Assembly (NCBI GenBank): GCA_031253795.1
Contig: JAIRVR010000031.1
Location: 62,001 to 126,000, forward strand
Direction: 5' to 3'
From: Burkholderiaceae bacterium
GTDB taxonomy: Bacteria; Pseudomonadota; Gammaproteobacteria; Burkholderiales; Burkholderiaceae_C
DNA: 64,000 bases
Under the pieces are notes generated by a model. The model worked only from the letters and a program-made list of their open reading frames with translations. It made no database searches and had not been told where the DNA came from. Position 1 is the stretch's first letter. Every line of letters begins with the position of its first letter. Position numbers and translations under genes: made by a program. Of the stretch, positions 1-64,000 are shown piece by piece.

Positions 1-491
1 CGTTGCAGCAGCAGCAGCAGCACGGCAAATTCCTGCAGGGTCAGGTCCAGGCGCTGGCCCGCGCGCTCGGCGCGCCGCCTCGGCAGGTCCAGGACCAGGT
101 CGGCCAGCGCCAGCACCGCTTGGGGCGGTGCGGCAACCCTGCCACGCATCCGCAGCCGGGCACGCGCGACCAGTTCCGGCCCGTGCAGGGGCCGGACCAG
201 ATAGTCCTCGGCGCCGTTGCGCAGGCAGTACAGCTTGGCCTCCGGACTGTCGCATACGCTCACCACGATCACGGGCGCACTGCAGGAAGCGCTCAGGGTT
301 TTCAACAGCATGCGGCTGTGGGGCCAAGGCCAGGCCAGCTCCAGCACCACCAGGCTGTAGCCCCCAGCCTGCGCCATGCGGCAGCCCTGCGCCGCGTCAC
401 GGGCCACGTCGACCTCGAACCCGCTGTGGACCAGCACTTGCTGCAGCGAGGCCAGCGCCGGCATCTGGGCATCTACGACCAGCACCCTCAT
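1..491 (-). CDS. OmpR/PhoB-like response regulator, atypical receiver domain, truncated by window edge (C-terminus missing)
   Basis: Reverse-strand translation from ATG at 491: MRVLVVDAQMPALASLQQVLVHSGFEVDVARDAAQGCRMAQAGGYSLVVLELAWPW...APVIVVSVCDSPEAKLYCLRNGAEDYLVRPLHGPELVARARLRMRG...LVLDLPRRRAERAGQRLDLTLQEFAVLLLLLQ; receiver plus start of winged-helix output domain. Confidence 0.8.
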   Translation of the reverse strand, partial: MRVLVVDAQMPALASLQQVLVHSGFEVDVARDAAQGCRMAQAGGYSLVVLELAWPWPHSRMLLKTLSASCSAPVIVVSVCDSPEAKLYCLRNGAEDYLVRPLHGPELVARARLRMRGRVAAPPQAVLALADLVLDLPRRRAERAGQRLDLTLQEFAVLLLLLQ

Positions 492-1467
492 GGCCTGCCC
501 CTGCCCCCGCCAGGCATGGCCGCAACTCTCGTACGCCCCACATGTACCGCCCTGCGGCCTGCGTGGACATGCGGTGCGGAACCGCGGGCGCACCGGCCAG
601 ATGCCAGATGGGCCTCCCCCTGCTTCAGATGCGCCCCGGCGCCCCCCTGCCCGGCAAGCCAACGCCATCCGACATCCTTGCTGCGCATGTCCTTACCTTC
701 CTGGATTTTCCCCCGCCCCCTCATCCGGGACGCCGCCAGGCGCACCGGCCGATTGCGCGGTCCCGATTGTCGAAACTGCAACCCATATGGCACGCGACCT
801 GATTGGCAGCGGGCATTCATGACCACAAAAATGCAGGCTAACGCAGGCCCAGGGATTGCGGAATACAGCAACGGTTTTGCTGGCGCAGCGGGACAAGGGC
901 CATCAGAAAATCACAGGTCTGTCTGGCCAATGGCCGCCATGATTCCTGTTCGGCAGGCAATGGCCGCGACAAATGCCTGGATGGAGGCCGATGCCGGTGC
1001 GGGGCCGCCGCCCTGCCGATGGCGTGGACCGGTCTGCGCCAGTCCCTGGCTGCGGCAGCGCCGGCGTCCGCAAAGCGATGGCTTGCACGAGCAGACCTGG
1101 GCTGCACGGCTGCATTGCAGCAGCGGTTCCGCGACGGCACAGGGGATTTTCAGGGGCTGGAATTCGGAGTGCGCCACGGCTATCGGAGGATTCCGCCATT
1201 ACCTCCCGGGATAAACAATTGGCTTGTCTGCAACCATTCAATAATCAGGAATATTCCTGTTTCTCCCTGAAAACGACGATGTGTGTCCTGTACCAGGGCG
1301 CGATCCTTTGATAATCCACGGCCCCGAGCCAGGAAATTCCCGCATATTCACGCCCACCACGGACATGCCCGCAACGGATTATCCGGCCGCATCTGCGTCT
1401 TTTCAGGTCCAGATCGTCGCCACAGCCACCTTGCCCCGCCAGACTGTGGCATCACTCATCCATCAGG

Positions 1468-1503
1468 CACAAGGCCCGCAAACGCAAGCCTGCGGGCCTT
1501 GTG
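1468..1503 (-). terminator. strong hairpin downstream of rpe, candidate terminator
   Basis: CACAAGGCCCGCA / TGCGGGCCTTGTG 13-bp perfect inverted repeat; no clear U-tract. Confidence 0.5.
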
Positions 1504-1520
1504 GCATGGGAGTGCTCGGC

Positions 1521-2204
1521 TCAGGCGGCCAGGGCGGACCGCATGGAATCGATGACGGCGCGGTAGTCGGGCTTGCCGAAGATGGCGCTGCCGGACACAA
1601 AGGTGTCGGCGCCGGCGTCGGCCACACGGCGGATATTGTTTTCCTTGATGCCGCCATCCACTTCGAGGCGGATGTCACGGCCGCTGGCCTCGATGCGCTT
1701 GCGCGCAAGTTCGATCTTGCGCAGCGTGCTGTCGATGAAGCTCTGGCCACCGAAGCCCGGGTTGACGCTCATCAGCAGGATGAGGTCGATGTCGTCGATC
1801 ACCCAGTCCAGCACATCCAGCGAAGCGGCTGGATTGAACACCAGGCCGGGACGGGCGCCCTGGGCGCGGATGTTCTGGATGCTGCGGTGCACATGGGCCG
1901 ACGCATCGGGGTGGAAGCTGATGTAGTCGGCGCCGGCCTTGGCAAAGGCCGTGGCCAGTTCGTCCACGGGCTGGACCATGAGGTGGACGTCGATGGGCAC
2001 GGGCTGGCCGTCGGGCGTCTTGGCATGGGGCTTCAAAGCCTCACAGATCATGGGGCCGAATGTGAGGTTGGGCACGTAATGGTTGTCCATCACGTCGAAG
2101 TGAATCCAGTCGGCGCCAGAGGCAATCACGTTGCGGACTTCGTCACCCAGGCGGGCAAAGTCGGCGGACAGGATGGAAGGGGCAATGCGGTAGGTGGGGC
2201 TCAT
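1521..2204 (-). CDS. rpe: ribulose-phosphate 3-epimerase
   Basis: [23 protein letters not shown]...[17 protein letters not shown]...[12 protein letters not shown]...EVDGGI; classic Rpe motifs. Confidence 0.95.
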
Positions 2205-2240
2205 GGCCAGGATTGTCGCAGTTACGCTTAACATTCACAC

Positions 2241-2648
2241 ATGCCCATGAACGAGTTCCAGGTCCGGGTGCGCCCCACATTCCTCACGGAGCAATCGGCT
2301 CCGGCGGCCGGGGTCTATGCCTTTTCCTACACGATCACCATCACCAATACCGGCCAGGTGCCGGGGCAGCTGATCGCGCGCCACTGGATCATCACCAACG
2401 AACTGGGCCATGTCGAAGAGGTCAAGGGCCTGGGCGTGGTCGGACGCCAGCCCCTGCTGCAGCCCGGTGAATCCTTCGAGTACACCAGTGGCTGCCAGTT
2501 GCGCACGCCCAATGGCAGCATGCAGGGGAGCTACCTGTGCATCAGCCATGAAGGCGAGGTTTTCGAGTGCGGCATACCGCGCTTCGCCCTGCAGTCGGGC
2601 GCCGACCGCGGCAGCTTTCCGGACCCTGACAGCCGCGTGCTGCACTGA
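2241..2648 (+). CDS. apaG: ApaG family protein
   Basis: FSYTITITNTGQVPGQLIARHWIITNELGHVEEVKGLGVVGRQPLLQPGESFEYTSGC. Confidence 0.93.
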   Translation: MPMNEFQVRVRPTFLTEQSAPAAGVYAFSYTITITNTGQVPGQLIARHWIITNELGHVEEVKGLGVVGRQPLLQPGESFEYTSGCQLRTPNGSMQGSYLCISHEGEVFECGIPRFALQSGADRGSFPDPDSRVLH

Positions 2649-2714
2649 GCGGCGGCCGAGACCCGCCCGCGCGCAGCCGCCATACTCTGCTCCTGCGTTG
2701 CGCACCCTGTCTTC

Positions 2715-4691
2715 ATGAAGCGAATCACCCTAGACCTGCCCGGCCTGCTGGCCGCGCTCGATCCAGAGGCCGATCTGGCCCACCGCCATCTGTGGCTCAT
2801 CCACCTGCTCGAATGGGTGCGTGCACCCAAGCCCTCGGTGGACGCAGCCGTGCAGCGCGTGCAGTTGCTGGTCGATGCCTTCGAGGCCGATCCGGCCGCA
2901 CGCCAGCGCCTGCAGGCCTGGTGGCTGCGCTTCATCGAGACCGTGGACATCACGGCACTGCTGGCGGATTTCGGTTTCGCGCCGCGCACCAACATGTTCA
3001 GCGAGCTGTCCGAGCGCGTGCGCTACAAGCTGCTGCCCAGCACGCCCGAAACCGTCGATGCCTCCGAGCTGTTCATGCTGGCCATGCCCGACGAGTTCGA
3101 CGCGCGCTGGCTGCATGCGCTGGACGCTGGCCTGCTCGACCGCATCGCGGCCCTGCTGGTGGCGGGCGAACCCGGTGCCGAGGCCCAGGGCAGCACCTTC
3201 TGGCAGCACAGCCTGCTGGGCGCCATCACCTATTGCGCGGGCCAGATCCTGTCCACGGGCTTTGCGCCCGAGCTGCGCCTGCGCATGGACGAGCAGGCGC
3301 GCAATGACCAGCCCTTCCATGCACTGATCCACGACGTGGAAAGCCTGCGCGTGGAAGTGCTGCATGCGCTGCGCACCAACGACCGGCGCGACGCGGCCGA
3401 GGCCCGGCTGCGCGAGCGCCTCGACGCATGCCGCGCGGCCGTGACCTCGGTCTACGCGCATTTCGAGTCCGAAGGCATTTCGGTGGGCCTGGTGTTCCGC
3501 CTGCGCCAGCTGCGCGCGCGCATCCTGCGCGTGCGCAGGCTGCTCGACTGCCTGCTGGCCGACAACCGCGCGACCGAAACCGCCGACCTGCTGGCCAACC
3601 TGGTATCGGTGGGCATAGAGCGGCGCAGCCTGCGCGCGCTGCTGGCCACGAATACCTCGCTGCTGGCCGCCAAGGTGGCCGAGCGCAGCGCCGAAACCGG
3701 TGAGCACTACATCACGCGCACGGGCAAGGAATACCTGTCCATGGTCACCAAGGCCGCGGGCGGCGGCTTCGTGATGGCCTTCACCACGCTGATGAAGTTC
3801 GCGCTCTACGCGCTGGGTCTTTCGGCATTCTGGGGAGGCCTGGCGGCCGGCATCAACTACTCCATCAGCTTCGTGCTGATCCAGCTGTTGCATTTCACGG
3901 TGGCCACCAAGCAGCCGGCCATGACGGCCCCGGCCATGGCCGCCAAGCTCAAGGACTTGCGCGCCAGCGAAGCCATCGAGGAATTCGTGGACGAGGTGGC
4001 CCACCTGGTGCGCTCCCAGGTGGCAGCCGTGCTGGGCAATGTACTGGTGGTGTTTCCCATGGTGCTGCTGCTGTCCCTGGGCTATGCCCAGCTCTTCGGC
4101 CACACGCCCATCGATGCACCGCACTCCATTGCCGTGCTGGATTCCCTGAGCCTGCTGGGCCTGTCGCCGCTGTTCGCGGCCTTCACGGGCGTGCTGCTGT
4201 TCGCCAGCAGCCTGATCGCGGGCTGGGCCGAGAACTGGTTCGTGCTGCGCCGCATCGACTCGGTGATCCGCTACAACCCCGGCATCACGCGCTGGCTCGG
4301 CGCGCGGCGTGCCGACCGCTGGGCCCACTTCTGGCGCCGCCACATCTCGGGCCTGGCCGCCAATGTTTCGCTGGGCATGATGCTGGGACTGGTGCCCGCC
4401 TTCGCGGGCTTCTTCGGCCTGGGGCTGGAGGTGCGCCACGTGACACTGTCGGCCGGCCAGATCGGGGCCGCCAGTGCCGCCCTGGGCTGGGAGGTGCTGC
4501 ACTCCAACATCTTCTGGTGGGCCATCGCCCTACTTCCGGTCAATGGCGCGCTGAACGTCACTGTCAGCTTTTATCTGGCATTCCGCGTGGCCCTGAGGGC
4601 ACACAATGTCAGCGGAGTGGACCGATCGCGCATCTATGCGGCCATACGCCGCCGCCTGCGCACGGCGCCGCTGAGCTTCTTCCGCCCCTGA
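2715..4691 (+). CDS. site-specific recombinase (Gcr-like, multi-TM) family protein
   Basis: 658 aa, long N-terminal helical part, C-terminal membrane segments; matches the betaproteobacterial family annotated this way. Confidence 0.7.
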   Translation: MKRITLDLPGLLAALDPEADLAHRHLWLIHLLEWVRAPKPSVDAAVQRVQLLVDAFEADPAARQRLQAWWLRFIETVDITALLADFGFAPRTNMFSELSERVRYKLLPSTPETVDASELFMLAMPDEFDARWLHALDAGLLDRIAALLVAGEPGAEAQGSTFWQHSLLGAITYCAGQILSTGFAPELRLRMDEQARNDQPFHALIHDVESLRVEVLHALRTNDRRDAAEARLRERLDACRAAVTSVYAHFESEGISVGLVFRLRQLRARILRVRRLLDCLLADNRATETADLLANLVSVGIERRSLRALLATNTSLLAAKVAERSAETGEHYITRTGKEYLSMVTKAAGGGFVMAFTTLMKFALYALGLSAFWGGLAAGINYSISFVLIQLLHFTVATKQPAMTAPAMAAKLKDLRASEAIEEFVDEVAHLVRSQVAAVLGNVLVVFPMVLLLSLGYAQLFGHTPIDAPHSIAVLDSLSLLGLSPLFAAFTGVLLFASSLIAGWAENWFVLRRIDSVIRYNPGITRWLGARRADRWAHFWRRHISGLAANVSLGMMLGLVPAFAGFFGLGLEVRHVTLSAGQIGAASAALGWEVLHSNIFWWAIALLPVNGALNVTVSFYLAFRVALRAHNVSGVDRSRIYAAIRRRLRTAPLSFFRP

Positions 4692-4872
4692 ACTGCGCAC
4701 GGGCGCGGAACCTTCGTGCTGGCATGCCCGCCAGGCCTTCGGGCCGGCGGCCTGCCAGTGGATCGCCATCGAGGCGTCCCGGCGCGCAATCGCCCGGATG
4801 CCAGGACCACCGCCACGCGCGCGCAGGTCCTGCTGCGCCTCGCTTCCGAGCCGCTGGCTCGCCCGAAAGGAC

Positions 4873-6141
4873 ATGCTGATGAGTGAATTGCTGAGCTTGT
4901 GGGAACCCTGGCTGCGCCCGTCTGCGGGCCTGGCCACCGTGCAGTGGTCACTGCTGCTGGCTGTGGCCACCATGGTCGGCTATGCCTGCCAGCGCCATGC
5001 GGCCCTGCCCAAGGTGGTCGGCTATTCGCTGGTGGGCGGCATTGCCGGCCTCATCGGCTTCGGCTCCAATACGGCCTGGCCGCTGCAGGGCACGGGCCTG
5101 TTCCTGCTGGAGCTGGGCGTGGCCATCGTGCTGTTCGAATGCGGCGGCCGGATCACGCTGCGCTGGTTCCGCCACAACCCCATGGTGCTGGTGCAAAGCG
5201 TGGCCGAGTCCGCGCTGACATACTTCCTGGTGTCGCTGGTGCTGGGCGGGCTGGGCGTGGCCCCCGAGGTGGCCGGACCGCTGGCCCTGGTGGCCATGGC
5301 GGCCTCGCCCCTGGTGCTGACGCGCGTGGTGGCCGACATGCGCGCAGCCGGCGCCGTGACCGACCGCGGCCTGGTGCTGGCCACGCTGTCCACGCTGTAT
5401 GCGCTGGCCCTGGGCAGCGCCAAGGCAGGCATGCTGACCCAGCCCAAAGCGGGGTTCGTGGCATCGATCATGCCGGTGCTGGTGGTGCTTGGCGTCTCGG
5501 TGGCGGTGGCCCTGGTGCTGGCCCTGTTGATGCGCCTGGCACTGCGCTTCATGAGCCCGGCCAGCGAGAACACCTCCATCCTCATCCTGGCCCTGATTGC
5601 GGCCAGCGTGCCCCTGACCTCCTACCTGGGTGGCTCGGCGCCGCTGGCGGGCCTTTTGGGCGGCATTTTGCTCAAGCAGTTCAATCCCCGGCCCTGGGCC
5701 TGGCCGCGCCAGCTGGGCACGGCGGCCTCGCTGCTGACCATGCTGATGTTCGTGCTGGTCTCCACGGTGGCCGCGCAGGCCGACTGGAGCGCGCCTGTGG
5801 CCGGCGTGGTGGGTGCCGTGATCCTGGCGCGCCTGGTGGCCAAGACCCTGGGCGTGGCCGTGGGCAATGTGGGCACGGGCGCCAATTGGCGCCAGGCCTT
5901 CTGGGTGGGCTGCGCCATGGCCCCCATGTCCTCGGTGGCCCTGTTGATCGCCTCGCAGTTCGTGGCGGCAGCACCGGACCTGGGTGCGCAGATCGCCGGC
6001 GTGGCCCTGCCCACCATTCTCGTGATGGAGGTGCTGGGTGCCGCCCTGGCCACCGTGGCCATCTACCGCTCGGGCGAAAGCTCCCGCCCTTGGAAGCCGC
6101 TGAGCCGATCGAATACCGCAGGAGATGAACGTGAGTCTTGA
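4873..6141 (+). CDS. cation:proton antiporter (Kef/NhaP-like)
   Basis: ~12 hydrophobic segments, [20 protein letters not shown]...[15 protein letters not shown]. Confidence 0.82.
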
Positions 6142-7255
6142 AGCCTTCAACTCGTCCGAACCGCTGACCCTGGGCGTGGAGCTGGAGCTGCAGCTGGTCA
6201 ACACCCACGACTACGACCTGGCCCCCTATGCCGAGGACATGCTGCGCCTCATGCTCAAGAACCCGCTGCCAGGCAGCGTGGTGCCCGAGATGACGAACAG
6301 CATGATCGAAATCTCGACCAGCGTCTGCCACTCGGCCTCCGAGGTGCTGGGCCAGCTCAGCCAGATCCGCGATGCCCTGGTGCGCAGCGCCGACAAGCTC
6401 AACATCGCCGTGGTCGGCGGCGGCACCCATCCATTCCAGCAATGGCATGAGCGGCGCATCTACGACAAGCCGCGCTTTCAGGAGCTGTCCCAGCTCTATG
6501 GCTATCTGTCCAAGCAGTTCACCATTTTCGGCCAGCACGTGCACATCGGCTGCCCCGATGCCGATGCGGCCCTGCTCATGCTGCACCGCATGTCGCGCTA
6601 CATACCGCACTTCATCGCGCTGTCGGCGTCCAGCCCCTATGTGCAGGGCCATGACACGGCCTTCGACTCGGCACGGCTCAACTCGGTGTTCGCCTTCCCG
6701 CTGTCGGGCCGCGCGCCCTGCGTGCTGCACTGGAACGAGTTCGAGCAGTACTTCGAGAAGATGACGCGCACGGGCGTGGTCAAGAGCATGAAGGACTTCT
6801 ACTGGGACATCCGGCCCAAGCCCGAGTTCGGCACCATCGAGATCCGCGTCTTCGACACGCCGCTGACCATCGAACGGGCCGCGGCCCTGGCCGGCTACGT
6901 GCAGGCCCTGGCCGCCTGGTTCATGGACACCCAGCCCTTCACGCCCGACGAGGACGACTACCTGGTCTACACCTACAACCGTTTCCAGGCCTGCCGCTTC
7001 GGCCTGGAGGCGGTCTATGTGGACCCGGCCTCGGGCGAGCACATGCCGCTGTCCGAGCACATCCTCAAGACCATGGATGCCGTGGCCGACTACGCGGCGC
7101 GCCACGGCGCGGCCCCGGCATTGCATCTGCTGCGCAGCGACGTGGCCGCCGGCAGCAACGATGCACGCTGGCTGCGCGAGCGCCAGCGCGAGGAGCAGTT
7201 GCTGGCCGAGGTCAGCCGGCAGGCCGCGCAGCGCTTTCGCGGCACACCGGTCTAG
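6125..7255 (+). CDS. YbdK-type carboxylate-amine ligase (glutamate-cysteine ligase family 2)
   Basis: [17 protein letters not shown]...[11 protein letters not shown]...[23 protein letters not shown]. Confidence 0.93.
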
Positions 7256-7264
7256 GACTTCGGC

Positions 7265-9403
7265 TCAGGGCAGGATGGCCGCCGCGCGCGCCGCGGCGAT
7301 CTGGGCATCGGCGTCACGCTGCAGCAGCAGGCGCTGACGCACCAGGTCCTGGGCTGCGGCCGTGACGGCGCTCACATAGCCGTCCTGGCTGCCATAGAGC
7401 TCTTGCAGCGACGGCCGTCCGTCGCCGGCGGCCAGGCGTGCGGCGCGCGTCTTGTGGAAGGGGATGAAGCTGCCCGTGAGATTGGACAGGTCCACGATGC
7501 CCGGCGTGGCCACGTAGTTGAACTCCAGGCTGGTGCCCAGCGGCGCCCTGGCCTCCACGCCGCGTATGCCTGCACGCGTGAGGCCCGTGGCGGGGTCGAC
7601 CTGGGGCACGAGGATGGCGTAGTCCTTGCCCGTGGCGCGCGGCGGCAGCAGGGTGGCGATGCCCGATTCATCCTGGGGCAGGTACTGCGGGCCGAAATCC
7701 AGCAGCGAAAAGCCGTTGTGACGCGCCAGGTAGCTGAACTCGGGAATCGGCGTGGCCACGCCGCCCACGTTCCAGCTCAGCCCTTTCATGGCGGGGAACA
7801 CCAGCTTGTCCGGGCGCACCAGGCTGCCGTCCGCCAGCTTGGGGACCTGGCTGGCCGGTGGCTCCGTGCCGCGCACCACCCAGTCCTCCAGCGCGATGAA
7901 CAGCGCGCGGAAGGTGTCGTTGAAATGCACCACCGTGCCGGCGGGATAGACATTGCGCGTGGGCGCATAGGCGATGCTGGCTGTTCCGCCCGCACCGCCA
8001 TGCTGGGTGCTGGCGTAGTAGTAGATGCGTGCATTGGCGGGCTGGGCGATGTCGCGCAGGCCGTTGGCGTCGGTCAGCACGGGCGAGCCCTGCAACTGCC
8101 AGAATTCGGTGCCCGACAGGCCCAGGAAGAACTTGGGACAGGTGGCCGTGGCCTCGCAGCGCTTCATCACGCCGCCCTGGCGACCACTGACCTCGTCGCT
8201 GTAGTCCCTGTCCAGCCCGCGCGGCGCGGTCTGCCCGAAGGCCGTGTGGTCGGTGCGCAGGCCGCCGCCACCGCCAGGCACGGCAAAGCGGGTGTTGATA
8301 TGCGTCTGGCGCGCGGCCACATGGGCGTAGATGCCGTCGAAGACCTTGCCGCCGGACAGCGCCTGGTTGAAGCCCAGGTGCAGAAAGGTCTTCATGGCAT
8401 TGCCTGATTGCGAGGTGCCCTGGCCTATGGTGTGCGTGATGCGCCCGGCCAGGGGATTGGGTTTGCCATCGGCGTCCGTGGCCTGGCTGCGGAAAAATCC
8501 CACTGTATCGCGCAGCGCGGCCAGGCCCACGCCCATGACCTTGGGATCCTTGGCCACGTAGACCAGTTCATAGAGGTACTGCGGATCGAAGCCCCCCTGC
8601 AGGCAGACGCTGGTGGCGCTGGGTGTGCCGGGGAAGGGGTTGGTCGTGCTGTCGCAGCTGGCGAACTTCCATGCGCTGGCGGGCACGGGCTGGCGCGCAT
8701 CGGTCTCGTTGATGCGCCGGGTCAGCGAATAGCCGGCCTGGGTGTTGTCGAGACTGGCAGGCTCGTACGGGATCATGGTGCCATTGAACACGCCGCCCGG
8801 CAGGGACATGGATGGCGTGGCGGCCGTGGGAACCAGTTCGGTGCGGTAGCTGCCCGTGATGCTGCTGCCGTCCTTGTTGCGCGCCACGGGCACGGTCACG
8901 GTCAGGCGCGCCGGCGAGCTCTTGGGCACATCGCCCTGCCACGCCGAATACAGCAGCACATAGCCGCGTTCCAGATAGACGGCATCGGCCGGCGTGGCCG
9001 CGGGGTTGGGCATGGTCAGGATGTTGCCGCGGTTGGGCGCGTCGTAGCGCAGCACGCCGCTGGCCTTGGACATGTCCCTGGGCTTGAGCATGACGAAGTC
9101 CGTGCTGTACTCCACCATGCCGCGTGCGTTGACGGGCGCCAGCGCCAGGTCCTGGATCACGGCATTGCGGGAGTCCCTCGGGTCCAGCTCGCCGCGCAGC
9201 ACGCCCGTCACTTTTTCATAGGCGCCGACATTGCCGTAGCTGCCGGCAAAGTCCTCGGTGGCGCTGATGCTCAGCTGCATGCGTGGCGCCGAGGCGCCGG
9301 GTGCCGAGTCGCTGCCGCCGCAGGCGGCCAGCAGGCCTGTCGTGGCCAGGGCGGCGGCCAGGCCGGCCCGCCGGACCCCGGTGCCGGGGATGGATGTTTT
9401 CAT
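7265..9403 (-). CDS. secreted/lipoprotein alpha/beta-hydrolase domain protein
   Basis: Start MKTSIPGTGVRRAGLAAALATTGLLAACGG (lipobox-like signal); FLHLGFNQALSGGKVFDGIYAHVA...; the longer ORF upstream of this start is out of context. Confidence 0.7.
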   Translation of the reverse strand: MKTSIPGTGVRRAGLAAALATTGLLAACGGSDSAPGASAPRMQLSISATEDFAGSYGNVGAYEKVTGVLRGELDPRDSRNAVIQDLALAPVNARGMVEYSTDFVMLKPRDMSKASGVLRYDAPNRGNILTMPNPAATPADAVYLERGYVLLYSAWQGDVPKSSPARLTVTVPVARNKDGSSITGSYRTELVPTAATPSMSLPGGVFNGTMIPYEPASLDNTQAGYSLTRRINETDARQPVPASAWKFASCDSTTNPFPGTPSATSVCLQGGFDPQYLYELVYVAKDPKVMGVGLAALRDTVGFFRSQATDADGKPNPLAGRITHTIGQGTSQSGNAMKTFLHLGFNQALSGGKVFDGIYAHVAARQTHINTRFAVPGGGGGLRTDHTAFGQTAPRGLDRDYSDEVSGRQGGVMKRCEATATCPKFFLGLSGTEFWQLQGSPVLTDANGLRDIAQPANARIYYYASTQHGGAGGTASIAYAPTRNVYPAGTVVHFNDTFRALFIALEDWVVRGTEPPASQVPKLADGSLVRPDKLVFPAMKGLSWNVGGVATPIPEFSYLARHNGFSLLDFGPQYLPQDESGIATLLPPRATGKDYAILVPQVDPATGLTRAGIRGVEARAPLGTSLEFNYVATPGIVDLSNLTGSFIPFHKTRAARLAAGDGRPSLQELYGSQDGYVSAVTAAAQDLVRQRLLLQRDADAQIAAARAAAILP

Positions 9404-9527
9404 GTCTTGTCTCCTGAATGGTTGTGTCGAGGCGCGGGCAAGGCTCCGCCCCGGCTGCCGTGCGCTGCGGCATCCCTGGAGCGGAGAAAGAAACGGGACG
9501 ATGGAGAGCGCGGCGCGCCCCCGGGGC

Positions 9528-10526
9528 CTACTCGGGCTGGATGCCGGCGGCCTTGATGACCTGGCCCCATTTCTGGGTCTCGGCGGCCTGGAAGGCGGCC
9601 AGCTCCTGCGGCGAGGCGATCCAGCCTTCGGAGCCCGACATCTCGAAGAAGGACTTGGCTCCCGCGCTGTGCACGGCATCGGACAGCAGGCGGTTGAGGC
9701 GGGCGACCACCGCCTCGGGCGTGCCGGCCGGCGCATAGGCTGCGAACCAGTAGCCCATGTCATAGCCCTTGACGCCGGCCTCTTCCAGCGTGGGCACTTC
9801 GGGCAGCTGCGGGCTGCGCTTGGTGGTCGAGTAGCCCAGGGCCCGCAGCTTGCCCGACTTGATCTGGGGCACGCCGGTCGAGGTGTCGGTGATCATCAGA
9901 TCGATCTGACCGCCCAGCAGGTCGGTGATGGCCAATGGATTGCTCTTGTAGGGCACATGCATCAGGTCCACACCCGCCAGCTGCTTGAGCATTTCGCCGG
10001 CCACGCGGCTGGACGAGCTGCCGCTGCCGAAAGACAGCTTGCCGGGCTGCTTTCTGGCGGTGGCCAGCAGCTCGCCCACATTCTTGTAGGGTGCATCGGC
10101 GCGCACCACCAGCACCTGGCCACCCTTGCCCAGACCGGCCAACGGCGCGAAGTCCTTGACCGCGTCATAGGGCAGTTTCTTGTACAGATGCTGGTTGGCC
10201 GCATGCGTGGTGTTGGTGGTGATCAGCACCGTGTAGCCATCGGGCGCCGAGCGTGCCACCTGCTGGGCCGCGATCATGCCGCTGGCTCCGCCCTTGTTTT
10301 CGACCACCACGGCCTGCCGTGTGGCCGTGGTCACGGCCTGGCCCAGTGCGCGCGCCAGCTGGTCCGTGGCGCTGCCCGCCGCAAACGGCACGACGAAGGT
10401 CACGGGCTTGGATGGAAAGTCCTGGGCCAGGGCCGGGGCCGGGGCGGCCACGCCGGCCAGTGCGCAGGCGGCCAGCGCGACCAGGCTGCGGCGCGAATGA
10501 CGGGGAAAGCGGGAAAGCGGTTGCAT
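9528..10526 (-). CDS. Bug family (TctC-like) periplasmic substrate-binding protein
   Basis: FPSKPVTFVVPFAAGSATDQLARALGQ...VVENKGGASGMIAAQ...GYTVLITTNTTHA. Confidence 0.92.
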   Translation of the reverse strand: MQPLSRFPRHSRRSLVALAACALAGVAAPAPALAQDFPSKPVTFVVPFAAGSATDQLARALGQAVTTATRQAVVVENKGGASGMIAAQQVARSAPDGYTVLITTNTTHAANQHLYKKLPYDAVKDFAPLAGLGKGGQVLVVRADAPYKNVGELLATARKQPGKLSFGSGSSSSRVAGEMLKQLAGVDLMHVPYKSNPLAITDLLGGQIDLMITDTSTGVPQIKSGKLRALGYSTTKRSPQLPEVPTLEEAGVKGYDMGYWFAAYAPAGTPEAVVARLNRLLSDAVHSAGAKSFFEMSGSEGWIASPQELAAFQAAETQKWGQVIKAAGIQPE

Positions 10527-10568
10527 GTCTGTCTCCTTTGTAGTGGTGATTTCTGTGAGGGTCGGCGC

Positions 10569-10931
10569 CTATTCGGGCGCCAGGTGCGGCAGCAGGGCCG
10601 CCGGCACCTCGACCGGCATCTGCAGCAGCCAGTACGACAAGGCCTTGCCGTGGCTGTCCAGGTTGAGGGCGTCGTTCACGCCGCCATCGAGCACGCCGTC
10701 CAGTACCCAGTTCATGGCCTGCAGGCGCTGCAGCACGAAGCGCTGCACCTGCACGGGGCACCGTGCCGCGAAATGCGCGGCCACGCGCTGTTCGCTGACC
10801 TGCTCCACCAGGACGGGCCAGCAGGCGGCATTCCAGGCGATCAGGCTGATGTTGGAGCGGTTGCCCTTGTCGCCCGTGCGCCCGTGGGCCAGGCGATACA
10901 GCGGCACGGAGGTGGTAGCTGCGGCATTCAT
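10569..10931 (-). CDS. AtuA-associated small ferredoxin-fold-like domain protein
   Basis: VPLYRLAHGRTGDKGNRSNISLIAWN; overlaps stop/start with the AtuA-like gene. Confidence 0.75.
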   Translation of the reverse strand: MNAAATTSVPLYRLAHGRTGDKGNRSNISLIAWNAACWPVLVEQVSEQRVAAHFAARCPVQVQRFVLQRLQAMNWVLDGVLDGGVNDALNLDSHGKALSYWLLQMPVEVPAALLPHLAPE

Positions 10932-12328
10932 GCGGCGACCTCCCCGGCCCAGTTCCAGCCCGTGGCGACCTGATCCTGGGGCAGCAGGCAGGACAGGGTG
11001 CCCAGACGCGCGCGCAGCGCCGTTCGCACGCCGCCGCCCCCGGCCGGACCACAGGTGTAGAGCGCGTTGACCTCGCGCGCCAGGCGGCGCGCCTGGGCCT
11101 GCGTGGGCCGCAGCCAGGCCGCGCGCAATCGCACGTCCTGCGAGGGGACGGCAGCGGCGGGCTGGGCATCGCGCCAGCGCCCGCCGTCATCGCCCAGTAT
11201 GCTGGCCACGCCGATCCAGTCCAGGCGCAGCCCGCCATCGGCCTCGGCGTCCAGGCGCTCGCGCAGCACGGCGCCGGCCAGCTGGGCACGCTCCAGGGCG
11301 CGCGGGCCGGCATAGGAAATCTCGCCCTCGGCCAGCCAGCCCGAGGCATGGCAGACATTGACCTTGTAGCAGCCGTTGTGCGCATGGCCGCGCACGCCGC
11401 TCAGGCGCACGGCGTCCGGACCCACCTGGCGGACCTCGGCCTCTCCCAGGTCTGCCACCACGTCGGGCGTCAGATAGGCCGCGGGATCGTGCACTTCGTA
11501 GAGCAGTTGCTCCTTGACCGTGCGCTCGCTGACCAGGCCGCCCGTGCCCTCGGGCTTGGTGATGGTGCAGTCGCCCGAGTCCTCGATGATGGCAATCGGG
11601 TAACCCAGCCGCGCCAGGCCCTGCACATCCTTGAAGCCCGGATCGGCGAAATAGCCGCCCGTGACCTGGGCCCCGCATTCGAGCAGATGGCCGGCCATGG
11701 TGGCACGCGCCAGGCGGTCCCAGTCATCCCAGGCCCAGCCGAAATGCGCCATGGCCGGTCCCAGTGTCAACGAGGGATCGGACACCCGGCCCGCAACCAC
11801 GATTTCGGCGCCCGCGGCCAGGGCTTCGGCGATGGCGCGCGCGCCGATATAGGCATTGGCGCTGACCAGGGTGTCATCGGGGAAATCCTGACCCAGGGCC
11901 GCGCGCAGCGCGCCACGGTGGGCAGGCCCGCTGACGTCGTCCCCCTGCACGACGGCGATACGCGGTGCGCGCAGGCCCAGGCGGTTGGCCAGCCCCGCGA
12001 TACAGCGCGCCGCCCCCTCGGGATTGGCGGCACCGAAGTTGCTGACGATGCGTATGCCGTGCTCCAGACAGTCGGCCAGCACGGGCTCCAGCAGCTCCTC
12101 CAGCAGCGGCTCGTAGCCCGCCTCGGGCTGGTCACGGCGCGCAAGCTGGGCCAGGGCCAGGGTGCGCTCGGCCAGGGTTTCAAAGATCAGGCAGGCTGGC
12201 TGGCCGCTGGCCGCCAGCGCCCGCACCACGGGGGCGGCCGCGTCGGTGCGGTCGCCCGAAAAGCCCGCGGCGCAGCCCACCCACAGGGCAGGCTTGGCGG
12301 CAGGAATGGGGGTATCCAGGTTCTCCAT
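10928..12328 (-). CDS. acyclic terpene utilization AtuA-like (DUF1446) protein
   Basis: MENLDTPIPAAKPALWVGCAAGFSGDRTDAAAPVV...VSNFGAANPEGAAR...VVQGDDV. Confidence 0.82.
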   Translation of the reverse strand: MENLDTPIPAAKPALWVGCAAGFSGDRTDAAAPVVRALAASGQPACLIFETLAERTLALAQLARRDQPEAGYEPLLEELLEPVLADCLEHGIRIVSNFGAANPEGAARCIAGLANRLGLRAPRIAVVQGDDVSGPAHRGALRAALGQDFPDDTLVSANAYIGARAIAEALAAGAEIVVAGRVSDPSLTLGPAMAHFGWAWDDWDRLARATMAGHLLECGAQVTGGYFADPGFKDVQGLARLGYPIAIIEDSGDCTITKPEGTGGLVSERTVKEQLLYEVHDPAAYLTPDVVADLGEAEVRQVGPDAVRLSGVRGHAHNGCYKVNVCHASGWLAEGEISYAGPRALERAQLAGAVLRERLDAEADGGLRLDWIGVASILGDDGGRWRDAQPAAAVPSQDVRLRAAWLRPTQAQARRLAREVNALYTCGPAGGGGVRTALRARLGTLSCLLPQDQVATGWNWAGEVAA

Positions 12329-12481
12329 GGCTGCCAATGTAGGCAGGGGCTGGTAATCTGTGAAATCGATTGTTCGGATCGACTTATTTGAATTTTCGAT
12401 AACTCCCCTGGCCGCTCCACGCCCTCTCCTGTACGGAATGGGCCACACCGCCGGCGCAAAACAGTGCCTGGAAACGCCCTG

Positions 12482-13414
12482 ATGAATATTTCGTCCCGCC
12501 AGCTCGATGCCTTCATCGCCCTGGCCCAGCTCAGCAGCTTCACGCTGGCCGCACAGCGCTGCCATCTGTCGCAGCCGGCCTTCAGCGCCTTGATCAAGGG
12601 CCTGGAGGACGGCGTGGGCGTGCGCCTGTTCGACCGCAGCACGCGCCATGTGGCCCTGACCCAGGAAGGCGGCCAGTTCCTCGATGCCGCGCTGCGCATA
12701 CGCAGCGACCTGGGCGATGCCGTGCAGGGCCTGCGCGAGGCCGCAGCCCTGCAGCGCGGACGCATTTCCATCGCCCTGCTGCCGTCGCTGGCCGCGGCCT
12801 GGCTGCCTCCGGTATTGGCCCTGTTCCATGCACGCCATCCAGGCATTCAGCTGCAGGTGTCGGACCTGCTGTCCGAGTCCTGCATCGCCCAGGTCGCGTC
12901 CGGCCAGGCCGACCTGGCTCTGGCCGCCATCCGTGCCGATACCGAGGAGCTGCAGGCCGAGTGGTTCTGCGCAGACCGCCTGCATCTGGTCTGCCGCGCC
13001 GACCATCCGCTGGCGGCCCTGCCAGCGCCGCGCATGGCCCAGCTGCAGTCCTATCCCTTCATCCAGCTGGCGCGCCACAGCAGCGTGCGCCAATACCTCG
13101 AGTCGCAGGCCGCGGCACCCGCACTCAACACCCTGCTGGAAGTGGAGCACCTGGCCACGGTGACGGGCATGGTGCGCGCGGGCCTGGGAATCAGCGTGGT
13201 ACCGGCCCTGGCCCTGTTCCATTTTCTGCAGCCCGACCTGGTCACGCGCCCCCTGGCCGATGCCGACCGCCAGCGCGACCTCTACCTGGTGCGCAGACGC
13301 CACCGCAGCCTGTCGCCGGCCGCCCAGGCCTTCCACACGCTGGCGCTGGAGCACCGGCCCGGCGGCCCGGTGGCCCGGCGATGGCCAGGCCGCACAATAA
13401 GCGCATCGCCATAG
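12482..13414 (+). CDS. LysR family transcriptional regulator
   Basis: MNISSRQLDAFIALAQLSSFTLAAQRCHLSQPAFSALIKGLEDGVGVRLFDRSTR. Confidence 0.95.
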   Translation: MNISSRQLDAFIALAQLSSFTLAAQRCHLSQPAFSALIKGLEDGVGVRLFDRSTRHVALTQEGGQFLDAALRIRSDLGDAVQGLREAAALQRGRISIALLPSLAAAWLPPVLALFHARHPGIQLQVSDLLSESCIAQVASGQADLALAAIRADTEELQAEWFCADRLHLVCRADHPLAALPAPRMAQLQSYPFIQLARHSSVRQYLESQAAAPALNTLLEVEHLATVTGMVRAGLGISVVPALALFHFLQPDLVTRPLADADRQRDLYLVRRRHRSLSPAAQAFHTLALEHRPGGPVARRWPGRTISASP

Positions 13415-13433
13415 GCATAAGAAGGCCTCCAAC

Positions 13434-14399
13434 GTGGGTGAATTCGACCTGATCCGCCGCTTCTTCCAGCGCCCCGTGCGCCACGCCGTCCTGGGCGTGG
13501 GCGACGACTGCGCCCTGCTGGCGCCCGCGCCCGGCATGCAGCTGGCCATCTCCAGCGACATGCTGGTCGAGGGTCGGCATTTCTTCGCTGACGTGGATGC
13601 ACGTCTGCTGGGGCACAAGGCACTGGCCGTGAACCTTTCCGACCTCGCCGCCTGCGGCGCGCGGCCCCTGGGCTTTACGCTGGCCCTGTCCCTGCCCCGC
13701 GCCGACGCCGCGTGGACCGAAGCCTTTGCCGGCGGCCTGCTGGCCCTGGCCGATGCCCACGGCTGCGAACTCATAGGCGGCGACACCACCCAGGGACCGC
13801 TGAACATCTGCATTACCGTCTTCGGCGAAGTGCCTCCGGGCCAGGCCCTGCTGCGCAGCGGTGCCCGCGCAGGCGATGACATCTGGGTCAGCGGCAGCCT
13901 GGGCGATGCGCGCCTGGCACTGCAGGCCCTGCTGGGTCAGACGCCGCTGGCACCCCCGGCGCTGGCCGCCGCGCGCCAGCGCCTGGAGGCGCCCACGCCA
14001 CGCGTGGCCCTGGGCCAGGCGCTGCGCGGCATCGCAAGCAGCGCGCTGGACCTCAGCGACGGCCTGCTGGGCGACCTGGGCCATATCCTGGCGCAATCGC
14101 AGGTGGGTGCCTGCGTGGACACCCGCCTCACCACGCCGCTTCTGGAGGCCGGCCGCAACGTCCGCCTGCCCGTCGACCTGGTGCACCAGTGCACGCTGGC
14201 CGGTGGTGATGACTACGAGCTGTGTTTCACGGCACCGGCCGGACGGCGCGAAGCCGTGGCAGCAGCCGGCCAGGCCAGTGCCGTGCGCGTCACCCGCATC
14301 GGCCGCATCGAGGCCGAACCCGGCCTGCGCCTGATCGGCCCCGACGGACAGCCGCTGTCACCACGATGGGCCTCGTTCGACCATTTCGCCGCGACCTGA
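13434..14399 (+). CDS. thiL: thiamine-monophosphate kinase
   Basis: MGEFDLIRRFFQR...GVGDDCALLAPAPGMQLAISSDMLVEGRHF...LDLSDGLLGDL. Confidence 0.95.
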   Translation: MGEFDLIRRFFQRPVRHAVLGVGDDCALLAPAPGMQLAISSDMLVEGRHFFADVDARLLGHKALAVNLSDLAACGARPLGFTLALSLPRADAAWTEAFAGGLLALADAHGCELIGGDTTQGPLNICITVFGEVPPGQALLRSGARAGDDIWVSGSLGDARLALQALLGQTPLAPPALAAARQRLEAPTPRVALGQALRGIASSALDLSDGLLGDLGHILAQSQVGACVDTRLTTPLLEAGRNVRLPVDLVHQCTLAGGDDYELCFTAPAGRREAVAAAGQASAVRVTRIGRIEAEPGLRLIGPDGQPLSPRWASFDHFAAT

Positions 14400-14412
14400 A
14401 CCCACGCTAGGA

Positions 14413-16053
14413 ATGCCCATGCTCCCCCGCTTTTTCCTGACCCTGCTGGCCACGGCCTGCGCAAGCCTGGCCGCCACGGCAGCCCAGGCCCAGGAGGCCG
14501 CTGCGCGCGCGCCTTCGGCAGCGCCCATTTCGCGTGTCACCCTGTATCCCGGCGTCGCCTCGGTCGAGCGCACCGCCCGCGTTGCCGCGGGAACACGCCA
14601 GCTGGTCTTCGAATGCCTGCCCGCCGGCCTCGACCCGCAAAGCCTGCAGGTCAGCGCCGATGCCGGCGTGCGCCTGGGCGACTACAAGGTCCAGCTGCAG
14701 CCGCGCGAACTGGCCTCCAAGGCCTGCGCCAGCCCGCTGGAACAGCAGATCCGGTCGCTGGAGGACCAGTTGGCCGCCCTGGAGGCCGACGAGGCCGCGG
14801 CCAGGCTTGTGGGCGACTACCTGCAGGGCCTGGCCAGGCCTGGCGGCGATGAGGCCCGGGCCACGGCCCTGCCCTCGGCCGGCCAGTTGGGCGCCGCCAC
14901 CGAGGCCTTGCGCGCCACCAGCCGAGGCAACACCTTGCGTGCCCACCAATTGCTGCGGCAAAAGCAGGCCCTGCAGGAGCAGCTCAAGCCACTGCAGCTC
15001 GAGCGCGACCGCACGGGCACGGGCAATGCCCAGGTGATGAAGGTCAGCGTGCAACTGGCCAGCGCCGGCGATGCCGCCGTGCAGCTGACCTACCAGGTGC
15101 GCGGCCCGGGCTGGCAGCCCAGCTACCGTGCCCATCTCGATGCCGGCAAGGGCGTGGTGCGCCTGGAGCGCCTGGCCCTCGTGGCCCAGAACAGCGGCGA
15201 GGACTGGAGCCAGGTGCAGTTGCTGCTGTCCACGGGCCAGCCCGCACGCAGCACCCAGGGCCGGCTGCCCAGGCCCTGGACGCTGGACGTGGAGCGCCCC
15301 CGCCCCGCCATGATGCCCCCGCCCGCTCCCGCACCGGCCCCCGCCGCCATGGTGGAGCGTGCCCAGAAATCCCTGGCCGCCGACGCCGCGGCCGAGCTGC
15401 CGGCGCTGGACGTATCCAGCATCCAGACCGCCTATGCCACCCAGTTCTCCGTACCCTACCGGATCAGCGTGCCCTCCAGCAGCGAGCGCGTGACCCTGGC
15501 CCTGGGAACCCAGGACCTGCCGGCCAGCGTGCTCACGCGCACGGCGCCTGGCGTGGAAGAAGCCGCCTACCTGGTGGCCCAGGTGGCCGCACCCGCCGGC
15601 GTCTGGCCCGCAGGACCGGTGGCCCTGTACCGGGATGGCGCGTTCGCGGGCCAGGGCCGGCTGGACTTCGGCAATGCCGCAGCCCTGGCCCAGGGCCTGT
15701 CCTTCGGCCGTGACGACAGGGTACTGGTGCGCAGGCTGCCGGCGGACTCGGCCACGGGCAGCAGCGGCCTGCTCGGCAGCAGCGCCGAGCGCCAGGTCGT
15801 CCACCGCTATCAGGTGGACAACCGCCACGACCGAGCCATCGAGCTGCAGGTGCTGGAAGCGGCCCCGGTGTCGCGCAACGACCAGATACGCGTGCAGTCG
15901 CAGTACAGTCCGCAGCCGGCCACCACACGCTGGAATGACAGCCCGGGCATGGTCGCCTGGCAGCAGCCCCTGGCCGCGGGCGCAAGCGCCAGCTTCGAGG
16001 CAAGACACCAGATCCGCCATCCGCAGGACCTGGCGGTGGACGAGAGACAGTGA
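14413..16053 (+). CDS. DUF4139 / mucoidy-inhibitor-like secreted protein
   Basis: Signal peptide; VTLYPGVASVERTARVAAGTRQLVFECLPAGLDPQSLQV...RGPGWQPSYRAHLD. Confidence 0.75.
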   Translation: MPMLPRFFLTLLATACASLAATAAQAQEAAARAPSAAPISRVTLYPGVASVERTARVAAGTRQLVFECLPAGLDPQSLQVSADAGVRLGDYKVQLQPRELASKACASPLEQQIRSLEDQLAALEADEAAARLVGDYLQGLARPGGDEARATALPSAGQLGAATEALRATSRGNTLRAHQLLRQKQALQEQLKPLQLERDRTGTGNAQVMKVSVQLASAGDAAVQLTYQVRGPGWQPSYRAHLDAGKGVVRLERLALVAQNSGEDWSQVQLLLSTGQPARSTQGRLPRPWTLDVERPRPAMMPPPAPAPAPAAMVERAQKSLAADAAAELPALDVSSIQTAYATQFSVPYRISVPSSSERVTLALGTQDLPASVLTRTAPGVEEAAYLVAQVAAPAGVWPAGPVALYRDGAFAGQGRLDFGNAAALAQGLSFGRDDRVLVRRLPADSATGSSGLLGSSAERQVVHRYQVDNRHDRAIELQVLEAAPVSRNDQIRVQSQYSPQPATTRWNDSPGMVAWQQPLAAGASASFEARHQIRHPQDLAVDERQ

Positions 16054-16084
16054 AGCCGGCCAAGGCGGCGCTTATCATCCCGGC

Positions 16085-16669
16085 ATGAGTGACGCGCCGC
16101 TGCGGCCGGAGCATTCCGGCATCCCTGCATCCCCTTCCCATCCCCCTGCGGCACCCCCACCGGCCGGCATGGCCCGGCCTACGCTGGATTTCATGATGGC
16201 CCACCCGGCCCACTTCATCGCCATGGGCCTGGGCTCGGGCCTGGGGCGCATCGCGCCGGGCACCGTGGGCACGCTGTGGGCCTGGCTGTCCTACCTGCTG
16301 CTGCAGCACTGGTTCAGGCCGGCCCAGATCGGCCTGCTGATCGCGGCCAGCATCCCGCTGGGCTGGTGGGCCTGCACCGTCACGGCGCGCCACATGCGCG
16401 TGTCCGACCCGGGCAACCTGGTCTGGGACGAGATCGTCGCCTTCTGGCTGGTGCTGTGGCTGGTCATGCCCACGGGCTTCTGGGGACAGGCCGTGGCCTT
16501 CGCCCTGTTCCGCTTTTTCGACGCAGTCAAGCCCCAGCCCGTGAAATGGGCCGACCGCCGGTTCAAGGGCTTTGGCTGGCGTGGCGGCTGGGGCATCATG
16601 TTCGATGACCTGGTCGCGGCTTTCTGCACCCTGCTGGTCATTGCCCTGTGGCGCCATGCCGTGGGCTGA
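16085..16669 (+). CDS. pgpA: phosphatidylglycerophosphatase A
   Basis: HFIAMGLGSGLGRIAPGTVGTLWAW...VWDEIVAFWLVL...RFFDAVKPQPVKWADRR. Confidence 0.93.
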   Translation: MSDAPLRPEHSGIPASPSHPPAAPPPAGMARPTLDFMMAHPAHFIAMGLGSGLGRIAPGTVGTLWAWLSYLLLQHWFRPAQIGLLIAASIPLGWWACTVTARHMRVSDPGNLVWDEIVAFWLVLWLVMPTGFWGQAVAFALFRFFDAVKPQPVKWADRRFKGFGWRGGWGIMFDDLVAAFCTLLVIALWRHAVG

Positions 16670-16679
16670 GGAAAGGCAC

Positions 16680-17168
16680 ATGCACACCACCGATGGACCC
16701 GTGGCCACGCTGGCCGGCCTGCTGCGCACGCACGGCGCCATGCTGGCCACGGCCGAAAGCTGTACGGGCGGCATGATCGCCGCGGCCTGCACGGACCTCG
16801 CGGGGTCCAGCGAATGGTTCGAGCGCGGCTTCGTCAGCTATTCCAATGAGGCCAAGCATGACCTGCTGGGCGTGCCCATGGCCCTGATCGCGGACCATGG
16901 CGCCGTCAGCGAGCCCGTGGCGCACGCCATGGCCGAGGGGGCGGTCGCCCGTTCGCGCGCGCAGTGCGCCGTGGCCGTGACGGGCGTGGCCGGGCCGGGC
17001 GGCGGCACTGCGGCCAAGCCCGTGGGCACGGTCTGGTTCGGCTGGCATGTGGGTGGCGTCACACACACCGAGTGCATGCGCTTTGACGGCGACCGCGCCG
17101 CCGTGCGCCAGGCCACGGTGGAGCATGCGCTGCAGCGCCTGGTGGCGCTGCTCAGCGAAGGGCCTTGA
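16680..17168 (+). CDS. CinA C-terminal/PncC-type nicotinamide-nucleotide amidohydrolase
   Basis: ATAESCTGGMIAAACTDLAGSSEWFERGFVSYSNEAKHDLLGV...AVTGVAGPGGGT. Confidence 0.93.
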   Translation: MHTTDGPVATLAGLLRTHGAMLATAESCTGGMIAAACTDLAGSSEWFERGFVSYSNEAKHDLLGVPMALIADHGAVSEPVAHAMAEGAVARSRAQCAVAVTGVAGPGGGTAAKPVGTVWFGWHVGGVTHTECMRFDGDRAAVRQATVEHALQRLVALLSEGP

Positions 17169-17466
17169 GCAATCTGTGCGCGATGTCCTGCAGCGGCGCC
17201 GGCAGGGAGCGGTAGCTTTCGAGCAGGCGCTGCTCGTCCACGGGCAGGGGGGCGCCATCGTCCTCCAGCCCGGCCACGAGCTCCAGCGCCGTGGTCTGCA
17301 GGGCCAGGGCCACACGGGCCAGGGTATCGTTCTTGAGCGTGCGGATGGCGCCCGACTCGATCTGCGACACGGCCGAGGCCGTGATGCCTGCGGCATCGGC
17401 CAGCCGGCCCTGGGTCATCCCCAGCTCGGCGCGGCGGGCGCGTATGCGTTCACCAATGTGTTTCAT
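17152..17466 (-). CDS. XRE family HTH regulator
   Basis: MKHIGERIRARRAELGMTQGRLADAAGITASAVSQIESGAIRTLKNDTLARVA. Confidence 0.88.
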   Translation of the reverse strand: MKHIGERIRARRAELGMTQGRLADAAGITASAVSQIESGAIRTLKNDTLARVALALQTTALELVAGLEDDGAPLPVDEQRLLESYRSLPAPLQDIAHRLLKALR

Positions 17467-17500
17467 GGCCGGCACAAAGAGACCACCGTGAACGGGCCGC

Positions 17501-18325
<825 letters not shown>

Positions 18326-18477
18326 GGCGGAAATCTCTCGGGAAAACGGGGGAAGGAACCGGCCACGGCCAGCCCCTGGATGAATGGCCCGCAGTGTATC
18401 CGCGCCGCCAAGCCCGTAGCTCCCGCTCGGGACATGTCCCCGAAAGCCCTCCCCCTCGCATCGACCACACCGTCGAA

Positions 18478-18597
18478 ACTGGCGCCTTCCAAGACCAGGG
18501 GCACCGAGCAAGAGCCGCCTCGCGGCGAAGGTGCCGTCCCCCTCCCCCGCGAAGCGGGCAGAGAGGGGGAAGCCGCGCAGCGGCTCAGGGGGTTCAA
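18478..18597. repeat. hairpin-rich intergenic repeat, resembles dispersed Comamonadaceae palindromic units
   Basis: Successive hairpins: CCGC-ctc-GCGG, CCCCCTCcCCCGC-gaa-GCGGG...GAGGGGG, AGCCGC-gca-GCGGCT. Confidence 0.6.
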
Positions 18598-19736
18598 AGA
18601 GTCCTAGCGATGATCTCCTTCATGATCTCGTCGCTCCCCCCGTAGATGCGTCCGATGCGTGCATCGGTCCATGCACGGCCGACCTGGTATTCGGCCATGT
18701 AGCCGTAGCCGCCGTGCAGCTGCAGAAACTCGTCGAGCAGACGGTTTTGCAGCGCCGTGGCATTGAGCTTGACCATGGCGGCGCGGTCCGGCGTGAGCGC
18801 GCGGCGCAGGTGCAGGGCAATGCAGTCGTCCACGAAGATGCGCAGCATGGTGGCCCGTGCCTTGGCCTCGGCGAGCTTGAAGCGCGTGTTCTGGAAATCG
18901 AACACGGGCTGGCCGAAGGCCTTGCGCTCGCGCGTGTAGGCAATGGTCTTGTGCAGGAAGGCCTCCAGTGAGGCGGCCGCGCGCACGGCCACCACCAGGC
19001 GCTCCTGGGCCAGCTCGTGCATCAGGTACCTGAAACCCGCGTTCTCCTCGCCCAGCAGGTGGTCGGCGGGCACGCGCACGTTGTCGAAGAACAGCTCCGA
19101 GGTGTCCTGGGCCATGAGGCCGATCTTCTCCAGCCTGCGCCCCTTGGAAAAGCCCGGCGTGCCGTCCTCGACCACGATCAGCGACACACCCTTGGCGCCC
19201 ATCTCGGGCGCAGTCTTGGCCACGACGATGACCAGTTCGGAATTGATCCCGTTGGTGATGAAGGTCTTCTGGCCGTTGAGCACGTAGTGGTCGCCCTCGC
19301 GTCGCGCCGTGGTGCGCACGGATTTCAGGTCGCTGCCCGCGCCGGGCTCGGTCATGGCGATGGCGCCGATCATCTCGCCCGCGGCCATGCGCGGCAGCCA
19401 GCGATCCTTCTGCGCCTTGCTGCCGTAGGCATGGATGTAGGGTGCGACGATGTCCGAATGCAGTGGAAAGCCCAGGCCGCTGGCCCCGGTGCGTGCGATC
19501 TCCTCCAGCAGCACGGCCGCATGGCCGAAATCGCCCCCGCCGCCATAGGGTTCGGGCAGCATGGGGTTGAGCAGGCCTTCGCGCCCTGCCTTGCGCCAGA
19601 CTTCCTTCGGGACGATGCCCTGGCGCTCCCATTCGGCATGGTGGGGAACGATCTCGCGCTCGAAGAAACGGCGGGCCTGCTCGCGGAACTGTTCATGGTC
19701 TTCGCGGTAGACGGTGCGCTCGGTCAGGTCTTGCAT
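18594..19736 (-). CDS. acyl-CoA dehydrogenase
   Basis: [29 protein letters not shown]...[19 protein letters not shown]...[41 protein letters not shown]. Confidence 0.95.
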
Positions 19737-19776
19737 GGGCGGTTTCCCGTAGAAGTCAGTGAAGAAAGCGTGGGGC

Positions 19777-21345
19777 TCAGCGCAGGGAAAAGCCGGCCAG
19801 GGGTTGATCGCGCAAGCGGTCCTTGAGCACGCGCCGCAGCAGCTTGCCCGTGGGCAGGCGTGGCAGTTCGTCCACGAACTGCAGGCGCTGCGGGCGCTTG
19901 AGACGCGACAGCCCGGCGCCGGCCTCGGCGACGATGGCGCGCGCGGTCTCGGCACTGGGCGAATGGCCCTGGCGCAGCACGACCACGGCCATGGGCTGTT
20001 CGCCGAAATCGGGCTCGGGCACGCCGACCACGGCGACCTCGCGTACGGCGGGGTGGGTGGCCAGCGCGTTCTCTATTTCCTGGGGGTAGAGGTTGACGCC
20101 GCCCGACAGGATGAGGTCGGCACGCCGGTCGCTGAGAAACAGGTAGCCTTCCTCGTCCACATGGCCCAGGTCGCCGTAGGTGGCCCAGCCGCGCTCGTCG
20201 ATGGCCTCGCGTGTCTTGGCGGGGTCGTTGAGGTAGGCGAAGGGCGCCACGCCGGAGAAGAAGACGCGGCCGATCTCGCCCGGCAGCAGTTCCCGCCCGT
20301 CCTCGCCCACGATGTGCAGCCGCCCATGGCTGGCACGGCCCACCGAACCGGGGCGCTGTCGCCATTCGGCGGAGTTGATCAAGGTGATGCCGCAACCCTC
20401 CGAGCCCGCGTAGTACTCCAGCAGGATGTCGCCCCACCAGTCCAGCAGCGCCTGCTTGACGGCCACCGGGCAGGGCGCGGCCGCATGGATGGCGCAGCGG
20501 TGGCTGGACAGGTCGTAGCCGTGCCGCACCTCCTCGGGCAGCTGCAGCAGGCGGCCCAGCATGGTCGGCACCCACTGGCTGTGCGTGATGCGGTAGCGCT
20601 CGATCAGCGCCAGCGACTGCTGGGCATCGAAGCGCGCGGTGATCACCACCGAGCCACCGCCATCCAGCGTGCGCACGCAGTAGCGCAGCGGCGCCGCGTG
20701 GTACAGCGGCGCGGGCGACAGGTAGACCGTGTCGGCATCAAAACCCATGTTGCGCTGCCAGGACAGGAATTCGGGGTCGGGCTGCTCGCGGTAGACAGGC
20801 GCGGGCAAGGCCTTCCTGATGCCCTTGGGCCGGCCCGTGGTGCCCGAGGAGTACAGCAGGTCGCGCCCCAGCGGGCGGCTGGACAGGTCTATGGGCTCGG
20901 GGTTCTGCGCACGCCATGCGGACAGCGCTTCGGCCAGCGAGGCCAGGCCTGCGGCCGGATCGGCGGCATCCACCGGATCCACCGAATGGCGGCGCTGCAC
21001 CGGCGCGTCCTGCAGTTGCGCCGCCGTGGCGGCCGAGGCGAAAACCTGGCTCGCACCGCTGTCACCCAGGATGTAGGCCACCTCGGGCGCCGTCAGGTGG
21101 GTGCTGATCACCACCACGTACAGGCCCGCCAGGCGCGCGGCCAGCACCAGCTCCAGGATTTCCACGCGGTTTTCCATCAGCACGGCCACGGTGTCGCCGG
21201 CGGCCAGCCCCTGGCCGGCCATCCACTGCGCGATCTCGCGCGAGCGCCGCGCCAGCGCACCGGCCGTGTGCTGCTCGCCGCTGTCGCCCATGGTCAATGC
21301 GATGCGGTCGGGCCGGGCATCGGCCCAGCGATGGAAGTCATGCAC
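19777..21345 (-). CDS. AMP-binding acyl-CoA synthetase
   Basis: DLLYSSGTTGRPKGIRKAL...EYYAGSEGCGIT...YLFLSDRRADLILSGGVNLYPQEIENAL...RLPTGKLLRRVLKD. Confidence 0.94.
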   Translation of the reverse strand: MHDFHRWADARPDRIALTMGDSGEQHTAGALARRSREIAQWMAGQGLAAGDTVAVLMENRVEILELVLAARLAGLYVVVISTHLTAPEVAYILGDSGASQVFASAATAAQLQDAPVQRRHSVDPVDAADPAAGLASLAEALSAWRAQNPEPIDLSSRPLGRDLLYSSGTTGRPKGIRKALPAPVYREQPDPEFLSWQRNMGFDADTVYLSPAPLYHAAPLRYCVRTLDGGGSVVITARFDAQQSLALIERYRITHSQWVPTMLGRLLQLPEEVRHGYDLSSHRCAIHAAAPCPVAVKQALLDWWGDILLEYYAGSEGCGITLINSAEWRQRPGSVGRASHGRLHIVGEDGRELLPGEIGRVFFSGVAPFAYLNDPAKTREAIDERGWATYGDLGHVDEEGYLFLSDRRADLILSGGVNLYPQEIENALATHPAVREVAVVGVPEPDFGEQPMAVVVLRQGHSPSAETARAIVAEAGAGLSRLKRPQRLQFVDELPRLPTGKLLRRVLKDRLRDQPLAGFSLR

Positions 21346-21504
21346 ACATGTCTCCTATTTTTTTGAATCCAATGTCTCGAATTTCATTTATCCATGCCCA
21401 GTATTTTTCTTTCTTCACGATTTTTCATCCGGGAAAACGCTTTGATCAATCAATTTTTTGAGATTTATCATTCATTTCATGAACCACCAGTCTCATAAAT
21501 CAAC

Positions 21505-22683
21505 ATGAACACTCCCGTCATCGTCGACGCCATCCGCAGCCCCATGGCCCGGGCCAAGCCCGACGGCGCCCTGGCCCAGCTCCACCCGGTCGATCTGCTG
21601 AGCCAGGTGCTGGAGCAGCTTGTGCAGCGCAACCGCATCGACCCCGGAGCGGTGGATGACGTGATCACCGGCTGCGTGAGCCAGGCGGGCGAGCAGGCCG
21701 GCACGCCCGGCCGCCTGGCCTGGCTGGCCGCGGGCCTGCCGGCCCATGTGCCCTCCACCACCATCGACCGCAAATGCGGATCGAGCCAGCAGGCCGTGCA
21801 CTTCGCCGTGCAGGCCATCATGTCGGGCACGCAGGACATCGTGATCGCCTGTGGAGTGGAGTCCATGAGCCGCGTGCCCATGGGCAGTTCGCGCATGGGG
21901 CAGAGCACCACGGGCGCGCGCTTCGATGCACGCTTTGCGCCGGGGCTGGTCGGCCAGGGCATCTCGGCCGACCTGGTCGCCGCGCGCTGGGGCCTCGGCC
22001 GCGAGGAACTCGATGCCTATGCCGCGCGCTCCCACCAGCACGCCCATGCGGCACAGTCGGAGGGCAGGTTCGCGCGCGAGATCGTGGGCATCACTACCCC
22101 CGCCGGCCGCGTCGCGGCCGACGAGACCATCCGCCCGGGCACCAGCGTGGAGAAGCTGGCCACGCTCAAGGCCGTGTTCCAGAACGAGGAGCTGTCGGCG
22201 CGCTTTCCACAGATCCGCTGGCACACCACGGCCGGCAATGCCTCGCAGATGACCGACGGCGCCGGCGCCATGCTGCTGATGAGCGAACAGCGCGCCCGGC
22301 AGCTGGGCCTGCGCCCGCGCGCGCGCTTCGTGGCGCTGGACGTGGTGGGGGACGATCCGCTGTACATGCTCACGGCGCCGATTCCCGCCACGCGGCGCGT
22401 GCTGGCCAAGGCCGGCATGCAGCTGGACCAGATAGCCCACTACGAGATCAATGAGGCCTTCGCCTCCGTGCCCCTGGCATGGCAAAAGGAACTGGGCGCC
22501 GACCCCGAGCGGCTGAACCCGCGCGGCGGCGCCATCGCCCTGGGCCATCCGCTGGGCGCCTCGGGTATCCGCCTGATGACCACCATGCTGCACGCGCTGG
22601 AGGACAGCGGCGGGCGCTACGGCCTGCAATCCATGTGCGAGGCCGGTGGCATGGCCAACGCCACCATCATCGAACGCCTGTGA
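21505..22683 (+). CDS. thiolase (acetyl-CoA C-acyltransferase family)
   Basis: MNTPVIVDAIRSPMARAKPDGALAQLHPVDLL...RKCGSSQQAVHFA...NEAFASV...RLNPRGGAIALGHPLGASG. Confidence 0.95.
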   Translation: MNTPVIVDAIRSPMARAKPDGALAQLHPVDLLSQVLEQLVQRNRIDPGAVDDVITGCVSQAGEQAGTPGRLAWLAAGLPAHVPSTTIDRKCGSSQQAVHFAVQAIMSGTQDIVIACGVESMSRVPMGSSRMGQSTTGARFDARFAPGLVGQGISADLVAARWGLGREELDAYAARSHQHAHAAQSEGRFAREIVGITTPAGRVAADETIRPGTSVEKLATLKAVFQNEELSARFPQIRWHTTAGNASQMTDGAGAMLLMSEQRARQLGLRPRARFVALDVVGDDPLYMLTAPIPATRRVLAKAGMQLDQIAHYEINEAFASVPLAWQKELGADPERLNPRGGAIALGHPLGASGIRLMTTMLHALEDSGGRYGLQSMCEAGGMANATIIERL

Positions 22684-22705
22684 GCCGGGCCCCGGAGACA
22701 CATCC

Positions 22706-23485
22706 ATGAAACTGCAAGAGAACATGACGGCCCTGGTGACGGGCGGCGTATCGGGCCTGGGCGAGGCATCGGCCCTGGCGCTGCTGGAGCGCGGCCTGAA
22801 CGTGGTGGCGGTGGACCTGAACGAGGACCGCGGCGCCGCCATGGTGGACGCGGCCCGCCAGCGCCATGGCAACCGCCTGCGCTTCGTCAGGGCCGACGTG
22901 GCCGATGCCGGCCAGATGGCCGAGGCCATCGCCGCCGCCGAGGACTTCGGCGAATTCCGTGCCCTGGTGCACTGCGCTGGCGTAGGCGGTCCGCTGCGCC
23001 TGGTGGAGAAGGACGGCAGCCCCGGCTCGCTGGAAAAATATACGAACATCGTGCGCGTCAACCTGATCGGCAGCTTCAACACGCTGCGCCTGGCCGCCGC
23101 CAGCATGGCGCGCAACGACATCCTGGACGGCGAGCGCGGCGCCTGTGTGCTCACGGCCTCGGTGGCAGGCTACGAAGGGCAGATCGGCCAGATTCCCTAT
23201 GCCTCGGCCAAGGCCGGCATCATCGGCATGACGCTGGTGGCGGCACGCGACCTGGCATCGAAGATGATCCGCGTGTGCACCATCGCACCGGGCCTGTTCG
23301 ACACACCCATCCTCGCCAGGCTGCCCGAGAACATCCGCCAGTCGCTGGCCGCGTCCGTGCCCCACCCCGCGCGCCTGGGGCAGGCGCCCGAGTACGCGAT
23401 GACGGCGCTGCACATCCTGGAGAACGCCATGCTCAACGGCGAAACCATCCGCCTGGACGGAGCCATCCGCATGGCCCCGCGCTGA
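22706..23485 (+). CDS. SDR family oxidoreductase (3-hydroxyacyl-CoA dehydrogenase type-2-like)
   Basis: MTALVTGGVSGLGEASALALLERG...CAGVGGPLRLVEKDGS...YASAKAGIIGMTL. Confidence 0.92.
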   Translation: MKLQENMTALVTGGVSGLGEASALALLERGLNVVAVDLNEDRGAAMVDAARQRHGNRLRFVRADVADAGQMAEAIAAAEDFGEFRALVHCAGVGGPLRLVEKDGSPGSLEKYTNIVRVNLIGSFNTLRLAAASMARNDILDGERGACVLTASVAGYEGQIGQIPYASAKAGIIGMTLVAARDLASKMIRVCTIAPGLFDTPILARLPENIRQSLAASVPHPARLGQAPEYAMTALHILENAMLNGETIRLDGAIRMAPR

Positions 23486-23525
23486 GCGGGGCCCGGGCCG
23501 GGGAAGAGCGCCAGGAGGAGACAGC

Positions 23526-24500
23526 ATGCACACACGCCGCACCCTGCTGGCCGCCGCACTGGTGTGCGCTGCCGGCCTCCCTCTGGCCGTCCGCGCCGCC
23601 GAGGCGTGGCCCGGCCGGCCCATCACCCTGGTCGTGCCCGGCGCCGCCGGCGGCTCGACCGACATTCCCGCGCGGCTGCTGGCGCAAAAGCTGGCCGAAC
23701 GGCTGGGCCAGCCCGTCATCGTGGACAACAGGCCCGGCGCGGGCGGCTCCATCGGCGCCAGCCAGGTCGCGCGGGCGCAGCCAGACGGCTACACGGTGCT
23801 GGTGGGCAATACGGGCTCCAACGCCATCAACTACACGGCCTACAAGAAGCTGCCGTACAGGAGCGAGGACTTCATCGCGCTGACGGACATGATCTCGTTC
23901 GCCAACGTGCTGGTCGTACCCCAGGCCTCGCCCGTGCGCTCGCTGGACGCGCTGCTGCGCGCTGCGCGGCAGGCGCCGGGCAAGCTGGCGTTCTCCTCGG
24001 CAGGCGTGGGCCAGACCACGCACCTGATGGGCGAGCTGCTGCGCGAGCGCACGGGCGTGGACGTGGTGCATGTGCCCTACCGGGGCTCGGCGCCGGCCAC
24101 GGCGGCCATCGTCTCGGGCGAGACGCAGTTCATGTTCGACAACCTCACGGCCTCGCTGGTTCATATCAAGGCGGGCAAGCTGCACCCCATCGCCGTCACG
24201 GGCGCCACGCGCGAGCACGAGCTGCCCGAGGTGCCCACGGCCACCGAGCTGGGGCTGCCGGACTTCAACAAGGTCGGCTGGATGGGTTTTTTCCTGCCCG
24301 CGCAGACGCCGCCCGCCGTGGTGCACAAGCTCACCGACAACCTTGTTGCCGTGCTCAGGGATCCCGAGGTGGTGCGCCGCTACCGGGAGCTGGGCGGGCG
24401 GCCCGGCGGCATGCCGCAGGCACAGTTCACCCAGCTCGTGGACAACGATCGCAGGAGCTGGGGCGCGCTGATCACCAGCCGGCAATTGCAACTGGATTGA
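23526..24500 (+). CDS. Bug family (TctC-like) substrate-binding protein
   Basis: WPGRPITLVVPGAAGGSTDIPARLLAQKLAERLGQPVIVDNRPGAGGSIGAS. Confidence 0.93.
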   Translation: MHTRRTLLAAALVCAAGLPLAVRAAEAWPGRPITLVVPGAAGGSTDIPARLLAQKLAERLGQPVIVDNRPGAGGSIGASQVARAQPDGYTVLVGNTGSNAINYTAYKKLPYRSEDFIALTDMISFANVLVVPQASPVRSLDALLRAARQAPGKLAFSSAGVGQTTHLMGELLRERTGVDVVHVPYRGSAPATAAIVSGETQFMFDNLTASLVHIKAGKLHPIAVTGATREHELPEVPTATELGLPDFNKVGWMGFFLPAQTPPAVVHKLTDNLVAVLRDPEVVRRYRELGGRPGGMPQAQFTQLVDNDRRSWGALITSRQLQLD

Positions 24501-24516
24501 ACACCCTGGAGATGCG

Positions 24517-25635
24517 ATGAAAGTCCTGGACAGCGTGCGCGTGCTGGAGATCGGCGGCATAGGCCCGGGCCCGTTCTGCGCCATGCATCTGGCGGACCTG
24601 GGCGCGGATGTGGTTTCCATCGTGCGCCCCGAAGCGCAGCCGGCCGGCGCTGCCACAGTCTTGTCGCGCGGCAAGCGCTCCGTGTTCGCCGACCTCAAGT
24701 CGCCCGAGGGCCGGGAACTGGTGTTGGCCCTGGTGCGCGATGCCGACGCGCTGATCGAAGGCCTGCGACCCGGCACCATGGAGCGCCTGGGCCTGGGCCC
24801 GGACAGCTGTCTGGCCCTCAACCCGCGCCTGGTCTATGGCCGCATGACGGGCTGGGGCCAGGACGGGCCGCTGGCGCATTCCGCCGGGCACGACAACAAC
24901 TATGCAGCGGTCTCGGGCGCGCTCTGGGGCAGCTCTCCGGCCGATACGCGGCCCGTGTCGCCATTCGCCACCTTGGGCGATATTGGTGGCGGTGCCATGT
25001 ATCTCATGACGGGGCTGCTGGCCGGCATCGTGCAGGCACGCGCCACCGGACGCGGCACGGTGGTGGACGCGGCCATCGTCGATGGCGCGGCCCACATGCT
25101 CAACCTCATGCTGCACGCGCGCCAGCGCGGGCTGGTGGCCGATGAGCGCGGTGCAAGCATCCATGACAGCGCCCCGTTCTACGAGACCTATGCCTGCGCC
25201 GACGGGACCTTCATCACGCTGGGCGCCATCGAGCCGCCATTCCACGCCCTGCTGCTGCACAAACTGGGCCTGGCCGATGCCCCTGCATTCCAGGGTGCGC
25301 AGTGGGATCGCAGTGCCTGGCCTGCGCGGCGCGGTCAGCTGCAGGCGCTGTTCGCCTCGCAGCCGCGCGCCCACTGGCAGCATCTGCTGGAAGGCACGGA
25401 CGCCTGCTTCGGCGCCGTGCTCAGCCCCGTGCAGGCGGCCCGCCATCCCCACATGCAGGCACGGGGCGTCTACCTGGAGCCCGATGGTGACGCCCTTCAG
25501 GCCGCCCCTGCGCCACGATTCGACGGCCAGGCCTATGCGCCCGGACCCGCCAGCCACGCAGGTGCGGACACCGCCGATGTGCTGGACAAGGTGCGCAGCG
25601 GATGCGCGCAGCAGGTCTGGCGCGGCGTCCGCTGA
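24517..25635 (+). CDS. CaiB/BaiF CoA-transferase family protein (alpha-methylacyl-CoA racemase-like)
   Basis: MKVLDSVRVLEIGGIGPGPFCAMHLADLGADVVSIVRPE...GLRPGTMERLGLGP...RLVYGRMTGWGQDGP. Confidence 0.94.
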   Translation: MKVLDSVRVLEIGGIGPGPFCAMHLADLGADVVSIVRPEAQPAGAATVLSRGKRSVFADLKSPEGRELVLALVRDADALIEGLRPGTMERLGLGPDSCLALNPRLVYGRMTGWGQDGPLAHSAGHDNNYAAVSGALWGSSPADTRPVSPFATLGDIGGGAMYLMTGLLAGIVQARATGRGTVVDAAIVDGAAHMLNLMLHARQRGLVADERGASIHDSAPFYETYACADGTFITLGAIEPPFHALLLHKLGLADAPAFQGAQWDRSAWPARRGQLQALFASQPRAHWQHLLEGTDACFGAVLSPVQAARHPHMQARGVYLEPDGDALQAAPAPRFDGQAYAPGPASHAGADTADVLDKVRSGCAQQVWRGVR

Positions 25636-25648
25636 TTCAGAACGGCCC

Positions 25649-26431
25649 TCAGGACAGGCTGGAGGCGCCCAACATGCCTTCCACCAACCGCACCAGCGTG
25701 ATCAGACGCGGACCGGCATCGCCTTCCAGTTCGCGGCTTTGCGGACTGTAGATGGGCAGCGAAACCGAGAACACCCAGTACTCTCCGTCCTGGGCCGCCG
25801 ACATGGGCACGGCAATGGACTGGATCTCGCGGTGCAGGTCGCCATGGCTGCGGCAAAAGCCATGCTCGGCCAGGTCGCGGCGGGCATCGTCCAGGCGCTC
25901 GCGCAGCTGCTGCGCGCGCACGGGGTCGCCGGCCTGCAGCTCGGCGATGAAGGCCTCGCGCTCGGTCTCGGGCAGGCTCAGCAGGTAGGCGCGGCCCGTG
26001 GCCGTGCGCGACAGCGAGATGTGCACGCCGATCTCGGGCAGGAAGACCTTGTTGGCCAACCCGTTGGCCAGCTCCACCAGGCACAGCTGCCGGCCATGGC
26101 CCACGGCCAGCTGGATCTGGCCGCCCAGGTGATTGGCCAGTTCCTGCATGTGCGGCCGCGCGAACTGGCGCATGTGCATGCGTGCCAGCACGGGCGAAGA
26201 CAGGTTCAGCAACCCCACGCCCGGCACGTACTTGGACAGGCGCTCCGAATAGCGCATCAGGTTCAGCTCGCACAGCGTGTCGATCAGCCGGAACAGCGTG
26301 GGCTTGGGCAGGCCTGTCATCTCCATCAGTTCACGTGCGCTGAGTTCCTGATGCTTGTTGGAAAAGCACTGGAGGACGGAGACTCCGCGCACCAGGGCGG
26401 CAACCAGCTTGCCACTGTCTTCTGAATTCAT
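25649..26431 (-). CDS. IclR family transcriptional regulator
   Basis: LVRGVSVLQCFSNKHQELSARELMEMTGLPKPTLFRLIDTLCELNLM. Confidence 0.92.
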   Translation of the reverse strand: MNSEDSGKLVAALVRGVSVLQCFSNKHQELSARELMEMTGLPKPTLFRLIDTLCELNLMRYSERLSKYVPGVGLLNLSSPVLARMHMRQFARPHMQELANHLGGQIQLAVGHGRQLCLVELANGLANKVFLPEIGVHISLSRTATGRAYLLSLPETEREAFIAELQAGDPVRAQQLRERLDDARRDLAEHGFCRSHGDLHREIQSIAVPMSAAQDGEYWVFSVSLPIYSPQSRELEGDAGPRLITLVRLVEGMLGASSLS

Positions 26432-26586
26432 GGATCAATGAAGGACTGCGAAAGATGAAACGATTGTCTCAATTTTCGAGGTGATGCGACACGATTTTCC
26501 AGATACGGGCGCAGTGCAAACCCGGATCCACCGCTTGCCCCAGGTCATGGACATGACACGGCACAATCGGTGCATGCCCTGGCGCA

Positions 26587-27441
26587 ATGCGCCAGCACCA
26601 CCAGACAAAGCCCGCCGTGTCCGAACCGCTCCCCGCCGCCCCATCCCTTGCGCCGCCAGACTACGACGCCTTCCTGCGCGACCACGTGCTGAGCCAGCCC
26701 CTGAGCATCCAGCGCTATGACCGGGGCGACGAAACCATCTGGGTCAAGCGCGCGGGCGCCAGCAATCCGGCCTGGCGCTACCGGGCCCTGGCCATGCTGG
26801 CCGCCTGCCTGCGCCTGCCCGTGCTGCGGCCCGTGCCCAATCCCGGCGGCCACGAGGCCATACGCACCGAGGTGCGCCGCCTGCGCCAGCTGGCCCGGCG
26901 CGGCCTGCGCGTGCCCGCCGTGCTGGCCGAATGCGAGGACGGCTTCGCCATGCGCCACCTGGGAAGCCCCGGCGTGGAGGCCCCCTCGCTGGGCAATGCC
27001 ATGGAGGCCGTCCTGCCCCGGGGCGACGGCACCACGCTGGCACTGTGGCTACAGGGCCTGGCCACGCTGCAGCAGGTACACGCCAGCGGCGACTGCCTGA
27101 GCCAGGCCTTTGCCCGCAACATGGTCTGCTGCGCCGATGGCGTGATCGGCTTCATCGACTTCGAGGACGACCCCGCCGCCCACCTGCCCCTGCCGCTGTG
27201 CCGCGTGCGCGATGCGCTGTGCTATGCCCATTCCACGGCCTGGATACTGGCAAAGGCCGACGCCATGCCTGCGGCGCGCACCGCCTGGCGGGACTTCGTG
27301 CAGGCCATGGAACCCGAAACCCGCGCTTTGATGGAGAGCACCACCCGGCAACTGGGCTGGGTGCGCCACCTGCCCGAAAGCCGCCGCCTGGGCCGCGACA
27401 TGCAGCGCGTGCGCATGGCCTACACGCTGGTGACGCCTTAG
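26587..27441 (+). CDS. protein kinase-like fold protein (InaA/BUD32-like), function unknown; start uncertain
   Basis: IQRYDRGDETIWVKRAGA...HEAIRTEVRRLRQLARRGLRVPAVLA...LSQAFARNMVCCADGVIGFIDFEDDP. Confidence 0.6.
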   Translation: MRQHHQTKPAVSEPLPAAPSLAPPDYDAFLRDHVLSQPLSIQRYDRGDETIWVKRAGASNPAWRYRALAMLAACLRLPVLRPVPNPGGHEAIRTEVRRLRQLARRGLRVPAVLAECEDGFAMRHLGSPGVEAPSLGNAMEAVLPRGDGTTLALWLQGLATLQQVHASGDCLSQAFARNMVCCADGVIGFIDFEDDPAAHLPLPLCRVRDALCYAHSTAWILAKADAMPAARTAWRDFVQAMEPETRALMESTTRQLGWVRHLPESRRLGRDMQRVRMAYTLVTP

Positions 27442-27445
27442 CGGA

Positions 27446-28270
27446 TCAGGCGGGCAGGTACCCCAGCGAGGCGCTGACGCGGCCCGCTTCCTCACGCACG
27501 GCCCGCGCCACCGCCCCCTGGGGGTCGGGATCGAAACCGCCGCTGGCGCCCAGCGCGCACAGCACGCCCACCACATGGCCCGTGTAGTCATGCAGCGGCG
27601 CCGCGACGGCGCTGATGCCGGGCAGATTGACATCGCGTATCGACGCACAGCCCGCGGCGCGGATCTCACGGCGCAGCATGCCCAGCGGATCTTCGGCATC
27701 CAGCAGCGCACGCCGCTCGGGTGGTGCCTCGGCCAGTTCCTGCGCCAGCAGCGCATCGACGCGTGCATCGTCATCCATGAAGGCGAAGAAGGCGCGCCCC
27801 GTGGCCGACCACAGCAGCGACATCACCGAGCCCACGCGAACGTTCACGGTGACCGGCAGGCCAGGCTCCTCGAAGCGCACGATGGTCGGCCCCAGATTGC
27901 CCATCACGGCCACGAAGCTGGTCACCTGCAGGGTCTCGCGCAGGTGCATCAGCGCCGGCTCGGCCACGCGGATGGGGTCGCACTGGCGCATGGCGGCCAG
28001 GCCCACGCGGATGGCCTCGGAGGCCAGCGCGTACTGCGTACCGCCCCGATCCTGCTCCACCAGCCCCTCGGCCATCAGACTGGCCAGGTAGCGGTGCACC
28101 TTGGCCGGGCTTTCCTCCACGGCCGTGCCGATGGCCGTCAGGCTGGCGCGCCCGCCCAGCGTGGCCAGCGCCTTGAGCACGGCCAGGCAGGTCTCGGCGG
28201 CCTGCACGCGCTGGCGCCGCTCGCGTGGCGGCAAGGGCTCGGGAGTCTCGGGAGCAGAGGGAGAGTTCAT
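27446..28270 (-). CDS. IclR family transcriptional regulator
   Basis: RRQRVQAAETCLAVLKALATLGGRASLTAIGTAVEESPAKVHRYLASLMAEGLVEQD. Confidence 0.92.
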   Translation of the reverse strand: MNSPSAPETPEPLPPRERRQRVQAAETCLAVLKALATLGGRASLTAIGTAVEESPAKVHRYLASLMAEGLVEQDRGGTQYALASEAIRVGLAAMRQCDPIRVAEPALMHLRETLQVTSFVAVMGNLGPTIVRFEEPGLPVTVNVRVGSVMSLLWSATGRAFFAFMDDDARVDALLAQELAEAPPERRALLDAEDPLGMLRREIRAAGCASIRDVNLPGISAVAAPLHDYTGHVVGVLCALGASGGFDPDPQGAVARAVREEAGRVSASLGYLPA

Positions 28271-28406
28271 GGCGTGTTGTAAGGGCTCGCGGGGCATTGT
28301 GCCGCAGCTTGCGGGTAATCCCGGGCGCTATTTTTACGCAATGCGTAGAAAAATTACGCAAAACAAGATTCCTCGGATTCCATCCCGCCTCACGGAGACA
28401 AGCCCC

Positions 28407-29387
28407 ATGCACAAGCGCCTTTTCACCACCGCCCTGGCAGCAGGCCTGCTGGCCGCCACCATGCTTTCCAGCGCACTGGCACAGGACAGGTTTCCCGCCA
28501 AAAGCGTGCGCTGGATCGTTCCCTACGCGGCCGGCGGCGGCTCGGATTTCCTGGCCCGCACCATCGGCCAGGCCTGGGGTGGCCAGGTGCACCAGCCCAT
28601 CGTGGTGGACAACCGCCCGGGCGGAAACACGGCCATCGGCGCCTCGGAAACCGCACGCGCCCCGGCCGATGGCTACACCGTCCTGTCGGCGGACAACGGC
28701 ACCCTGGTCTTCAACCCCGTGCTTTACAAGAGCCTGAGCTACAACCCCTCCCGCGACCTGGCGCCAGTCACGCTGATGGGCCGCTTCCCCATGATCCTGG
28801 TGGCCGGCCCCGGCATGACGGCCACCAGTGCCCGGGAGTTTCTGGCACAGGCGCGCACCAGCAAGGATGGCATCAACTACGCCTCGGCCGGCGCCGGCAG
28901 TCCGCACCACCTGGCCATGGAACTGCTCAAGGTGGAGGCCGGCCTGAAGCTGGTGCATGCGCCCTACAAGGGCGCCGCGCCCGCCCTGGGCGACGTGGCC
29001 GGCGGCCAGGTGCCCGTGATGATGGTGGACCTGGCCGCGGGCGCCGGCTTCATCAAGGGCGGCAAGGTCCGCCCGCTGGCGGTGGCCAATGCCACGCGCC
29101 TGCCCCAGTTGCCCGACGTGCCCACCTTCGCCGAACTGGGCCTGCCCAATGTGCAGGCCGCCGCCCTGGTGGGACTGGTGGCGCCGGCCAGGACCCCGGC
29201 ACCCGTCATCGCGGCCCTGCACAGGCAGGTCGTGGCGTCCATCAATGAGCCCGCCGTGCGCCAGAAGCTCGTCGATTTCGGCGTGGAGCCCGTGGGCAAC
29301 ACCCCCGAGCAGTTCGCCGCGCTTCTGGCCAGCGAGAGCACGCGCTGGCAAAAGTTGATCCGGGACCAGAACATCACTCTGGATTGA
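28407..29387 (+). CDS. Bug family (TctC-like) substrate-binding protein
   Basis: FPAKSVRWIVPYAAGGGSDFLARTIGQAWGGQVHQPIVVDNRPGGNTAIGAS. Confidence 0.93.
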   Translation: MHKRLFTTALAAGLLAATMLSSALAQDRFPAKSVRWIVPYAAGGGSDFLARTIGQAWGGQVHQPIVVDNRPGGNTAIGASETARAPADGYTVLSADNGTLVFNPVLYKSLSYNPSRDLAPVTLMGRFPMILVAGPGMTATSAREFLAQARTSKDGINYASAGAGSPHHLAMELLKVEAGLKLVHAPYKGAAPALGDVAGGQVPVMMVDLAAGAGFIKGGKVRPLAVANATRLPQLPDVPTFAELGLPNVQAAALVGLVAPARTPAPVIAALHRQVVASINEPAVRQKLVDFGVEPVGNTPEQFAALLASESTRWQKLIRDQNITLD

Positions 29388-29426
29388 CCAGGCCCCCCCA
29401 AGCGCATTGAAGACTGACAGAACACC

Positions 29427-31778
29427 ATGACCGCTCCTGCAACGTCCTCGGCCGCGCCCTCGCGCTGCCCCTTCGACCACCGCCAGCCCCGCGGCCAGAC
29501 CGGCCCCACGGGCTGCCCCGTCAGCGCCGGGGCGGCGGCCTTCGATCCATTCAGCGACGGCTACCAGCAGGACCCGCCCGAATACGTACGCTGGTCACGC
29601 GAGCAGGAGCCGGTGTTCTACAGCCCCCGGCTGGGCTACTGGGTGGTCACGCGCTTCGACGACATCAAGGCGGTCTTCCGGGACAACATCACGTTCAGCC
29701 CCTCGATCGCGCTGGAGAAGATCACGCCCACGGGTGAGGAAGCCAATGCCGTGCTCGCCTCCTACGGGTTCGCGCTGAACCGCACCCTGGTCAACGAGGA
29801 CGAGCCGGCCCACATGCCGCGCCGCCGCGCGCTGATGGACCCCTTCACGCCCGAACAGCTGCGCCACCACGAACCCATGGTGCGCGAATTGGCGCGCGCC
29901 TATGTGGACCGTTTCATCGATGACGGCCGCGCCGACCTCGTGGACCAGATGCTGTGGGAAGTGCCGCTGACCGTGGCCCTGCACTTCCTCGGCGTGCCCG
30001 AGGAGGACATGGACAGGCTGCGCGAGTATTCCATCGCCCACACCGTCAACACCTGGGGGCGCCCCCGTCCCGAGCAGCAGGTGGCCGTGGCCCACGCGGT
30101 AGGCAACTTCTGGCAGCTGGCCGGCAAGGTGCTGGCCAAGATGCGCGAGAACCCGGAGGCACCGGGCTGGATGCAGTATGGCATCCGCATGCAAAAGGAG
30201 CTGCCCGAGGTCGTCACCGACTCCTACCTGCACTCCATGATGATGGCCGGCATCGTGGCCGCGCATGAGACCACGGCCAATGCCACGGCCAACGCCGTCA
30301 AACTGCTGCTGCAGCACCCCGGGGCCTGGCGGCAGATCTGCGAGAACCCCGCGCTGATCCCCAATGCCGTGGAGGAGTGCCTGCGACACAACGGCTCGGT
30401 GGCCGCCTGGCGGCGCCTGGCCACGCGCGACGTGGTGATCGGCGGCGTGCCCGTGCCAGCGGGCAGCAAGCTGCTCATCGTCACTTCCTCGGCAAACCAC
30501 GACGAGCGGCATTTCGCCGACGCCGACTTTTTCGACATCCACCGCGACAACGCGGGTGACCACCTGACCTTCGGCTATGGCTCGCACCAGTGCATGGGCA
30601 AGAATCTGGCGCGCATGGAGATGCAGATCTTCCTGGAGGAGTTGACGCGCCGCATGCCGCACATGCGGCTGGCCGAGCAGCAATTCACCTATGTGCCCAA
30701 TACCTCGTTCCGGGGCCCGGAGCACCTGTGGGTGGAGTGGGACCCTGCCCTCAACCCCGAGCGCCGCGACCGCGCGCTGCTGCTGGCGTGCCAGCCCGTG
30801 CGCATCGGCGAGGCACTCAACGGCGGTGCCAGCCGCAGCATGCGCGTGGTCCAGCTCCAGGCTGCGGCCGAAGGCGTGCTACGCCTGCGCCTGCAATCCA
30901 TCGATGGACAGGCCCTGCCGCGCTGGACGCCGGGCTCGCACATCGACCTGCAGTGCGGCGATACCGGCCTGTCACGCCAGTACTCGCTGTGCGGCGACCC
31001 GCAGGACGGCAGCAGCTACGAGATCGCCGTGCTGCGCGAGGCGCACAGCCGGGGCGGATCGGCCTGGGTGCATGAACACCTGCGCAGCGGTGCCATCGTG
31101 CAGGTGCGCGGTCCGCGCAACCATTTCCCGCTGGACGAGAGCGCCAGCCACCTGGTCCTCGTGGCCGGAGGCATCGGCATCACGCCCATCTCGGCCATGG
31201 CACGGCACGCCAGGGCACTGGGCCTGTCCTATGAGATCCACTACAGCGGCCGGCGCCGCGCCGGCATGGCCCTGCTGGCGCAGCTGCAGGCTGAACACGG
31301 CGACCGCCTGCATCTGTACATCGCCGAGGAAGGGCGACGCGCCGACTACGCGGCCCTGCTGGCCACGCCACGTGCGGCAGCCCGCATCCATGCCTGTGGC
31401 CCGCAGCGCCTGCTGGACGGCCTGCAGACCGCCTGCAGCCACTGGCCCGAGGACAGCCTGCGCGTGGAGCATTTCGCATCCACCGTAGGCGCACTGGACC
31501 CGACCCGGGAGCATGGCTTCGAGGTAGAGCTGCGCGACTCCGGCATCGTGCTGCAGGTGCGCCGCGACCAGAGCCTGCTGGATGCGCTGCGCAGCGCGCG
31601 CATCGACGTACAAAGCGATTGCCGCGAAGGCCTGTGCGGTTCCTGCGAGGTGCCCGTGCTCGAAGGCGACGTGGACCACCGCGACATGGTGCTCACGCGC
31701 GGCGAGCGCGCGGCCTGCACCAAGATGATGAGCTGCTGCTCGCGCGCGAAGGGCGGCAGGCTGGTGCTGGGACTCTAG
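29427..31778 (+). CDS. self-sufficient cytochrome P450 fused to FMN reductase and 2Fe-2S ferredoxin (CYP116B/P450-PFOR type)
   Basis: N-terminal P450 with I-helix AHETT, heme loop FGYGSHQCMGKNLAR; central RQYSLCGD...GGIGITPISAM flavin/NAD reductase; C-terminal CREGLCGSCEVPVLEG 2Fe-2S domain. Confidence 0.94.
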   Translation: MTAPATSSAAPSRCPFDHRQPRGQTGPTGCPVSAGAAAFDPFSDGYQQDPPEYVRWSREQEPVFYSPRLGYWVVTRFDDIKAVFRDNITFSPSIALEKITPTGEEANAVLASYGFALNRTLVNEDEPAHMPRRRALMDPFTPEQLRHHEPMVRELARAYVDRFIDDGRADLVDQMLWEVPLTVALHFLGVPEEDMDRLREYSIAHTVNTWGRPRPEQQVAVAHAVGNFWQLAGKVLAKMRENPEAPGWMQYGIRMQKELPEVVTDSYLHSMMMAGIVAAHETTANATANAVKLLLQHPGAWRQICENPALIPNAVEECLRHNGSVAAWRRLATRDVVIGGVPVPAGSKLLIVTSSANHDERHFADADFFDIHRDNAGDHLTFGYGSHQCMGKNLARMEMQIFLEELTRRMPHMRLAEQQFTYVPNTSFRGPEHLWVEWDPALNPERRDRALLLACQPVRIGEALNGGASRSMRVVQLQAAAEGVLRLRLQSIDGQALPRWTPGSHIDLQCGDTGLSRQYSLCGDPQDGSSYEIAVLREAHSRGGSAWVHEHLRSGAIVQVRGPRNHFPLDESASHLVLVAGGIGITPISAMARHARALGLSYEIHYSGRRRAGMALLAQLQAEHGDRLHLYIAEEGRRADYAALLATPRAAARIHACGPQRLLDGLQTACSHWPEDSLRVEHFASTVGALDPTREHGFEVELRDSGIVLQVRRDQSLLDALRSARIDVQSDCREGLCGSCEVPVLEGDVDHRDMVLTRGERAACTKMMSCCSRAKGGRLVLGL

Positions 31779-31788
31779 AAATACAAAA

Positions 31789-31815
31789 GCCCCAAGGCCG
31801 TCCGGGCAATGGGGC
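31789..31815 (-). terminator. intrinsic terminator of the minus-strand small ORF
   Basis: Minus strand GCCCCA...TGGGGC followed by TTTTGTATTT. Confidence 0.65.
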
Positions 31816-31861
31816 GATCGCACAGGTGGGCACGCGTGGCGCGTGCCTGCCTCCAACCGGA

Positions 31862-31939
31862 TTACTGGTTGGCGATTTCCAGTTCGGCCTGGCGGGCTTG
31901 CTGGATGAAATCGATCAGGGAATGGATGGCTTGGCGCAT
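31862..31939 (-). CDS. putative 25-aa small protein MRQAIHSLIDFIQQARQAELEIANQ
   Basis: GGAAG Shine-Dalgarno-like sequence 6-7 nt before ATG, complete ORF, terminator downstream, long intergenic leader. Confidence 0.5.
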   Translation of the reverse strand: MRQAIHSLIDFIQQARQAELEIANQ

Positions 31940-32148
31940 AGTGAACTTCCTTACTGAGACGCTCAAAAACCACTGGCGGCCTGCATCTCAATTGCCGCGA
32001 ATGCCGGGAAAACCCTCTAAGTGTTAACCCTTAAGCTAAGTATAAACCACTAGTTCGATCATTGCAAATGCGCAGTTGTAAGCGCATGCCCCGTCCTGCG
32101 CCCACCTGCCTGCTCCATGCGCGCGCAGGCATGGGATGATTCCAGCCT

Positions 32149-32700
32149 ATGACAGAGCCCTCCGCCTCCCTCGCACCCTGGCACATCGAGCCGCTGAACC
32201 CGGCCGAGGCGCCGTGGCCGCTGCTGCTGTCGGCCGATCCCTCGCGGGAGAAGGTGCGTGGCTATCTGGCCGGTTCCACCTGTTTCGCTGCGCGTGAGTC
32301 TTTCCAGCGCGAGGGCCAGCCACCGCGGCCCGGTGGGCGCGGCGAGGTCCTGGGCCTGTGCGTGCTGGTGCCGCTGGATACCGATGGCACCCAGGATGAC
32401 GGCCCTCCGGCCTGGGAACTGATGAACATCGCCGTGGCCGAGTCCCTGCACCACCGGGGACTGGGCACGGCCCTGCTGCGCCGGGCCATCGAATGGGCGA
32501 GGACCCAGGGCGCGCCACGGCTGGAGGTCGGCACGGGCAGCTTCGGCGACCAGTTGGTCTTCTACCAGCGGGCGGGTTTTCGCGTCACGGGCATAGACCG
32601 CGATTTCTTTCTCAGGAACTACACCACCCAGCTGTGGGAACGGGGCGTGCAGCACCGCGACATGCTGCGCCTGGCGCTGGAGCTGTCCAAGGGCCGCTGA
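32149..32700 (+). CDS. GNAT family N-acetyltransferase
   Basis: WELMNIAVAESLHHRGLGTALLRRAIEWARTQGAPRLEVGTGSFGDQLVFYQRAGFRVTGIDRDFF. Confidence 0.92.
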   Translation: MTEPSASLAPWHIEPLNPAEAPWPLLLSADPSREKVRGYLAGSTCFAARESFQREGQPPRPGGRGEVLGLCVLVPLDTDGTQDDGPPAWELMNIAVAESLHHRGLGTALLRRAIEWARTQGAPRLEVGTGSFGDQLVFYQRAGFRVTGIDRDFFLRNYTTQLWERGVQHRDMLRLALELSKGR

Positions 32701-32765
32701 CGGCCCCGCGCAAGAGCGAATCACGGGCACAAGGGCATGACGCGATCATTGAGACGCATTCGTCA

Positions 32766-33447
32766 TCGTCACGCGCGACGGATTGGGAGCGGAAAGCGAC
32801 GGCTACTGGTCGCGGGGCTTCGAGATCCAGAACTACGAGATCGATGGCGTGCCCACGGCCAAGCCCCGTACGCAGCTCCATGCCGATGCCGGCAGCCGGG
32901 GACACCGGGGCGCGGGCCTGGACCTCTCCCGCCTGCTGTACGGCAGGCTCAACTCCAGCATGGCCCTGTTCAACCTCAAGCAGGACAATCTGGCGGTGTG
33001 GCAGGCGCAATTTCCGGGCAGCAATGTCTAAAAGGCCGGGCAGAACACCACCTCCCAGGGGCTGGAACTGGAGCTGAGCGGCGAGCTGGCACCGGGCCGG
33101 CAGATTTCTGCCGGCTATGCCAGCACCCTGACCACGAACGCCGAGGGCCAGCGCATCACAACACCATGCTGCCGCGCCACAGCGTCAAGCTCTTCAGCAG
33201 CTACCGTCTGGGTGGCGCATGGCAGGGCGGCGGCGTGAACTGGCAAAGCCAGGTGGGCGACGCCACGGTACGCCAGGGCAGCCATGCCGTGGTGAACCTG
33301 ATGGCGCGCTATGACATCGAAAGGCACTGGAGTGCGTCGGTGCACCTGAACAACGCTCTGGACCGCAAGTACTTCAGCTACGCGGGCCACTACCGCCACT
33401 ACGGCACGCCGCGCAATCTGACGGTGGGCGTCAAATACCGCTTCTGA
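32766..33447 (+). pseudogene. decayed TonB-dependent siderophore receptor
   Basis: Plug fragment VIVTRDGLGAESDGYWSRGFEIQNYEIDGVPTAK fused to late barrel LDLSRLLYGRLNSSMALFNLKQDNLAVWQ, in-frame TAA at ..GSNV*KAGQNTTSQGLELELSGELAPG.., then frame change to LPRHSVKLFSSYRLGGAW...LNNALDRKYFSYAGHYRHYGTPRNLTVGVKYRF. Confidence 0.85.
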
Positions 33448-33506
33448 GCCCGGCCCCTGTCCCCCTGCAAGGCCTTGCAAATCTGGCCGGCAGGGGACGC
33501 CCCGCA

Positions 33507-33824
33507 TCAGTCCGACGACATCTTCATCAGCACCAGACCCGAGACGATGAGCACGGCCGCGCCGATGCGCATGGCGCTGACCTGCTCGCCCAGCACGAAG
33601 ATGCCGACGAGAAAGGCACCCACGGCGCCGATACCGGTCCAGATCGTATAGGCCGTGCCCAGCGGCAGGCTGCGCATGGCCACGGCCAGCAGGCCGAAGC
33701 TGGCGACCATGGTGACGATGGTGATGGCGCTGGGCACCAGCCGAGTGAAGCCATGCGACTGCTTCATCGAAAACGCCCAGACCACTTCGAGCAGCCCCGC
33801 CACCAACAGATAGACCCATGCCAT
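33507..33824 (-). CDS. sugE: SMR family guanidinium/quaternary-ammonium exporter
   Basis: MAWVYLLVAGLLEVVWAFSMKQSHGFTRLVPSAITIV...LPLGTAYTIWTGIGAVGAFLVGIFVLGE; SugE/Gdx-type. Confidence 0.93.
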   Translation of the reverse strand: MAWVYLLVAGLLEVVWAFSMKQSHGFTRLVPSAITIVTMVASFGLLAVAMRSLPLGTAYTIWTGIGAVGAFLVGIFVLGEQVSAMRIGAAVLIVSGLVLMKMSSD

Positions 33825-33842
33825 GGAAAAACTCCTGGTTCA

Positions 33843-33894
33843 GCCGGGTCGTCCCGGCGCATGCAAGTCCCTGGATCGGGGGAGGCCGTCCTCC
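33843..33894 (-). promoter_or_regulatory. guanidine-II (mini-ykkC) riboswitch candidate
   Basis: Minus strand: GGAGG-ACGG-CCTCC (33881-33894), 22-nt linker, GCCGGG-ACGA-CCCGGC (33843-33858); two hairpins with ACGR loops, 18 nt before the sugE ATG. Confidence 0.9.
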
Positions 33895-34007
33895 TGGCAG
33901 GGGCGTTGCGCCTCCTGCATGGCCACCAGTTTAGGAGAAAGCCGGTCCGGCGGCAGCACCTCACCCGGGAGCCCCGGCACCACCTGGGTGGTTGCGGCGC
34001 AACAGCT

Positions 34008-34481
34008 TCAGACCGCCTCGTCCAGCAACAGATTACCCACCGTGGCCCCCAGGCCCGCCACGCGCTTGCGCAGCTTGAGCACGGCCTTGTCCTTGCTGAT
34101 CAGCAGCGCCTGGTGCTGGCTGGCCAGGTCCAGGAAATGCTGGTCATCGGGATCGGTGCAGACAAAGCGGATGCGCGGCGCGTCATCCACGTATTCCACC
34201 GCCTCGTCAAAGGCCTGGAGCACGCCCTCGGCCGTCTTGCCGTAGAAGGCCACGCGTGGCGCGATCTGGCTGTAGTGCAGCACACGCTCCAGCTCGATGC
34301 GCTGGGCCTGGTCGGCGATCCAGCGCATGCGGCCCTGCTGCACCAGTTCGCGGATCGGAGGAATGTGCGGATCGTCGAAGATCAGCATGTCCAGCACCAC
34401 GTTGGTATCGAGCACCACGGGACGTGGCTGCGGGCCCTGGTAGCCGTCATTGCACTGCGGCCAGCGCAGCACGATCTTCAT
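34008..34481 (-). CDS. PIN-domain putative toxin family protein
   Basis: RPVVLDTNVVLDMLIFDDP...YVDDAPRIRFVCTDPDDQHFLDLASQHQALLISKDKAVL. Confidence 0.85.
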   Translation of the reverse strand: MKIVLRWPQCNDGYQGPQPRPVVLDTNVVLDMLIFDDPHIPPIRELVQQGRMRWIADQAQRIELERVLHYSQIAPRVAFYGKTAEGVLQAFDEAVEYVDDAPRIRFVCTDPDDQHFLDLASQHQALLISKDKAVLKLRKRVAGLGATVGNLLLDEAV

Positions 34482-35758
34482 GGGGCGCCACCCTCCGCCG
34501 CGTCGCCTGCGGCCTTCCGGGGCTTGACCGTGCCGCGCACCATGTCGAAGCGGAACAGCCGGCATTCGATGGGACCGTTCCACATGGGCGTGCGGCGGGC
34601 CTCTTTCAGGCGCATCTTGCCGGGCAGCTTGAGGTCGGGAGTCAGCATCCAGGCACTCCAGCCGCTGTAATTCTTCTTCCAGTGGGTGGCCAGCTGGCCG
34701 AAGAACTCCACGCCGTCCTCGGTCTGTGCCGTCTCGCGGCCTGCACGCTCGACGACCGCCATGCGGTCGCCAGCGCTGCGGCCTGCCGAACCGGCCGCGG
34801 CAATGCGCTCGCCATAGGGCGGATTCAGCAGCATGATGCCCGGCTGTTCGCAGGGCGGCATGCGCTGCAGCGCGTCACCACCGCGCAGCTGCACGGTCTT
34901 GCCGACGCCGGCGCGGTCCGCGTTGCGCTGGGCAAAGTCCACCATGCGGTGCGCCACATCGGAGCCATAGATGCCCACCGGGCTCTCGGGCAGGATGGCG
35001 GCCTCGGCCTCGTCGAGCATGGCCTCCCAGACATGTTTCTGGTAGGGCACGAGCTTTTCGAAGGCAAAGCGGCGCAGGATGCCGGCCGGTATGCGGCGCG
35101 CGATCTGCGCGGCCTCGATGACCACGGTGCCGCTGCCGCAGCAGGGGTCGTACAGCGGCTGGGCCTGTTCGCCGTGCGGGTCCCAGCCCGTGGCGGCGAT
35201 CATGGCCGCAGCCAGGGTTTCCTTGAGCGGGGCATCGCCCTTGTCCTCGCGCCAGCCGCGCTTGAACAGCGCCTCGCCCGAGGTGTCGATGTAGATGGTG
35301 GCTTCGTCCGTGGTCAGGTGCAGGTGCACGCGCACGTCAGGCTGGCGTGTTTCCACGTCGGGGCGCGCACCCTTCTTGGCGCGGAAGCGGTCGGCGATGG
35401 CGTCCTTGACGCGCAACGCCGCGAAGTTGAGGCTGGTCAGCGGGCTGTGCTGGGCCGTGACTTCGATCTTGAAACTCTCGCGTGTGGAAAACCAGATCTC
35501 CCAGGCCACTTCGCTGGCGGCGCGGTACAGGTCGTTCTCGTTGCGGTACAGGGACTGGGACAGCTGCACCAGCACGCGCTGGGCCAGGCGGCTGTGCAGG
35601 TTCAGCAACATGGCGTCGCGCCACAGGCCGCGCACCATCACGCCACCACGGCCCACCAGGAGGTCGTGGCCGCTCAGGCCCGTGATCGCGTGGACCTCGT
35701 CGGCCAGAAAGCCCTCGACGCCGGCGGCGCAGGGCAAAAACAGATGCAGTTGGTTCAT
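34478..35758 (-). CDS. THUMP-domain class I SAM-dependent RNA methyltransferase (RlmL/TrmN family)
   Basis: MNQLHLFLPCAAGVEGFLADEVHAITG...DPCCGSGTVVIEAAQIARRIPAG...GIMLLNPPYGERI. Confidence 0.93.
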   Translation of the reverse strand: MNQLHLFLPCAAGVEGFLADEVHAITGLSGHDLLVGRGGVMVRGLWRDAMLLNLHSRLAQRVLVQLSQSLYRNENDLYRAASEVAWEIWFSTRESFKIEVTAQHSPLTSLNFAALRVKDAIADRFRAKKGARPDVETRQPDVRVHLHLTTDEATIYIDTSGEALFKRGWREDKGDAPLKETLAAAMIAATGWDPHGEQAQPLYDPCCGSGTVVIEAAQIARRIPAGILRRFAFEKLVPYQKHVWEAMLDEAEAAILPESPVGIYGSDVAHRMVDFAQRNADRAGVGKTVQLRGGDALQRMPPCEQPGIMLLNPPYGERIAAAGSAGRSAGDRMAVVERAGRETAQTEDGVEFFGQLATHWKKNYSGWSAWMLTPDLKLPGKMRLKEARRTPMWNGPIECRLFRFDMVRGTVKPRKAAGDAAEGGAP

Positions 35759-35871
35759 AGCTTGGGTGCCGAGCATACGCGCACCGCGAATCCCCGCGCA
35801 GGCACCAGCCGAAACCACGCTTGCCTGTGCACCGTCCCGGGCCTACAGTGGCTGCATACGGGGAGAGCACC

Positions 35872-36945
35872 ATGGACACTCGCAATGCAGCCATGACGAC
35901 GGACTTCCTGGGCGCCACACAGGCGGCGCGCCTGGTGGTGCGCCACGGCCTGACACACTGCCTGCAAGGCCTGTGCGACACCATCGAGGCCGATTTCGCG
36001 CGCTGGCCCGATTTCGAGAAGTCGGCGCGCATCGCCCACCATTCATCGGGCGGCGTCATCGAGCTCATGCCGGTCTCGGACGCCCGGGACTACGCCTTCA
36101 AATACGTCAACGGCCACCCCGGCAACACGGCACGGGGCCTGCCCACGGTCATGGCCTTCGGCGCTCTGGCCGACGTGGCCACGGGCCTGCCCGTACTGCT
36201 CTGCGACCTGACGCTGGCGACGGCGCTGCGCACTGCCGCCACCTCGGCCCTGGCCGCGCGCCGCCTGGCGCGGCCCGGCTGCCACACCATGGCCCTCATT
36301 GGCGCGGGCTCGCAGGCCGAATTCCAGGCACTGGCCTTCACGGGGTTGCTGGGCATAGAGCGCCTGCGTGTCTTCGACATCGACGCCCAGGCCATGCACA
36401 AGCTCGTTGACAACCTGGGCCATGCGGGCGTGACGGCCCAGCGCATCACCTGCTGCACCAGCAGCGCCGAGGCCCTGGACGGCGCCGACATCGTGACCAC
36501 GGCCACGGCCGCCAAGCGCCGCGCCTGCGTGATCGCCGACGCCGATGTGCGCCCGGGCACCCATGTCAACGCCGTGGGAGGGGATTGCCCGGGCAAGACC
36601 GAACTGCCGGCCGCGCTGCTGCAGCGCGCGCGCATCTTTGTCGAATACACGCCGCAGACCCGGGTGGAAGGTGAAATCCAGCAACTGACCGCCGATGCCC
36701 CCGTCACCGAGCTGTGGCAGGTGATCACGGGCCAGGCGCCCGGCCGCACGCACGATACCGAGATCACGCTGTTCGACTCCGTGGGTTTTGCCCTGGAGGA
36801 CTATTCGGCCCTGCGCTACCTGCATGGCCTGGCCCGCGATGCCGGCATGCTGCAGCCACTGGACCTGGTGCCCGCACTGGCCGATCCGCGCGACCTGTAC
36901 CGGCTGCTGCGCGACGCCCAGCAGGCAGAACGCGGCTTTGGCTGA
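35872..36945 (+). CDS. ornithine cyclodeaminase
   Basis: VIELMPVSDARDYAFKYVNGHPGNT...ALIGAGSQAEFQALAF...HVNAVGGDCPGKTEL. Confidence 0.93.
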   Translation: MDTRNAAMTTDFLGATQAARLVVRHGLTHCLQGLCDTIEADFARWPDFEKSARIAHHSSGGVIELMPVSDARDYAFKYVNGHPGNTARGLPTVMAFGALADVATGLPVLLCDLTLATALRTAATSALAARRLARPGCHTMALIGAGSQAEFQALAFTGLLGIERLRVFDIDAQAMHKLVDNLGHAGVTAQRITCCTSSAEALDGADIVTTATAAKRRACVIADADVRPGTHVNAVGGDCPGKTELPAALLQRARIFVEYTPQTRVEGEIQQLTADAPVTELWQVITGQAPGRTHDTEITLFDSVGFALEDYSALRYLHGLARDAGMLQPLDLVPALADPRDLYRLLRDAQQAERGFG

Positions 36946-36970
36946 CACGCGGCCTGCATACCATAGGCCC

Positions 36971-37912
36971 ATGCACATGAACACCCACACCCCGTCCCTC
37001 CGGCTCATCGGCGTTCCCACCGACATAGGCGCCAGCCGCCTGGGCAGCGCCATGGGCCCCGACGCGCTGCGTGTGGCAGGCCTGGCGCCGGCACTGCGCC
37101 ATCTGGGCCGCCAGGTGGGCGACGTGGGCAACCTGGCCGGCCCCCCCAACCCGCAGACGCCACCCGAGCACGGATTGCGCCACCTGGCACCGGCCCGCAC
37201 CTGGATGGAAGGCGTGCACCGTGCCGTGGGCCAGGCACTGGCCGACGGAGAGCTGCCCCTGATGCTGGGCGGCGACCACAGCCTGGCCATGGGTTCGATC
37301 AGCGCCGTGGCCAGCCACTGCCGCGATCGCGGACAGGCGCTGCGCGTGGTCTGGCTGGACGCCCATGCCGACTGCAATACACCCGATATATCACCCAGCG
37401 GCAACCTGCACGGCATGCCGGTGGCCAGCCTCTGCGGCCTGGGCCCCTCGCCCCTGACGGCCCTGTCGGGCGGCCACCATCCGGCACTGCCGGCCAGCGC
37501 GCTGTGCCAGATCGGCCTGCGCAGCGTGGATGAGCAGGAAAAGCGCCTGCTGCACGGACTGGGCATCGAGGTCTACGACATGCGCGCCATCGACGAGCTG
37601 GGCATGCGCGAAGTCATGCGCCGCGCCCTCGACGGCCTGCATGGCAGCGACACCCACCTGCACCTGAGCTTCGACGTGGACTTCCTGGACCCGGACATCG
37701 CCCCCGGCACAGGCACACCCGTGCGCGGCGGCCCCAGCTACCGCGAAGCCCAGCTGTGCATGGAAATGCTGGCCGACACGGGCCGCCTGGGCTCGCTGGA
37801 CCTGGTGGAGCTCAACCCCGCGCTGGACCTGCGCAACCAGACGGCCGAGCTGGTGGTTGACCTGCTGGAGAGCCTCTTCGGCAAAAGCACCCTGGTGCGC
37901 GCCGACCGCTGA
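36971..37912 (+). CDS. arginase
   Basis: GVPTDIGASRLGSAMGPDALR...LMLGGDHSLAMGSIS...WLDAHADCNTP...LSFDVDFLDPDIAPGTGTPVRGG. Confidence 0.95.
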   Translation: MHMNTHTPSLRLIGVPTDIGASRLGSAMGPDALRVAGLAPALRHLGRQVGDVGNLAGPPNPQTPPEHGLRHLAPARTWMEGVHRAVGQALADGELPLMLGGDHSLAMGSISAVASHCRDRGQALRVVWLDAHADCNTPDISPSGNLHGMPVASLCGLGPSPLTALSGGHHPALPASALCQIGLRSVDEQEKRLLHGLGIEVYDMRAIDELGMREVMRRALDGLHGSDTHLHLSFDVDFLDPDIAPGTGTPVRGGPSYREAQLCMEMLADTGRLGSLDLVELNPALDLRNQTAELVVDLLESLFGKSTLVRADR

Positions 37913-37918
37913 GGTCAC

Positions 37919-38956
37919 TCAGGCCGGCGCAAGACTGACGCGCCAGCCATCGCCGGCCGCGGCGGTGGAAAAGCGCACCGGCAGGAACTGCGCTATCACC
38001 GCGAAATTGCTGTGTGCATGCGGCGTCAGCTCCGTGCAGGTATAGCTGGCGCCGTGCCCGCTGCGCCAGACAGCCAGCGCCAGCGGCAAGGCCCACTGGT
38101 CGGCCAGGTGCGCGCCCAGCGCAGCCTGGCGGGCCTGGTAACGGCGCACCTCGCACGCCAGGTCGTGCGCCACGTTTTCCGCGCTGATGCCTTTCCTGCC
38201 GAACTGCGTGAACACCTCGCTCAGGTGTTCATGGTCCAGTGTGACCAGCAGGGCGTTGCCAGGCCCCTCGTTCTGGCGCACCGCAGCCACCTGCAGCTGC
38301 TCGCCGGCCCAGCCCAGTGCCTGACCCAGTCTGTCCAGTTCGCGCTGGGCCACGGAACGGGGAAGCCCGGGCGCGAAGCACTCGGCACGGTTGGCGACCA
38401 GCGCGCCCCTTTCCTCCAGGTCAAAGGGCTGAAGCCTGTCGCCCGCCGGTCCCAGGACCGCGCTGATCTCGCCGCCACCGGCGGGATAAAAGCCCAGTCG
38501 GCGCAGTTGCAGCTCGCAAGGCGCGCCCAGCCTGCGCAGCAGCGGCGCATAGCTGCGCTCCAGAAAGTGGAAGGGCGGAGCGGCCGGATTGTGGGTACCG
38601 CCGACCAGCGCCAGGCGGCTTTCACCGTCGGCCAGCATCAGCGCGGGCCACAGCGTCTGCAGCAGCAGGGTGCAGCTGCCCGCCGAGGCGATCACGAAAC
38701 GGTACTCGCCCGCACGCACGGGGCCGGGCGTGAAATGCAGCGCCTGCGAATTCAGTTCGGCGCCCTGTACCTGCGCGCCGCAGATGGCGGCAGCGGCATG
38801 GACGCAGGCCAGGTGCTGGCGCATCAGGCCTGGCCTGGCGCGCCCGGCACGTATGCGCAGCATGGCAAAGGGCTGGCCCGTGCACATGGACAGCGCCAGC
38901 GCACTGCGCAGGATCTGGCCACCGCCTTCACCGGCCGCGCCGTCGATCTCGATCAT
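37919..38956 (-). CDS. rtcA: RNA 3'-terminal phosphate cyclase
   Basis: MIEIDGAAGEGGGQILRSALALSMCTGQPFAMLRIRAGRARPGLMRQHLACV. Confidence 0.95.
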   Translation of the reverse strand: MIEIDGAAGEGGGQILRSALALSMCTGQPFAMLRIRAGRARPGLMRQHLACVHAAAAICGAQVQGAELNSQALHFTPGPVRAGEYRFVIASAGSCTLLLQTLWPALMLADGESRLALVGGTHNPAAPPFHFLERSYAPLLRRLGAPCELQLRRLGFYPAGGGEISAVLGPAGDRLQPFDLEERGALVANRAECFAPGLPRSVAQRELDRLGQALGWAGEQLQVAAVRQNEGPGNALLVTLDHEHLSEVFTQFGRKGISAENVAHDLACEVRRYQARQAALGAHLADQWALPLALAVWRSGHGASYTCTELTPHAHSNFAVIAQFLPVRFSTAAAGDGWRVSLAPA

Positions 38957-39025
38957 CTTCTTGTTTCCTTCTTTTTGTTGTCGTGCCGCTGCGAGACAGG
39001 GATGGATACGGGCAAGCGCCGCGCC

Positions 39026-40012
39026 TCACCCCTTCACGCACACCACCTGCTTGAGCGTGTGCACCACTTCCACCAGATCCCGCTGTGCGTCCATGACCGC
39101 GTCGATGTCCTTGTAGGCCATGGGAATTTCGTCCACCACGTTGGCGTCCTTGCGGCATTCCACGCCCTCGGTGGCCTGGATATGGTCCTGCACGCTGAAC
39201 AGCTTCTTGGCCTGGGTGCGGCTCATCACGCGGCCCGCGCCGTGGCTGCAGCTCTCGAAGCTTTCCGGGTTACCCAGGCCGCGCACGATGTAGCTGCGCG
39301 CGCCCATGCTGCCCGGGATGATCCCCAGCTCGCCGCGCCGCGCGCTCACCGCGCCCTTGCGGGTGACGAACACGTCCTCGCCGAAATGGCGCTCGCGCTG
39401 CACATAGTTGTGGTGGCAGTTCACTGCCTCCACATGCGACTCGAAGGGCCTGGCGATGACCTTGCGCACCGTGGCGATGAGGTGGGCCATCATCACCTCG
39501 CGGTTGCGCATGGCGAATTTCTGTGCCCAGGACACGCCGCGCACATAGTCGCCAAAGTAGCGGGCGCCTTCCTCGAAATAGGCCAGATCCTTGTCGGGCA
39601 GGTTGCGCTGATGCAGCTCGGCGTCCTTCTTGGCCAGCTCGATGAAGTGCGTGCCTATGGCGTTGCCCACGCCCCGCGAACCCGAGTGCAGCATGAACCA
39701 GACGAAGCCCGCTTCATCCAGGCAGATCTCTATGAAATGGTTGCCGCTGCCCAGGGTGCCCAGGTGCTTGCGGTTGTTGGTGCCGGCCAGGCGCGGATGC
39801 AGCTCGCACAGCCGGTTGAACTCGTCGGCCAGTGTGGCCCAGACCTGGTCCACCGACACGGGCGGGTTCTCCCAACTGCCGGGATCGCGTCCCCGGTGGC
39901 GGGGCACGGAACCATGGGGCACGGCCTGTTCTATGGCAGAGCGCAGCGGGCCCAGATTGTCGGGCAGGTCCTCGGCGCGCAGCGTGGTCTTGGCCGCCAT
40001 CATTCCGCAGCC
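39026..40012 (-). pseudogene. rtcB: RtcB RNA ligase, 3' fragment (C-terminal ~327 aa), separated from its 5' part by the mobile element
   Basis: GCGMMAAKTTLRAEDLPDNLG...AGTNNRKHLGTLGSGNHFIEICLDE...SHGAGRVMSRTQAKKLF; upstream ends at the element junction. Confidence 0.93.
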
Positions 40013-40139
40013 GTTCTTACTACAAGGTAACTGTTACTTCAAGGCTTCACTCTCAGCCTGCTCTTGGATGAGCAGGTAACAGTCCCGTAAGCCAACCACC
40101 GTGGAGCGCACCGCTGTTACCGGAAAGAGAGCAGGTTTC

Positions 40140-41261
40140 TCAACGTTCTTCGCCTGGTGCCTGATCTGGAGATGGACCGTCAGCTGTGCCGGCCACCAGG
40201 TGAAGGGCGTGCGTCGGATGAGACCGCGTTTGTAGCCGATAGAAATGGAACAGGCCTTCTGGCATTGGCAGCCCTTGCTCATAGTCCTGCCAACGCCTGG
40301 TTGGCAGGCATACTCGCCGCGCCGCTGTGGCCGGTGTATCTCCTGCTGCCTCGCGCGCTGCAACAATGGCTTCAACTTTCGGCTCGTTATGAGCGCGACG
40401 AGCCCATAGTCGAGGAGCACTGTCGTTCTTCCTGACGAGTTCCATGCGTACATCATCCCAGTCCAGGAAGACGAGGACATCAGTGTCTTTGTCGCCATCG
40501 CGCCTTGCCACAAGTGCGAGGGCCGAATCGGCACCTGCATTTTTGTACTCAGCAATTGCGCCTTCTATCGTTGAGCGAGCCAGCAAAACATGGTCTGCGA
40601 CCAGCTTTCTCAGTCTCAGATGAGCCGCTCCAAGCTCCTCCATGCTTCGCCTTGCGCAACGGCGAACGTCGATCTTCTCGGGTTGCTCGTTCAAGACTCT
40701 CGCGTTGAATCCTTTGTCGGCGCTTAGGTGCCGCTTGTGGGCCGTGAATCGAACCGACTCCACCCAATTGTTGCCATCTCCTCTCATGTCGTCGTCAGAT
40801 TCGAAACCATGTACAGCACTTGCTCTGTGCTGGACATGATTGCGGAGACTGCACATGAAGCGGTAGTCCGAACAGCGTTCGAACGCTTGGGTGAGTTCAT
40901 CTCGGGCCGCTGTACAGAAGTTGAGCTCCAACTTCAAACACTTGAAGTCCTGAACAACTTGGTCGGCATAGCCCTTCATTGTCGTCAGCAGGTTCACTAG
41001 GTGACGGTTGGCTTGCTCAATGTTGTGTGCCACGTCTCGATACTCAAATGTGAACTCCAGCTTGGAACGTAAGCCAATCTCTGTGAGAGCCATCTCCATG
41101 CTAATGAAATTACCTAGCAGAAGCTCGTATCGCTGTTCAAAATCTATCGCATCCAGAAGCACCTCGCGCGCATGTGCAAGAGCGATGTAGCGCGCCTCCG
41201 AGATCGGCAGCTTGAGATGTGGGTTGATGACAGCTTGCTCTAGGGTGTATTGCATATTCAT
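40140..41261 (-). CDS. hypothetical protein with putative C-terminal XRE-like HTH
   Basis: 373 aa; C-terminal AAGDTPATAARRVCLPTRRWQDYEQGLPMPEGLFHFYRLQT looks HTH-like; no other family recognised. Confidence 0.6.
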   Translation of the reverse strand: MNMQYTLEQAVINPHLKLPISEARYIALAHAREVLLDAIDFEQRYELLLGNFISMEMALTEIGLRSKLEFTFEYRDVAHNIEQANRHLVNLLTTMKGYADQVVQDFKCLKLELNFCTAARDELTQAFERCSDYRFMCSLRNHVQHRASAVHGFESDDDMRGDGNNWVESVRFTAHKRHLSADKGFNARVLNEQPEKIDVRRCARRSMEELGAAHLRLRKLVADHVLLARSTIEGAIAEYKNAGADSALALVARRDGDKDTDVLVFLDWDDVRMELVRKNDSAPRLWARRAHNEPKVEAIVAAREAAGDTPATAARRVCLPTRRWQDYEQGLPMPEGLFHFYRLQTRSHPTHALHLVAGTADGPSPDQAPGEER

Positions 41262-41563
41262 GGCCGTCCCGCTCCTGCCCGCTTAAGGTGCTTCATTAAC
41301 TTCTCCCGAAGAAAAATTGCAGCATAAGTGCCGCTTGTGGGCCATGAATACGGGGCCAAGATCACCTGAGTAGGTACAGCACTGCGCAGAACACTCATAC
41401 AGGTCTACCCGCCAGGGACTGGTTCTCGTGCGCGCGCTCTCCAGCAACGGTTTGATGATTCTCGAATTTTTCGCGGCTGATGTCGCTCGGGTAGCTTTTT
41501 CTCACCCGCCGGGCTTCTCACACGCGGAGGACGCTTTGAACACGTTCTTAGTGGAGGCATACC

Positions 41564-41992
41564 ATGGAAAAACGTTGGTGCAGTGCATGCGGGGAAGCGT
41601 TCGAGCCGCGGCCCCAAGCTCCTCGCCAGTCATACTGCGCAAAGGCCGAGTGCCAGCAGTCGCGCAAACGCTTGTGGCAAAGAACGAAGCGCAAGACGGA
41701 CCATGACTACCACGAGAACCAGGCGCAAGCGCAGTCGAACTGGCGTGGCGACCACCCAGACTACTGGCGTCGCTACCGCGAATCCCATCCGGACTACGCC
41801 GCCGACAATCGACAGCAACAACGACGGCGCAACGCGAAGCGAACGTCCCGTCAGCGCGAGAAGGCGATTGCAAACAGCGACGCGTCCTCGGGCACTCTGC
41901 CGGTCCAAGGCACCTTTCGGCTCATTGCAATCGATCCTGTCACTTGGGCAGGACGGCATGAATGGCTCGTCCAGATCACCTCGGTGTCTTGA
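41564..41992 (+). CDS. small Cys-containing (Zn-ribbon-like) hypothetical protein
   Basis: MEKRWCSACGEAFEPRPQAPRQSYCAKAECQQSRKRLWQRTKR; C-x2-C ... C-x4-C pattern. Confidence 0.6.
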   Translation: MEKRWCSACGEAFEPRPQAPRQSYCAKAECQQSRKRLWQRTKRKTDHDYHENQAQAQSNWRGDHPDYWRRYRESHPDYAADNRQQQRRRNAKRTSRQREKAIANSDASSGTLPVQGTFRLIAIDPVTWAGRHEWLVQITSVS

Positions 41993-42147
41993 ATCTATTC
42001 GCCGACGCGTGATTGCAAAGAGAGGACTTCATCGCCAACAGAAGATGGCGCTGGTAGTGTGGTGTCGCCGTTGCTGACCAGGGAGATGTTTCCAGGTAGC
42101 CGATGACCTCGTGGCCCTGCGCCACGAGCCTGTTGAGGAGCTGCACT

Positions 42148-43710
42148 ATGGAAAAGGGCGAACAGTCATTGCCGCAGAACGGGCAACCCACCTTCCGCGC
42201 CGCCGAGTACGTGCGGATGTCGACCGAGCACCAGCAATACTCCACGCACAACCAAGTCGCGCGCATTCGGGAGTACGCCCAGCAACGCGGCATCGAGGTG
42301 GTGAAGACCTATGCCGATGAAGGCAAGAGTGGGCTCCGGATTGCCGGACGGCTCGCATTGCAGCAGCTCATCGAAGACGTGGAATCGGGCTCCGTCGATT
42401 TCTCCATGGTGCTCGTCTACGACGTCAGCCGTTGGGGGCGCTTCCAGGATGCCGATGAGAGCGCGTACTACGAGTACCGATGCAAGCGCGCCGGCATCCA
42501 GGTGGTCTACTGCGCGGAGCAGTTCGAGAACGATGGCTCTCCCATCTCAACCATCGTCAAGGGCGTGAAGCGAACGATGGCCGGCGAGTACAGCCGGGAG
42601 TTGTCAACGAAGGTGTTTGCGGGTCAATGCCGGCTGGTCGAGCTGGGTTACCGGCAAGGCGGGCCGGCCGGCTTCGGATTGCGCCGGCTGTTGGTCGACC
42701 AGACTGGCGCGCGCAAGGCGGAGCTGGCACGCGGCGAACACAAGAGCTTGCAGACCGACCGGGTGGTGTTGGTACCTGGACCACAGGACGAGGTGCAGGT
42801 GGTCCAGAGCATCTACCGCTGGTTCGTTAACGACGGCTTGTCGGAGACGGAAATCGCTTCTCGGCTGAACTGCTCGGCCATCCGCACCGATCTGGGCCGC
42901 GAATGGAACAGGGCGACCGTCCACGAGGTGCTCATCAACGAAAAGTACATCGGCAGCAACGTCTACAACCGGGTGTCCTTCAAGCTGCGCAAGCTGAGGG
43001 TAGTCAATCCTTCGGACATGTGGATTCGCAAGGAGGACGCGTTCCCTGCCATCGTGGCGAAGGAGGAGTTCTATACGGCGCAGGGCATCATCCGCGCGCG
43101 CTCGCGTCGCTATTCCGACGAGGAACTGATCGAGAGGCTGCGCAGCCTCTATCAGCACCGCCAGGCGCTCTCTGGTCTCATCATCAACTCGACCGAGGGC
43201 ATGCCATCTTCTTCGGTCTACGCCCACCGTTTCGGGAGTCTGGTACGGGCTTACCAACTCGTCGGCTTTGTTCCATCGCGCGACTTCCAGTACGTCGAAA
43301 TCAACCGGGTGCTGCGCCGCATGCATCCCGCCATCGTCCTGCAGACCGAGGAGAAGATGGTGGCGCTGGGCGGTCGTGTGCGGCGCGATCCTCTCACCGA
43401 CCTTCTGTACGTCAACGAGGAGTTCAGCGTCTCCATCGTTCTGGCGCGTTGCCGACGCCGCGAGTCCGGGCAGTTGTTCTGGAAGATGCGGTTCGACACG
43501 GGTTTGGCGCCTGACCTCACGGTGGCGGTGCGCCTTGATCTTGCCAACCAGTCCGCGCTTGACTATTACCTGTGGCCACGTCTGGACTTTGGCAATCCCC
43601 GGATCAGTTTGGGAGAGCGCAATCCGGTGGAACTGGAGAACTACCGGTTCGACAACCTGGACTACTTCTATGGCATGGCGGCACGGACCCGGTTGCGGAG
43701 AGCGGCATGA
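42148..43710 (+). CDS. large serine recombinase (resolvase/recombinase family)
   Basis: EYVRMSTEHQQYSTHNQVARIREYAQQRGI...VYDVSRWGRFQDADE...GSPISTIVKGVKRTMAGEYSRELS; intact catalytic Ser region. Confidence 0.92.
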   Translation: MEKGEQSLPQNGQPTFRAAEYVRMSTEHQQYSTHNQVARIREYAQQRGIEVVKTYADEGKSGLRIAGRLALQQLIEDVESGSVDFSMVLVYDVSRWGRFQDADESAYYEYRCKRAGIQVVYCAEQFENDGSPISTIVKGVKRTMAGEYSRELSTKVFAGQCRLVELGYRQGGPAGFGLRRLLVDQTGARKAELARGEHKSLQTDRVVLVPGPQDEVQVVQSIYRWFVNDGLSETEIASRLNCSAIRTDLGREWNRATVHEVLINEKYIGSNVYNRVSFKLRKLRVVNPSDMWIRKEDAFPAIVAKEEFYTAQGIIRARSRRYSDEELIERLRSLYQHRQALSGLIINSTEGMPSSSVYAHRFGSLVRAYQLVGFVPSRDFQYVEINRVLRRMHPAIVLQTEEKMVALGGRVRRDPLTDLLYVNEEFSVSIVLARCRRRESGQLFWKMRFDTGLAPDLTVAVRLDLANQSALDYYLWPRLDFGNPRISLGERNPVELENYRFDNLDYFYGMAARTRLRRAA

Positions 43711-44609
43711 CCGAGCCGCTTTCTCTGCCCGAACTGCGCATGATCCCGATGGACCGCATCGAGGTCCTCAACCCGCGCGAGCGCAACCAGCGCAAGTTCA
43801 GCGCCATTGTGGAAAACATCGGAGCGGTTGGCCTGAAAAAGCCTGTCACGGTCACGCCGCGGCCAGGTGAGGACGGCGCTGAGCGTTACATGCTGGTGTG
43901 CGGAGAAGGGCGGTTCAAGGCGTTCCAGCAGTTGGGAGAAAAGCGCATTCCAGCGCTTGTGGTCATGGTCTCGGACGAGGACGCGTTCGTCATGAGCCTT
44001 GCGGAGAACGTCGCACGGCGGCGGCACCAACCGCTGGAACTACTGCGCGGCATCTCGCTGTTGCGTGACAGAGGCCACTCGGTCCAGGACATCTCACGCA
44101 AGACCAACCTGCATGAGACTTACATTCGCCACATTCTCGAATTGGTCGACAAGGGTGAGGAACGACTGCTAGTCGCTGTTGAGCGCGGGAAGATGCCAAT
44201 CACCGTGGCCATTCTCATCGTTGGTGCGGGCAACGACGACAAGACGGTGCAGATGGCGATGCAGGACGCGTATGAGTCCGGTGACCTGCGTGGCCCGCAG
44301 CTCATGTACGCCAAGAAGCTGGTGGAGAGACGCCAGTTCCTTGGACGCTCTATCTCACGTGCCCCGCCCCGGAAAGTTGTTGATGTGACATCCCTAAGCC
44401 TAGTCCGAGCTTACAAAACGGAAGTCGAGCGCCAGCGAATCATGATCCGTAAGTCCTCACTCGTTCAGCAACGCCTCTTCTTTGTCTACGGCGCATTGCG
44501 AAAGATGCTCAGCGACGAGAACCTGGTCAACATCCTGCGCTTGGAGGGGCTAGACACCTTGCCTAAGTACCTCGCCGAACGCGTTTCCCATGGCGGAGGT
44601 CCTCTATGA
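43707..44609 (+). CDS. ParB/RepB-like partition protein 1
   Basis: MIPMDRIEVLNPRERNQRKFSAIVENIGAVGLKKPVTVTPR...YMLVCGEGRFKAFQQLGEKRIPALVV...SLAENVARRRHQPLE. Confidence 0.88.
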   Translation: MTEPLSLPELRMIPMDRIEVLNPRERNQRKFSAIVENIGAVGLKKPVTVTPRPGEDGAERYMLVCGEGRFKAFQQLGEKRIPALVVMVSDEDAFVMSLAENVARRRHQPLELLRGISLLRDRGHSVQDISRKTNLHETYIRHILELVDKGEERLLVAVERGKMPITVAILIVGAGNDDKTVQMAMQDAYESGDLRGPQLMYAKKLVERRQFLGRSISRAPPRKVVDVTSLSLVRAYKTEVERQRIMIRKSSLVQQRLFFVYGALRKMLSDENLVNILRLEGLDTLPKYLAERVSHGGGPL

Positions 44610-45487
44610 AATCTACGACCCTTGGCTTTCTTCCCAAGCCGCTCATGATCGAGGTTGGCCGCATCTTGCCGTCAGTCAAGCTGGAGCAACGGATCACAGC
44701 GACGCACAAGTTCCGGCAGATCAAGGAATCCATCGCCGAAATCGGGCTCATCGAGCCCCTTGTGGTCACGGCTGTCGACCGCAAGACCTCCCAGCATCTC
44801 ATCCTGGATGGGCATGTGCGCTTCATGGCCATGAAAGAGATGGAGCTTAAGGAGATTCCTTGCTTGGTATCGACCGACGACGAATCTTTCACGTACAACA
44901 ACCAGCTCAACCGCTTGTCGACTATTCAGGAGCACATCATGATCCGCCGCGCGATGGACCGTGGCATCTCCGCAGCGAAGCTGGCCAAGGGCCTGTGCGT
45001 CGATGTGAGCTTGCTGCAAAAGAAGCGCAGTCTGCTCAACGGAATCTGCGACGAAGTCGTCAAGATTTTGAAAGACCACCAGTTCTCGACAGAAGTCACC
45101 GCGGTGTTGCGGCGCATGAAGCACACTCGCCAAGTCGAATGCGCCGAGTTGATGGTAGCAGCCAACACCGTGACCGTCAGCTACGCCCGCGCAATGCTCG
45201 CGGCGACACCAGAAGAGATGCTGGTCGGCGGCAAGAGGACGGGGCGCAGTGCGGCGATGTCGCAGGAACAGGTCGCGCGGATGGAAAACGAGATGACCAA
45301 TCTGCTGGGGCAGTACAAGCTGGCAGAGCAATCGCACAGCGAGGACATGCTGAACTTGATGATCGCCCGCGGTTACATCGTCAAGCTCGTCGACAACGCG
45401 CAGGTGCTGCGGTACATGCAGACCCACTTCGCAGAGGTTCTAGAAGAGTTCGCCAAGATCGTGGAGATGACGACCGTCGAGACATGA
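44606..45487 (+). CDS. ParB/RepB-like partition protein 2 (RepB C-terminal type)
   Basis: TATHKFRQIKESIAEIGLIEPLVVTAVDRKTSQHLILDGHVRFMAMKEMELKEIPCLVSTDDE. Confidence 0.85.
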   Translation: MKSTTLGFLPKPLMIEVGRILPSVKLEQRITATHKFRQIKESIAEIGLIEPLVVTAVDRKTSQHLILDGHVRFMAMKEMELKEIPCLVSTDDESFTYNNQLNRLSTIQEHIMIRRAMDRGISAAKLAKGLCVDVSLLQKKRSLLNGICDEVVKILKDHQFSTEVTAVLRRMKHTRQVECAELMVAANTVTVSYARAMLAATPEEMLVGGKRTGRSAAMSQEQVARMENEMTNLLGQYKLAEQSHSEDMLNLMIARGYIVKLVDNAQVLRYMQTHFAEVLEEFAKIVEMTTVET

Positions 45488-45760
45488 GCGCATTTCACTG
45501 CGATGAGAGCATAGAAGAACTCCCCTTCCGGCAAGGCTATGCACATAGCGCCTGGCTGTCGGCGGCAGAATGCCTGTGGCCGCCCTGGAGCTCACGGCTC
45601 CAAGCGGTCTACTGAACTCCCTAAAGGACTGGGCAGCTCGCTCTTGTCTTGCGGACAATCTGCTCGATGACGTCACGACGGCGCCACTTACGGCTGTCTC
45701 TTCTGTTCAAGACAAAAGACGCCAAAGTTAGGATTTGGCAGCCCCTCTATAACGGCGCAC

Positions 45761-45890
45761 TCATACCCTCAGCCGCGTCTCGTGCACATCCAGGTCGTGC
45801 GCAGCTTGCGCCACTGCAACCCCACGCTCGGTCACCGAGCTTGACCGCTTCAACCTTGAATTCCCGGCTGAACTGCCGTCTCGGTCCCAT
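45761..45890 (-). pseudogene. IS3-family OrfA N-terminal remnant
   Basis: MGPRRQFSREFKVEAVKL then +1 frameshift to VTERGVAVAQAAHDLDVHETRLRV then TGA where TGG (W) is expected. Confidence 0.75.
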
Positions 45891-45955
45891 AAACCACCTC
45901 CAGTTTCATCGTCCACCTTAACAAGGTGTCTTTTGAACCGGCAGCAGCCCAGGCC

Positions 45956-46519
45956 TCAGTGACCTGGGGCGTTGGCTGTGTCGCTTCCTTTCAGCTTTGC
46001 TACCAGCGCGACAGCCCGCTCAAGCTTCGCTTGCAACTCAGCCTGAACACGTGGGTTGGACAGCCCTGTCTCTCCACCGCAGGCCACCAGATTGTCGAGC
46101 GCCCATTCTGGCCAGTCCTCAATGTCATCATCCAGCGCGAGCCACGCCTGCGGCTGCCGGCGAATAACGTCGGCGCACACCTGCTGTCCTCGTGACATTG
46201 CCTTGAAAGCAGATTTTGCCCAGGGGTCCGCGCCGTGCACACGCTTGTGGTATGTGCCGCCGATGAATCGCTCGCGCAGCTCAGGAGGAAAACGCTTCAA
46301 CGTCTTGCCATACCCCGGCCACATGCACCAGGTGCTGCTGAGCACAAGTCCGACTTGCGGAAACGGCGCCAGCGCCTCTTCCAGGACAGGAATCCATTCG
46401 AACAACGTTCGATCTGGCCCCGCGTCGGGAGACATGTAGACGCCACGTCTGGCTCGCCACATAACGGCATGGTGTTGAACGACGCCATCTAGATCGAGGT
46501 AAAGAACTACTTCACCCAC
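45956..46519 (-). CDS. HAD-like domain protein
   Basis: VVLYLDLDGVVQHHAV...LVLSSTWCMWPGYGKTLKRFP...WLALDDDIEDWPEWALDNLVAC. Confidence 0.78.
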   Translation of the reverse strand: MGEVVLYLDLDGVVQHHAVMWRARRGVYMSPDAGPDRTLFEWIPVLEEALAPFPQVGLVLSSTWCMWPGYGKTLKRFPPELRERFIGGTYHKRVHGADPWAKSAFKAMSRGQQVCADVIRRQPQAWLALDDDIEDWPEWALDNLVACGGETGLSNPRVQAELQAKLERAVALVAKLKGSDTANAPGH

Positions 46520-46964
46520 CCTCGGCGTCTCCTCGGTTTTCGTTAGAACAGGTGACCGCTTTTTTTTGCTCCCAGCGGTAGATAACGGCCTTCATCGCGG
46601 CCTCAGCGTAGCTGCCGCCGACCACGATGGCGTCATCGACTTGGCACTGCACTAAATCACCCACCACACGGAACTCCGCATTCAAGCTCTGCGCCATCGC
46701 GAGCGCATCCTCTGCTGCGTGAACTTCAAAGGAGACGTTCTGCGCTATACGAACATCGCCGTACAAGGCTACGTGGCGTTCATCTGCGAGGTCTTCGAGC
46801 AGTAGAACAAAGCCTTCTTCTGTGCCGAGCAGCGCGTAGCCTGCGGCACGTGAGAAGCGGTAGGCCGTCTGAGCGTCGCACTGGCGCTCTCGGATGGTGT
46901 CAGACAACATCATTTGCATTTTTTGTGCAGGCTTGCCACGGACCCACAGATGTAAGAATGGCAA
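46512..46964 (-). CDS. hypothetical protein, coupled to HAD-like gene
   Basis: 150-aa ORF overlapping the HAD gene by 8 nt. Confidence 0.5.
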   Translation of the reverse strand: MPFLHLWVRGKPAQKMQMMLSDTIRERQCDAQTAYRFSRAAGYALLGTEEGFVLLLEDLADERHVALYGDVRIAQNVSFEVHAAEDALAMAQSLNAEFRVVGDLVQCQVDDAIVVGGSYAEAAMKAVIYRWEQKKAVTCSNENRGDAEGG

Positions 46965-46979
46965 GTAGTCGAATATAGA

Positions 46980-46998
46980 ATAGTCAATTTTGGACTAT
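46980..46998. promoter_or_regulatory. inverted repeat, candidate XRE operator
   Basis: ATAGTC-aattttg-GACTAT between the divergent XRE gene and the 150-aa gene. Confidence 0.5.
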
Positions 46999-47039
46999 AC
47001 GAAGTTGGACTGCAAGCTTTCGATGTTTTTGAAGCATCG

Positions 47040-47300
47040 ATGGACAAGTCAATTTACTCAACGGAGTACACACTCTTCTTGGCGCTCTTGCGTGGAGCGC
47101 GAGAGGAGGTTGGTGTGTCCCAGACGAAGCTTGCCGAGGCCCTGGGGGTGACTCAGACGTTCATCAGCAAATGTGAACGTGGGGAACGACGCCTAGACGT
47201 GGTGGAGCTCCACAAGTGGTGCCGGTGTCTTGGGCTTGAGCTCGACCAGTTTGCTGCACAGCTGGTCAAGGCCTACGTTCAGCTGCCAGCTACTGCCTGA
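47040..47300 (+). CDS. XRE family HTH regulator
   Basis: LLRGAREEVGVSQTKLAEALGVTQTFISKCERGERRLDVVELHKWCRCLGL. Confidence 0.9.
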   Translation: MDKSIYSTEYTLFLALLRGAREEVGVSQTKLAEALGVTQTFISKCERGERRLDVVELHKWCRCLGLELDQFAAQLVKAYVQLPATA

Positions 47301-47451
47301 TTGATGCTTTCGGGTCGAGTGGAGGCGTCCTGTACAGACGCCAGGGCCGTTACGCAAAGCCAAGCGTCTTCCTCGATACCTGCCGAGCAGAGTTTCACGA
47401 ATGCCGCCTCCGACCGAGAGCTCACGTGTCCGGTACGAGCCTAGCTCGATG

Positions 47452-49524
47452 CTAGGCAGTCAAAGGCTGAATAACCTTGCCATCCCACTGGATCAGTTTG
47501 AAATCGAGTCCCGTCGTCGCTTCTTTGAAGACTGACTCATTTTCATCGAAAGATGCTGCAACAATAGACTGAAGACTAGGCTGCTGAATTAACAACTGAA
47601 GCAGCGAGCGCTGGCTTGCAGATCGCATTGAGTGTTGACCAGGCTCATCCATGAGCAAAATGCCTGGGTGATGACCCTCGAATCCACGCGTAGCCGACGT
47701 CTGATACAACGCCAAAAGGTAGCTCCAGATCAGGCGAACAAAATCGCTCGCACTTGAGTCAGCAGTAAGGTTAGTCTGAGTTCTTGTGCGGTCTTCACGA
47801 CTACTTTGAATCTCGCGAAGCTCCAAATCAAAAAGGATAGGCGTCAGGGTATCGAGGCTTATGCGTACATTTGAGATTTCGGCACTCTCGTAACCAAATG
47901 AACTAGCATTGGCTCTAAAGTTCTTTTCAAAGAGCGAAATCCTTTCAAAATCATCCGCGTTATATGCCTCTTTTGGCAAGGACCGCCTAGAAACCTGGTT
48001 CGCTGCTAACCGGTCAGAAATCGCTTTCAGTTTTATTTTCAAGGCCGATGCTTGTTCTTCGAGCGCCTGTAGGTTGGACAGCTCCAACTCAATTTGAATC
48101 TGCCGCCGAACAATAGCACGCGACTCAGAAACACCCGCACTCACATCTCCACGCAACGAATTTCGATAATCATGAGACGCTGCCAAGCGATCTGCTATAC
48201 CAATCACAGTAATCTCAGACTGATGAATCTCCTCAACTGCTCCATTTATTTGACTCTGCAGCATCTTGCGCTGACTGTTCAGATAATCAATGTTTGTTTC
48301 AAGGTCCATTTGCGGCCCAGTAACAATTCCAAGCAACAGAGTGTCGTCGACTGCTTGATGACAGGTCGGGCAGTGGTCTGTAGCCACTTCAAGGTCCATT
48401 TGAGCACCAAGGCTACGAAGCTTTTGCGCCGTTTTATTGCGTTCGACATCTTCATTGGCTGCAGCCAAAAGTAGGCGTAACTCATCCAGGGCTGCCTTCT
48501 GCAGCGTCAGGTTTGTTGTTGCTCGCTCATGCAGCACACTAAGCCGTTGCAACTCAGCTGATGTCGCCTCGAGCTCCTGCAGTGCCTCCGCGCCAGACGC
48601 CTTGCCGTAGGCATCAGCTTTCTCCCCCAGACGTTGGTGTTCATCTCGAAGTTTACTTAACTGTTCTTGCAGGGAGATTTTCTTGTTCCCATCAGGCTTA
48701 ACGAGTAGAACCGCCGTCACATCGAAGGTTGATACCGGAGTTGGCGACAGTCCATCAATGACAATATTATTCGCTGTGGCGGCTTGACGAAATATATCGT
48801 AAATTTTTCGCCAATCCGAGTCAATCGCCACAGAGGCCGCATCCAACTCAGCACGCTTGGCCTGCCTTTCGAAAACACCCAATCCAAGTAGGAATTCAGT
48901 GACTCGTATCCGTGCATCACGAATTCCAAAAAATGGAATATTGGCAATGTAGTCCGTCCACCCACGCTTCTGCTCCACCGCAAGAGCGGCAAAGATTGTT
49001 TGCAAGTACAGCTTGGCCAGCCCTCCATTTGTCGTGGGAACTTGAGGTAGCTGATAGCCCATGAAACCTTCTAGAAACTGGAAATAACCTTCCTGCTTCT
49101 GCGCGCTGCCCGGATCAAAAAGATAAGTTGGCAGTGGTGTACCAAGCTCAATACCTTGAGTAAGGTGAGCCCCCTCGAAAATTTCAACAAGCTTGTCCTG
49201 GCGTACTGAATCACGGACTGCTCGACGCAGCGTCACGCTGCGCCCCGATGAATTTTCCAGTTCGACAAAGACTTCTGAGCGATCTACGTTGACACGGCTT
49301 CCGCCTTGCACGAAATAGTCTTTGACCGCATAGTTCAGAACTTTTTCGCCCTTCCCCCCAATCAGCTCCTCCATTCCTAAGCCGAAAATAAGGGTGTTGT
49401 AGAGCGTACTCTTGCCACTAGAGTTGCTGCCCCTAATAACAGTTAGATTGCGACTAAATTCGAATTCAAATCCGTACTCACCTTGCGCAGTTGAAATTCT
49501 TAGCTTAACGGCTCTGATCTTCAT
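47452..49524 (-). CDS. Rad50/SMC-like ABC ATPase with zinc-hook motif (ABC-3C-type ATPase)
   Basis: Walker A VIRGSNSSGKST, Walker B HPGILLMDEPGQHSM, central DHCPTCHQ CxxC hook flanked by long helical regions. Confidence 0.85.
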   Translation of the reverse strand: MKIRAVKLRISTAQGEYGFEFEFSRNLTVIRGSNSSGKSTLYNTLIFGLGMEELIGGKGEKVLNYAVKDYFVQGGSRVNVDRSEVFVELENSSGRSVTLRRAVRDSVRQDKLVEIFEGAHLTQGIELGTPLPTYLFDPGSAQKQEGYFQFLEGFMGYQLPQVPTTNGGLAKLYLQTIFAALAVEQKRGWTDYIANIPFFGIRDARIRVTEFLLGLGVFERQAKRAELDAASVAIDSDWRKIYDIFRQAATANNIVIDGLSPTPVSTFDVTAVLLVKPDGNKKISLQEQLSKLRDEHQRLGEKADAYGKASGAEALQELEATSAELQRLSVLHERATTNLTLQKAALDELRLLLAAANEDVERNKTAQKLRSLGAQMDLEVATDHCPTCHQAVDDTLLLGIVTGPQMDLETNIDYLNSQRKMLQSQINGAVEEIHQSEITVIGIADRLAASHDYRNSLRGDVSAGVSESRAIVRRQIQIELELSNLQALEEQASALKIKLKAISDRLAANQVSRRSLPKEAYNADDFERISLFEKNFRANASSFGYESAEISNVRISLDTLTPILFDLELREIQSSREDRTRTQTNLTADSSASDFVRLIWSYLLALYQTSATRGFEGHHPGILLMDEPGQHSMRSASQRSLLQLLIQQPSLQSIVAASFDENESVFKEATTGLDFKLIQWDGKVIQPLTA

Positions 49525-49994
49525 GCCGACTCCCATCCCTTTGCGACCGTTTTGACCATGTCTTCGGTAATTCCTTTGCCGATTTGTGCCAAAAGCGTAC
49601 GCTCCGGGGCAAAGGCGCCAGCTTCCCTGAGGACCTCCGTGATGAAGGTTCGGCCTTTTTCGGCTAGTTGGTATCCAGTCGATGTAGGCTCAATCAAATC
49701 CTCAGCTACCGCGAACCGAATAGCGATTGCAAGCGCAGGGTCGAATCCCCAAGCTGTAATGTTGAGTGCCTTAGCCTTCGTTGCATCAACCAGCTTCTGC
49801 ATTCGCTCTGCGCTTTTCATGGCCCAGTTAAATAGATGCAGGCGGGGCAGAGTAGACTTTCCACCCCGGGAAGACATGTCCAAGACCAAGAGCAATTGGG
49901 TGATCTTGTAGAGTGGTCTGTGCTCAACAAGCACTGGCGACGGCCGCCGGACGAAACGTAGACGCCGAGGTGACGAAATAACCGTTTCAGTCAT
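49521..49994 (-). CDS. small middle-component-like protein of ABC-three-component system
   Basis: MTETVISSPRRLRFVRRPSPVLVEHRPLYKITQLLLVLDMSSRGGKSTLPRLHLFNWAMKSAERM...; overlaps both neighbours (8 nt upstream, ATGA downstream). Confidence 0.65.
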   Translation of the reverse strand: MTETVISSPRRLRFVRRPSPVLVEHRPLYKITQLLLVLDMSSRGGKSTLPRLHLFNWAMKSAERMQKLVDATKAKALNITAWGFDPALAIAIRFAVAEDLIEPTSTGYQLAEKGRTFITEVLREAGAFAPERTLLAQIGKGITEDMVKTVAKGWESA

Positions 49995-50970
49995 AGTCGA
50001 CCTCGCAAACGGCAATCCATCTTGCAACGATCAACCGCGCGATTTGCGAAGCACCGGTCTCGTCGATAGCTGGGGCGAGGTCTTTAACGATTCGCTCAGT
50101 AAGACCAACACGAATCTTCTCTGTCAGCTCCTGAGGCGTTCCCTCCCACGTAACACAGGTTTCTCCGATGTCGGCTTCGTATCCATTGATGAGTCGTGCG
50201 AGCCGAGAATGCACTGTAGGTGCTGTATCGTTTATTCGCTTTAAGTGAAGACCGTGGTCAAGAAACTCCCTTAGCGTGCTTGCGTATAAGCGATTTACTT
50301 TTGCCTCTAGCTTGTCGGCAGAGACGTGAGCCAGTCGTGCGCGCGTTTTGCGCATAACGTTCTTCTCGTAAACCTCCGCGCTATCAGTCAAAACAGGCAA
50401 GACTGCAGGCAGGCCACCAAAATCGAGTGCCCGCCCGACGGCCTGCTGTATCTCCTGAATCTCAGTCGCATAGTGGTCAGCATCGTGCACCAGAATCTGA
50501 AAGTCGGCATCCAGGATGGAAAGATTCCACCCTCGAACTTCACCCTCCTTAGTTTGGGCATGCTTTATGAGGTCGTTATGCGCGATGGTGGGCGTCACCA
50601 AGTGCCACCGCCGCAGCTTGGTTGACCCCAAAATTTTCAGCAAATCAGCTTGATTGCTCTGGAGCTTGTTCAGGTCCGAGGTGATCTTGTTCCGTTGCTT
50701 TTCGTAGAGCTCTCTCGTCGAGTAAGCCTTCTCGGGGCAATAGCATTGGTACCCACAGCCCGTAGTCTTCGTGAAGCCTTCGAGGCCGTAGTCGCCGGGA
50801 GTCGCCGGAATATGGAGGTATCCGTCGACTGTGAACTTGCGCTTGAAGACCAATTGGCAAAGCCGTTCCCAACTGTTCCCGTCGAATGGACCGTATGCAG
50901 TCTGGTACACAGTATCGATCAGCCGCGACGCGACGCGGAACAGCCAACAGCCACTGCTTTTGAGCAAAGC
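49987..50970 (-). CDS. putative effector/nuclease-like component of the ABC-three-component system; start codon uncertain
   Basis: GNSWERLCQLVFKRKFTVDGYLHIPATPGDYGLEGFTKTTGCGYQCYCPEKAYSTRELYEKQRNKITSDL resembles a PD-(D/E)XK/Mrr-like arrangement; the ORF extends to 51291 but the upstream part looks non-coding. Confidence 0.6.
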   Translation of the reverse strand, partial: ALLKSSGCWLFRVASRLIDTVYQTAYGPFDGNSWERLCQLVFKRKFTVDGYLHIPATPGDYGLEGFTKTTGCGYQCYCPEKAYSTRELYEKQRNKITSDLNKLQSNQADLLKILGSTKLRRWHLVTPTIAHNDLIKHAQTKEGEVRGWNLSILDADFQILVHDADHYATEIQEIQQAVGRALDFGGLPAVLPVLTDSAEVYEKNVMRKTRARLAHVSADKLEAKVNRLYASTLREFLDHGLHLKRINDTAPTVHSRLARLINGYEADIGETCVTWEGTPQELTEKIRVGLTERIVKDLAPAIDETGASQIARLIVARWIAVCEVDYD

Positions 50971-51483
50971 AATGCAAGTGCGGTGTAGTGAACGTGATGT
51001 GTAGTGCTTTGCCCTGTGCGCAAGCGGCTCTCCCTGATCGCTACCGCTGCGGATGCAGCACAAACTTACCCCGCGGTGCTTGGTTTGTGCACATTGTTCG
51101 ATACAAATGGTTGCTTGTAAAGCAAGTTTGCGAAATTGCTGAACGAAGTTGGGGAAGCCAATGTGCGGCGCAAGGGGGCGCTGTGTACAGTTGCATGAGT
51201 TGGCCATGCAACACTGTACATAATTACAGCCACATGTGCACGACCCATACGCGCTTTGTGGCATCCATGGCACTCGAAAGTAGCGGATCACCTTTGCTTA
51301 TCTGGCCTCCCCCGTAGGCGCCTGCCATACAGTGCTTGTCGAGGCCACGAGAGGGCGAGGAGGTGTGGCTATGCCGTCATGAGGCTCTTGTCTGACTGTT
51401 GGATCATCAGTGCTTTTTTGGATAGGTGGCTTGGTACGGAGGCGCCACATGAATGTCGGATTTCCGACTCAAGAGGCGAATTT

Positions 51484-51933
51484 TCACAAACGCGGCAGCT
51501 TGCTGGTCTGCGAACGATGATGCGGTTTAATGGTTGTTACGCCGGACTCCCGCAGGGAGACTTGCTGCTGCAAGCTGGCCACCAAGAGTAAAAGCCGAGC
51601 GTTCTCACTAGCAAGCCCTCGGTTCTCCTGTTTGAGCGCTGCAAGCTCCTCCCTCAGTTCACTTTTCTGAACTTCGGCCTTCTCTGCCGCTACCCGTTGC
51701 TTCTCCAACAATTGCTGCGGGCTCCGACCACCAGCCTTACGGATCTCATCGGCGATGTCAGCATATTTGTTATGGATCAACGCGTGGCTGACCCCGGCCT
51801 CGCGAGCAACGGCACTGATAGAAGGGCCAACTTTCTGGCCCGCCCGTTCGGCATCACGCTTGAGCTTTGCAAACGCAAACATCAACCGTTTTCTGGTCGG
51901 AATCTCGCTAGCCACCAGAGGCCTCCCTCTCAT
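51484..51933 (-). CDS. TnpC-like coiled-coil protein of Tn554-type module
   Basis: MRGRPLVASEIPTRKRLMFAFAKLKRDAERAGQKVGPSISAVAREAGVSHALIHNKY...KSELREELAALKQENRGLASENARLLLLVASLQQQ. Confidence 0.75.
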   Translation of the reverse strand: MRGRPLVASEIPTRKRLMFAFAKLKRDAERAGQKVGPSISAVAREAGVSHALIHNKYADIADEIRKAGGRSPQQLLEKQRVAAEKAEVQKSELREELAALKQENRGLASENARLLLLVASLQQQVSLRESGVTTIKPHHRSQTSKLPRL

Positions 51934-53791
51934 CTTTTGTCAACCGTGTGAGGATGGCATCGGCAGCGAGGAGCCCAGCCTTCGCCTTCGCTCGCCCACC
52001 TGGTCCAATGTCATCGAGTTCGAGCAACTCCTCATGGTCACGACGAAGATGTTGCCAAACCTCCGTGAATGTGTTGTCGATGACTCCATTGCCGCAATCT
52101 CCACAGCTTGGCGCTTCGAAAAGCCCTCTGCCACCGCAGTCCTGTGCCTCAGCAAGGCACCAGCTATGCCCGGTGCTACGGATATTTATCCCATCACAAA
52201 TGCTCTCAACAAACTCGCGCCGAGACTTGAATAGCATCGGCTGATGGTTTTTTCCTGCATATGCCTTTATGCGATTGCCAAAACCACCGGCCAAAGGAGT
52301 TGAGTCCTCCAACCAGTGATCTATCAATGATGAATCGAAATAGGTATTTTCTTCCTCAATGAGTTCGTAAAGATCGCGGTCAGTCTCGGTAAGCTCCGCG
52401 TACCACTGGGTCAGTAGCAAACTGCTATGTTTGAAGTGCTGCTGCAACGTTGCTAGGTCAATACGCGGCCCCTTGTTCAAATGCACCGCTATCACGGCAT
52501 ACGTTCTACGAAACCGATGCGTTGCAAGCGGGGAGCCAAATCTGAGCCCCATCCGTTCACCGAAGGCTTTGAGCTGCTTGTTGTGCGACTTTGTGTCAGT
52601 CGAGACCACACCACGCGAAGAGTCGCTCAAAAACAGACGGTTGGCATTTCGCTCAAGCTCCAGCACTGATACCGCTAGGCGTGCTCTAGCCGCATCGGTG
52701 TCTGCGTGTGCAAGCAGTTCTCGCGTCTCGGAAAGCTCTTTGGCGATGCGAAGCCGCAAGGGTGCAGAGTGCCATTCAAGTGCATCCACAGCCTCCTTTG
52801 CAATCGCTGGAGCTAGCCAGCGCATAGGGCCATCACCGATTTTGCGAGTTGCGGATTTCAACCACCAGTACGTTTCCCCATCGACCTTCTGGGAGTAGAC
52901 GCACCCCACGTTGGTTTCGCCTAGTTCATGGACGCGGCACCCTGTCGTCAGGGCTAGAACAACGTACGCTGCAGTGCGGATGTCGCTAACAGCAGACTCG
53001 AATTGGTGGACGTCTCGAAAGCCGGCCGCCCAGATCACATGGCGCTTAACGCTCTCACCCCACTTCTTGCGATCCACATCACTCTTTGCTTCAGCCCACC
53101 GTTCTGCGAGGTCATCGCGCAAGCGAAGCAACTCAGCAGCTCTCGCGAGGTGCGCTCGGGCTGAGACAAACAGGCTTGAAGCTTCAGCAAGTGGTAGGAG
53201 TTCCGTACGACGCTCCTTGCCGGCCTCGGGCTCCCACAGGGGACCGACCTGATCAAAACTTAGCTCCCTGACGGCCTCTTCTGTGAAACTGTCCACCAAC
53301 ACTGCTCGCAGCTCGTACACCTTGCGAAGTACGGAAATGTGATGAGCCAAGGTTCGATCATGAACCCCACTATCACGAAGCTTTTGTAGATAGTTTCGGA
53401 GGTCAAACGCCCGGACGTCGGCGAAACGCCTGATGTCAATTGAATCGCACCACTTCGCGAAGGCGTTCAGGACAACATGCCGCTTGGGGACGGTTGCTGG
53501 GTCCAGTTGCTGGCCACCAGGGGCTGCCTTGAACGTAAAAGCTGCCGCAGCGCTCCGCATCGAAGGTCTCCAGTCCTCAGGAGTCTTCTTCCACACAATC
53601 TCCTTGTCCTGCTTGCCTCTAGCAGCATGAGGGAAGAATGGCGTGTAGTCCCAATTTTCATCCCCATAACAAGAAAGTGGAATTTCTCGTCCATCGGCCA
53701 TCTTCACGTACGAAATGACGAGTTTGTCTCGATCCTCCGATGTCAAGAGCTCCGGCGATGAGTGCGCTTGGTAGGATTTAGCGACACTCAT
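51908..53791 (-). CDS. tyrosine recombinase, TnpB-like
   Basis: LALTTGCRVHELGE ... LATHRFRRTYAVIAV ... LQQHFKHSSLLLTQWYAEL. Confidence 0.85.
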   Translation of the reverse strand: MSVAKSYQAHSSPELLTSEDRDKLVISYVKMADGREIPLSCYGDENWDYTPFFPHAARGKQDKEIVWKKTPEDWRPSMRSAAAAFTFKAAPGGQQLDPATVPKRHVVLNAFAKWCDSIDIRRFADVRAFDLRNYLQKLRDSGVHDRTLAHHISVLRKVYELRAVLVDSFTEEAVRELSFDQVGPLWEPEAGKERRTELLPLAEASSLFVSARAHLARAAELLRLRDDLAERWAEAKSDVDRKKWGESVKRHVIWAAGFRDVHQFESAVSDIRTAAYVVLALTTGCRVHELGETNVGCVYSQKVDGETYWWLKSATRKIGDGPMRWLAPAIAKEAVDALEWHSAPLRLRIAKELSETRELLAHADTDAARARLAVSVLELERNANRLFLSDSSRGVVSTDTKSHNKQLKAFGERMGLRFGSPLATHRFRRTYAVIAVHLNKGPRIDLATLQQHFKHSSLLLTQWYAELTETDRDLYELIEEENTYFDSSLIDHWLEDSTPLAGGFGNRIKAYAGKNHQPMLFKSRREFVESICDGINIRSTGHSWCLAEAQDCGGRGLFEAPSCGDCGNGVIDNTFTEVWQHLRRDHEELLELDDIGPGGRAKAKAGLLAADAILTRLTKDEREASGG

Positions 53792-55398
53792 TAAACAGAC
53801 CTCAACGCGGCCAAGACGCTGGGGGACCGCCAGATGGGGTGAGGGGCCTTTCGGGCACGCGCTTTCTCTCGCGCCACAATCTTCGGATCAAACTTGCTCG
53901 CGATGTCACGGTCTATCACCCTAGTGACCCACCTGAAAAGCGCTATCCACCTGTCATGACCAACGTGTGACTTCTGTGAAAACACGGCCCAGTAAAAGCT
54001 GAAGAGCTTGTAGAGGTCATCCTGAACGACGACCTGAGACTTACATCGGAAGCAAGACAAAAAATCCATGCACACGGAGCCATCCTTCGGCGCAAGTTCG
54101 CCGTTAAACACGTCTTTGCACCCGGAGTGAGGCGTGTTCTCCCTGATGACTGTGCCTGCAAGTGTCTCGACCAGCACCTCTCCTGCCATGCGATGCTCCT
54201 CGAGCATTTCAGGGGTAACACTCAAGTAGCGTTGAACTGTCCCGGGGGTGTTGGACCCGCTTCGTGCTGTTGCCAGCAGGTCGCCTCTAGATGCTCGCCA
54301 GACGCGATTGAGCTTCGTATTTCTAAACAATTGGCTACTCATCTTCAGACGGGAGCCGTCATCACGGACAAGTCCATGTCTTGCAGTGAACGCGTTGGCA
54401 ACGCCACTCAATGTCTGGGTGCTCATCCCGCGCACTGCCCCATCAAGCTCGTACACCCATAGGAGCCCTTCCAAAGAAGTCCCCGCGGCCAGTTTGGACG
54501 CGGCCTCAGAAAGAAGCAAAGCACGCTCGCAGAGCCTGTACACATCGAGCGAGACAACCTTTGATGCGGAAGGCTCTATCGGCGTGGGGATGTCCTTGTT
54601 TGCTCGACGCTTGAAGGTCACAAGTACCTTGCGATTCTTCCGAGGGTGGCTCAGAAAGCAAGTCTCTAAGTCCCTGGGCAGCTCAAGGAACGGTGTCGGA
54701 TTGAGGCCGGTTTTGAGCAATATGGCGAAGACGCACAGCCCAAGCTGCGTCACGACAAGACCGGGATGCGTCCCTTCAAAGACCTCGGCAACCTCCCTGA
54801 TGAGTGGGAGCAAGATTCGACTACGCTCTTCGTCTGAGAGAGGTTCGATGTAGTTCCGACGACGGAGGACGTTTGTGGCACCAGGAAACGGGTTCTTCTT
54901 GAAGAGGCCGTCGCCCGTTAGCAGCTTGCGCTCAACGAGCGCTTTCAATACTGTGCAGACCTTCTGGTAAGCAGTCCGAGCCGTATTTTTTGACCAGACT
55001 TCGCCGTTCGCCTTGACCCGAGTGCTCAACCATCCTGTGAACGCATCAATGACATCGCCATCGATCTTGCTAAGAGACATTGAAAAACCTGAGCTAGATC
55101 GCTCCACACAGAACCTGAACCAGCTGTTCAAACCAGACCTGACGATTGACTCAAGCGACAATGGTTCTGGCTTTCCTTGTGTAACCATCGCCCGCAGCAC
55201 CAAGGTTATCGCCCCAACTGTGTCGTCAAATCCCCGCCCGAGATATTCTGTGAAATCAGCCTCATAGACCCTCCCGTGTGGAAGTGGTATTGATACGCAA
55301 GTAGGTACGATCAGCGCTGACTTAGCTGCCACAGAGGGGATCGGAACAATCGGCTCGCTGGGGGAACCGCCTACCCTGAAATCTTTCTTTTTTGCCAT
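53791..55398 (-). CDS. tyrosine recombinase-like protein, middle gene, catalytically degraded
   Basis: LLKTGLNPTPFLEL (Arg-I position not Arg), MSSQLFRNTKLNRVW (degenerate HxLRHT), TPGTVQRYLSV (Tyr retained). Confidence 0.75.
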   Translation of the reverse strand: MAKKKDFRVGGSPSEPIVPIPSVAAKSALIVPTCVSIPLPHGRVYEADFTEYLGRGFDDTVGAITLVLRAMVTQGKPEPLSLESIVRSGLNSWFRFCVERSSSGFSMSLSKIDGDVIDAFTGWLSTRVKANGEVWSKNTARTAYQKVCTVLKALVERKLLTGDGLFKKNPFPGATNVLRRRNYIEPLSDEERSRILLPLIREVAEVFEGTHPGLVVTQLGLCVFAILLKTGLNPTPFLELPRDLETCFLSHPRKNRKVLVTFKRRANKDIPTPIEPSASKVVSLDVYRLCERALLLSEAASKLAAGTSLEGLLWVYELDGAVRGMSTQTLSGVANAFTARHGLVRDDGSRLKMSSQLFRNTKLNRVWRASRGDLLATARSGSNTPGTVQRYLSVTPEMLEEHRMAGEVLVETLAGTVIRENTPHSGCKDVFNGELAPKDGSVCMDFLSCFRCKSQVVVQDDLYKLFSFYWAVFSQKSHVGHDRWIALFRWVTRVIDRDIASKFDPKIVAREKARARKAPHPIWRSPSVLAALRSV

Positions 55399-55404
55399 CG
55401 TGGA

Positions 55405-56712
55405 CTATGCTCCCGCATCCAAGTAGCTCTTGGCTAGCGCATCGATTTCGGCCTGGTAACGGGTTCCATACACGTCATCGATTGCGTCCAGCAGATGTGT
55501 GTAACGCGATGTGGTAGTGATCGAGTCATGTCCCAACAGCCGCATAAGGGTCACGAGCGGTGACCCTCTGAACTTGCCGGCATGCTTCAGGTCTTCCAGG
55601 GAAGCCAACGTATGGGTCGCGAAGGTGTGCCTAAGCATGTGCGGATGAATGTGAAATCCAACCTTCGCTCCCAGACGGGCAAAAGGTGCTACGAATCCGT
55701 CATCAACAAAGGGCCGGCCACTGCGTGTCAAAAAAAGAGGCGCATGCTCTTCGCGTTTAGGTGCCCTAGCCAACAAGCGTGGTCTCACTACGGCCTTGTA
55801 CTGCCAGAGGGCGTTCATGCAGGCAACGGAGATTCGCACTGTTCGGGCCTTGTCATTCTTCGTCGACATGTATGCTGGGTCGAGCCGGACTGGCACCGTC
55901 CTAACTTTGGAAGACAGCTTGCTGCAATCAGAGACACATTTAACAGGGAACGTTGCCAGTTCCTCGGCTCTCAGCCCTGCAGTCAATCCAAGGTAAAACG
56001 CAGCATGGTGTGTCGGATTCCTCGCCTCCTTGAGCGCGCTGTCGATCTGGCCCCTTGTCAGAACCCGCTCTAGTCGCCGCGGCTCTCGCAGGTACAAGCT
56101 TGAAGTCGACCGTCGACCTTGGGTGCTCGACGCGTGAACCAGACGCGCATCAGCACTGGCCGAAATGGCTGCGTGTCGAGTGAAGGGAATCGTTGGGATT
56201 CGTCCAACCCGATGCGCCCATTCGTAGAAGCGCTCAACGGTTGCACGCTTGTGATTGATGTAACCCGGTTGGTTGCCAGCTACCACCTGGCACCACCTAA
56301 CCCAGTGCGAAAGCGGCGGCACATCGCCACTACCCGGTGCCGGAATATGGTCCCACTCAAAACGCTCTTCCAGGTACCCAAAGTAATCGTACATGTGCCG
56401 CCCGTAGGCCGCCCAAGTTTTCAGGTCCTTGGCGCCTGATCTACCAAGAAGCTCGTCAACAAAGAAGTGCAGCACCACTTCAACGATGGCGCCCGAAGAG
56501 TCGACGAGGATGGGGAAACCTTCGTAATGTTGACCTCCGACAGCGAACGAAGAATCACTGGGGTAAAGCGTCATGATCGCGTCCCAATCCAGAGCTTCAC
56601 GGCCGTGATGAAGCCGCGGCCACCGCACTGCGTCGCAAGGTCGTAGAAGTCTCCGCAGCCAGCGCGAGACCCGTTGTCGTAGTGCTTTTTCCTGTGAGTA
56701 AGCGATACACAT
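55405..56712 (-). CDS. tyrosine recombinase, TnpA-like
   Basis: LGLTAGLRAEELATF ... HIHPHMLRHTFATHTLASL ... LGHDSITTTSRYTHL; complete R-HxxR-H-Y. Confidence 0.92.
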   Translation of the reverse strand: MCIAYSQEKALRQRVSRWLRRLLRPCDAVRWPRLHHGREALDWDAIMTLYPSDSSFAVGGQHYEGFPILVDSSGAIVEVVLHFFVDELLGRSGAKDLKTWAAYGRHMYDYFGYLEERFEWDHIPAPGSGDVPPLSHWVRWCQVVAGNQPGYINHKRATVERFYEWAHRVGRIPTIPFTRHAAISASADARLVHASSTQGRRSTSSLYLREPRRLERVLTRGQIDSALKEARNPTHHAAFYLGLTAGLRAEELATFPVKCVSDCSKLSSKVRTVPVRLDPAYMSTKNDKARTVRISVACMNALWQYKAVVRPRLLARAPKREEHAPLFLTRSGRPFVDDGFVAPFARLGAKVGFHIHPHMLRHTFATHTLASLEDLKHAGKFRGSPLVTLMRLLGHDSITTTSRYTHLLDAIDDVYGTRYQAEIDALAKSYLDAGA

Positions 56713-56967
56713 GCTCCAAGCACTGCGTGGAACTCCATCGTTCGGTTTCTGGGTCTTTCAAGGTACGAATGCCCGGTTCCATTGAGGTAACCATCCAGTC
56801 GTTTGAAAGAAGGGAGAGGTGCACGGGACGGCGCGCACTCGCATCAGAACAGCGTCATCGAAGCGCCCTACCAGACCCCATCCCGAGGCGGGCCGCTCGC
56901 TCTAGAAGCCTCTTGGGCTGCTCATGCCGGATGCGATGGATAGGAGACTACAGGTGTTCAGGGGAGG

Positions 56968-57225
56968 TTACAAGTAGATGTCGGAAGAACAGCCTATGTC
57001 CACGCCCACGGCCGCCGGAATGATGGCCTTGATGGTCGGTATCACCGAGCCCACGGTGGCGCCTATGCCCAGGTGCACGTCGGGCATGGCGGCGACATGC
57101 TTGAACACCACGGGCAGCCGCGCGGCGTTTTCCAGCTGCCTGCGCGCCGCGTCCTCGACCGGCACGCCCCGGGTCCACATCTTGATGGGCACGCCGTTTT
57201 CCACGTTGTGTTGCAGGTAGTTCAT
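56968..57225 (-). pseudogene. rtcB: RtcB RNA ligase, 5' fragment (native to ~56989, then element sequence to a stop)
   Basis: MNYLQHNVENGVPIKMWTRGVPVEDAARRQLENAARLPVVFKHVAAMPDVHLGIGATVGSVIPTIKAIIPAAVGVDIGC|SSDIYL*. Confidence 0.94.
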
Positions 57226-57262
57226 TGCCTTGTCCTCTTGTCTTGCTCTGTCTTCGTATGTT

Positions 57263-57757
57263 TCACATGTGGCGGATGGCGCGGCCCAGACGCTGGTAGT
57301 CCCGCAGGGGGAATTCATGCTCCATCCAGCGCTTGCGGTACTCCTCGACGCCCATGCAGCAGTGGATGCCGTCGAGCATGCGGTACACGCTGCGCACCAC
57401 CTCATCGCGAAGTGCCTGCCCGTGGGCAAGCACCTCGTAGTCATCCATGGCGGTAATGCCCCAGCTGGCCCAGTCGGCATACTCGCGCAGTTCATAGGAA
57501 AGGGTTTCGCCCTCTCCCTGCATGCACAGATGCACCTCGCCTGGCTCATCCATGAACACGGCGCGAGCATGGTGCGCGCCATTCGCCAGCGCCAGCGCCA
57601 TCGCGGCCAGGTCGCCCAGCGAATCGTGGAGGTAGGACACGGGATACTCCAGCGCCTCCCCGGGCGCGCTGAACTTCAGCGTCGCCCAGCCCGCCTCGCC
57701 CACCTCATAGCTCCATCGCTCTTCGAATGCGGCCATATGCCGTACCTCCATTTGCAT
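57263..57757 (-). CDS. hypothetical protein in Rtc operon
   Basis: 164-aa ORF between slipin and rtcB, same strand and short gaps. Confidence 0.6.
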   Translation of the reverse strand: MQMEVRHMAAFEERWSYEVGEAGWATLKFSAPGEALEYPVSYLHDSLGDLAAMALALANGAHHARAVFMDEPGEVHLCMQGEGETLSYELREYADWASWGITAMDDYEVLAHGQALRDEVVRSVYRMLDGIHCCMGVEEYRKRWMEHEFPLRDYQRLGRAIRHM

Positions 57758-57780
57758 TGCGTTGCGCGCCAGACCTTCGG

Positions 57781-58920
57781 TCAGCGCATCTTCACCAGCC
57801 CGTTGAGCACCTGGTCCAGCCCGCCGAACACGGAGATCTTGTCGATGCGCTCGGCCACACGCTCCAGCGTCTCCAGCTCCTTCATGCGCAGGGCCACGGG
57901 GTTGTCCTCCATGACCTTGGCGGTGTTGAGCAGCGAACGCGTGGCGGCCGTTTCCTCGCGGCGGCGGATCACGTTGGCCTGGGCCTGCTTCTCGGCCTGC
58001 ACCACCTGGGTGAGGATGGTCTTCATGTCGCCGGGCAGCACGATGTCCTTGACGCCCACGCTTTCCAGCACCATGCCGAAAGGCTGGAGCCTGGCCGCCA
58101 TGTGCGCGGACACCACGTCGTCGATCACCGTCTTGTTTTCCAGCAGTTCATCGAGCGTGCGGGTGCCCACGGCGGCGCGCAGCGCGAATTGCAGCTCGCG
58201 GTACAGGTGCTCGGCGGGCTTTTGCAGCTGGGCAAAGGCGCGCAGCACATCGGTGTGGCGGTAGGTGGCGCTCAGGTTCAGGCGCAGGCTGACCTTGTCG
58301 CGGGTCATGATGTCCTGGCCCGAGACCTCGACGGTCTGCAGGCGCAGGTCCACCAGCTCCACGGCGATGCTGCGACCGAACTTCCAGAACGCATAGCTGC
58401 CAGCCTGCAGCAGGCGATCCACGCGGCCGTCGATGGTCAGCAGCGCGCACTGGCCCGCAGGCACCTGCACCTGCAGCACGCCATTCAGGCCTGACACGCT
58501 GCGCTGGCGCAGCTGGGTCTGGGTCAGGCGCGCGGCCAGGGCAGCGGGCAGTTCGGCGCCGGCCTGCAGATCGATCACCTGAACGCCCACATCCACCAGC
58601 CCCTTCCAGTACAGGCGGCGCGTTCCGGGAGGCAGGATCTCGACCAGCACACCGTTTTCGCTGCGCAGGCCCGCTTCGGTTTCGGACAGGTCCACACGCA
58701 GGAATTCGGCGGCCACCACGGCAGGCTCCTGGGCCATCAGGTACTCGGCCAGCCCGTGCGTGAAGGCTGGCTGCTCCAGCGCAAAGGTTTCCACGCGCAG
58801 CCGGTCGGCGCCGGCAAACAGCCAGTGCTTGCCGCCGTGCAGCACGCGCTCGAAATCGCCATTGCGCAGCAGCAGGGCGCGTTCGTTCTTCTTGATGGTG
58901 ATGCGTTGGATCTTCAGCAT
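57781..58920 (-). CDS. slipin (SPFH/band-7) family protein
   Basis: MLKIQRITIKKNERALLLRNGDFERVLHGGKHWLF...VKDIVLPGDMKTILTQVVQAEKQAQANVIRRREETAATRSLLNTAKVMEDNPVALRMKELE. Confidence 0.92.
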   Translation of the reverse strand: MLKIQRITIKKNERALLLRNGDFERVLHGGKHWLFAGADRLRVETFALEQPAFTHGLAEYLMAQEPAVVAAEFLRVDLSETEAGLRSENGVLVEILPPGTRRLYWKGLVDVGVQVIDLQAGAELPAALAARLTQTQLRQRSVSGLNGVLQVQVPAGQCALLTIDGRVDRLLQAGSYAFWKFGRSIAVELVDLRLQTVEVSGQDIMTRDKVSLRLNLSATYRHTDVLRAFAQLQKPAEHLYRELQFALRAAVGTRTLDELLENKTVIDDVVSAHMAARLQPFGMVLESVGVKDIVLPGDMKTILTQVVQAEKQAQANVIRRREETAATRSLLNTAKVMEDNPVALRMKELETLERVAERIDKISVFGGLDQVLNGLVKMR

Positions 58921-59185
58921 TTCTTCCTCTCCTCGTTCGACGTTGCCGTCGCAAATCAACAGGGTGCCGTTACAGCGATGGCGGGGTGCCAGGGGACAGG
59001 GCCCGGGCCTTGCAGTGCGCCCTGGCTGCCTGCCCGGATCGGGGCGGTGGCCTGGCTGGCTGCGGGCGCGGACCATGCCGGGTACTGGCACAGCCGCCGC
59101 CACTGACGGGGGCGGCCCTGGGCTGCGCTGCAGCCTGGGACCGTCTCCCGCGTTCGGCGGGTGGTCTTGCGACCGTTTCAATAGC

Positions 59186-59201
59186 CCGGCCTTGCGGCCG
59201 G
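59186..59201 (-). ncRNA. GNRA-tetraloop hairpin following tRNA-like element
   Basis: CCGGCC-GCAA-GGCCGG. Confidence 0.55.
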
Positions 59202-59203
59202 AA

Positions 59204-59272
59204 GAATGGGCAGGAGTCGAACCTGCGACAGCCCTCTTGCGAGGGAGCTCTACCAGACTGAGCTACCAGTGG
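59204..59272 (-). ncRNA. degenerate tRNA-like RNA (D-arm, T-arm, anticodon loop replaced by GCAA tetraloop)
   Basis: TAGCTCAGTCTGGTAGAGC (D-arm), CCCTC-GCAA-GAGGG, GCAGG-TTCGACT-CCTGC (T-arm). Confidence 0.75.
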
Positions 59273-59319
59273 TGGGCAAGCCGGGAGTCGAACCCGGCAA
59301 GGTCACCACGACCTTGCCC
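59270..59319 (-). ncRNA. minimal tRNA-like RNA (acceptor plus T-arm, ACCA end, no canonical D/anticodon arms)
   Basis: GGGCAAG...CCGGG-TTCGACT-CCCGG-CTTGCCC-ACCA. Confidence 0.75.
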
Positions 59320-59458
59320 TCATCCAGCGCTTGCGGCGTGCGGCATGCAGGAAATCGACAGGCCCCTGAAGACCCGGACTGGCTGCACCGGCGGGGCGGA
59401 CCTGTGTCCCAACCCCTGCCTGTGAGCGGTCACCGCTTGCACTGGATGCCTTATCCAT

Positions 59459-59474
59459 TGCGAGATGCGTGCCA
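59459..59474 (-). promoter_or_regulatory. sigma54 (-24/-12) promoter candidate of the Rtc operon
   Basis: Minus strand TGGCACGCATCTCGCA versus TGGCACG-N4-TTGCA: one mismatch, correct GG-GC spacing, upstream of tRNA-like RNAs and slipin. Confidence 0.82.
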
Positions 59475-59604
59475 GCCTGGCTGCAGACGCCGAAAGAATC
59501 ACCACTTCATTGATTTCATTGAGAAAAAATCTCAAGCCCTGTTTTCCATCTCCCATCCGCATCCCATGCAAACTAGAATTTCAGCTATTCAATTAGATAA
59601 AAAC

Positions 59605-61224
59605 ATGGAAAAGAAAAAAGTCGTCATCGGTTTTCTGGGCACGCAGCTGGATTCCGGTCGTGGCGCGGGGCGCTGGGAGAAATGGCGGCCCACCGTCTCC
59701 CTGGTGCAACGCGAGGATCTGGTCGTGGAACGGCTGGAGCTGCTGTACACGCTGCCCCACCAGGCCCTGGCGCAGCTGGTGCGCGACGACATTGCCACGG
59801 CATCGCCCGAGACCACGGTGAACCTCGTGCCCATGGACATTGCCGATCCATGGGACTTCGGCGAGGTCTATGCGCGGCTGTTCGACTGGACACAGGCCTA
59901 CCGCTTCGATCCAGAGCGCGAGGAATACTGGACCCACATCACCACGGGCACGCACGTGGCACAGATCTGCCTGTTCCTGCTGGTGGAGTCCCGCCGCATT
60001 CCCGGGGTGCTGGCCCAGACCTCGCCGCCCCGGCGCCAGCGCATGGGCGAGCCGGGCAGCTATGCGCTGATCGACCTGGACCTGTCGCGCTACGACGTGA
60101 TCGCCCAGCGTTTCGGCGCCGAGCAAAGCGAGGCCGTGCAATTCCTGAAAAGCGGCATCGCCACGCGCAATGCGGGCTTCAACGCGCTGATCGACGAGGT
60201 CGAGCGCGTGGCGGTGCGCTCGCGCGCACCCATCCTGCTCACGGGGCCCACGGGCGCTGGCAAGTCCCATCTGGCGCGGCGCATGTACGAGCTCAAGAAG
60301 GCCAGGCACCAGGTGCAGGGCGATTTCGTCGAGGTCAATTGCGCCACGCTGCGGGGCGATGGCGCGGCCTCGGTGCTGTTCGGCCACAAAAAGGGGGCGT
60401 TCACAGGCGCCGCCGCCGACCGTGCCGGCCTGCTGCGCAGCGCCCACCAGGGCGTGCTGTTCCTGGACGAAATCGGCGAACTGGGCCTGGACGAGCAGGC
60501 CATGCTGCTCAAGGCGGTGGAGGAAAAGCGCTTCTACCCCATGGGCAGCGACCGCGAGGTCAGCAGTGATTTCCAGTTGATCGCTGGCACGCACCGGGAC
60601 CTGCGCGTCGATGTGTCACAGGGGCGTTTCCGCGAGGACTTGTTCGCGCGCATCAATCTCTGGTCCTATGTCCTGCCCGGGCTGGCCGCGCGCCCCGAGG
60701 ACATAGAGCCCAACATGGACCATTTGCTCGCACGTTCGGCCGACGAGAGCGGCCAGGTGGCGCGCTTCAACCTGGAGGCCCGCAAACGCTATCTGCGCTT
60801 TGCGCGATCGCCCGAAGCGCTGTGGAGCGGCAACTTTCGCGATCTGTCGGCCAGCATGACCCGGCTGGCCACGCTGGCCGACGCGGGCCGCATTTCCACG
60901 GCCCTGGTCGATGCCGAGATCCAGCGCCTGAAGTGGCTATGGCAAAGAGGCGATGCGATGGAGACCGCCGGCGCCTTCGCCAGCCTTCCAACCCCGCTGT
61001 CCGCCGAAGCTCTGGAAGGCATGGATTTGTTCGACCGCATGCAGCTCGAAGCCGTGCTGAGCGTGTGTCGGCAATCGCCTTCGCTGTCCGATGCAGGGCG
61101 CCGCCTGTTTGACAAGTCGCGCACCCAGCGCAGCGTGGTCAACGATGCCGACCGCCTGCGCAAATACCTGCTGAAGTTCGGTCTCCACTGGAGCGACGTG
61201 TCCGGCCGAAAGCCGGCGCCGTGA
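59605..61224 (+). CDS. rtcR: RtcR, sigma54-dependent activator with N-terminal CARF-like domain
   Basis: MEKKKVVIGFLGTQLDSGRGAGRWEKWRPTVSLVQREDLVVERLELLY...LLTGPTGAGKSHLARRMYELKKARHQVQGDFVEVNCATLRGD...FGHKKGAFTGAAADRAGLL. Confidence 0.96.
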   Translation: MEKKKVVIGFLGTQLDSGRGAGRWEKWRPTVSLVQREDLVVERLELLYTLPHQALAQLVRDDIATASPETTVNLVPMDIADPWDFGEVYARLFDWTQAYRFDPEREEYWTHITTGTHVAQICLFLLVESRRIPGVLAQTSPPRRQRMGEPGSYALIDLDLSRYDVIAQRFGAEQSEAVQFLKSGIATRNAGFNALIDEVERVAVRSRAPILLTGPTGAGKSHLARRMYELKKARHQVQGDFVEVNCATLRGDGAASVLFGHKKGAFTGAAADRAGLLRSAHQGVLFLDEIGELGLDEQAMLLKAVEEKRFYPMGSDREVSSDFQLIAGTHRDLRVDVSQGRFREDLFARINLWSYVLPGLAARPEDIEPNMDHLLARSADESGQVARFNLEARKRYLRFARSPEALWSGNFRDLSASMTRLATLADAGRISTALVDAEIQRLKWLWQRGDAMETAGAFASLPTPLSAEALEGMDLFDRMQLEAVLSVCRQSPSLSDAGRRLFDKSRTQRSVVNDADRLRKYLLKFGLHWSDVSGRKPAP

Positions 61225-61246
61225 GAGCGCATGCACTCCCGGACGA

Positions 61247-62854
61247 CTACAGCGCCTTGCGCAGCGTGGTCGGCGGTATCTTGAGCAGCTCGCGGTACTT
61301 GGCCACGGTGCGGCGCGCGCACTCGATGCCCTGCTCCTTGAGCATGTCGGCCAGCTGGTTGTCGGACAGCGGTTTCTTGGGGTCCTCGGCGGCGACGAAC
61401 TGCTTGATCAGGGCCCGCACGGCCGTGCTGGACGCGTTGCCGCCAGCCTCCGTGCCCAGGCCCGAACCGAAGAAGTACTTGAGCTCGTAGGTGCCCTGGG
61501 GCGTGGACATGTACTTGGCCGTGGTCACGCGGCTGATGGTCGATTCGTGCAGGCCCAGGGCATCGGCGATGTCGCGCAGCACCAGCGGGCGCATGGCCAG
61601 CTCGCCATGCACGAAGAAGTTCTTCTGCCGCTCCACGATGGCCTGTGAGACACGCAGGATGGTGTCGAAGCGCTGCTGTATGTTCTTGATGAACCAGCGC
61701 GCCTCCTGCAGCCGCTGCTGCAACGCGGCATGGCCTTCGCTGCCGCGGTGGCCGCGCAGGGCGCTGGCATAGATGTCGTGCACGCGCAGCTTGGGCATGA
61801 CCTCGGGATTGAGCTGGACCGTGAAGTCCATGCGACCGCCGCTGCGCACGGGGCGCACGATGACATCGGGCACCACGATCTGGCGCTGCACATCGGCAAA
61901 GCGCCGGCCTGGCCGAGGCTCCAGGCGCGCGATCAGTGCCAGCGCCTCGCGCAGGCGCTCCTCGCGCGCACTGCACAGGCTGGCCAGCTTGCGCAGGTCG
62001 CGCCGCGCCAGCAGGTCCATGGGCTGGTTGCAGACGTCGATGGCCGTACGCAGTGTGGCCATGGCCTCTTCGTCCTCGCCCTCGCGCTCGGCATCGGCCA
62101 GGCGGTCGCGCAGTTGCAGCTGCAGGCATTCGGCCAGGTCGCGCGCGCCCACGCCCACGGGCTCCAGGCTTTGCAGCAGGCGCAGCGCCACGGTGAAGCG
62201 GTGGACCAGCTCCTCGCATTCCTCAAGATCATCGCCAGCCAGGCCCCGGGCCAGCTCTTCCAGCGGGTCTTCCAGGTAGCCGTCGTCGTTGAGGTTCTCG
62301 ATCAGAAAGCGCAGGGCCGCACGATCCACCTCGCCCAGGCGCAGCGTCATGGCCTGGCGGTGCAGGTAATCGGTCAGGCTTTCGCCGCTGCGCGCCAGTT
62401 CAGTGGCATCGGTCTCGTCATCATCGCCCTGGCCGCGCGTGCGGCTGGTGGGGGCATCACTGCCCCAGTCACGATCGTCCGATGCGGAGGACGATGGACC
62501 ATCCCCGTCCCAGCTCATGGACTCCGCCGTGCCCGAGGTCTCGGCGGCCTCTGCGCCTGCAGCCTCCGCGGAGGACTCCCAGTCCGCACTGGCCGAAGCG
62601 GAATCGGAACGGCCTTCCTGGTAGCCATCCAGGGCTTCGGCACCGGCCGGTGCGGGCTCGGGTTCGGGGCTGGAGCCCGCCGTTGCGTGGTCGCCTTCGT
62701 CGTTGGCCAACTCCAGAAAGGGGTTGTCGCCCAGCATCTGCTCGACTTCCTGCGCCAGCTCCAGCGTGGACAGTTGCAGCAGCTGTATGGATTGCTGCAG
62801 CTGGGGTGTGAGCGAAAGATGCTGGGATACGCGCAGCGCGAGTCCGGGCTTCAA
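61247..62854 (-). CDS. rpoN: RNA polymerase sigma-54 factor
   Basis: MKPGLALRVSQHLSLTPQLQQSIQLLQLSTLELAQEVEQML...ESTISRVTTAKYMSTPQGTYELKYFF...ARRTVAKYRELLKIPP. Confidence 0.97.
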   Translation of the reverse strand: MKPGLALRVSQHLSLTPQLQQSIQLLQLSTLELAQEVEQMLGDNPFLELANDEGDHATAGSSPEPEPAPAGAEALDGYQEGRSDSASASADWESSAEAAGAEAAETSGTAESMSWDGDGPSSSASDDRDWGSDAPTSRTRGQGDDDETDATELARSGESLTDYLHRQAMTLRLGEVDRAALRFLIENLNDDGYLEDPLEELARGLAGDDLEECEELVHRFTVALRLLQSLEPVGVGARDLAECLQLQLRDRLADAEREGEDEEAMATLRTAIDVCNQPMDLLARRDLRKLASLCSAREERLREALALIARLEPRPGRRFADVQRQIVVPDVIVRPVRSGGRMDFTVQLNPEVMPKLRVHDIYASALRGHRGSEGHAALQQRLQEARWFIKNIQQRFDTILRVSQAIVERQKNFFVHGELAMRPLVLRDIADALGLHESTISRVTTAKYMSTPQGTYELKYFFGSGLGTEAGGNASSTAVRALIKQFVAAEDPKKPLSDNQLADMLKEQGIECARRTVAKYRELLKIPPTTLRKAL

Positions 62855-62896
62855 GCGTTGATTCCTTTGCGCAGACAGGCGGGACCGTGCATGGTG

Positions 62897-63664
62897 CTAC
62901 ATCCGGAAATGTTCGCCGAGGTAGACGCGCCGCACTTCGGCGTTGTCCACGATCTCCTCGGGCGTACCCTGGGCCAGCACATGGCCGTCGCTGATGATGA
63001 AGGCATGGTCGCAAATGCCCAGCGTCTCGCGCACGTTGTGGTCGGTGATGAGCACGCCGATGCCGCGGGCCTTGAGAAAGCCGATGATGCGCTGGATCTC
63101 GATCACGGCAATGGGGTCGATGCCGGCGAAGGGCTCGTCCAGCAGGATGAAGCGCGGCTGCGTGGCCAAGGCACGCGCGATCTCGACACGCCGGCGCTCG
63201 CCGCCCGACAGCGCCAGCGCGGGCGAGGCGCGCAAATGCTCCACGCGCAGCTCCTGCAGCAGAGCGGTCAGCCGCTCCTCGATGACGCTGCGCGCCAGCG
63301 GCTGGCCCTGCTCGTCCTTTTGCAGCTCCAGCACGGCGCGCACATTGTCCTCGACGCTGAGCTTGCGGAAGATCGAGGCTTCCTGCGGCAGATAGGACAG
63401 GCCCAGGCGGGAACGCTGGTGTATGGGCATGCCGCCAACGGGCTGGCCATCGATGTAGATCTCACCGCCATCACCGCGCACCAGGCCGACGATCATGTAG
63501 AACGAAGTGGTCTTGCCCGCGCCATTGGGGCCCAGCAGGCCGACGACCTCGCCTTTTTCCACGGACAGCGAAACATCCTTCACCACCTTGCGGCTGCCGT
63601 AGGACTTGGCCAGATGGCGGGCTTCCAGACAGCTGCCGGAACCGGTGCGCGGCGCGGCACTCAT
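62897..63664 (-). CDS. lptB: LPS export ABC transporter ATP-binding protein
   Basis: [27 protein letters not shown]...[20 protein letters not shown]...[36 protein letters not shown]. Confidence 0.96.
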
Positions 63665-64000
63665 CGCTTGCCACCGTCCAGGCTGTCGCTGGGCTGCAGC
63701 GGGGCGCCCGGCGTGGCCGGCGCACGCGGCTGCGCACCGGGTGTACCGTCCTTGGGCGCGAGCACGGCGCGCACGCGCCCCCCCTGCCCAGCCGTGGAGC
63801 TGGGCTGGCCACCGCTGGTCTTCTGGCCATCCACGGTGAACACGTCGGTGAGGTTGTTGTAGACGATGATGGAGCCGGTGATCTCGTCGCTGAGCTGGCC
63901 GCCGCGGTAGCGCCTGAGTTCGCCACGGCGAATGAACTTGACGAGGTCGGCCTTGCCGTCGTACTCGATGACCTCGCCCTCGCCCTCGACGAATTCCTCG
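63661..64000 (-). CDS. lptA: LPS transport periplasmic protein LptA (C-terminal part, truncated by window)
   Basis: [59 protein letters not shown]...; ATGA overlap with lptB. Confidence 0.9.

Follow-up and report, generated by a model that had tools for sequence, protein, structure and literature searches.

The four genes at 41564–45487 of the window, a 64,000-nucleotide stretch of Burkholderiaceae DNA, encode what we tentatively read as a recombination module that spreads horizontally—a serine recombinase (SR) with two dedicated ParB/RepB-like proteins serving as DNA-clamp accessories, carried by defence islands. ParB-type CTP clamps have described roles in partition, nucleoid occlusion, and the control of transcription over long distances, and large serine recombinases are familiar as integrases; for the coupling of the two, as in the SR-ParB1-ParB2 unit, we found no paper in the searchable full-text literature, which leaves subscription papers and preprints outside. 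A 2025 survey of the ParB-CTPase fold does not mention recombinases (PMC12704722). If the clamps do control the recombinase, this would be a new mode of recombination regulation and possibly a new programmable integrase, and the combination of a single conserved site with a compact four-gene unit makes the idea directly testable.

All four genes lie on the forward strand. A Zn-finger-like gene (41564–41992, 142 aa) is followed by the SR (42148–43710, 520 aa), ParB-1 (43707–44609, 300 aa), and ParB-2 (44606–45487, 293 aa), and the SR/ParB-1 and ParB-1/ParB-2 junctions are both 4-nt ATGA overlaps. The list of open reading frames bears out the coordinates and the two exact overlaps that a sequence-only reading had reported for the last three genes; the "stoichiometric co-expression" derived from them was an overstatement, as such overlaps imply translational coupling and not stoichiometry. 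We placed the SR start at 42148, the conserved start among homologues; an alternative in-frame ATG at 42103 was rejected, as homologue lengths give it no support. The source genome is fragmented (77 contigs, 59% complete).

On the evidence of its sequence, the SR is a member of the serine recombinases, within the large-serine-recombinase lineage. It matches the Pfam families Resolvase (PF00239, 2.4e-23) and Recombinase (PF07508, 6e-22; the RD domain), and the catalytic residues S25, R23, R95, and R98 are invariant across 48 sequences. These domains and residues are shared with large serine recombinases such as SprA, phiC31 Int, and Bxb1, and SprA and phiC31 integrase are the best PDB neighbours both in sequence comparison and for the AlphaFold model (mean pLDDT 80). 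In contrast, the C-terminal part differs; profile matches to large serine integrases cover the catalytic and RD domains only, and the SprA alignment, whose RD part spans residues 214–321, stops at residue 321. The C-terminal part has a weak HNH-associated helical repeat. A C-terminal zinc ribbon was not detected, either as a Pfam match or as a conserved CxxC pair or zinc-ribbon cysteines among homologues; hence the SR works like the large serine integrases without being a full member of that group. Large serine integrases have one small RDF each, whereas this SR has two ParB partners. The recombinases CcrA/B/C of SCC are also serine recombinases of mobile islands, and the SR shows partial NCBIfam similarity to them; its scores against the Ccr equivalogs (57.5, 26, and 21.9 bits) fall below the cut-offs of 900, 900, and 700, there is no ccr gene context at the module, and SCC elements are not known to carry ParBs.

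The two partner proteins share the ParB_N fold and the HTH/RepB region of ParB/RepB partition proteins and of KorB and Noc. Both ParB-1 (ParB_N 2.8e-11, RepB 9e-14) and ParB-2 (ParB_N 6e-8, RepB 1.5e-39) match the corresponding Pfam families. In ParB-1 the CTP motifs C65-G66-x-G68-R69 and E100-N101-xx-R104 are invariant; Spo0J aligns across both, and KorB also matches; over the pair as a whole, matches include Spo0J, Noc, and KorB. ParB-2 retains D68-G69-(H)-x-R72, and ENxxR is replaced by YN...R—a pattern from which we infer that ParB-2 may bind nucleotide without hydrolysing it. The module differs from ParB, KorB, and Noc systems in having no ParA, in the tandem arrangement of the paralogues behind a recombinase, in its one site per genome, and in the loss of ENxxR from ParB-2.

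The small upstream protein, described from the sequence as Zn-ribbon-like, has a zinc-finger-like CxxC...CxxxxC N-terminus, and C6, C9, C25, and C30 are invariant among 25 homologues. YW/YR helical repeats are also present. The AlphaFold model (pLDDT 85) is confident over the N-terminal two thirds; by fold it resembles the zinc finger YacG only very weakly (E 4.5). The protein is probably a small DNA-binding or regulatory partner of the module. It is confined to the betaproteobacterial clade; the small upstream gene varies by clade, with other small genes found elsewhere.

Conservation of the remaining three genes indicates that the module is more than a chance cluster. The module is common: of the genomes sampled, 26 of 399 from the phylum and 37 of 401 from the family have a match to ParB-2. 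The order SR-ParB1-ParB2 recurs at about 65 genome and plasmid loci, mostly with 4-nt overlaps and with near-constant lengths of about 520, 298, and 298 aa. The same order is seen in 59 of 80 viral contigs, these being all of the contigs with enough room, and the distance matrices of the three proteins correlate pairwise (r 0.87–0.95). Searching the same genomes with the SR revealed exceptions: four genomes that have close SR relatives show a truncated ParB-2 or none, ParB-1 being retained beside the SR at some of the loci where ParB-2 has been lost or truncated, and distant solo SR relatives (40–43% identity) have neither ParB. The ParB pair is thus tied to a single SR lineage and is subject to decay, and the ParBs may be dispensable.

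A scan for KGGxGK[T/S] over 6 kb on either side of 156 loci found no ParA-type ORF at any of them. The lack of ParA noted by the sequence-only reading therefore holds for the window and for all of these loci. Neither condition under which that reading would have been refuted applies, since the SR and ParB genes stay together across loci and ParA is not a usual component that went missing in the window; the module is not a ParABS system. The same result weighs against a role in stability, in which the ParBs would hold or segregate an excised island circle and the SR would resolve multimers. The RepB-type character of the ParBs and the many copies on plasmids fit such a role, but many copies are chromosomal, and one site per genome is not a centromere array; we consider it quite improbable.

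The site in question is a 22-bp element (42014–42035, forward strand), TGCAAAGAGAGGACTTCATCGC in the window, and a candidate operator or parS-like clamp-loading site. It lies between the Zn-finger-like gene and the SR, at the SR promoter, and is strongly conserved in the betaproteobacterial clade, where the consensus is TGCAAAGAGAGGACTTGATCGA and the information content across 29 loci is 1.43 bits per position versus 0.16–0.19 in neighbouring columns. A -10-like pattern, TAnnnT, follows at a fixed distance (0.78 bits per position); in the window this is the hexamer TAGTGT at 42055–42060, a putative promoter of the SR operon. The dyad of the site is partial, AAG-N6-CTT, extending to TCAAG-N6-CTTGA at some loci: the AAG/CTT pairs match in 69–86% of loci, compared with 21% for the outer pairs. 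At some loci the site falls inside the 3' end of the Zn gene and at others behind it, so its conservation acts at the level of DNA, not protein. Each genome has one copy, at the module, save for one genome with an extra weak match and another with none. The site is absent from clades that lack the Zn gene; given this restriction, it may serve the Zn protein as an operator instead of serving a ParB, and a parS-like role is possible but not secure.

The reading of a recombinase with clamp accessories suggests the following mechanism. ParB-1 would bind CTP, load at the conserved single-copy site that lies immediately ahead of the SR promoter, and slide across the promoter and adjacent DNA; its partner ParB-2, whose nucleotide site is degenerate, would pair with ParB-1 or lock it. 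Together they may repress or time the operon, by analogy with KorB on plasmid RK2; this CTP-dependent sliding clamp can repress promoters at distances of up to 1.5 kb (PMC11790492). The ParBs may also help to assemble or direct the SR synapse, replacing the missing zinc-ribbon domain, and the SR would integrate or excise the unit or the surrounding island, with the small upstream protein acting as a clade-specific regulator. By this analogy regulation would work like KorB, and recombination like an integrase with accessory factors. A "ParB-guided recombinase", as proposed earlier, would fit the anatomy, namely the single conserved site and the CTP motifs of ParB-1. The stronger version would be a new class of site-specific recombination, in which CTP-gated ParB-type sliding clamps loaded at one dedicated DNA site replace the zinc-ribbon/coiled-coil control of a large serine recombinase and set the time and place of defence-island integration or excision; this is a speculation that we hold to be on the unlikely side.

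In the window the module sits in a carrying element of about 17 kb (40007–56991) inserted in rtcB, whose N-terminal part lies at 56986 and above and whose C-terminal part lies at 40003 and below; both junctions carry the 6-bp sequence GGCTGY. Tyrosine-recombinase-like genes lie near the right end of the carrier. The earlier statement that the element has tyrosine recombinases of its own is borne out by two ORFs matching Phage_integrase (51908–53791 and 55405–56712); the ORF between them (53791–55398) has only a weak SAM-like domain match, and a DUF6262 protein adjoins. The adjacent tyrosine-recombinase-like genes, the DUF6262 protein, and the GGCTGY junctions resemble Tn554-like multi-tyrosine-recombinase elements, although here the target is rtcB, and the likeness concerns the carrier and not the module, which occurs elsewhere without the carrier. 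In particular, the TnpA-like protein of the carrier is in no other of the 401 family genomes, while the module is in 37; the module is thus not a fixed part of the carrier.

The neighbouring cargo includes a Lamassu-type defence operon (LmuA, LmuC, LmuB; 47452–51291, reverse strand), with match values of 4.6e-119 for LmuB, 8.9e-44 for LmuA, and 3.4e-22 for LmuC. Across loci, 101 neighbour ORFs match 164 PADLOC families (SoFic, Gabija/GajB, AbiEii, Septu/PtuA, DRT, and PDC-S52 among them) versus three families, each matched by 1 of 29, for the control ORFs (one RtcR regulator); the controls are few and come from two genomes, and the neighbour set includes spurious ORFs, so that no enrichment factor is given. 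Pfam searches of the module neighbours also found McrBC, NgoMIV, and type III Res. The cargo is not constant, save for a DUF3987-like gene, identified by eye, behind ParB-2 in one subclade; many module copies are plasmid-borne and many chromosomal. These surroundings lend some weight to an anti-element module for defence or exclusion, in which the ParB pair would sense or load on invading DNA and the SR would rearrange or disable that DNA. However, specific PADLOC defence families gave no match to the SR, ParB-1, ParB-2, or the Zn protein, ParB-2 having weak ParB-region matches only, and closeness to defence genes is expected of any island-borne recombinase. That the one cis site lies at the module points to self-regulation, and we regard an anti-element function as unlikely.

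The same stretch recurs in differing surroundings, indicating that the unit moves as a block. Comparison of the window with three Acidovorax genomes shows exactly 41561–45497 (forward strand) in common, at 85% nucleotide identity and with unrelated flanks; Agrobacterium pAtC58 and pAt1D1460 have 3904 bp in common (96.9%) between flanks that differ, and 4.2 kb recurs at 92.6% in a Rhizobium plasmid and an Aminobacter plasmid whose left flanks are not alike. Copy numbers are low and without IS-like spread: there are at most three per genome, as in Methylibium PM1, where two of the three lie within a chromosome/plasmid duplication of more than 30 kb. The sharp block ends, in both the Acidovorax and the pAt comparisons, would suit a minimal nested transposon that the SR moves and whose termini coincide with those of the shared block (41561 and 45497). 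Against this, the beta clade shows no shared terminal repeats, the copies are few, and the ends, which in many pairs fall within a few bp of start or stop codons, are also expected from coding-sequence selection alone; such a transposon seems to us rather improbable. Of the "nested mobile unit" put forward earlier, movement as a block stands; self-mobility is a conjecture, as searches around the window's copy found no terminal repeats or target sites.

In the search for recombination sites, flanking direct repeats, assessed at each locus, were in general not above shuffles, and the window's module yielded no attL/attR pair, target site, or empty site. An apparent Acidovorax empty site was rejected, its junction (L002:11701) being a fusion that lies within other genes of the island and not a module end; tRNA attachment was likewise set aside, with only 11 tRNA genes across the 156 loci, as was a prophage integrase, the neighbours checked being GTA/tail genes, Fic genes, a tRNA-Met, methyltransferases, and AAA ATPases. 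Of the 58 viral contigs of 20 kb or longer, 39 have the upstream side of the module close to their end; given the nature of the neighbours checked, provirus trimming is a likely cause. As recombination sites were not found, we only infer mobility by the SR itself, and block transfer by homologous or tyrosine recombination would give the same picture.

We give least credence to an integron-like reading, with the SR acting on a cassette array in which YCTTGANNGGAATCGAACC would bound the Agrobacterium pAt module and other gene cassettes. Four pAt plasmids carry about 20, 20, 12, and 5 such sites, versus 1–3 for the reversed pattern; crossover maps inside CTTGA, and sites flank the module on both sides in two pAt plasmids and at one border in two more Rhizobiales plasmids. 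However, two of the site-rich plasmids do not appear in the set of records matching ParB-2, only 0–2 sites occur in plasmids that carry other module lineages, and no such site is present at the window and beta-clade modules, which leaves the Agrobacterium array locally striking and not tied to the module. Around the Sphingobium modules there are repeats of 77–95 bp, which do not recur in other clades.

In the pAt plasmids of Agrobacterium, a 19-bp site, YCTTGANNGGAATCGAACC, occurs in 5-20 copies per plasmid and is positioned between gene cassettes (Fic, AbiEii, PIN, a siderophore operon, and acnA). The site resembles a tRNA T-arm; it is recorded in the comparison sequences L010 (pAtC58), L132, L133, L134, and L135-L156, with examples at NC_003064.2:40439, 44321, 292743, 294000, and 294868, and crossovers at the cassette sites are located within CTTGA. 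Together, these site-bounded cassettes look like an undescribed integron-like cassette array.

Repeats surround the module of a serine recombinase (SR) and two ParB proteins in Sphingobium plasmids, where 77-bp direct repeats (81%) lie on both sides (L158:2717-2792 and 8379-8455) and a second family of ~95 bp brackets the next cassette (L158:8432-8525 and 10559-10650). Elsewhere, tRNA-Met precedes the SR-ParB-ParB module in the viral contigs L206 and L214 and in L122, with a Fic-type or 418-aa gene sitting between the two in L214 and L122, and a GTA-type tail gene following the module in L214—possibly an insertion spot adjoining gene-transfer-agent clusters.

In the window, a ~17-kb Tn554-like element (40007-56991) splits rtcB at the GCGMMA-coding region and carries Lamassu as cargo; its TnpA-like protein had no match in the 400 other family genomes searched. 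Two further cargo genes that flank the module, both on the minus strand, encode a 373-aa protein with a weak, VC1465-like HTH (40140-41261) and a HAD_SAK_2 RNA-repair-type protein (45956-46519), a homologue of which (62%) is also found near the Acidovorax module copy (L002:2356-2850). Separately, an Rfam tRNA match of 31.8 bits lies at the rtcR start (59207-59268, minus strand), where ARAGORN made no call—this is perhaps a tRNA-like RNA belonging to the rtc operon.
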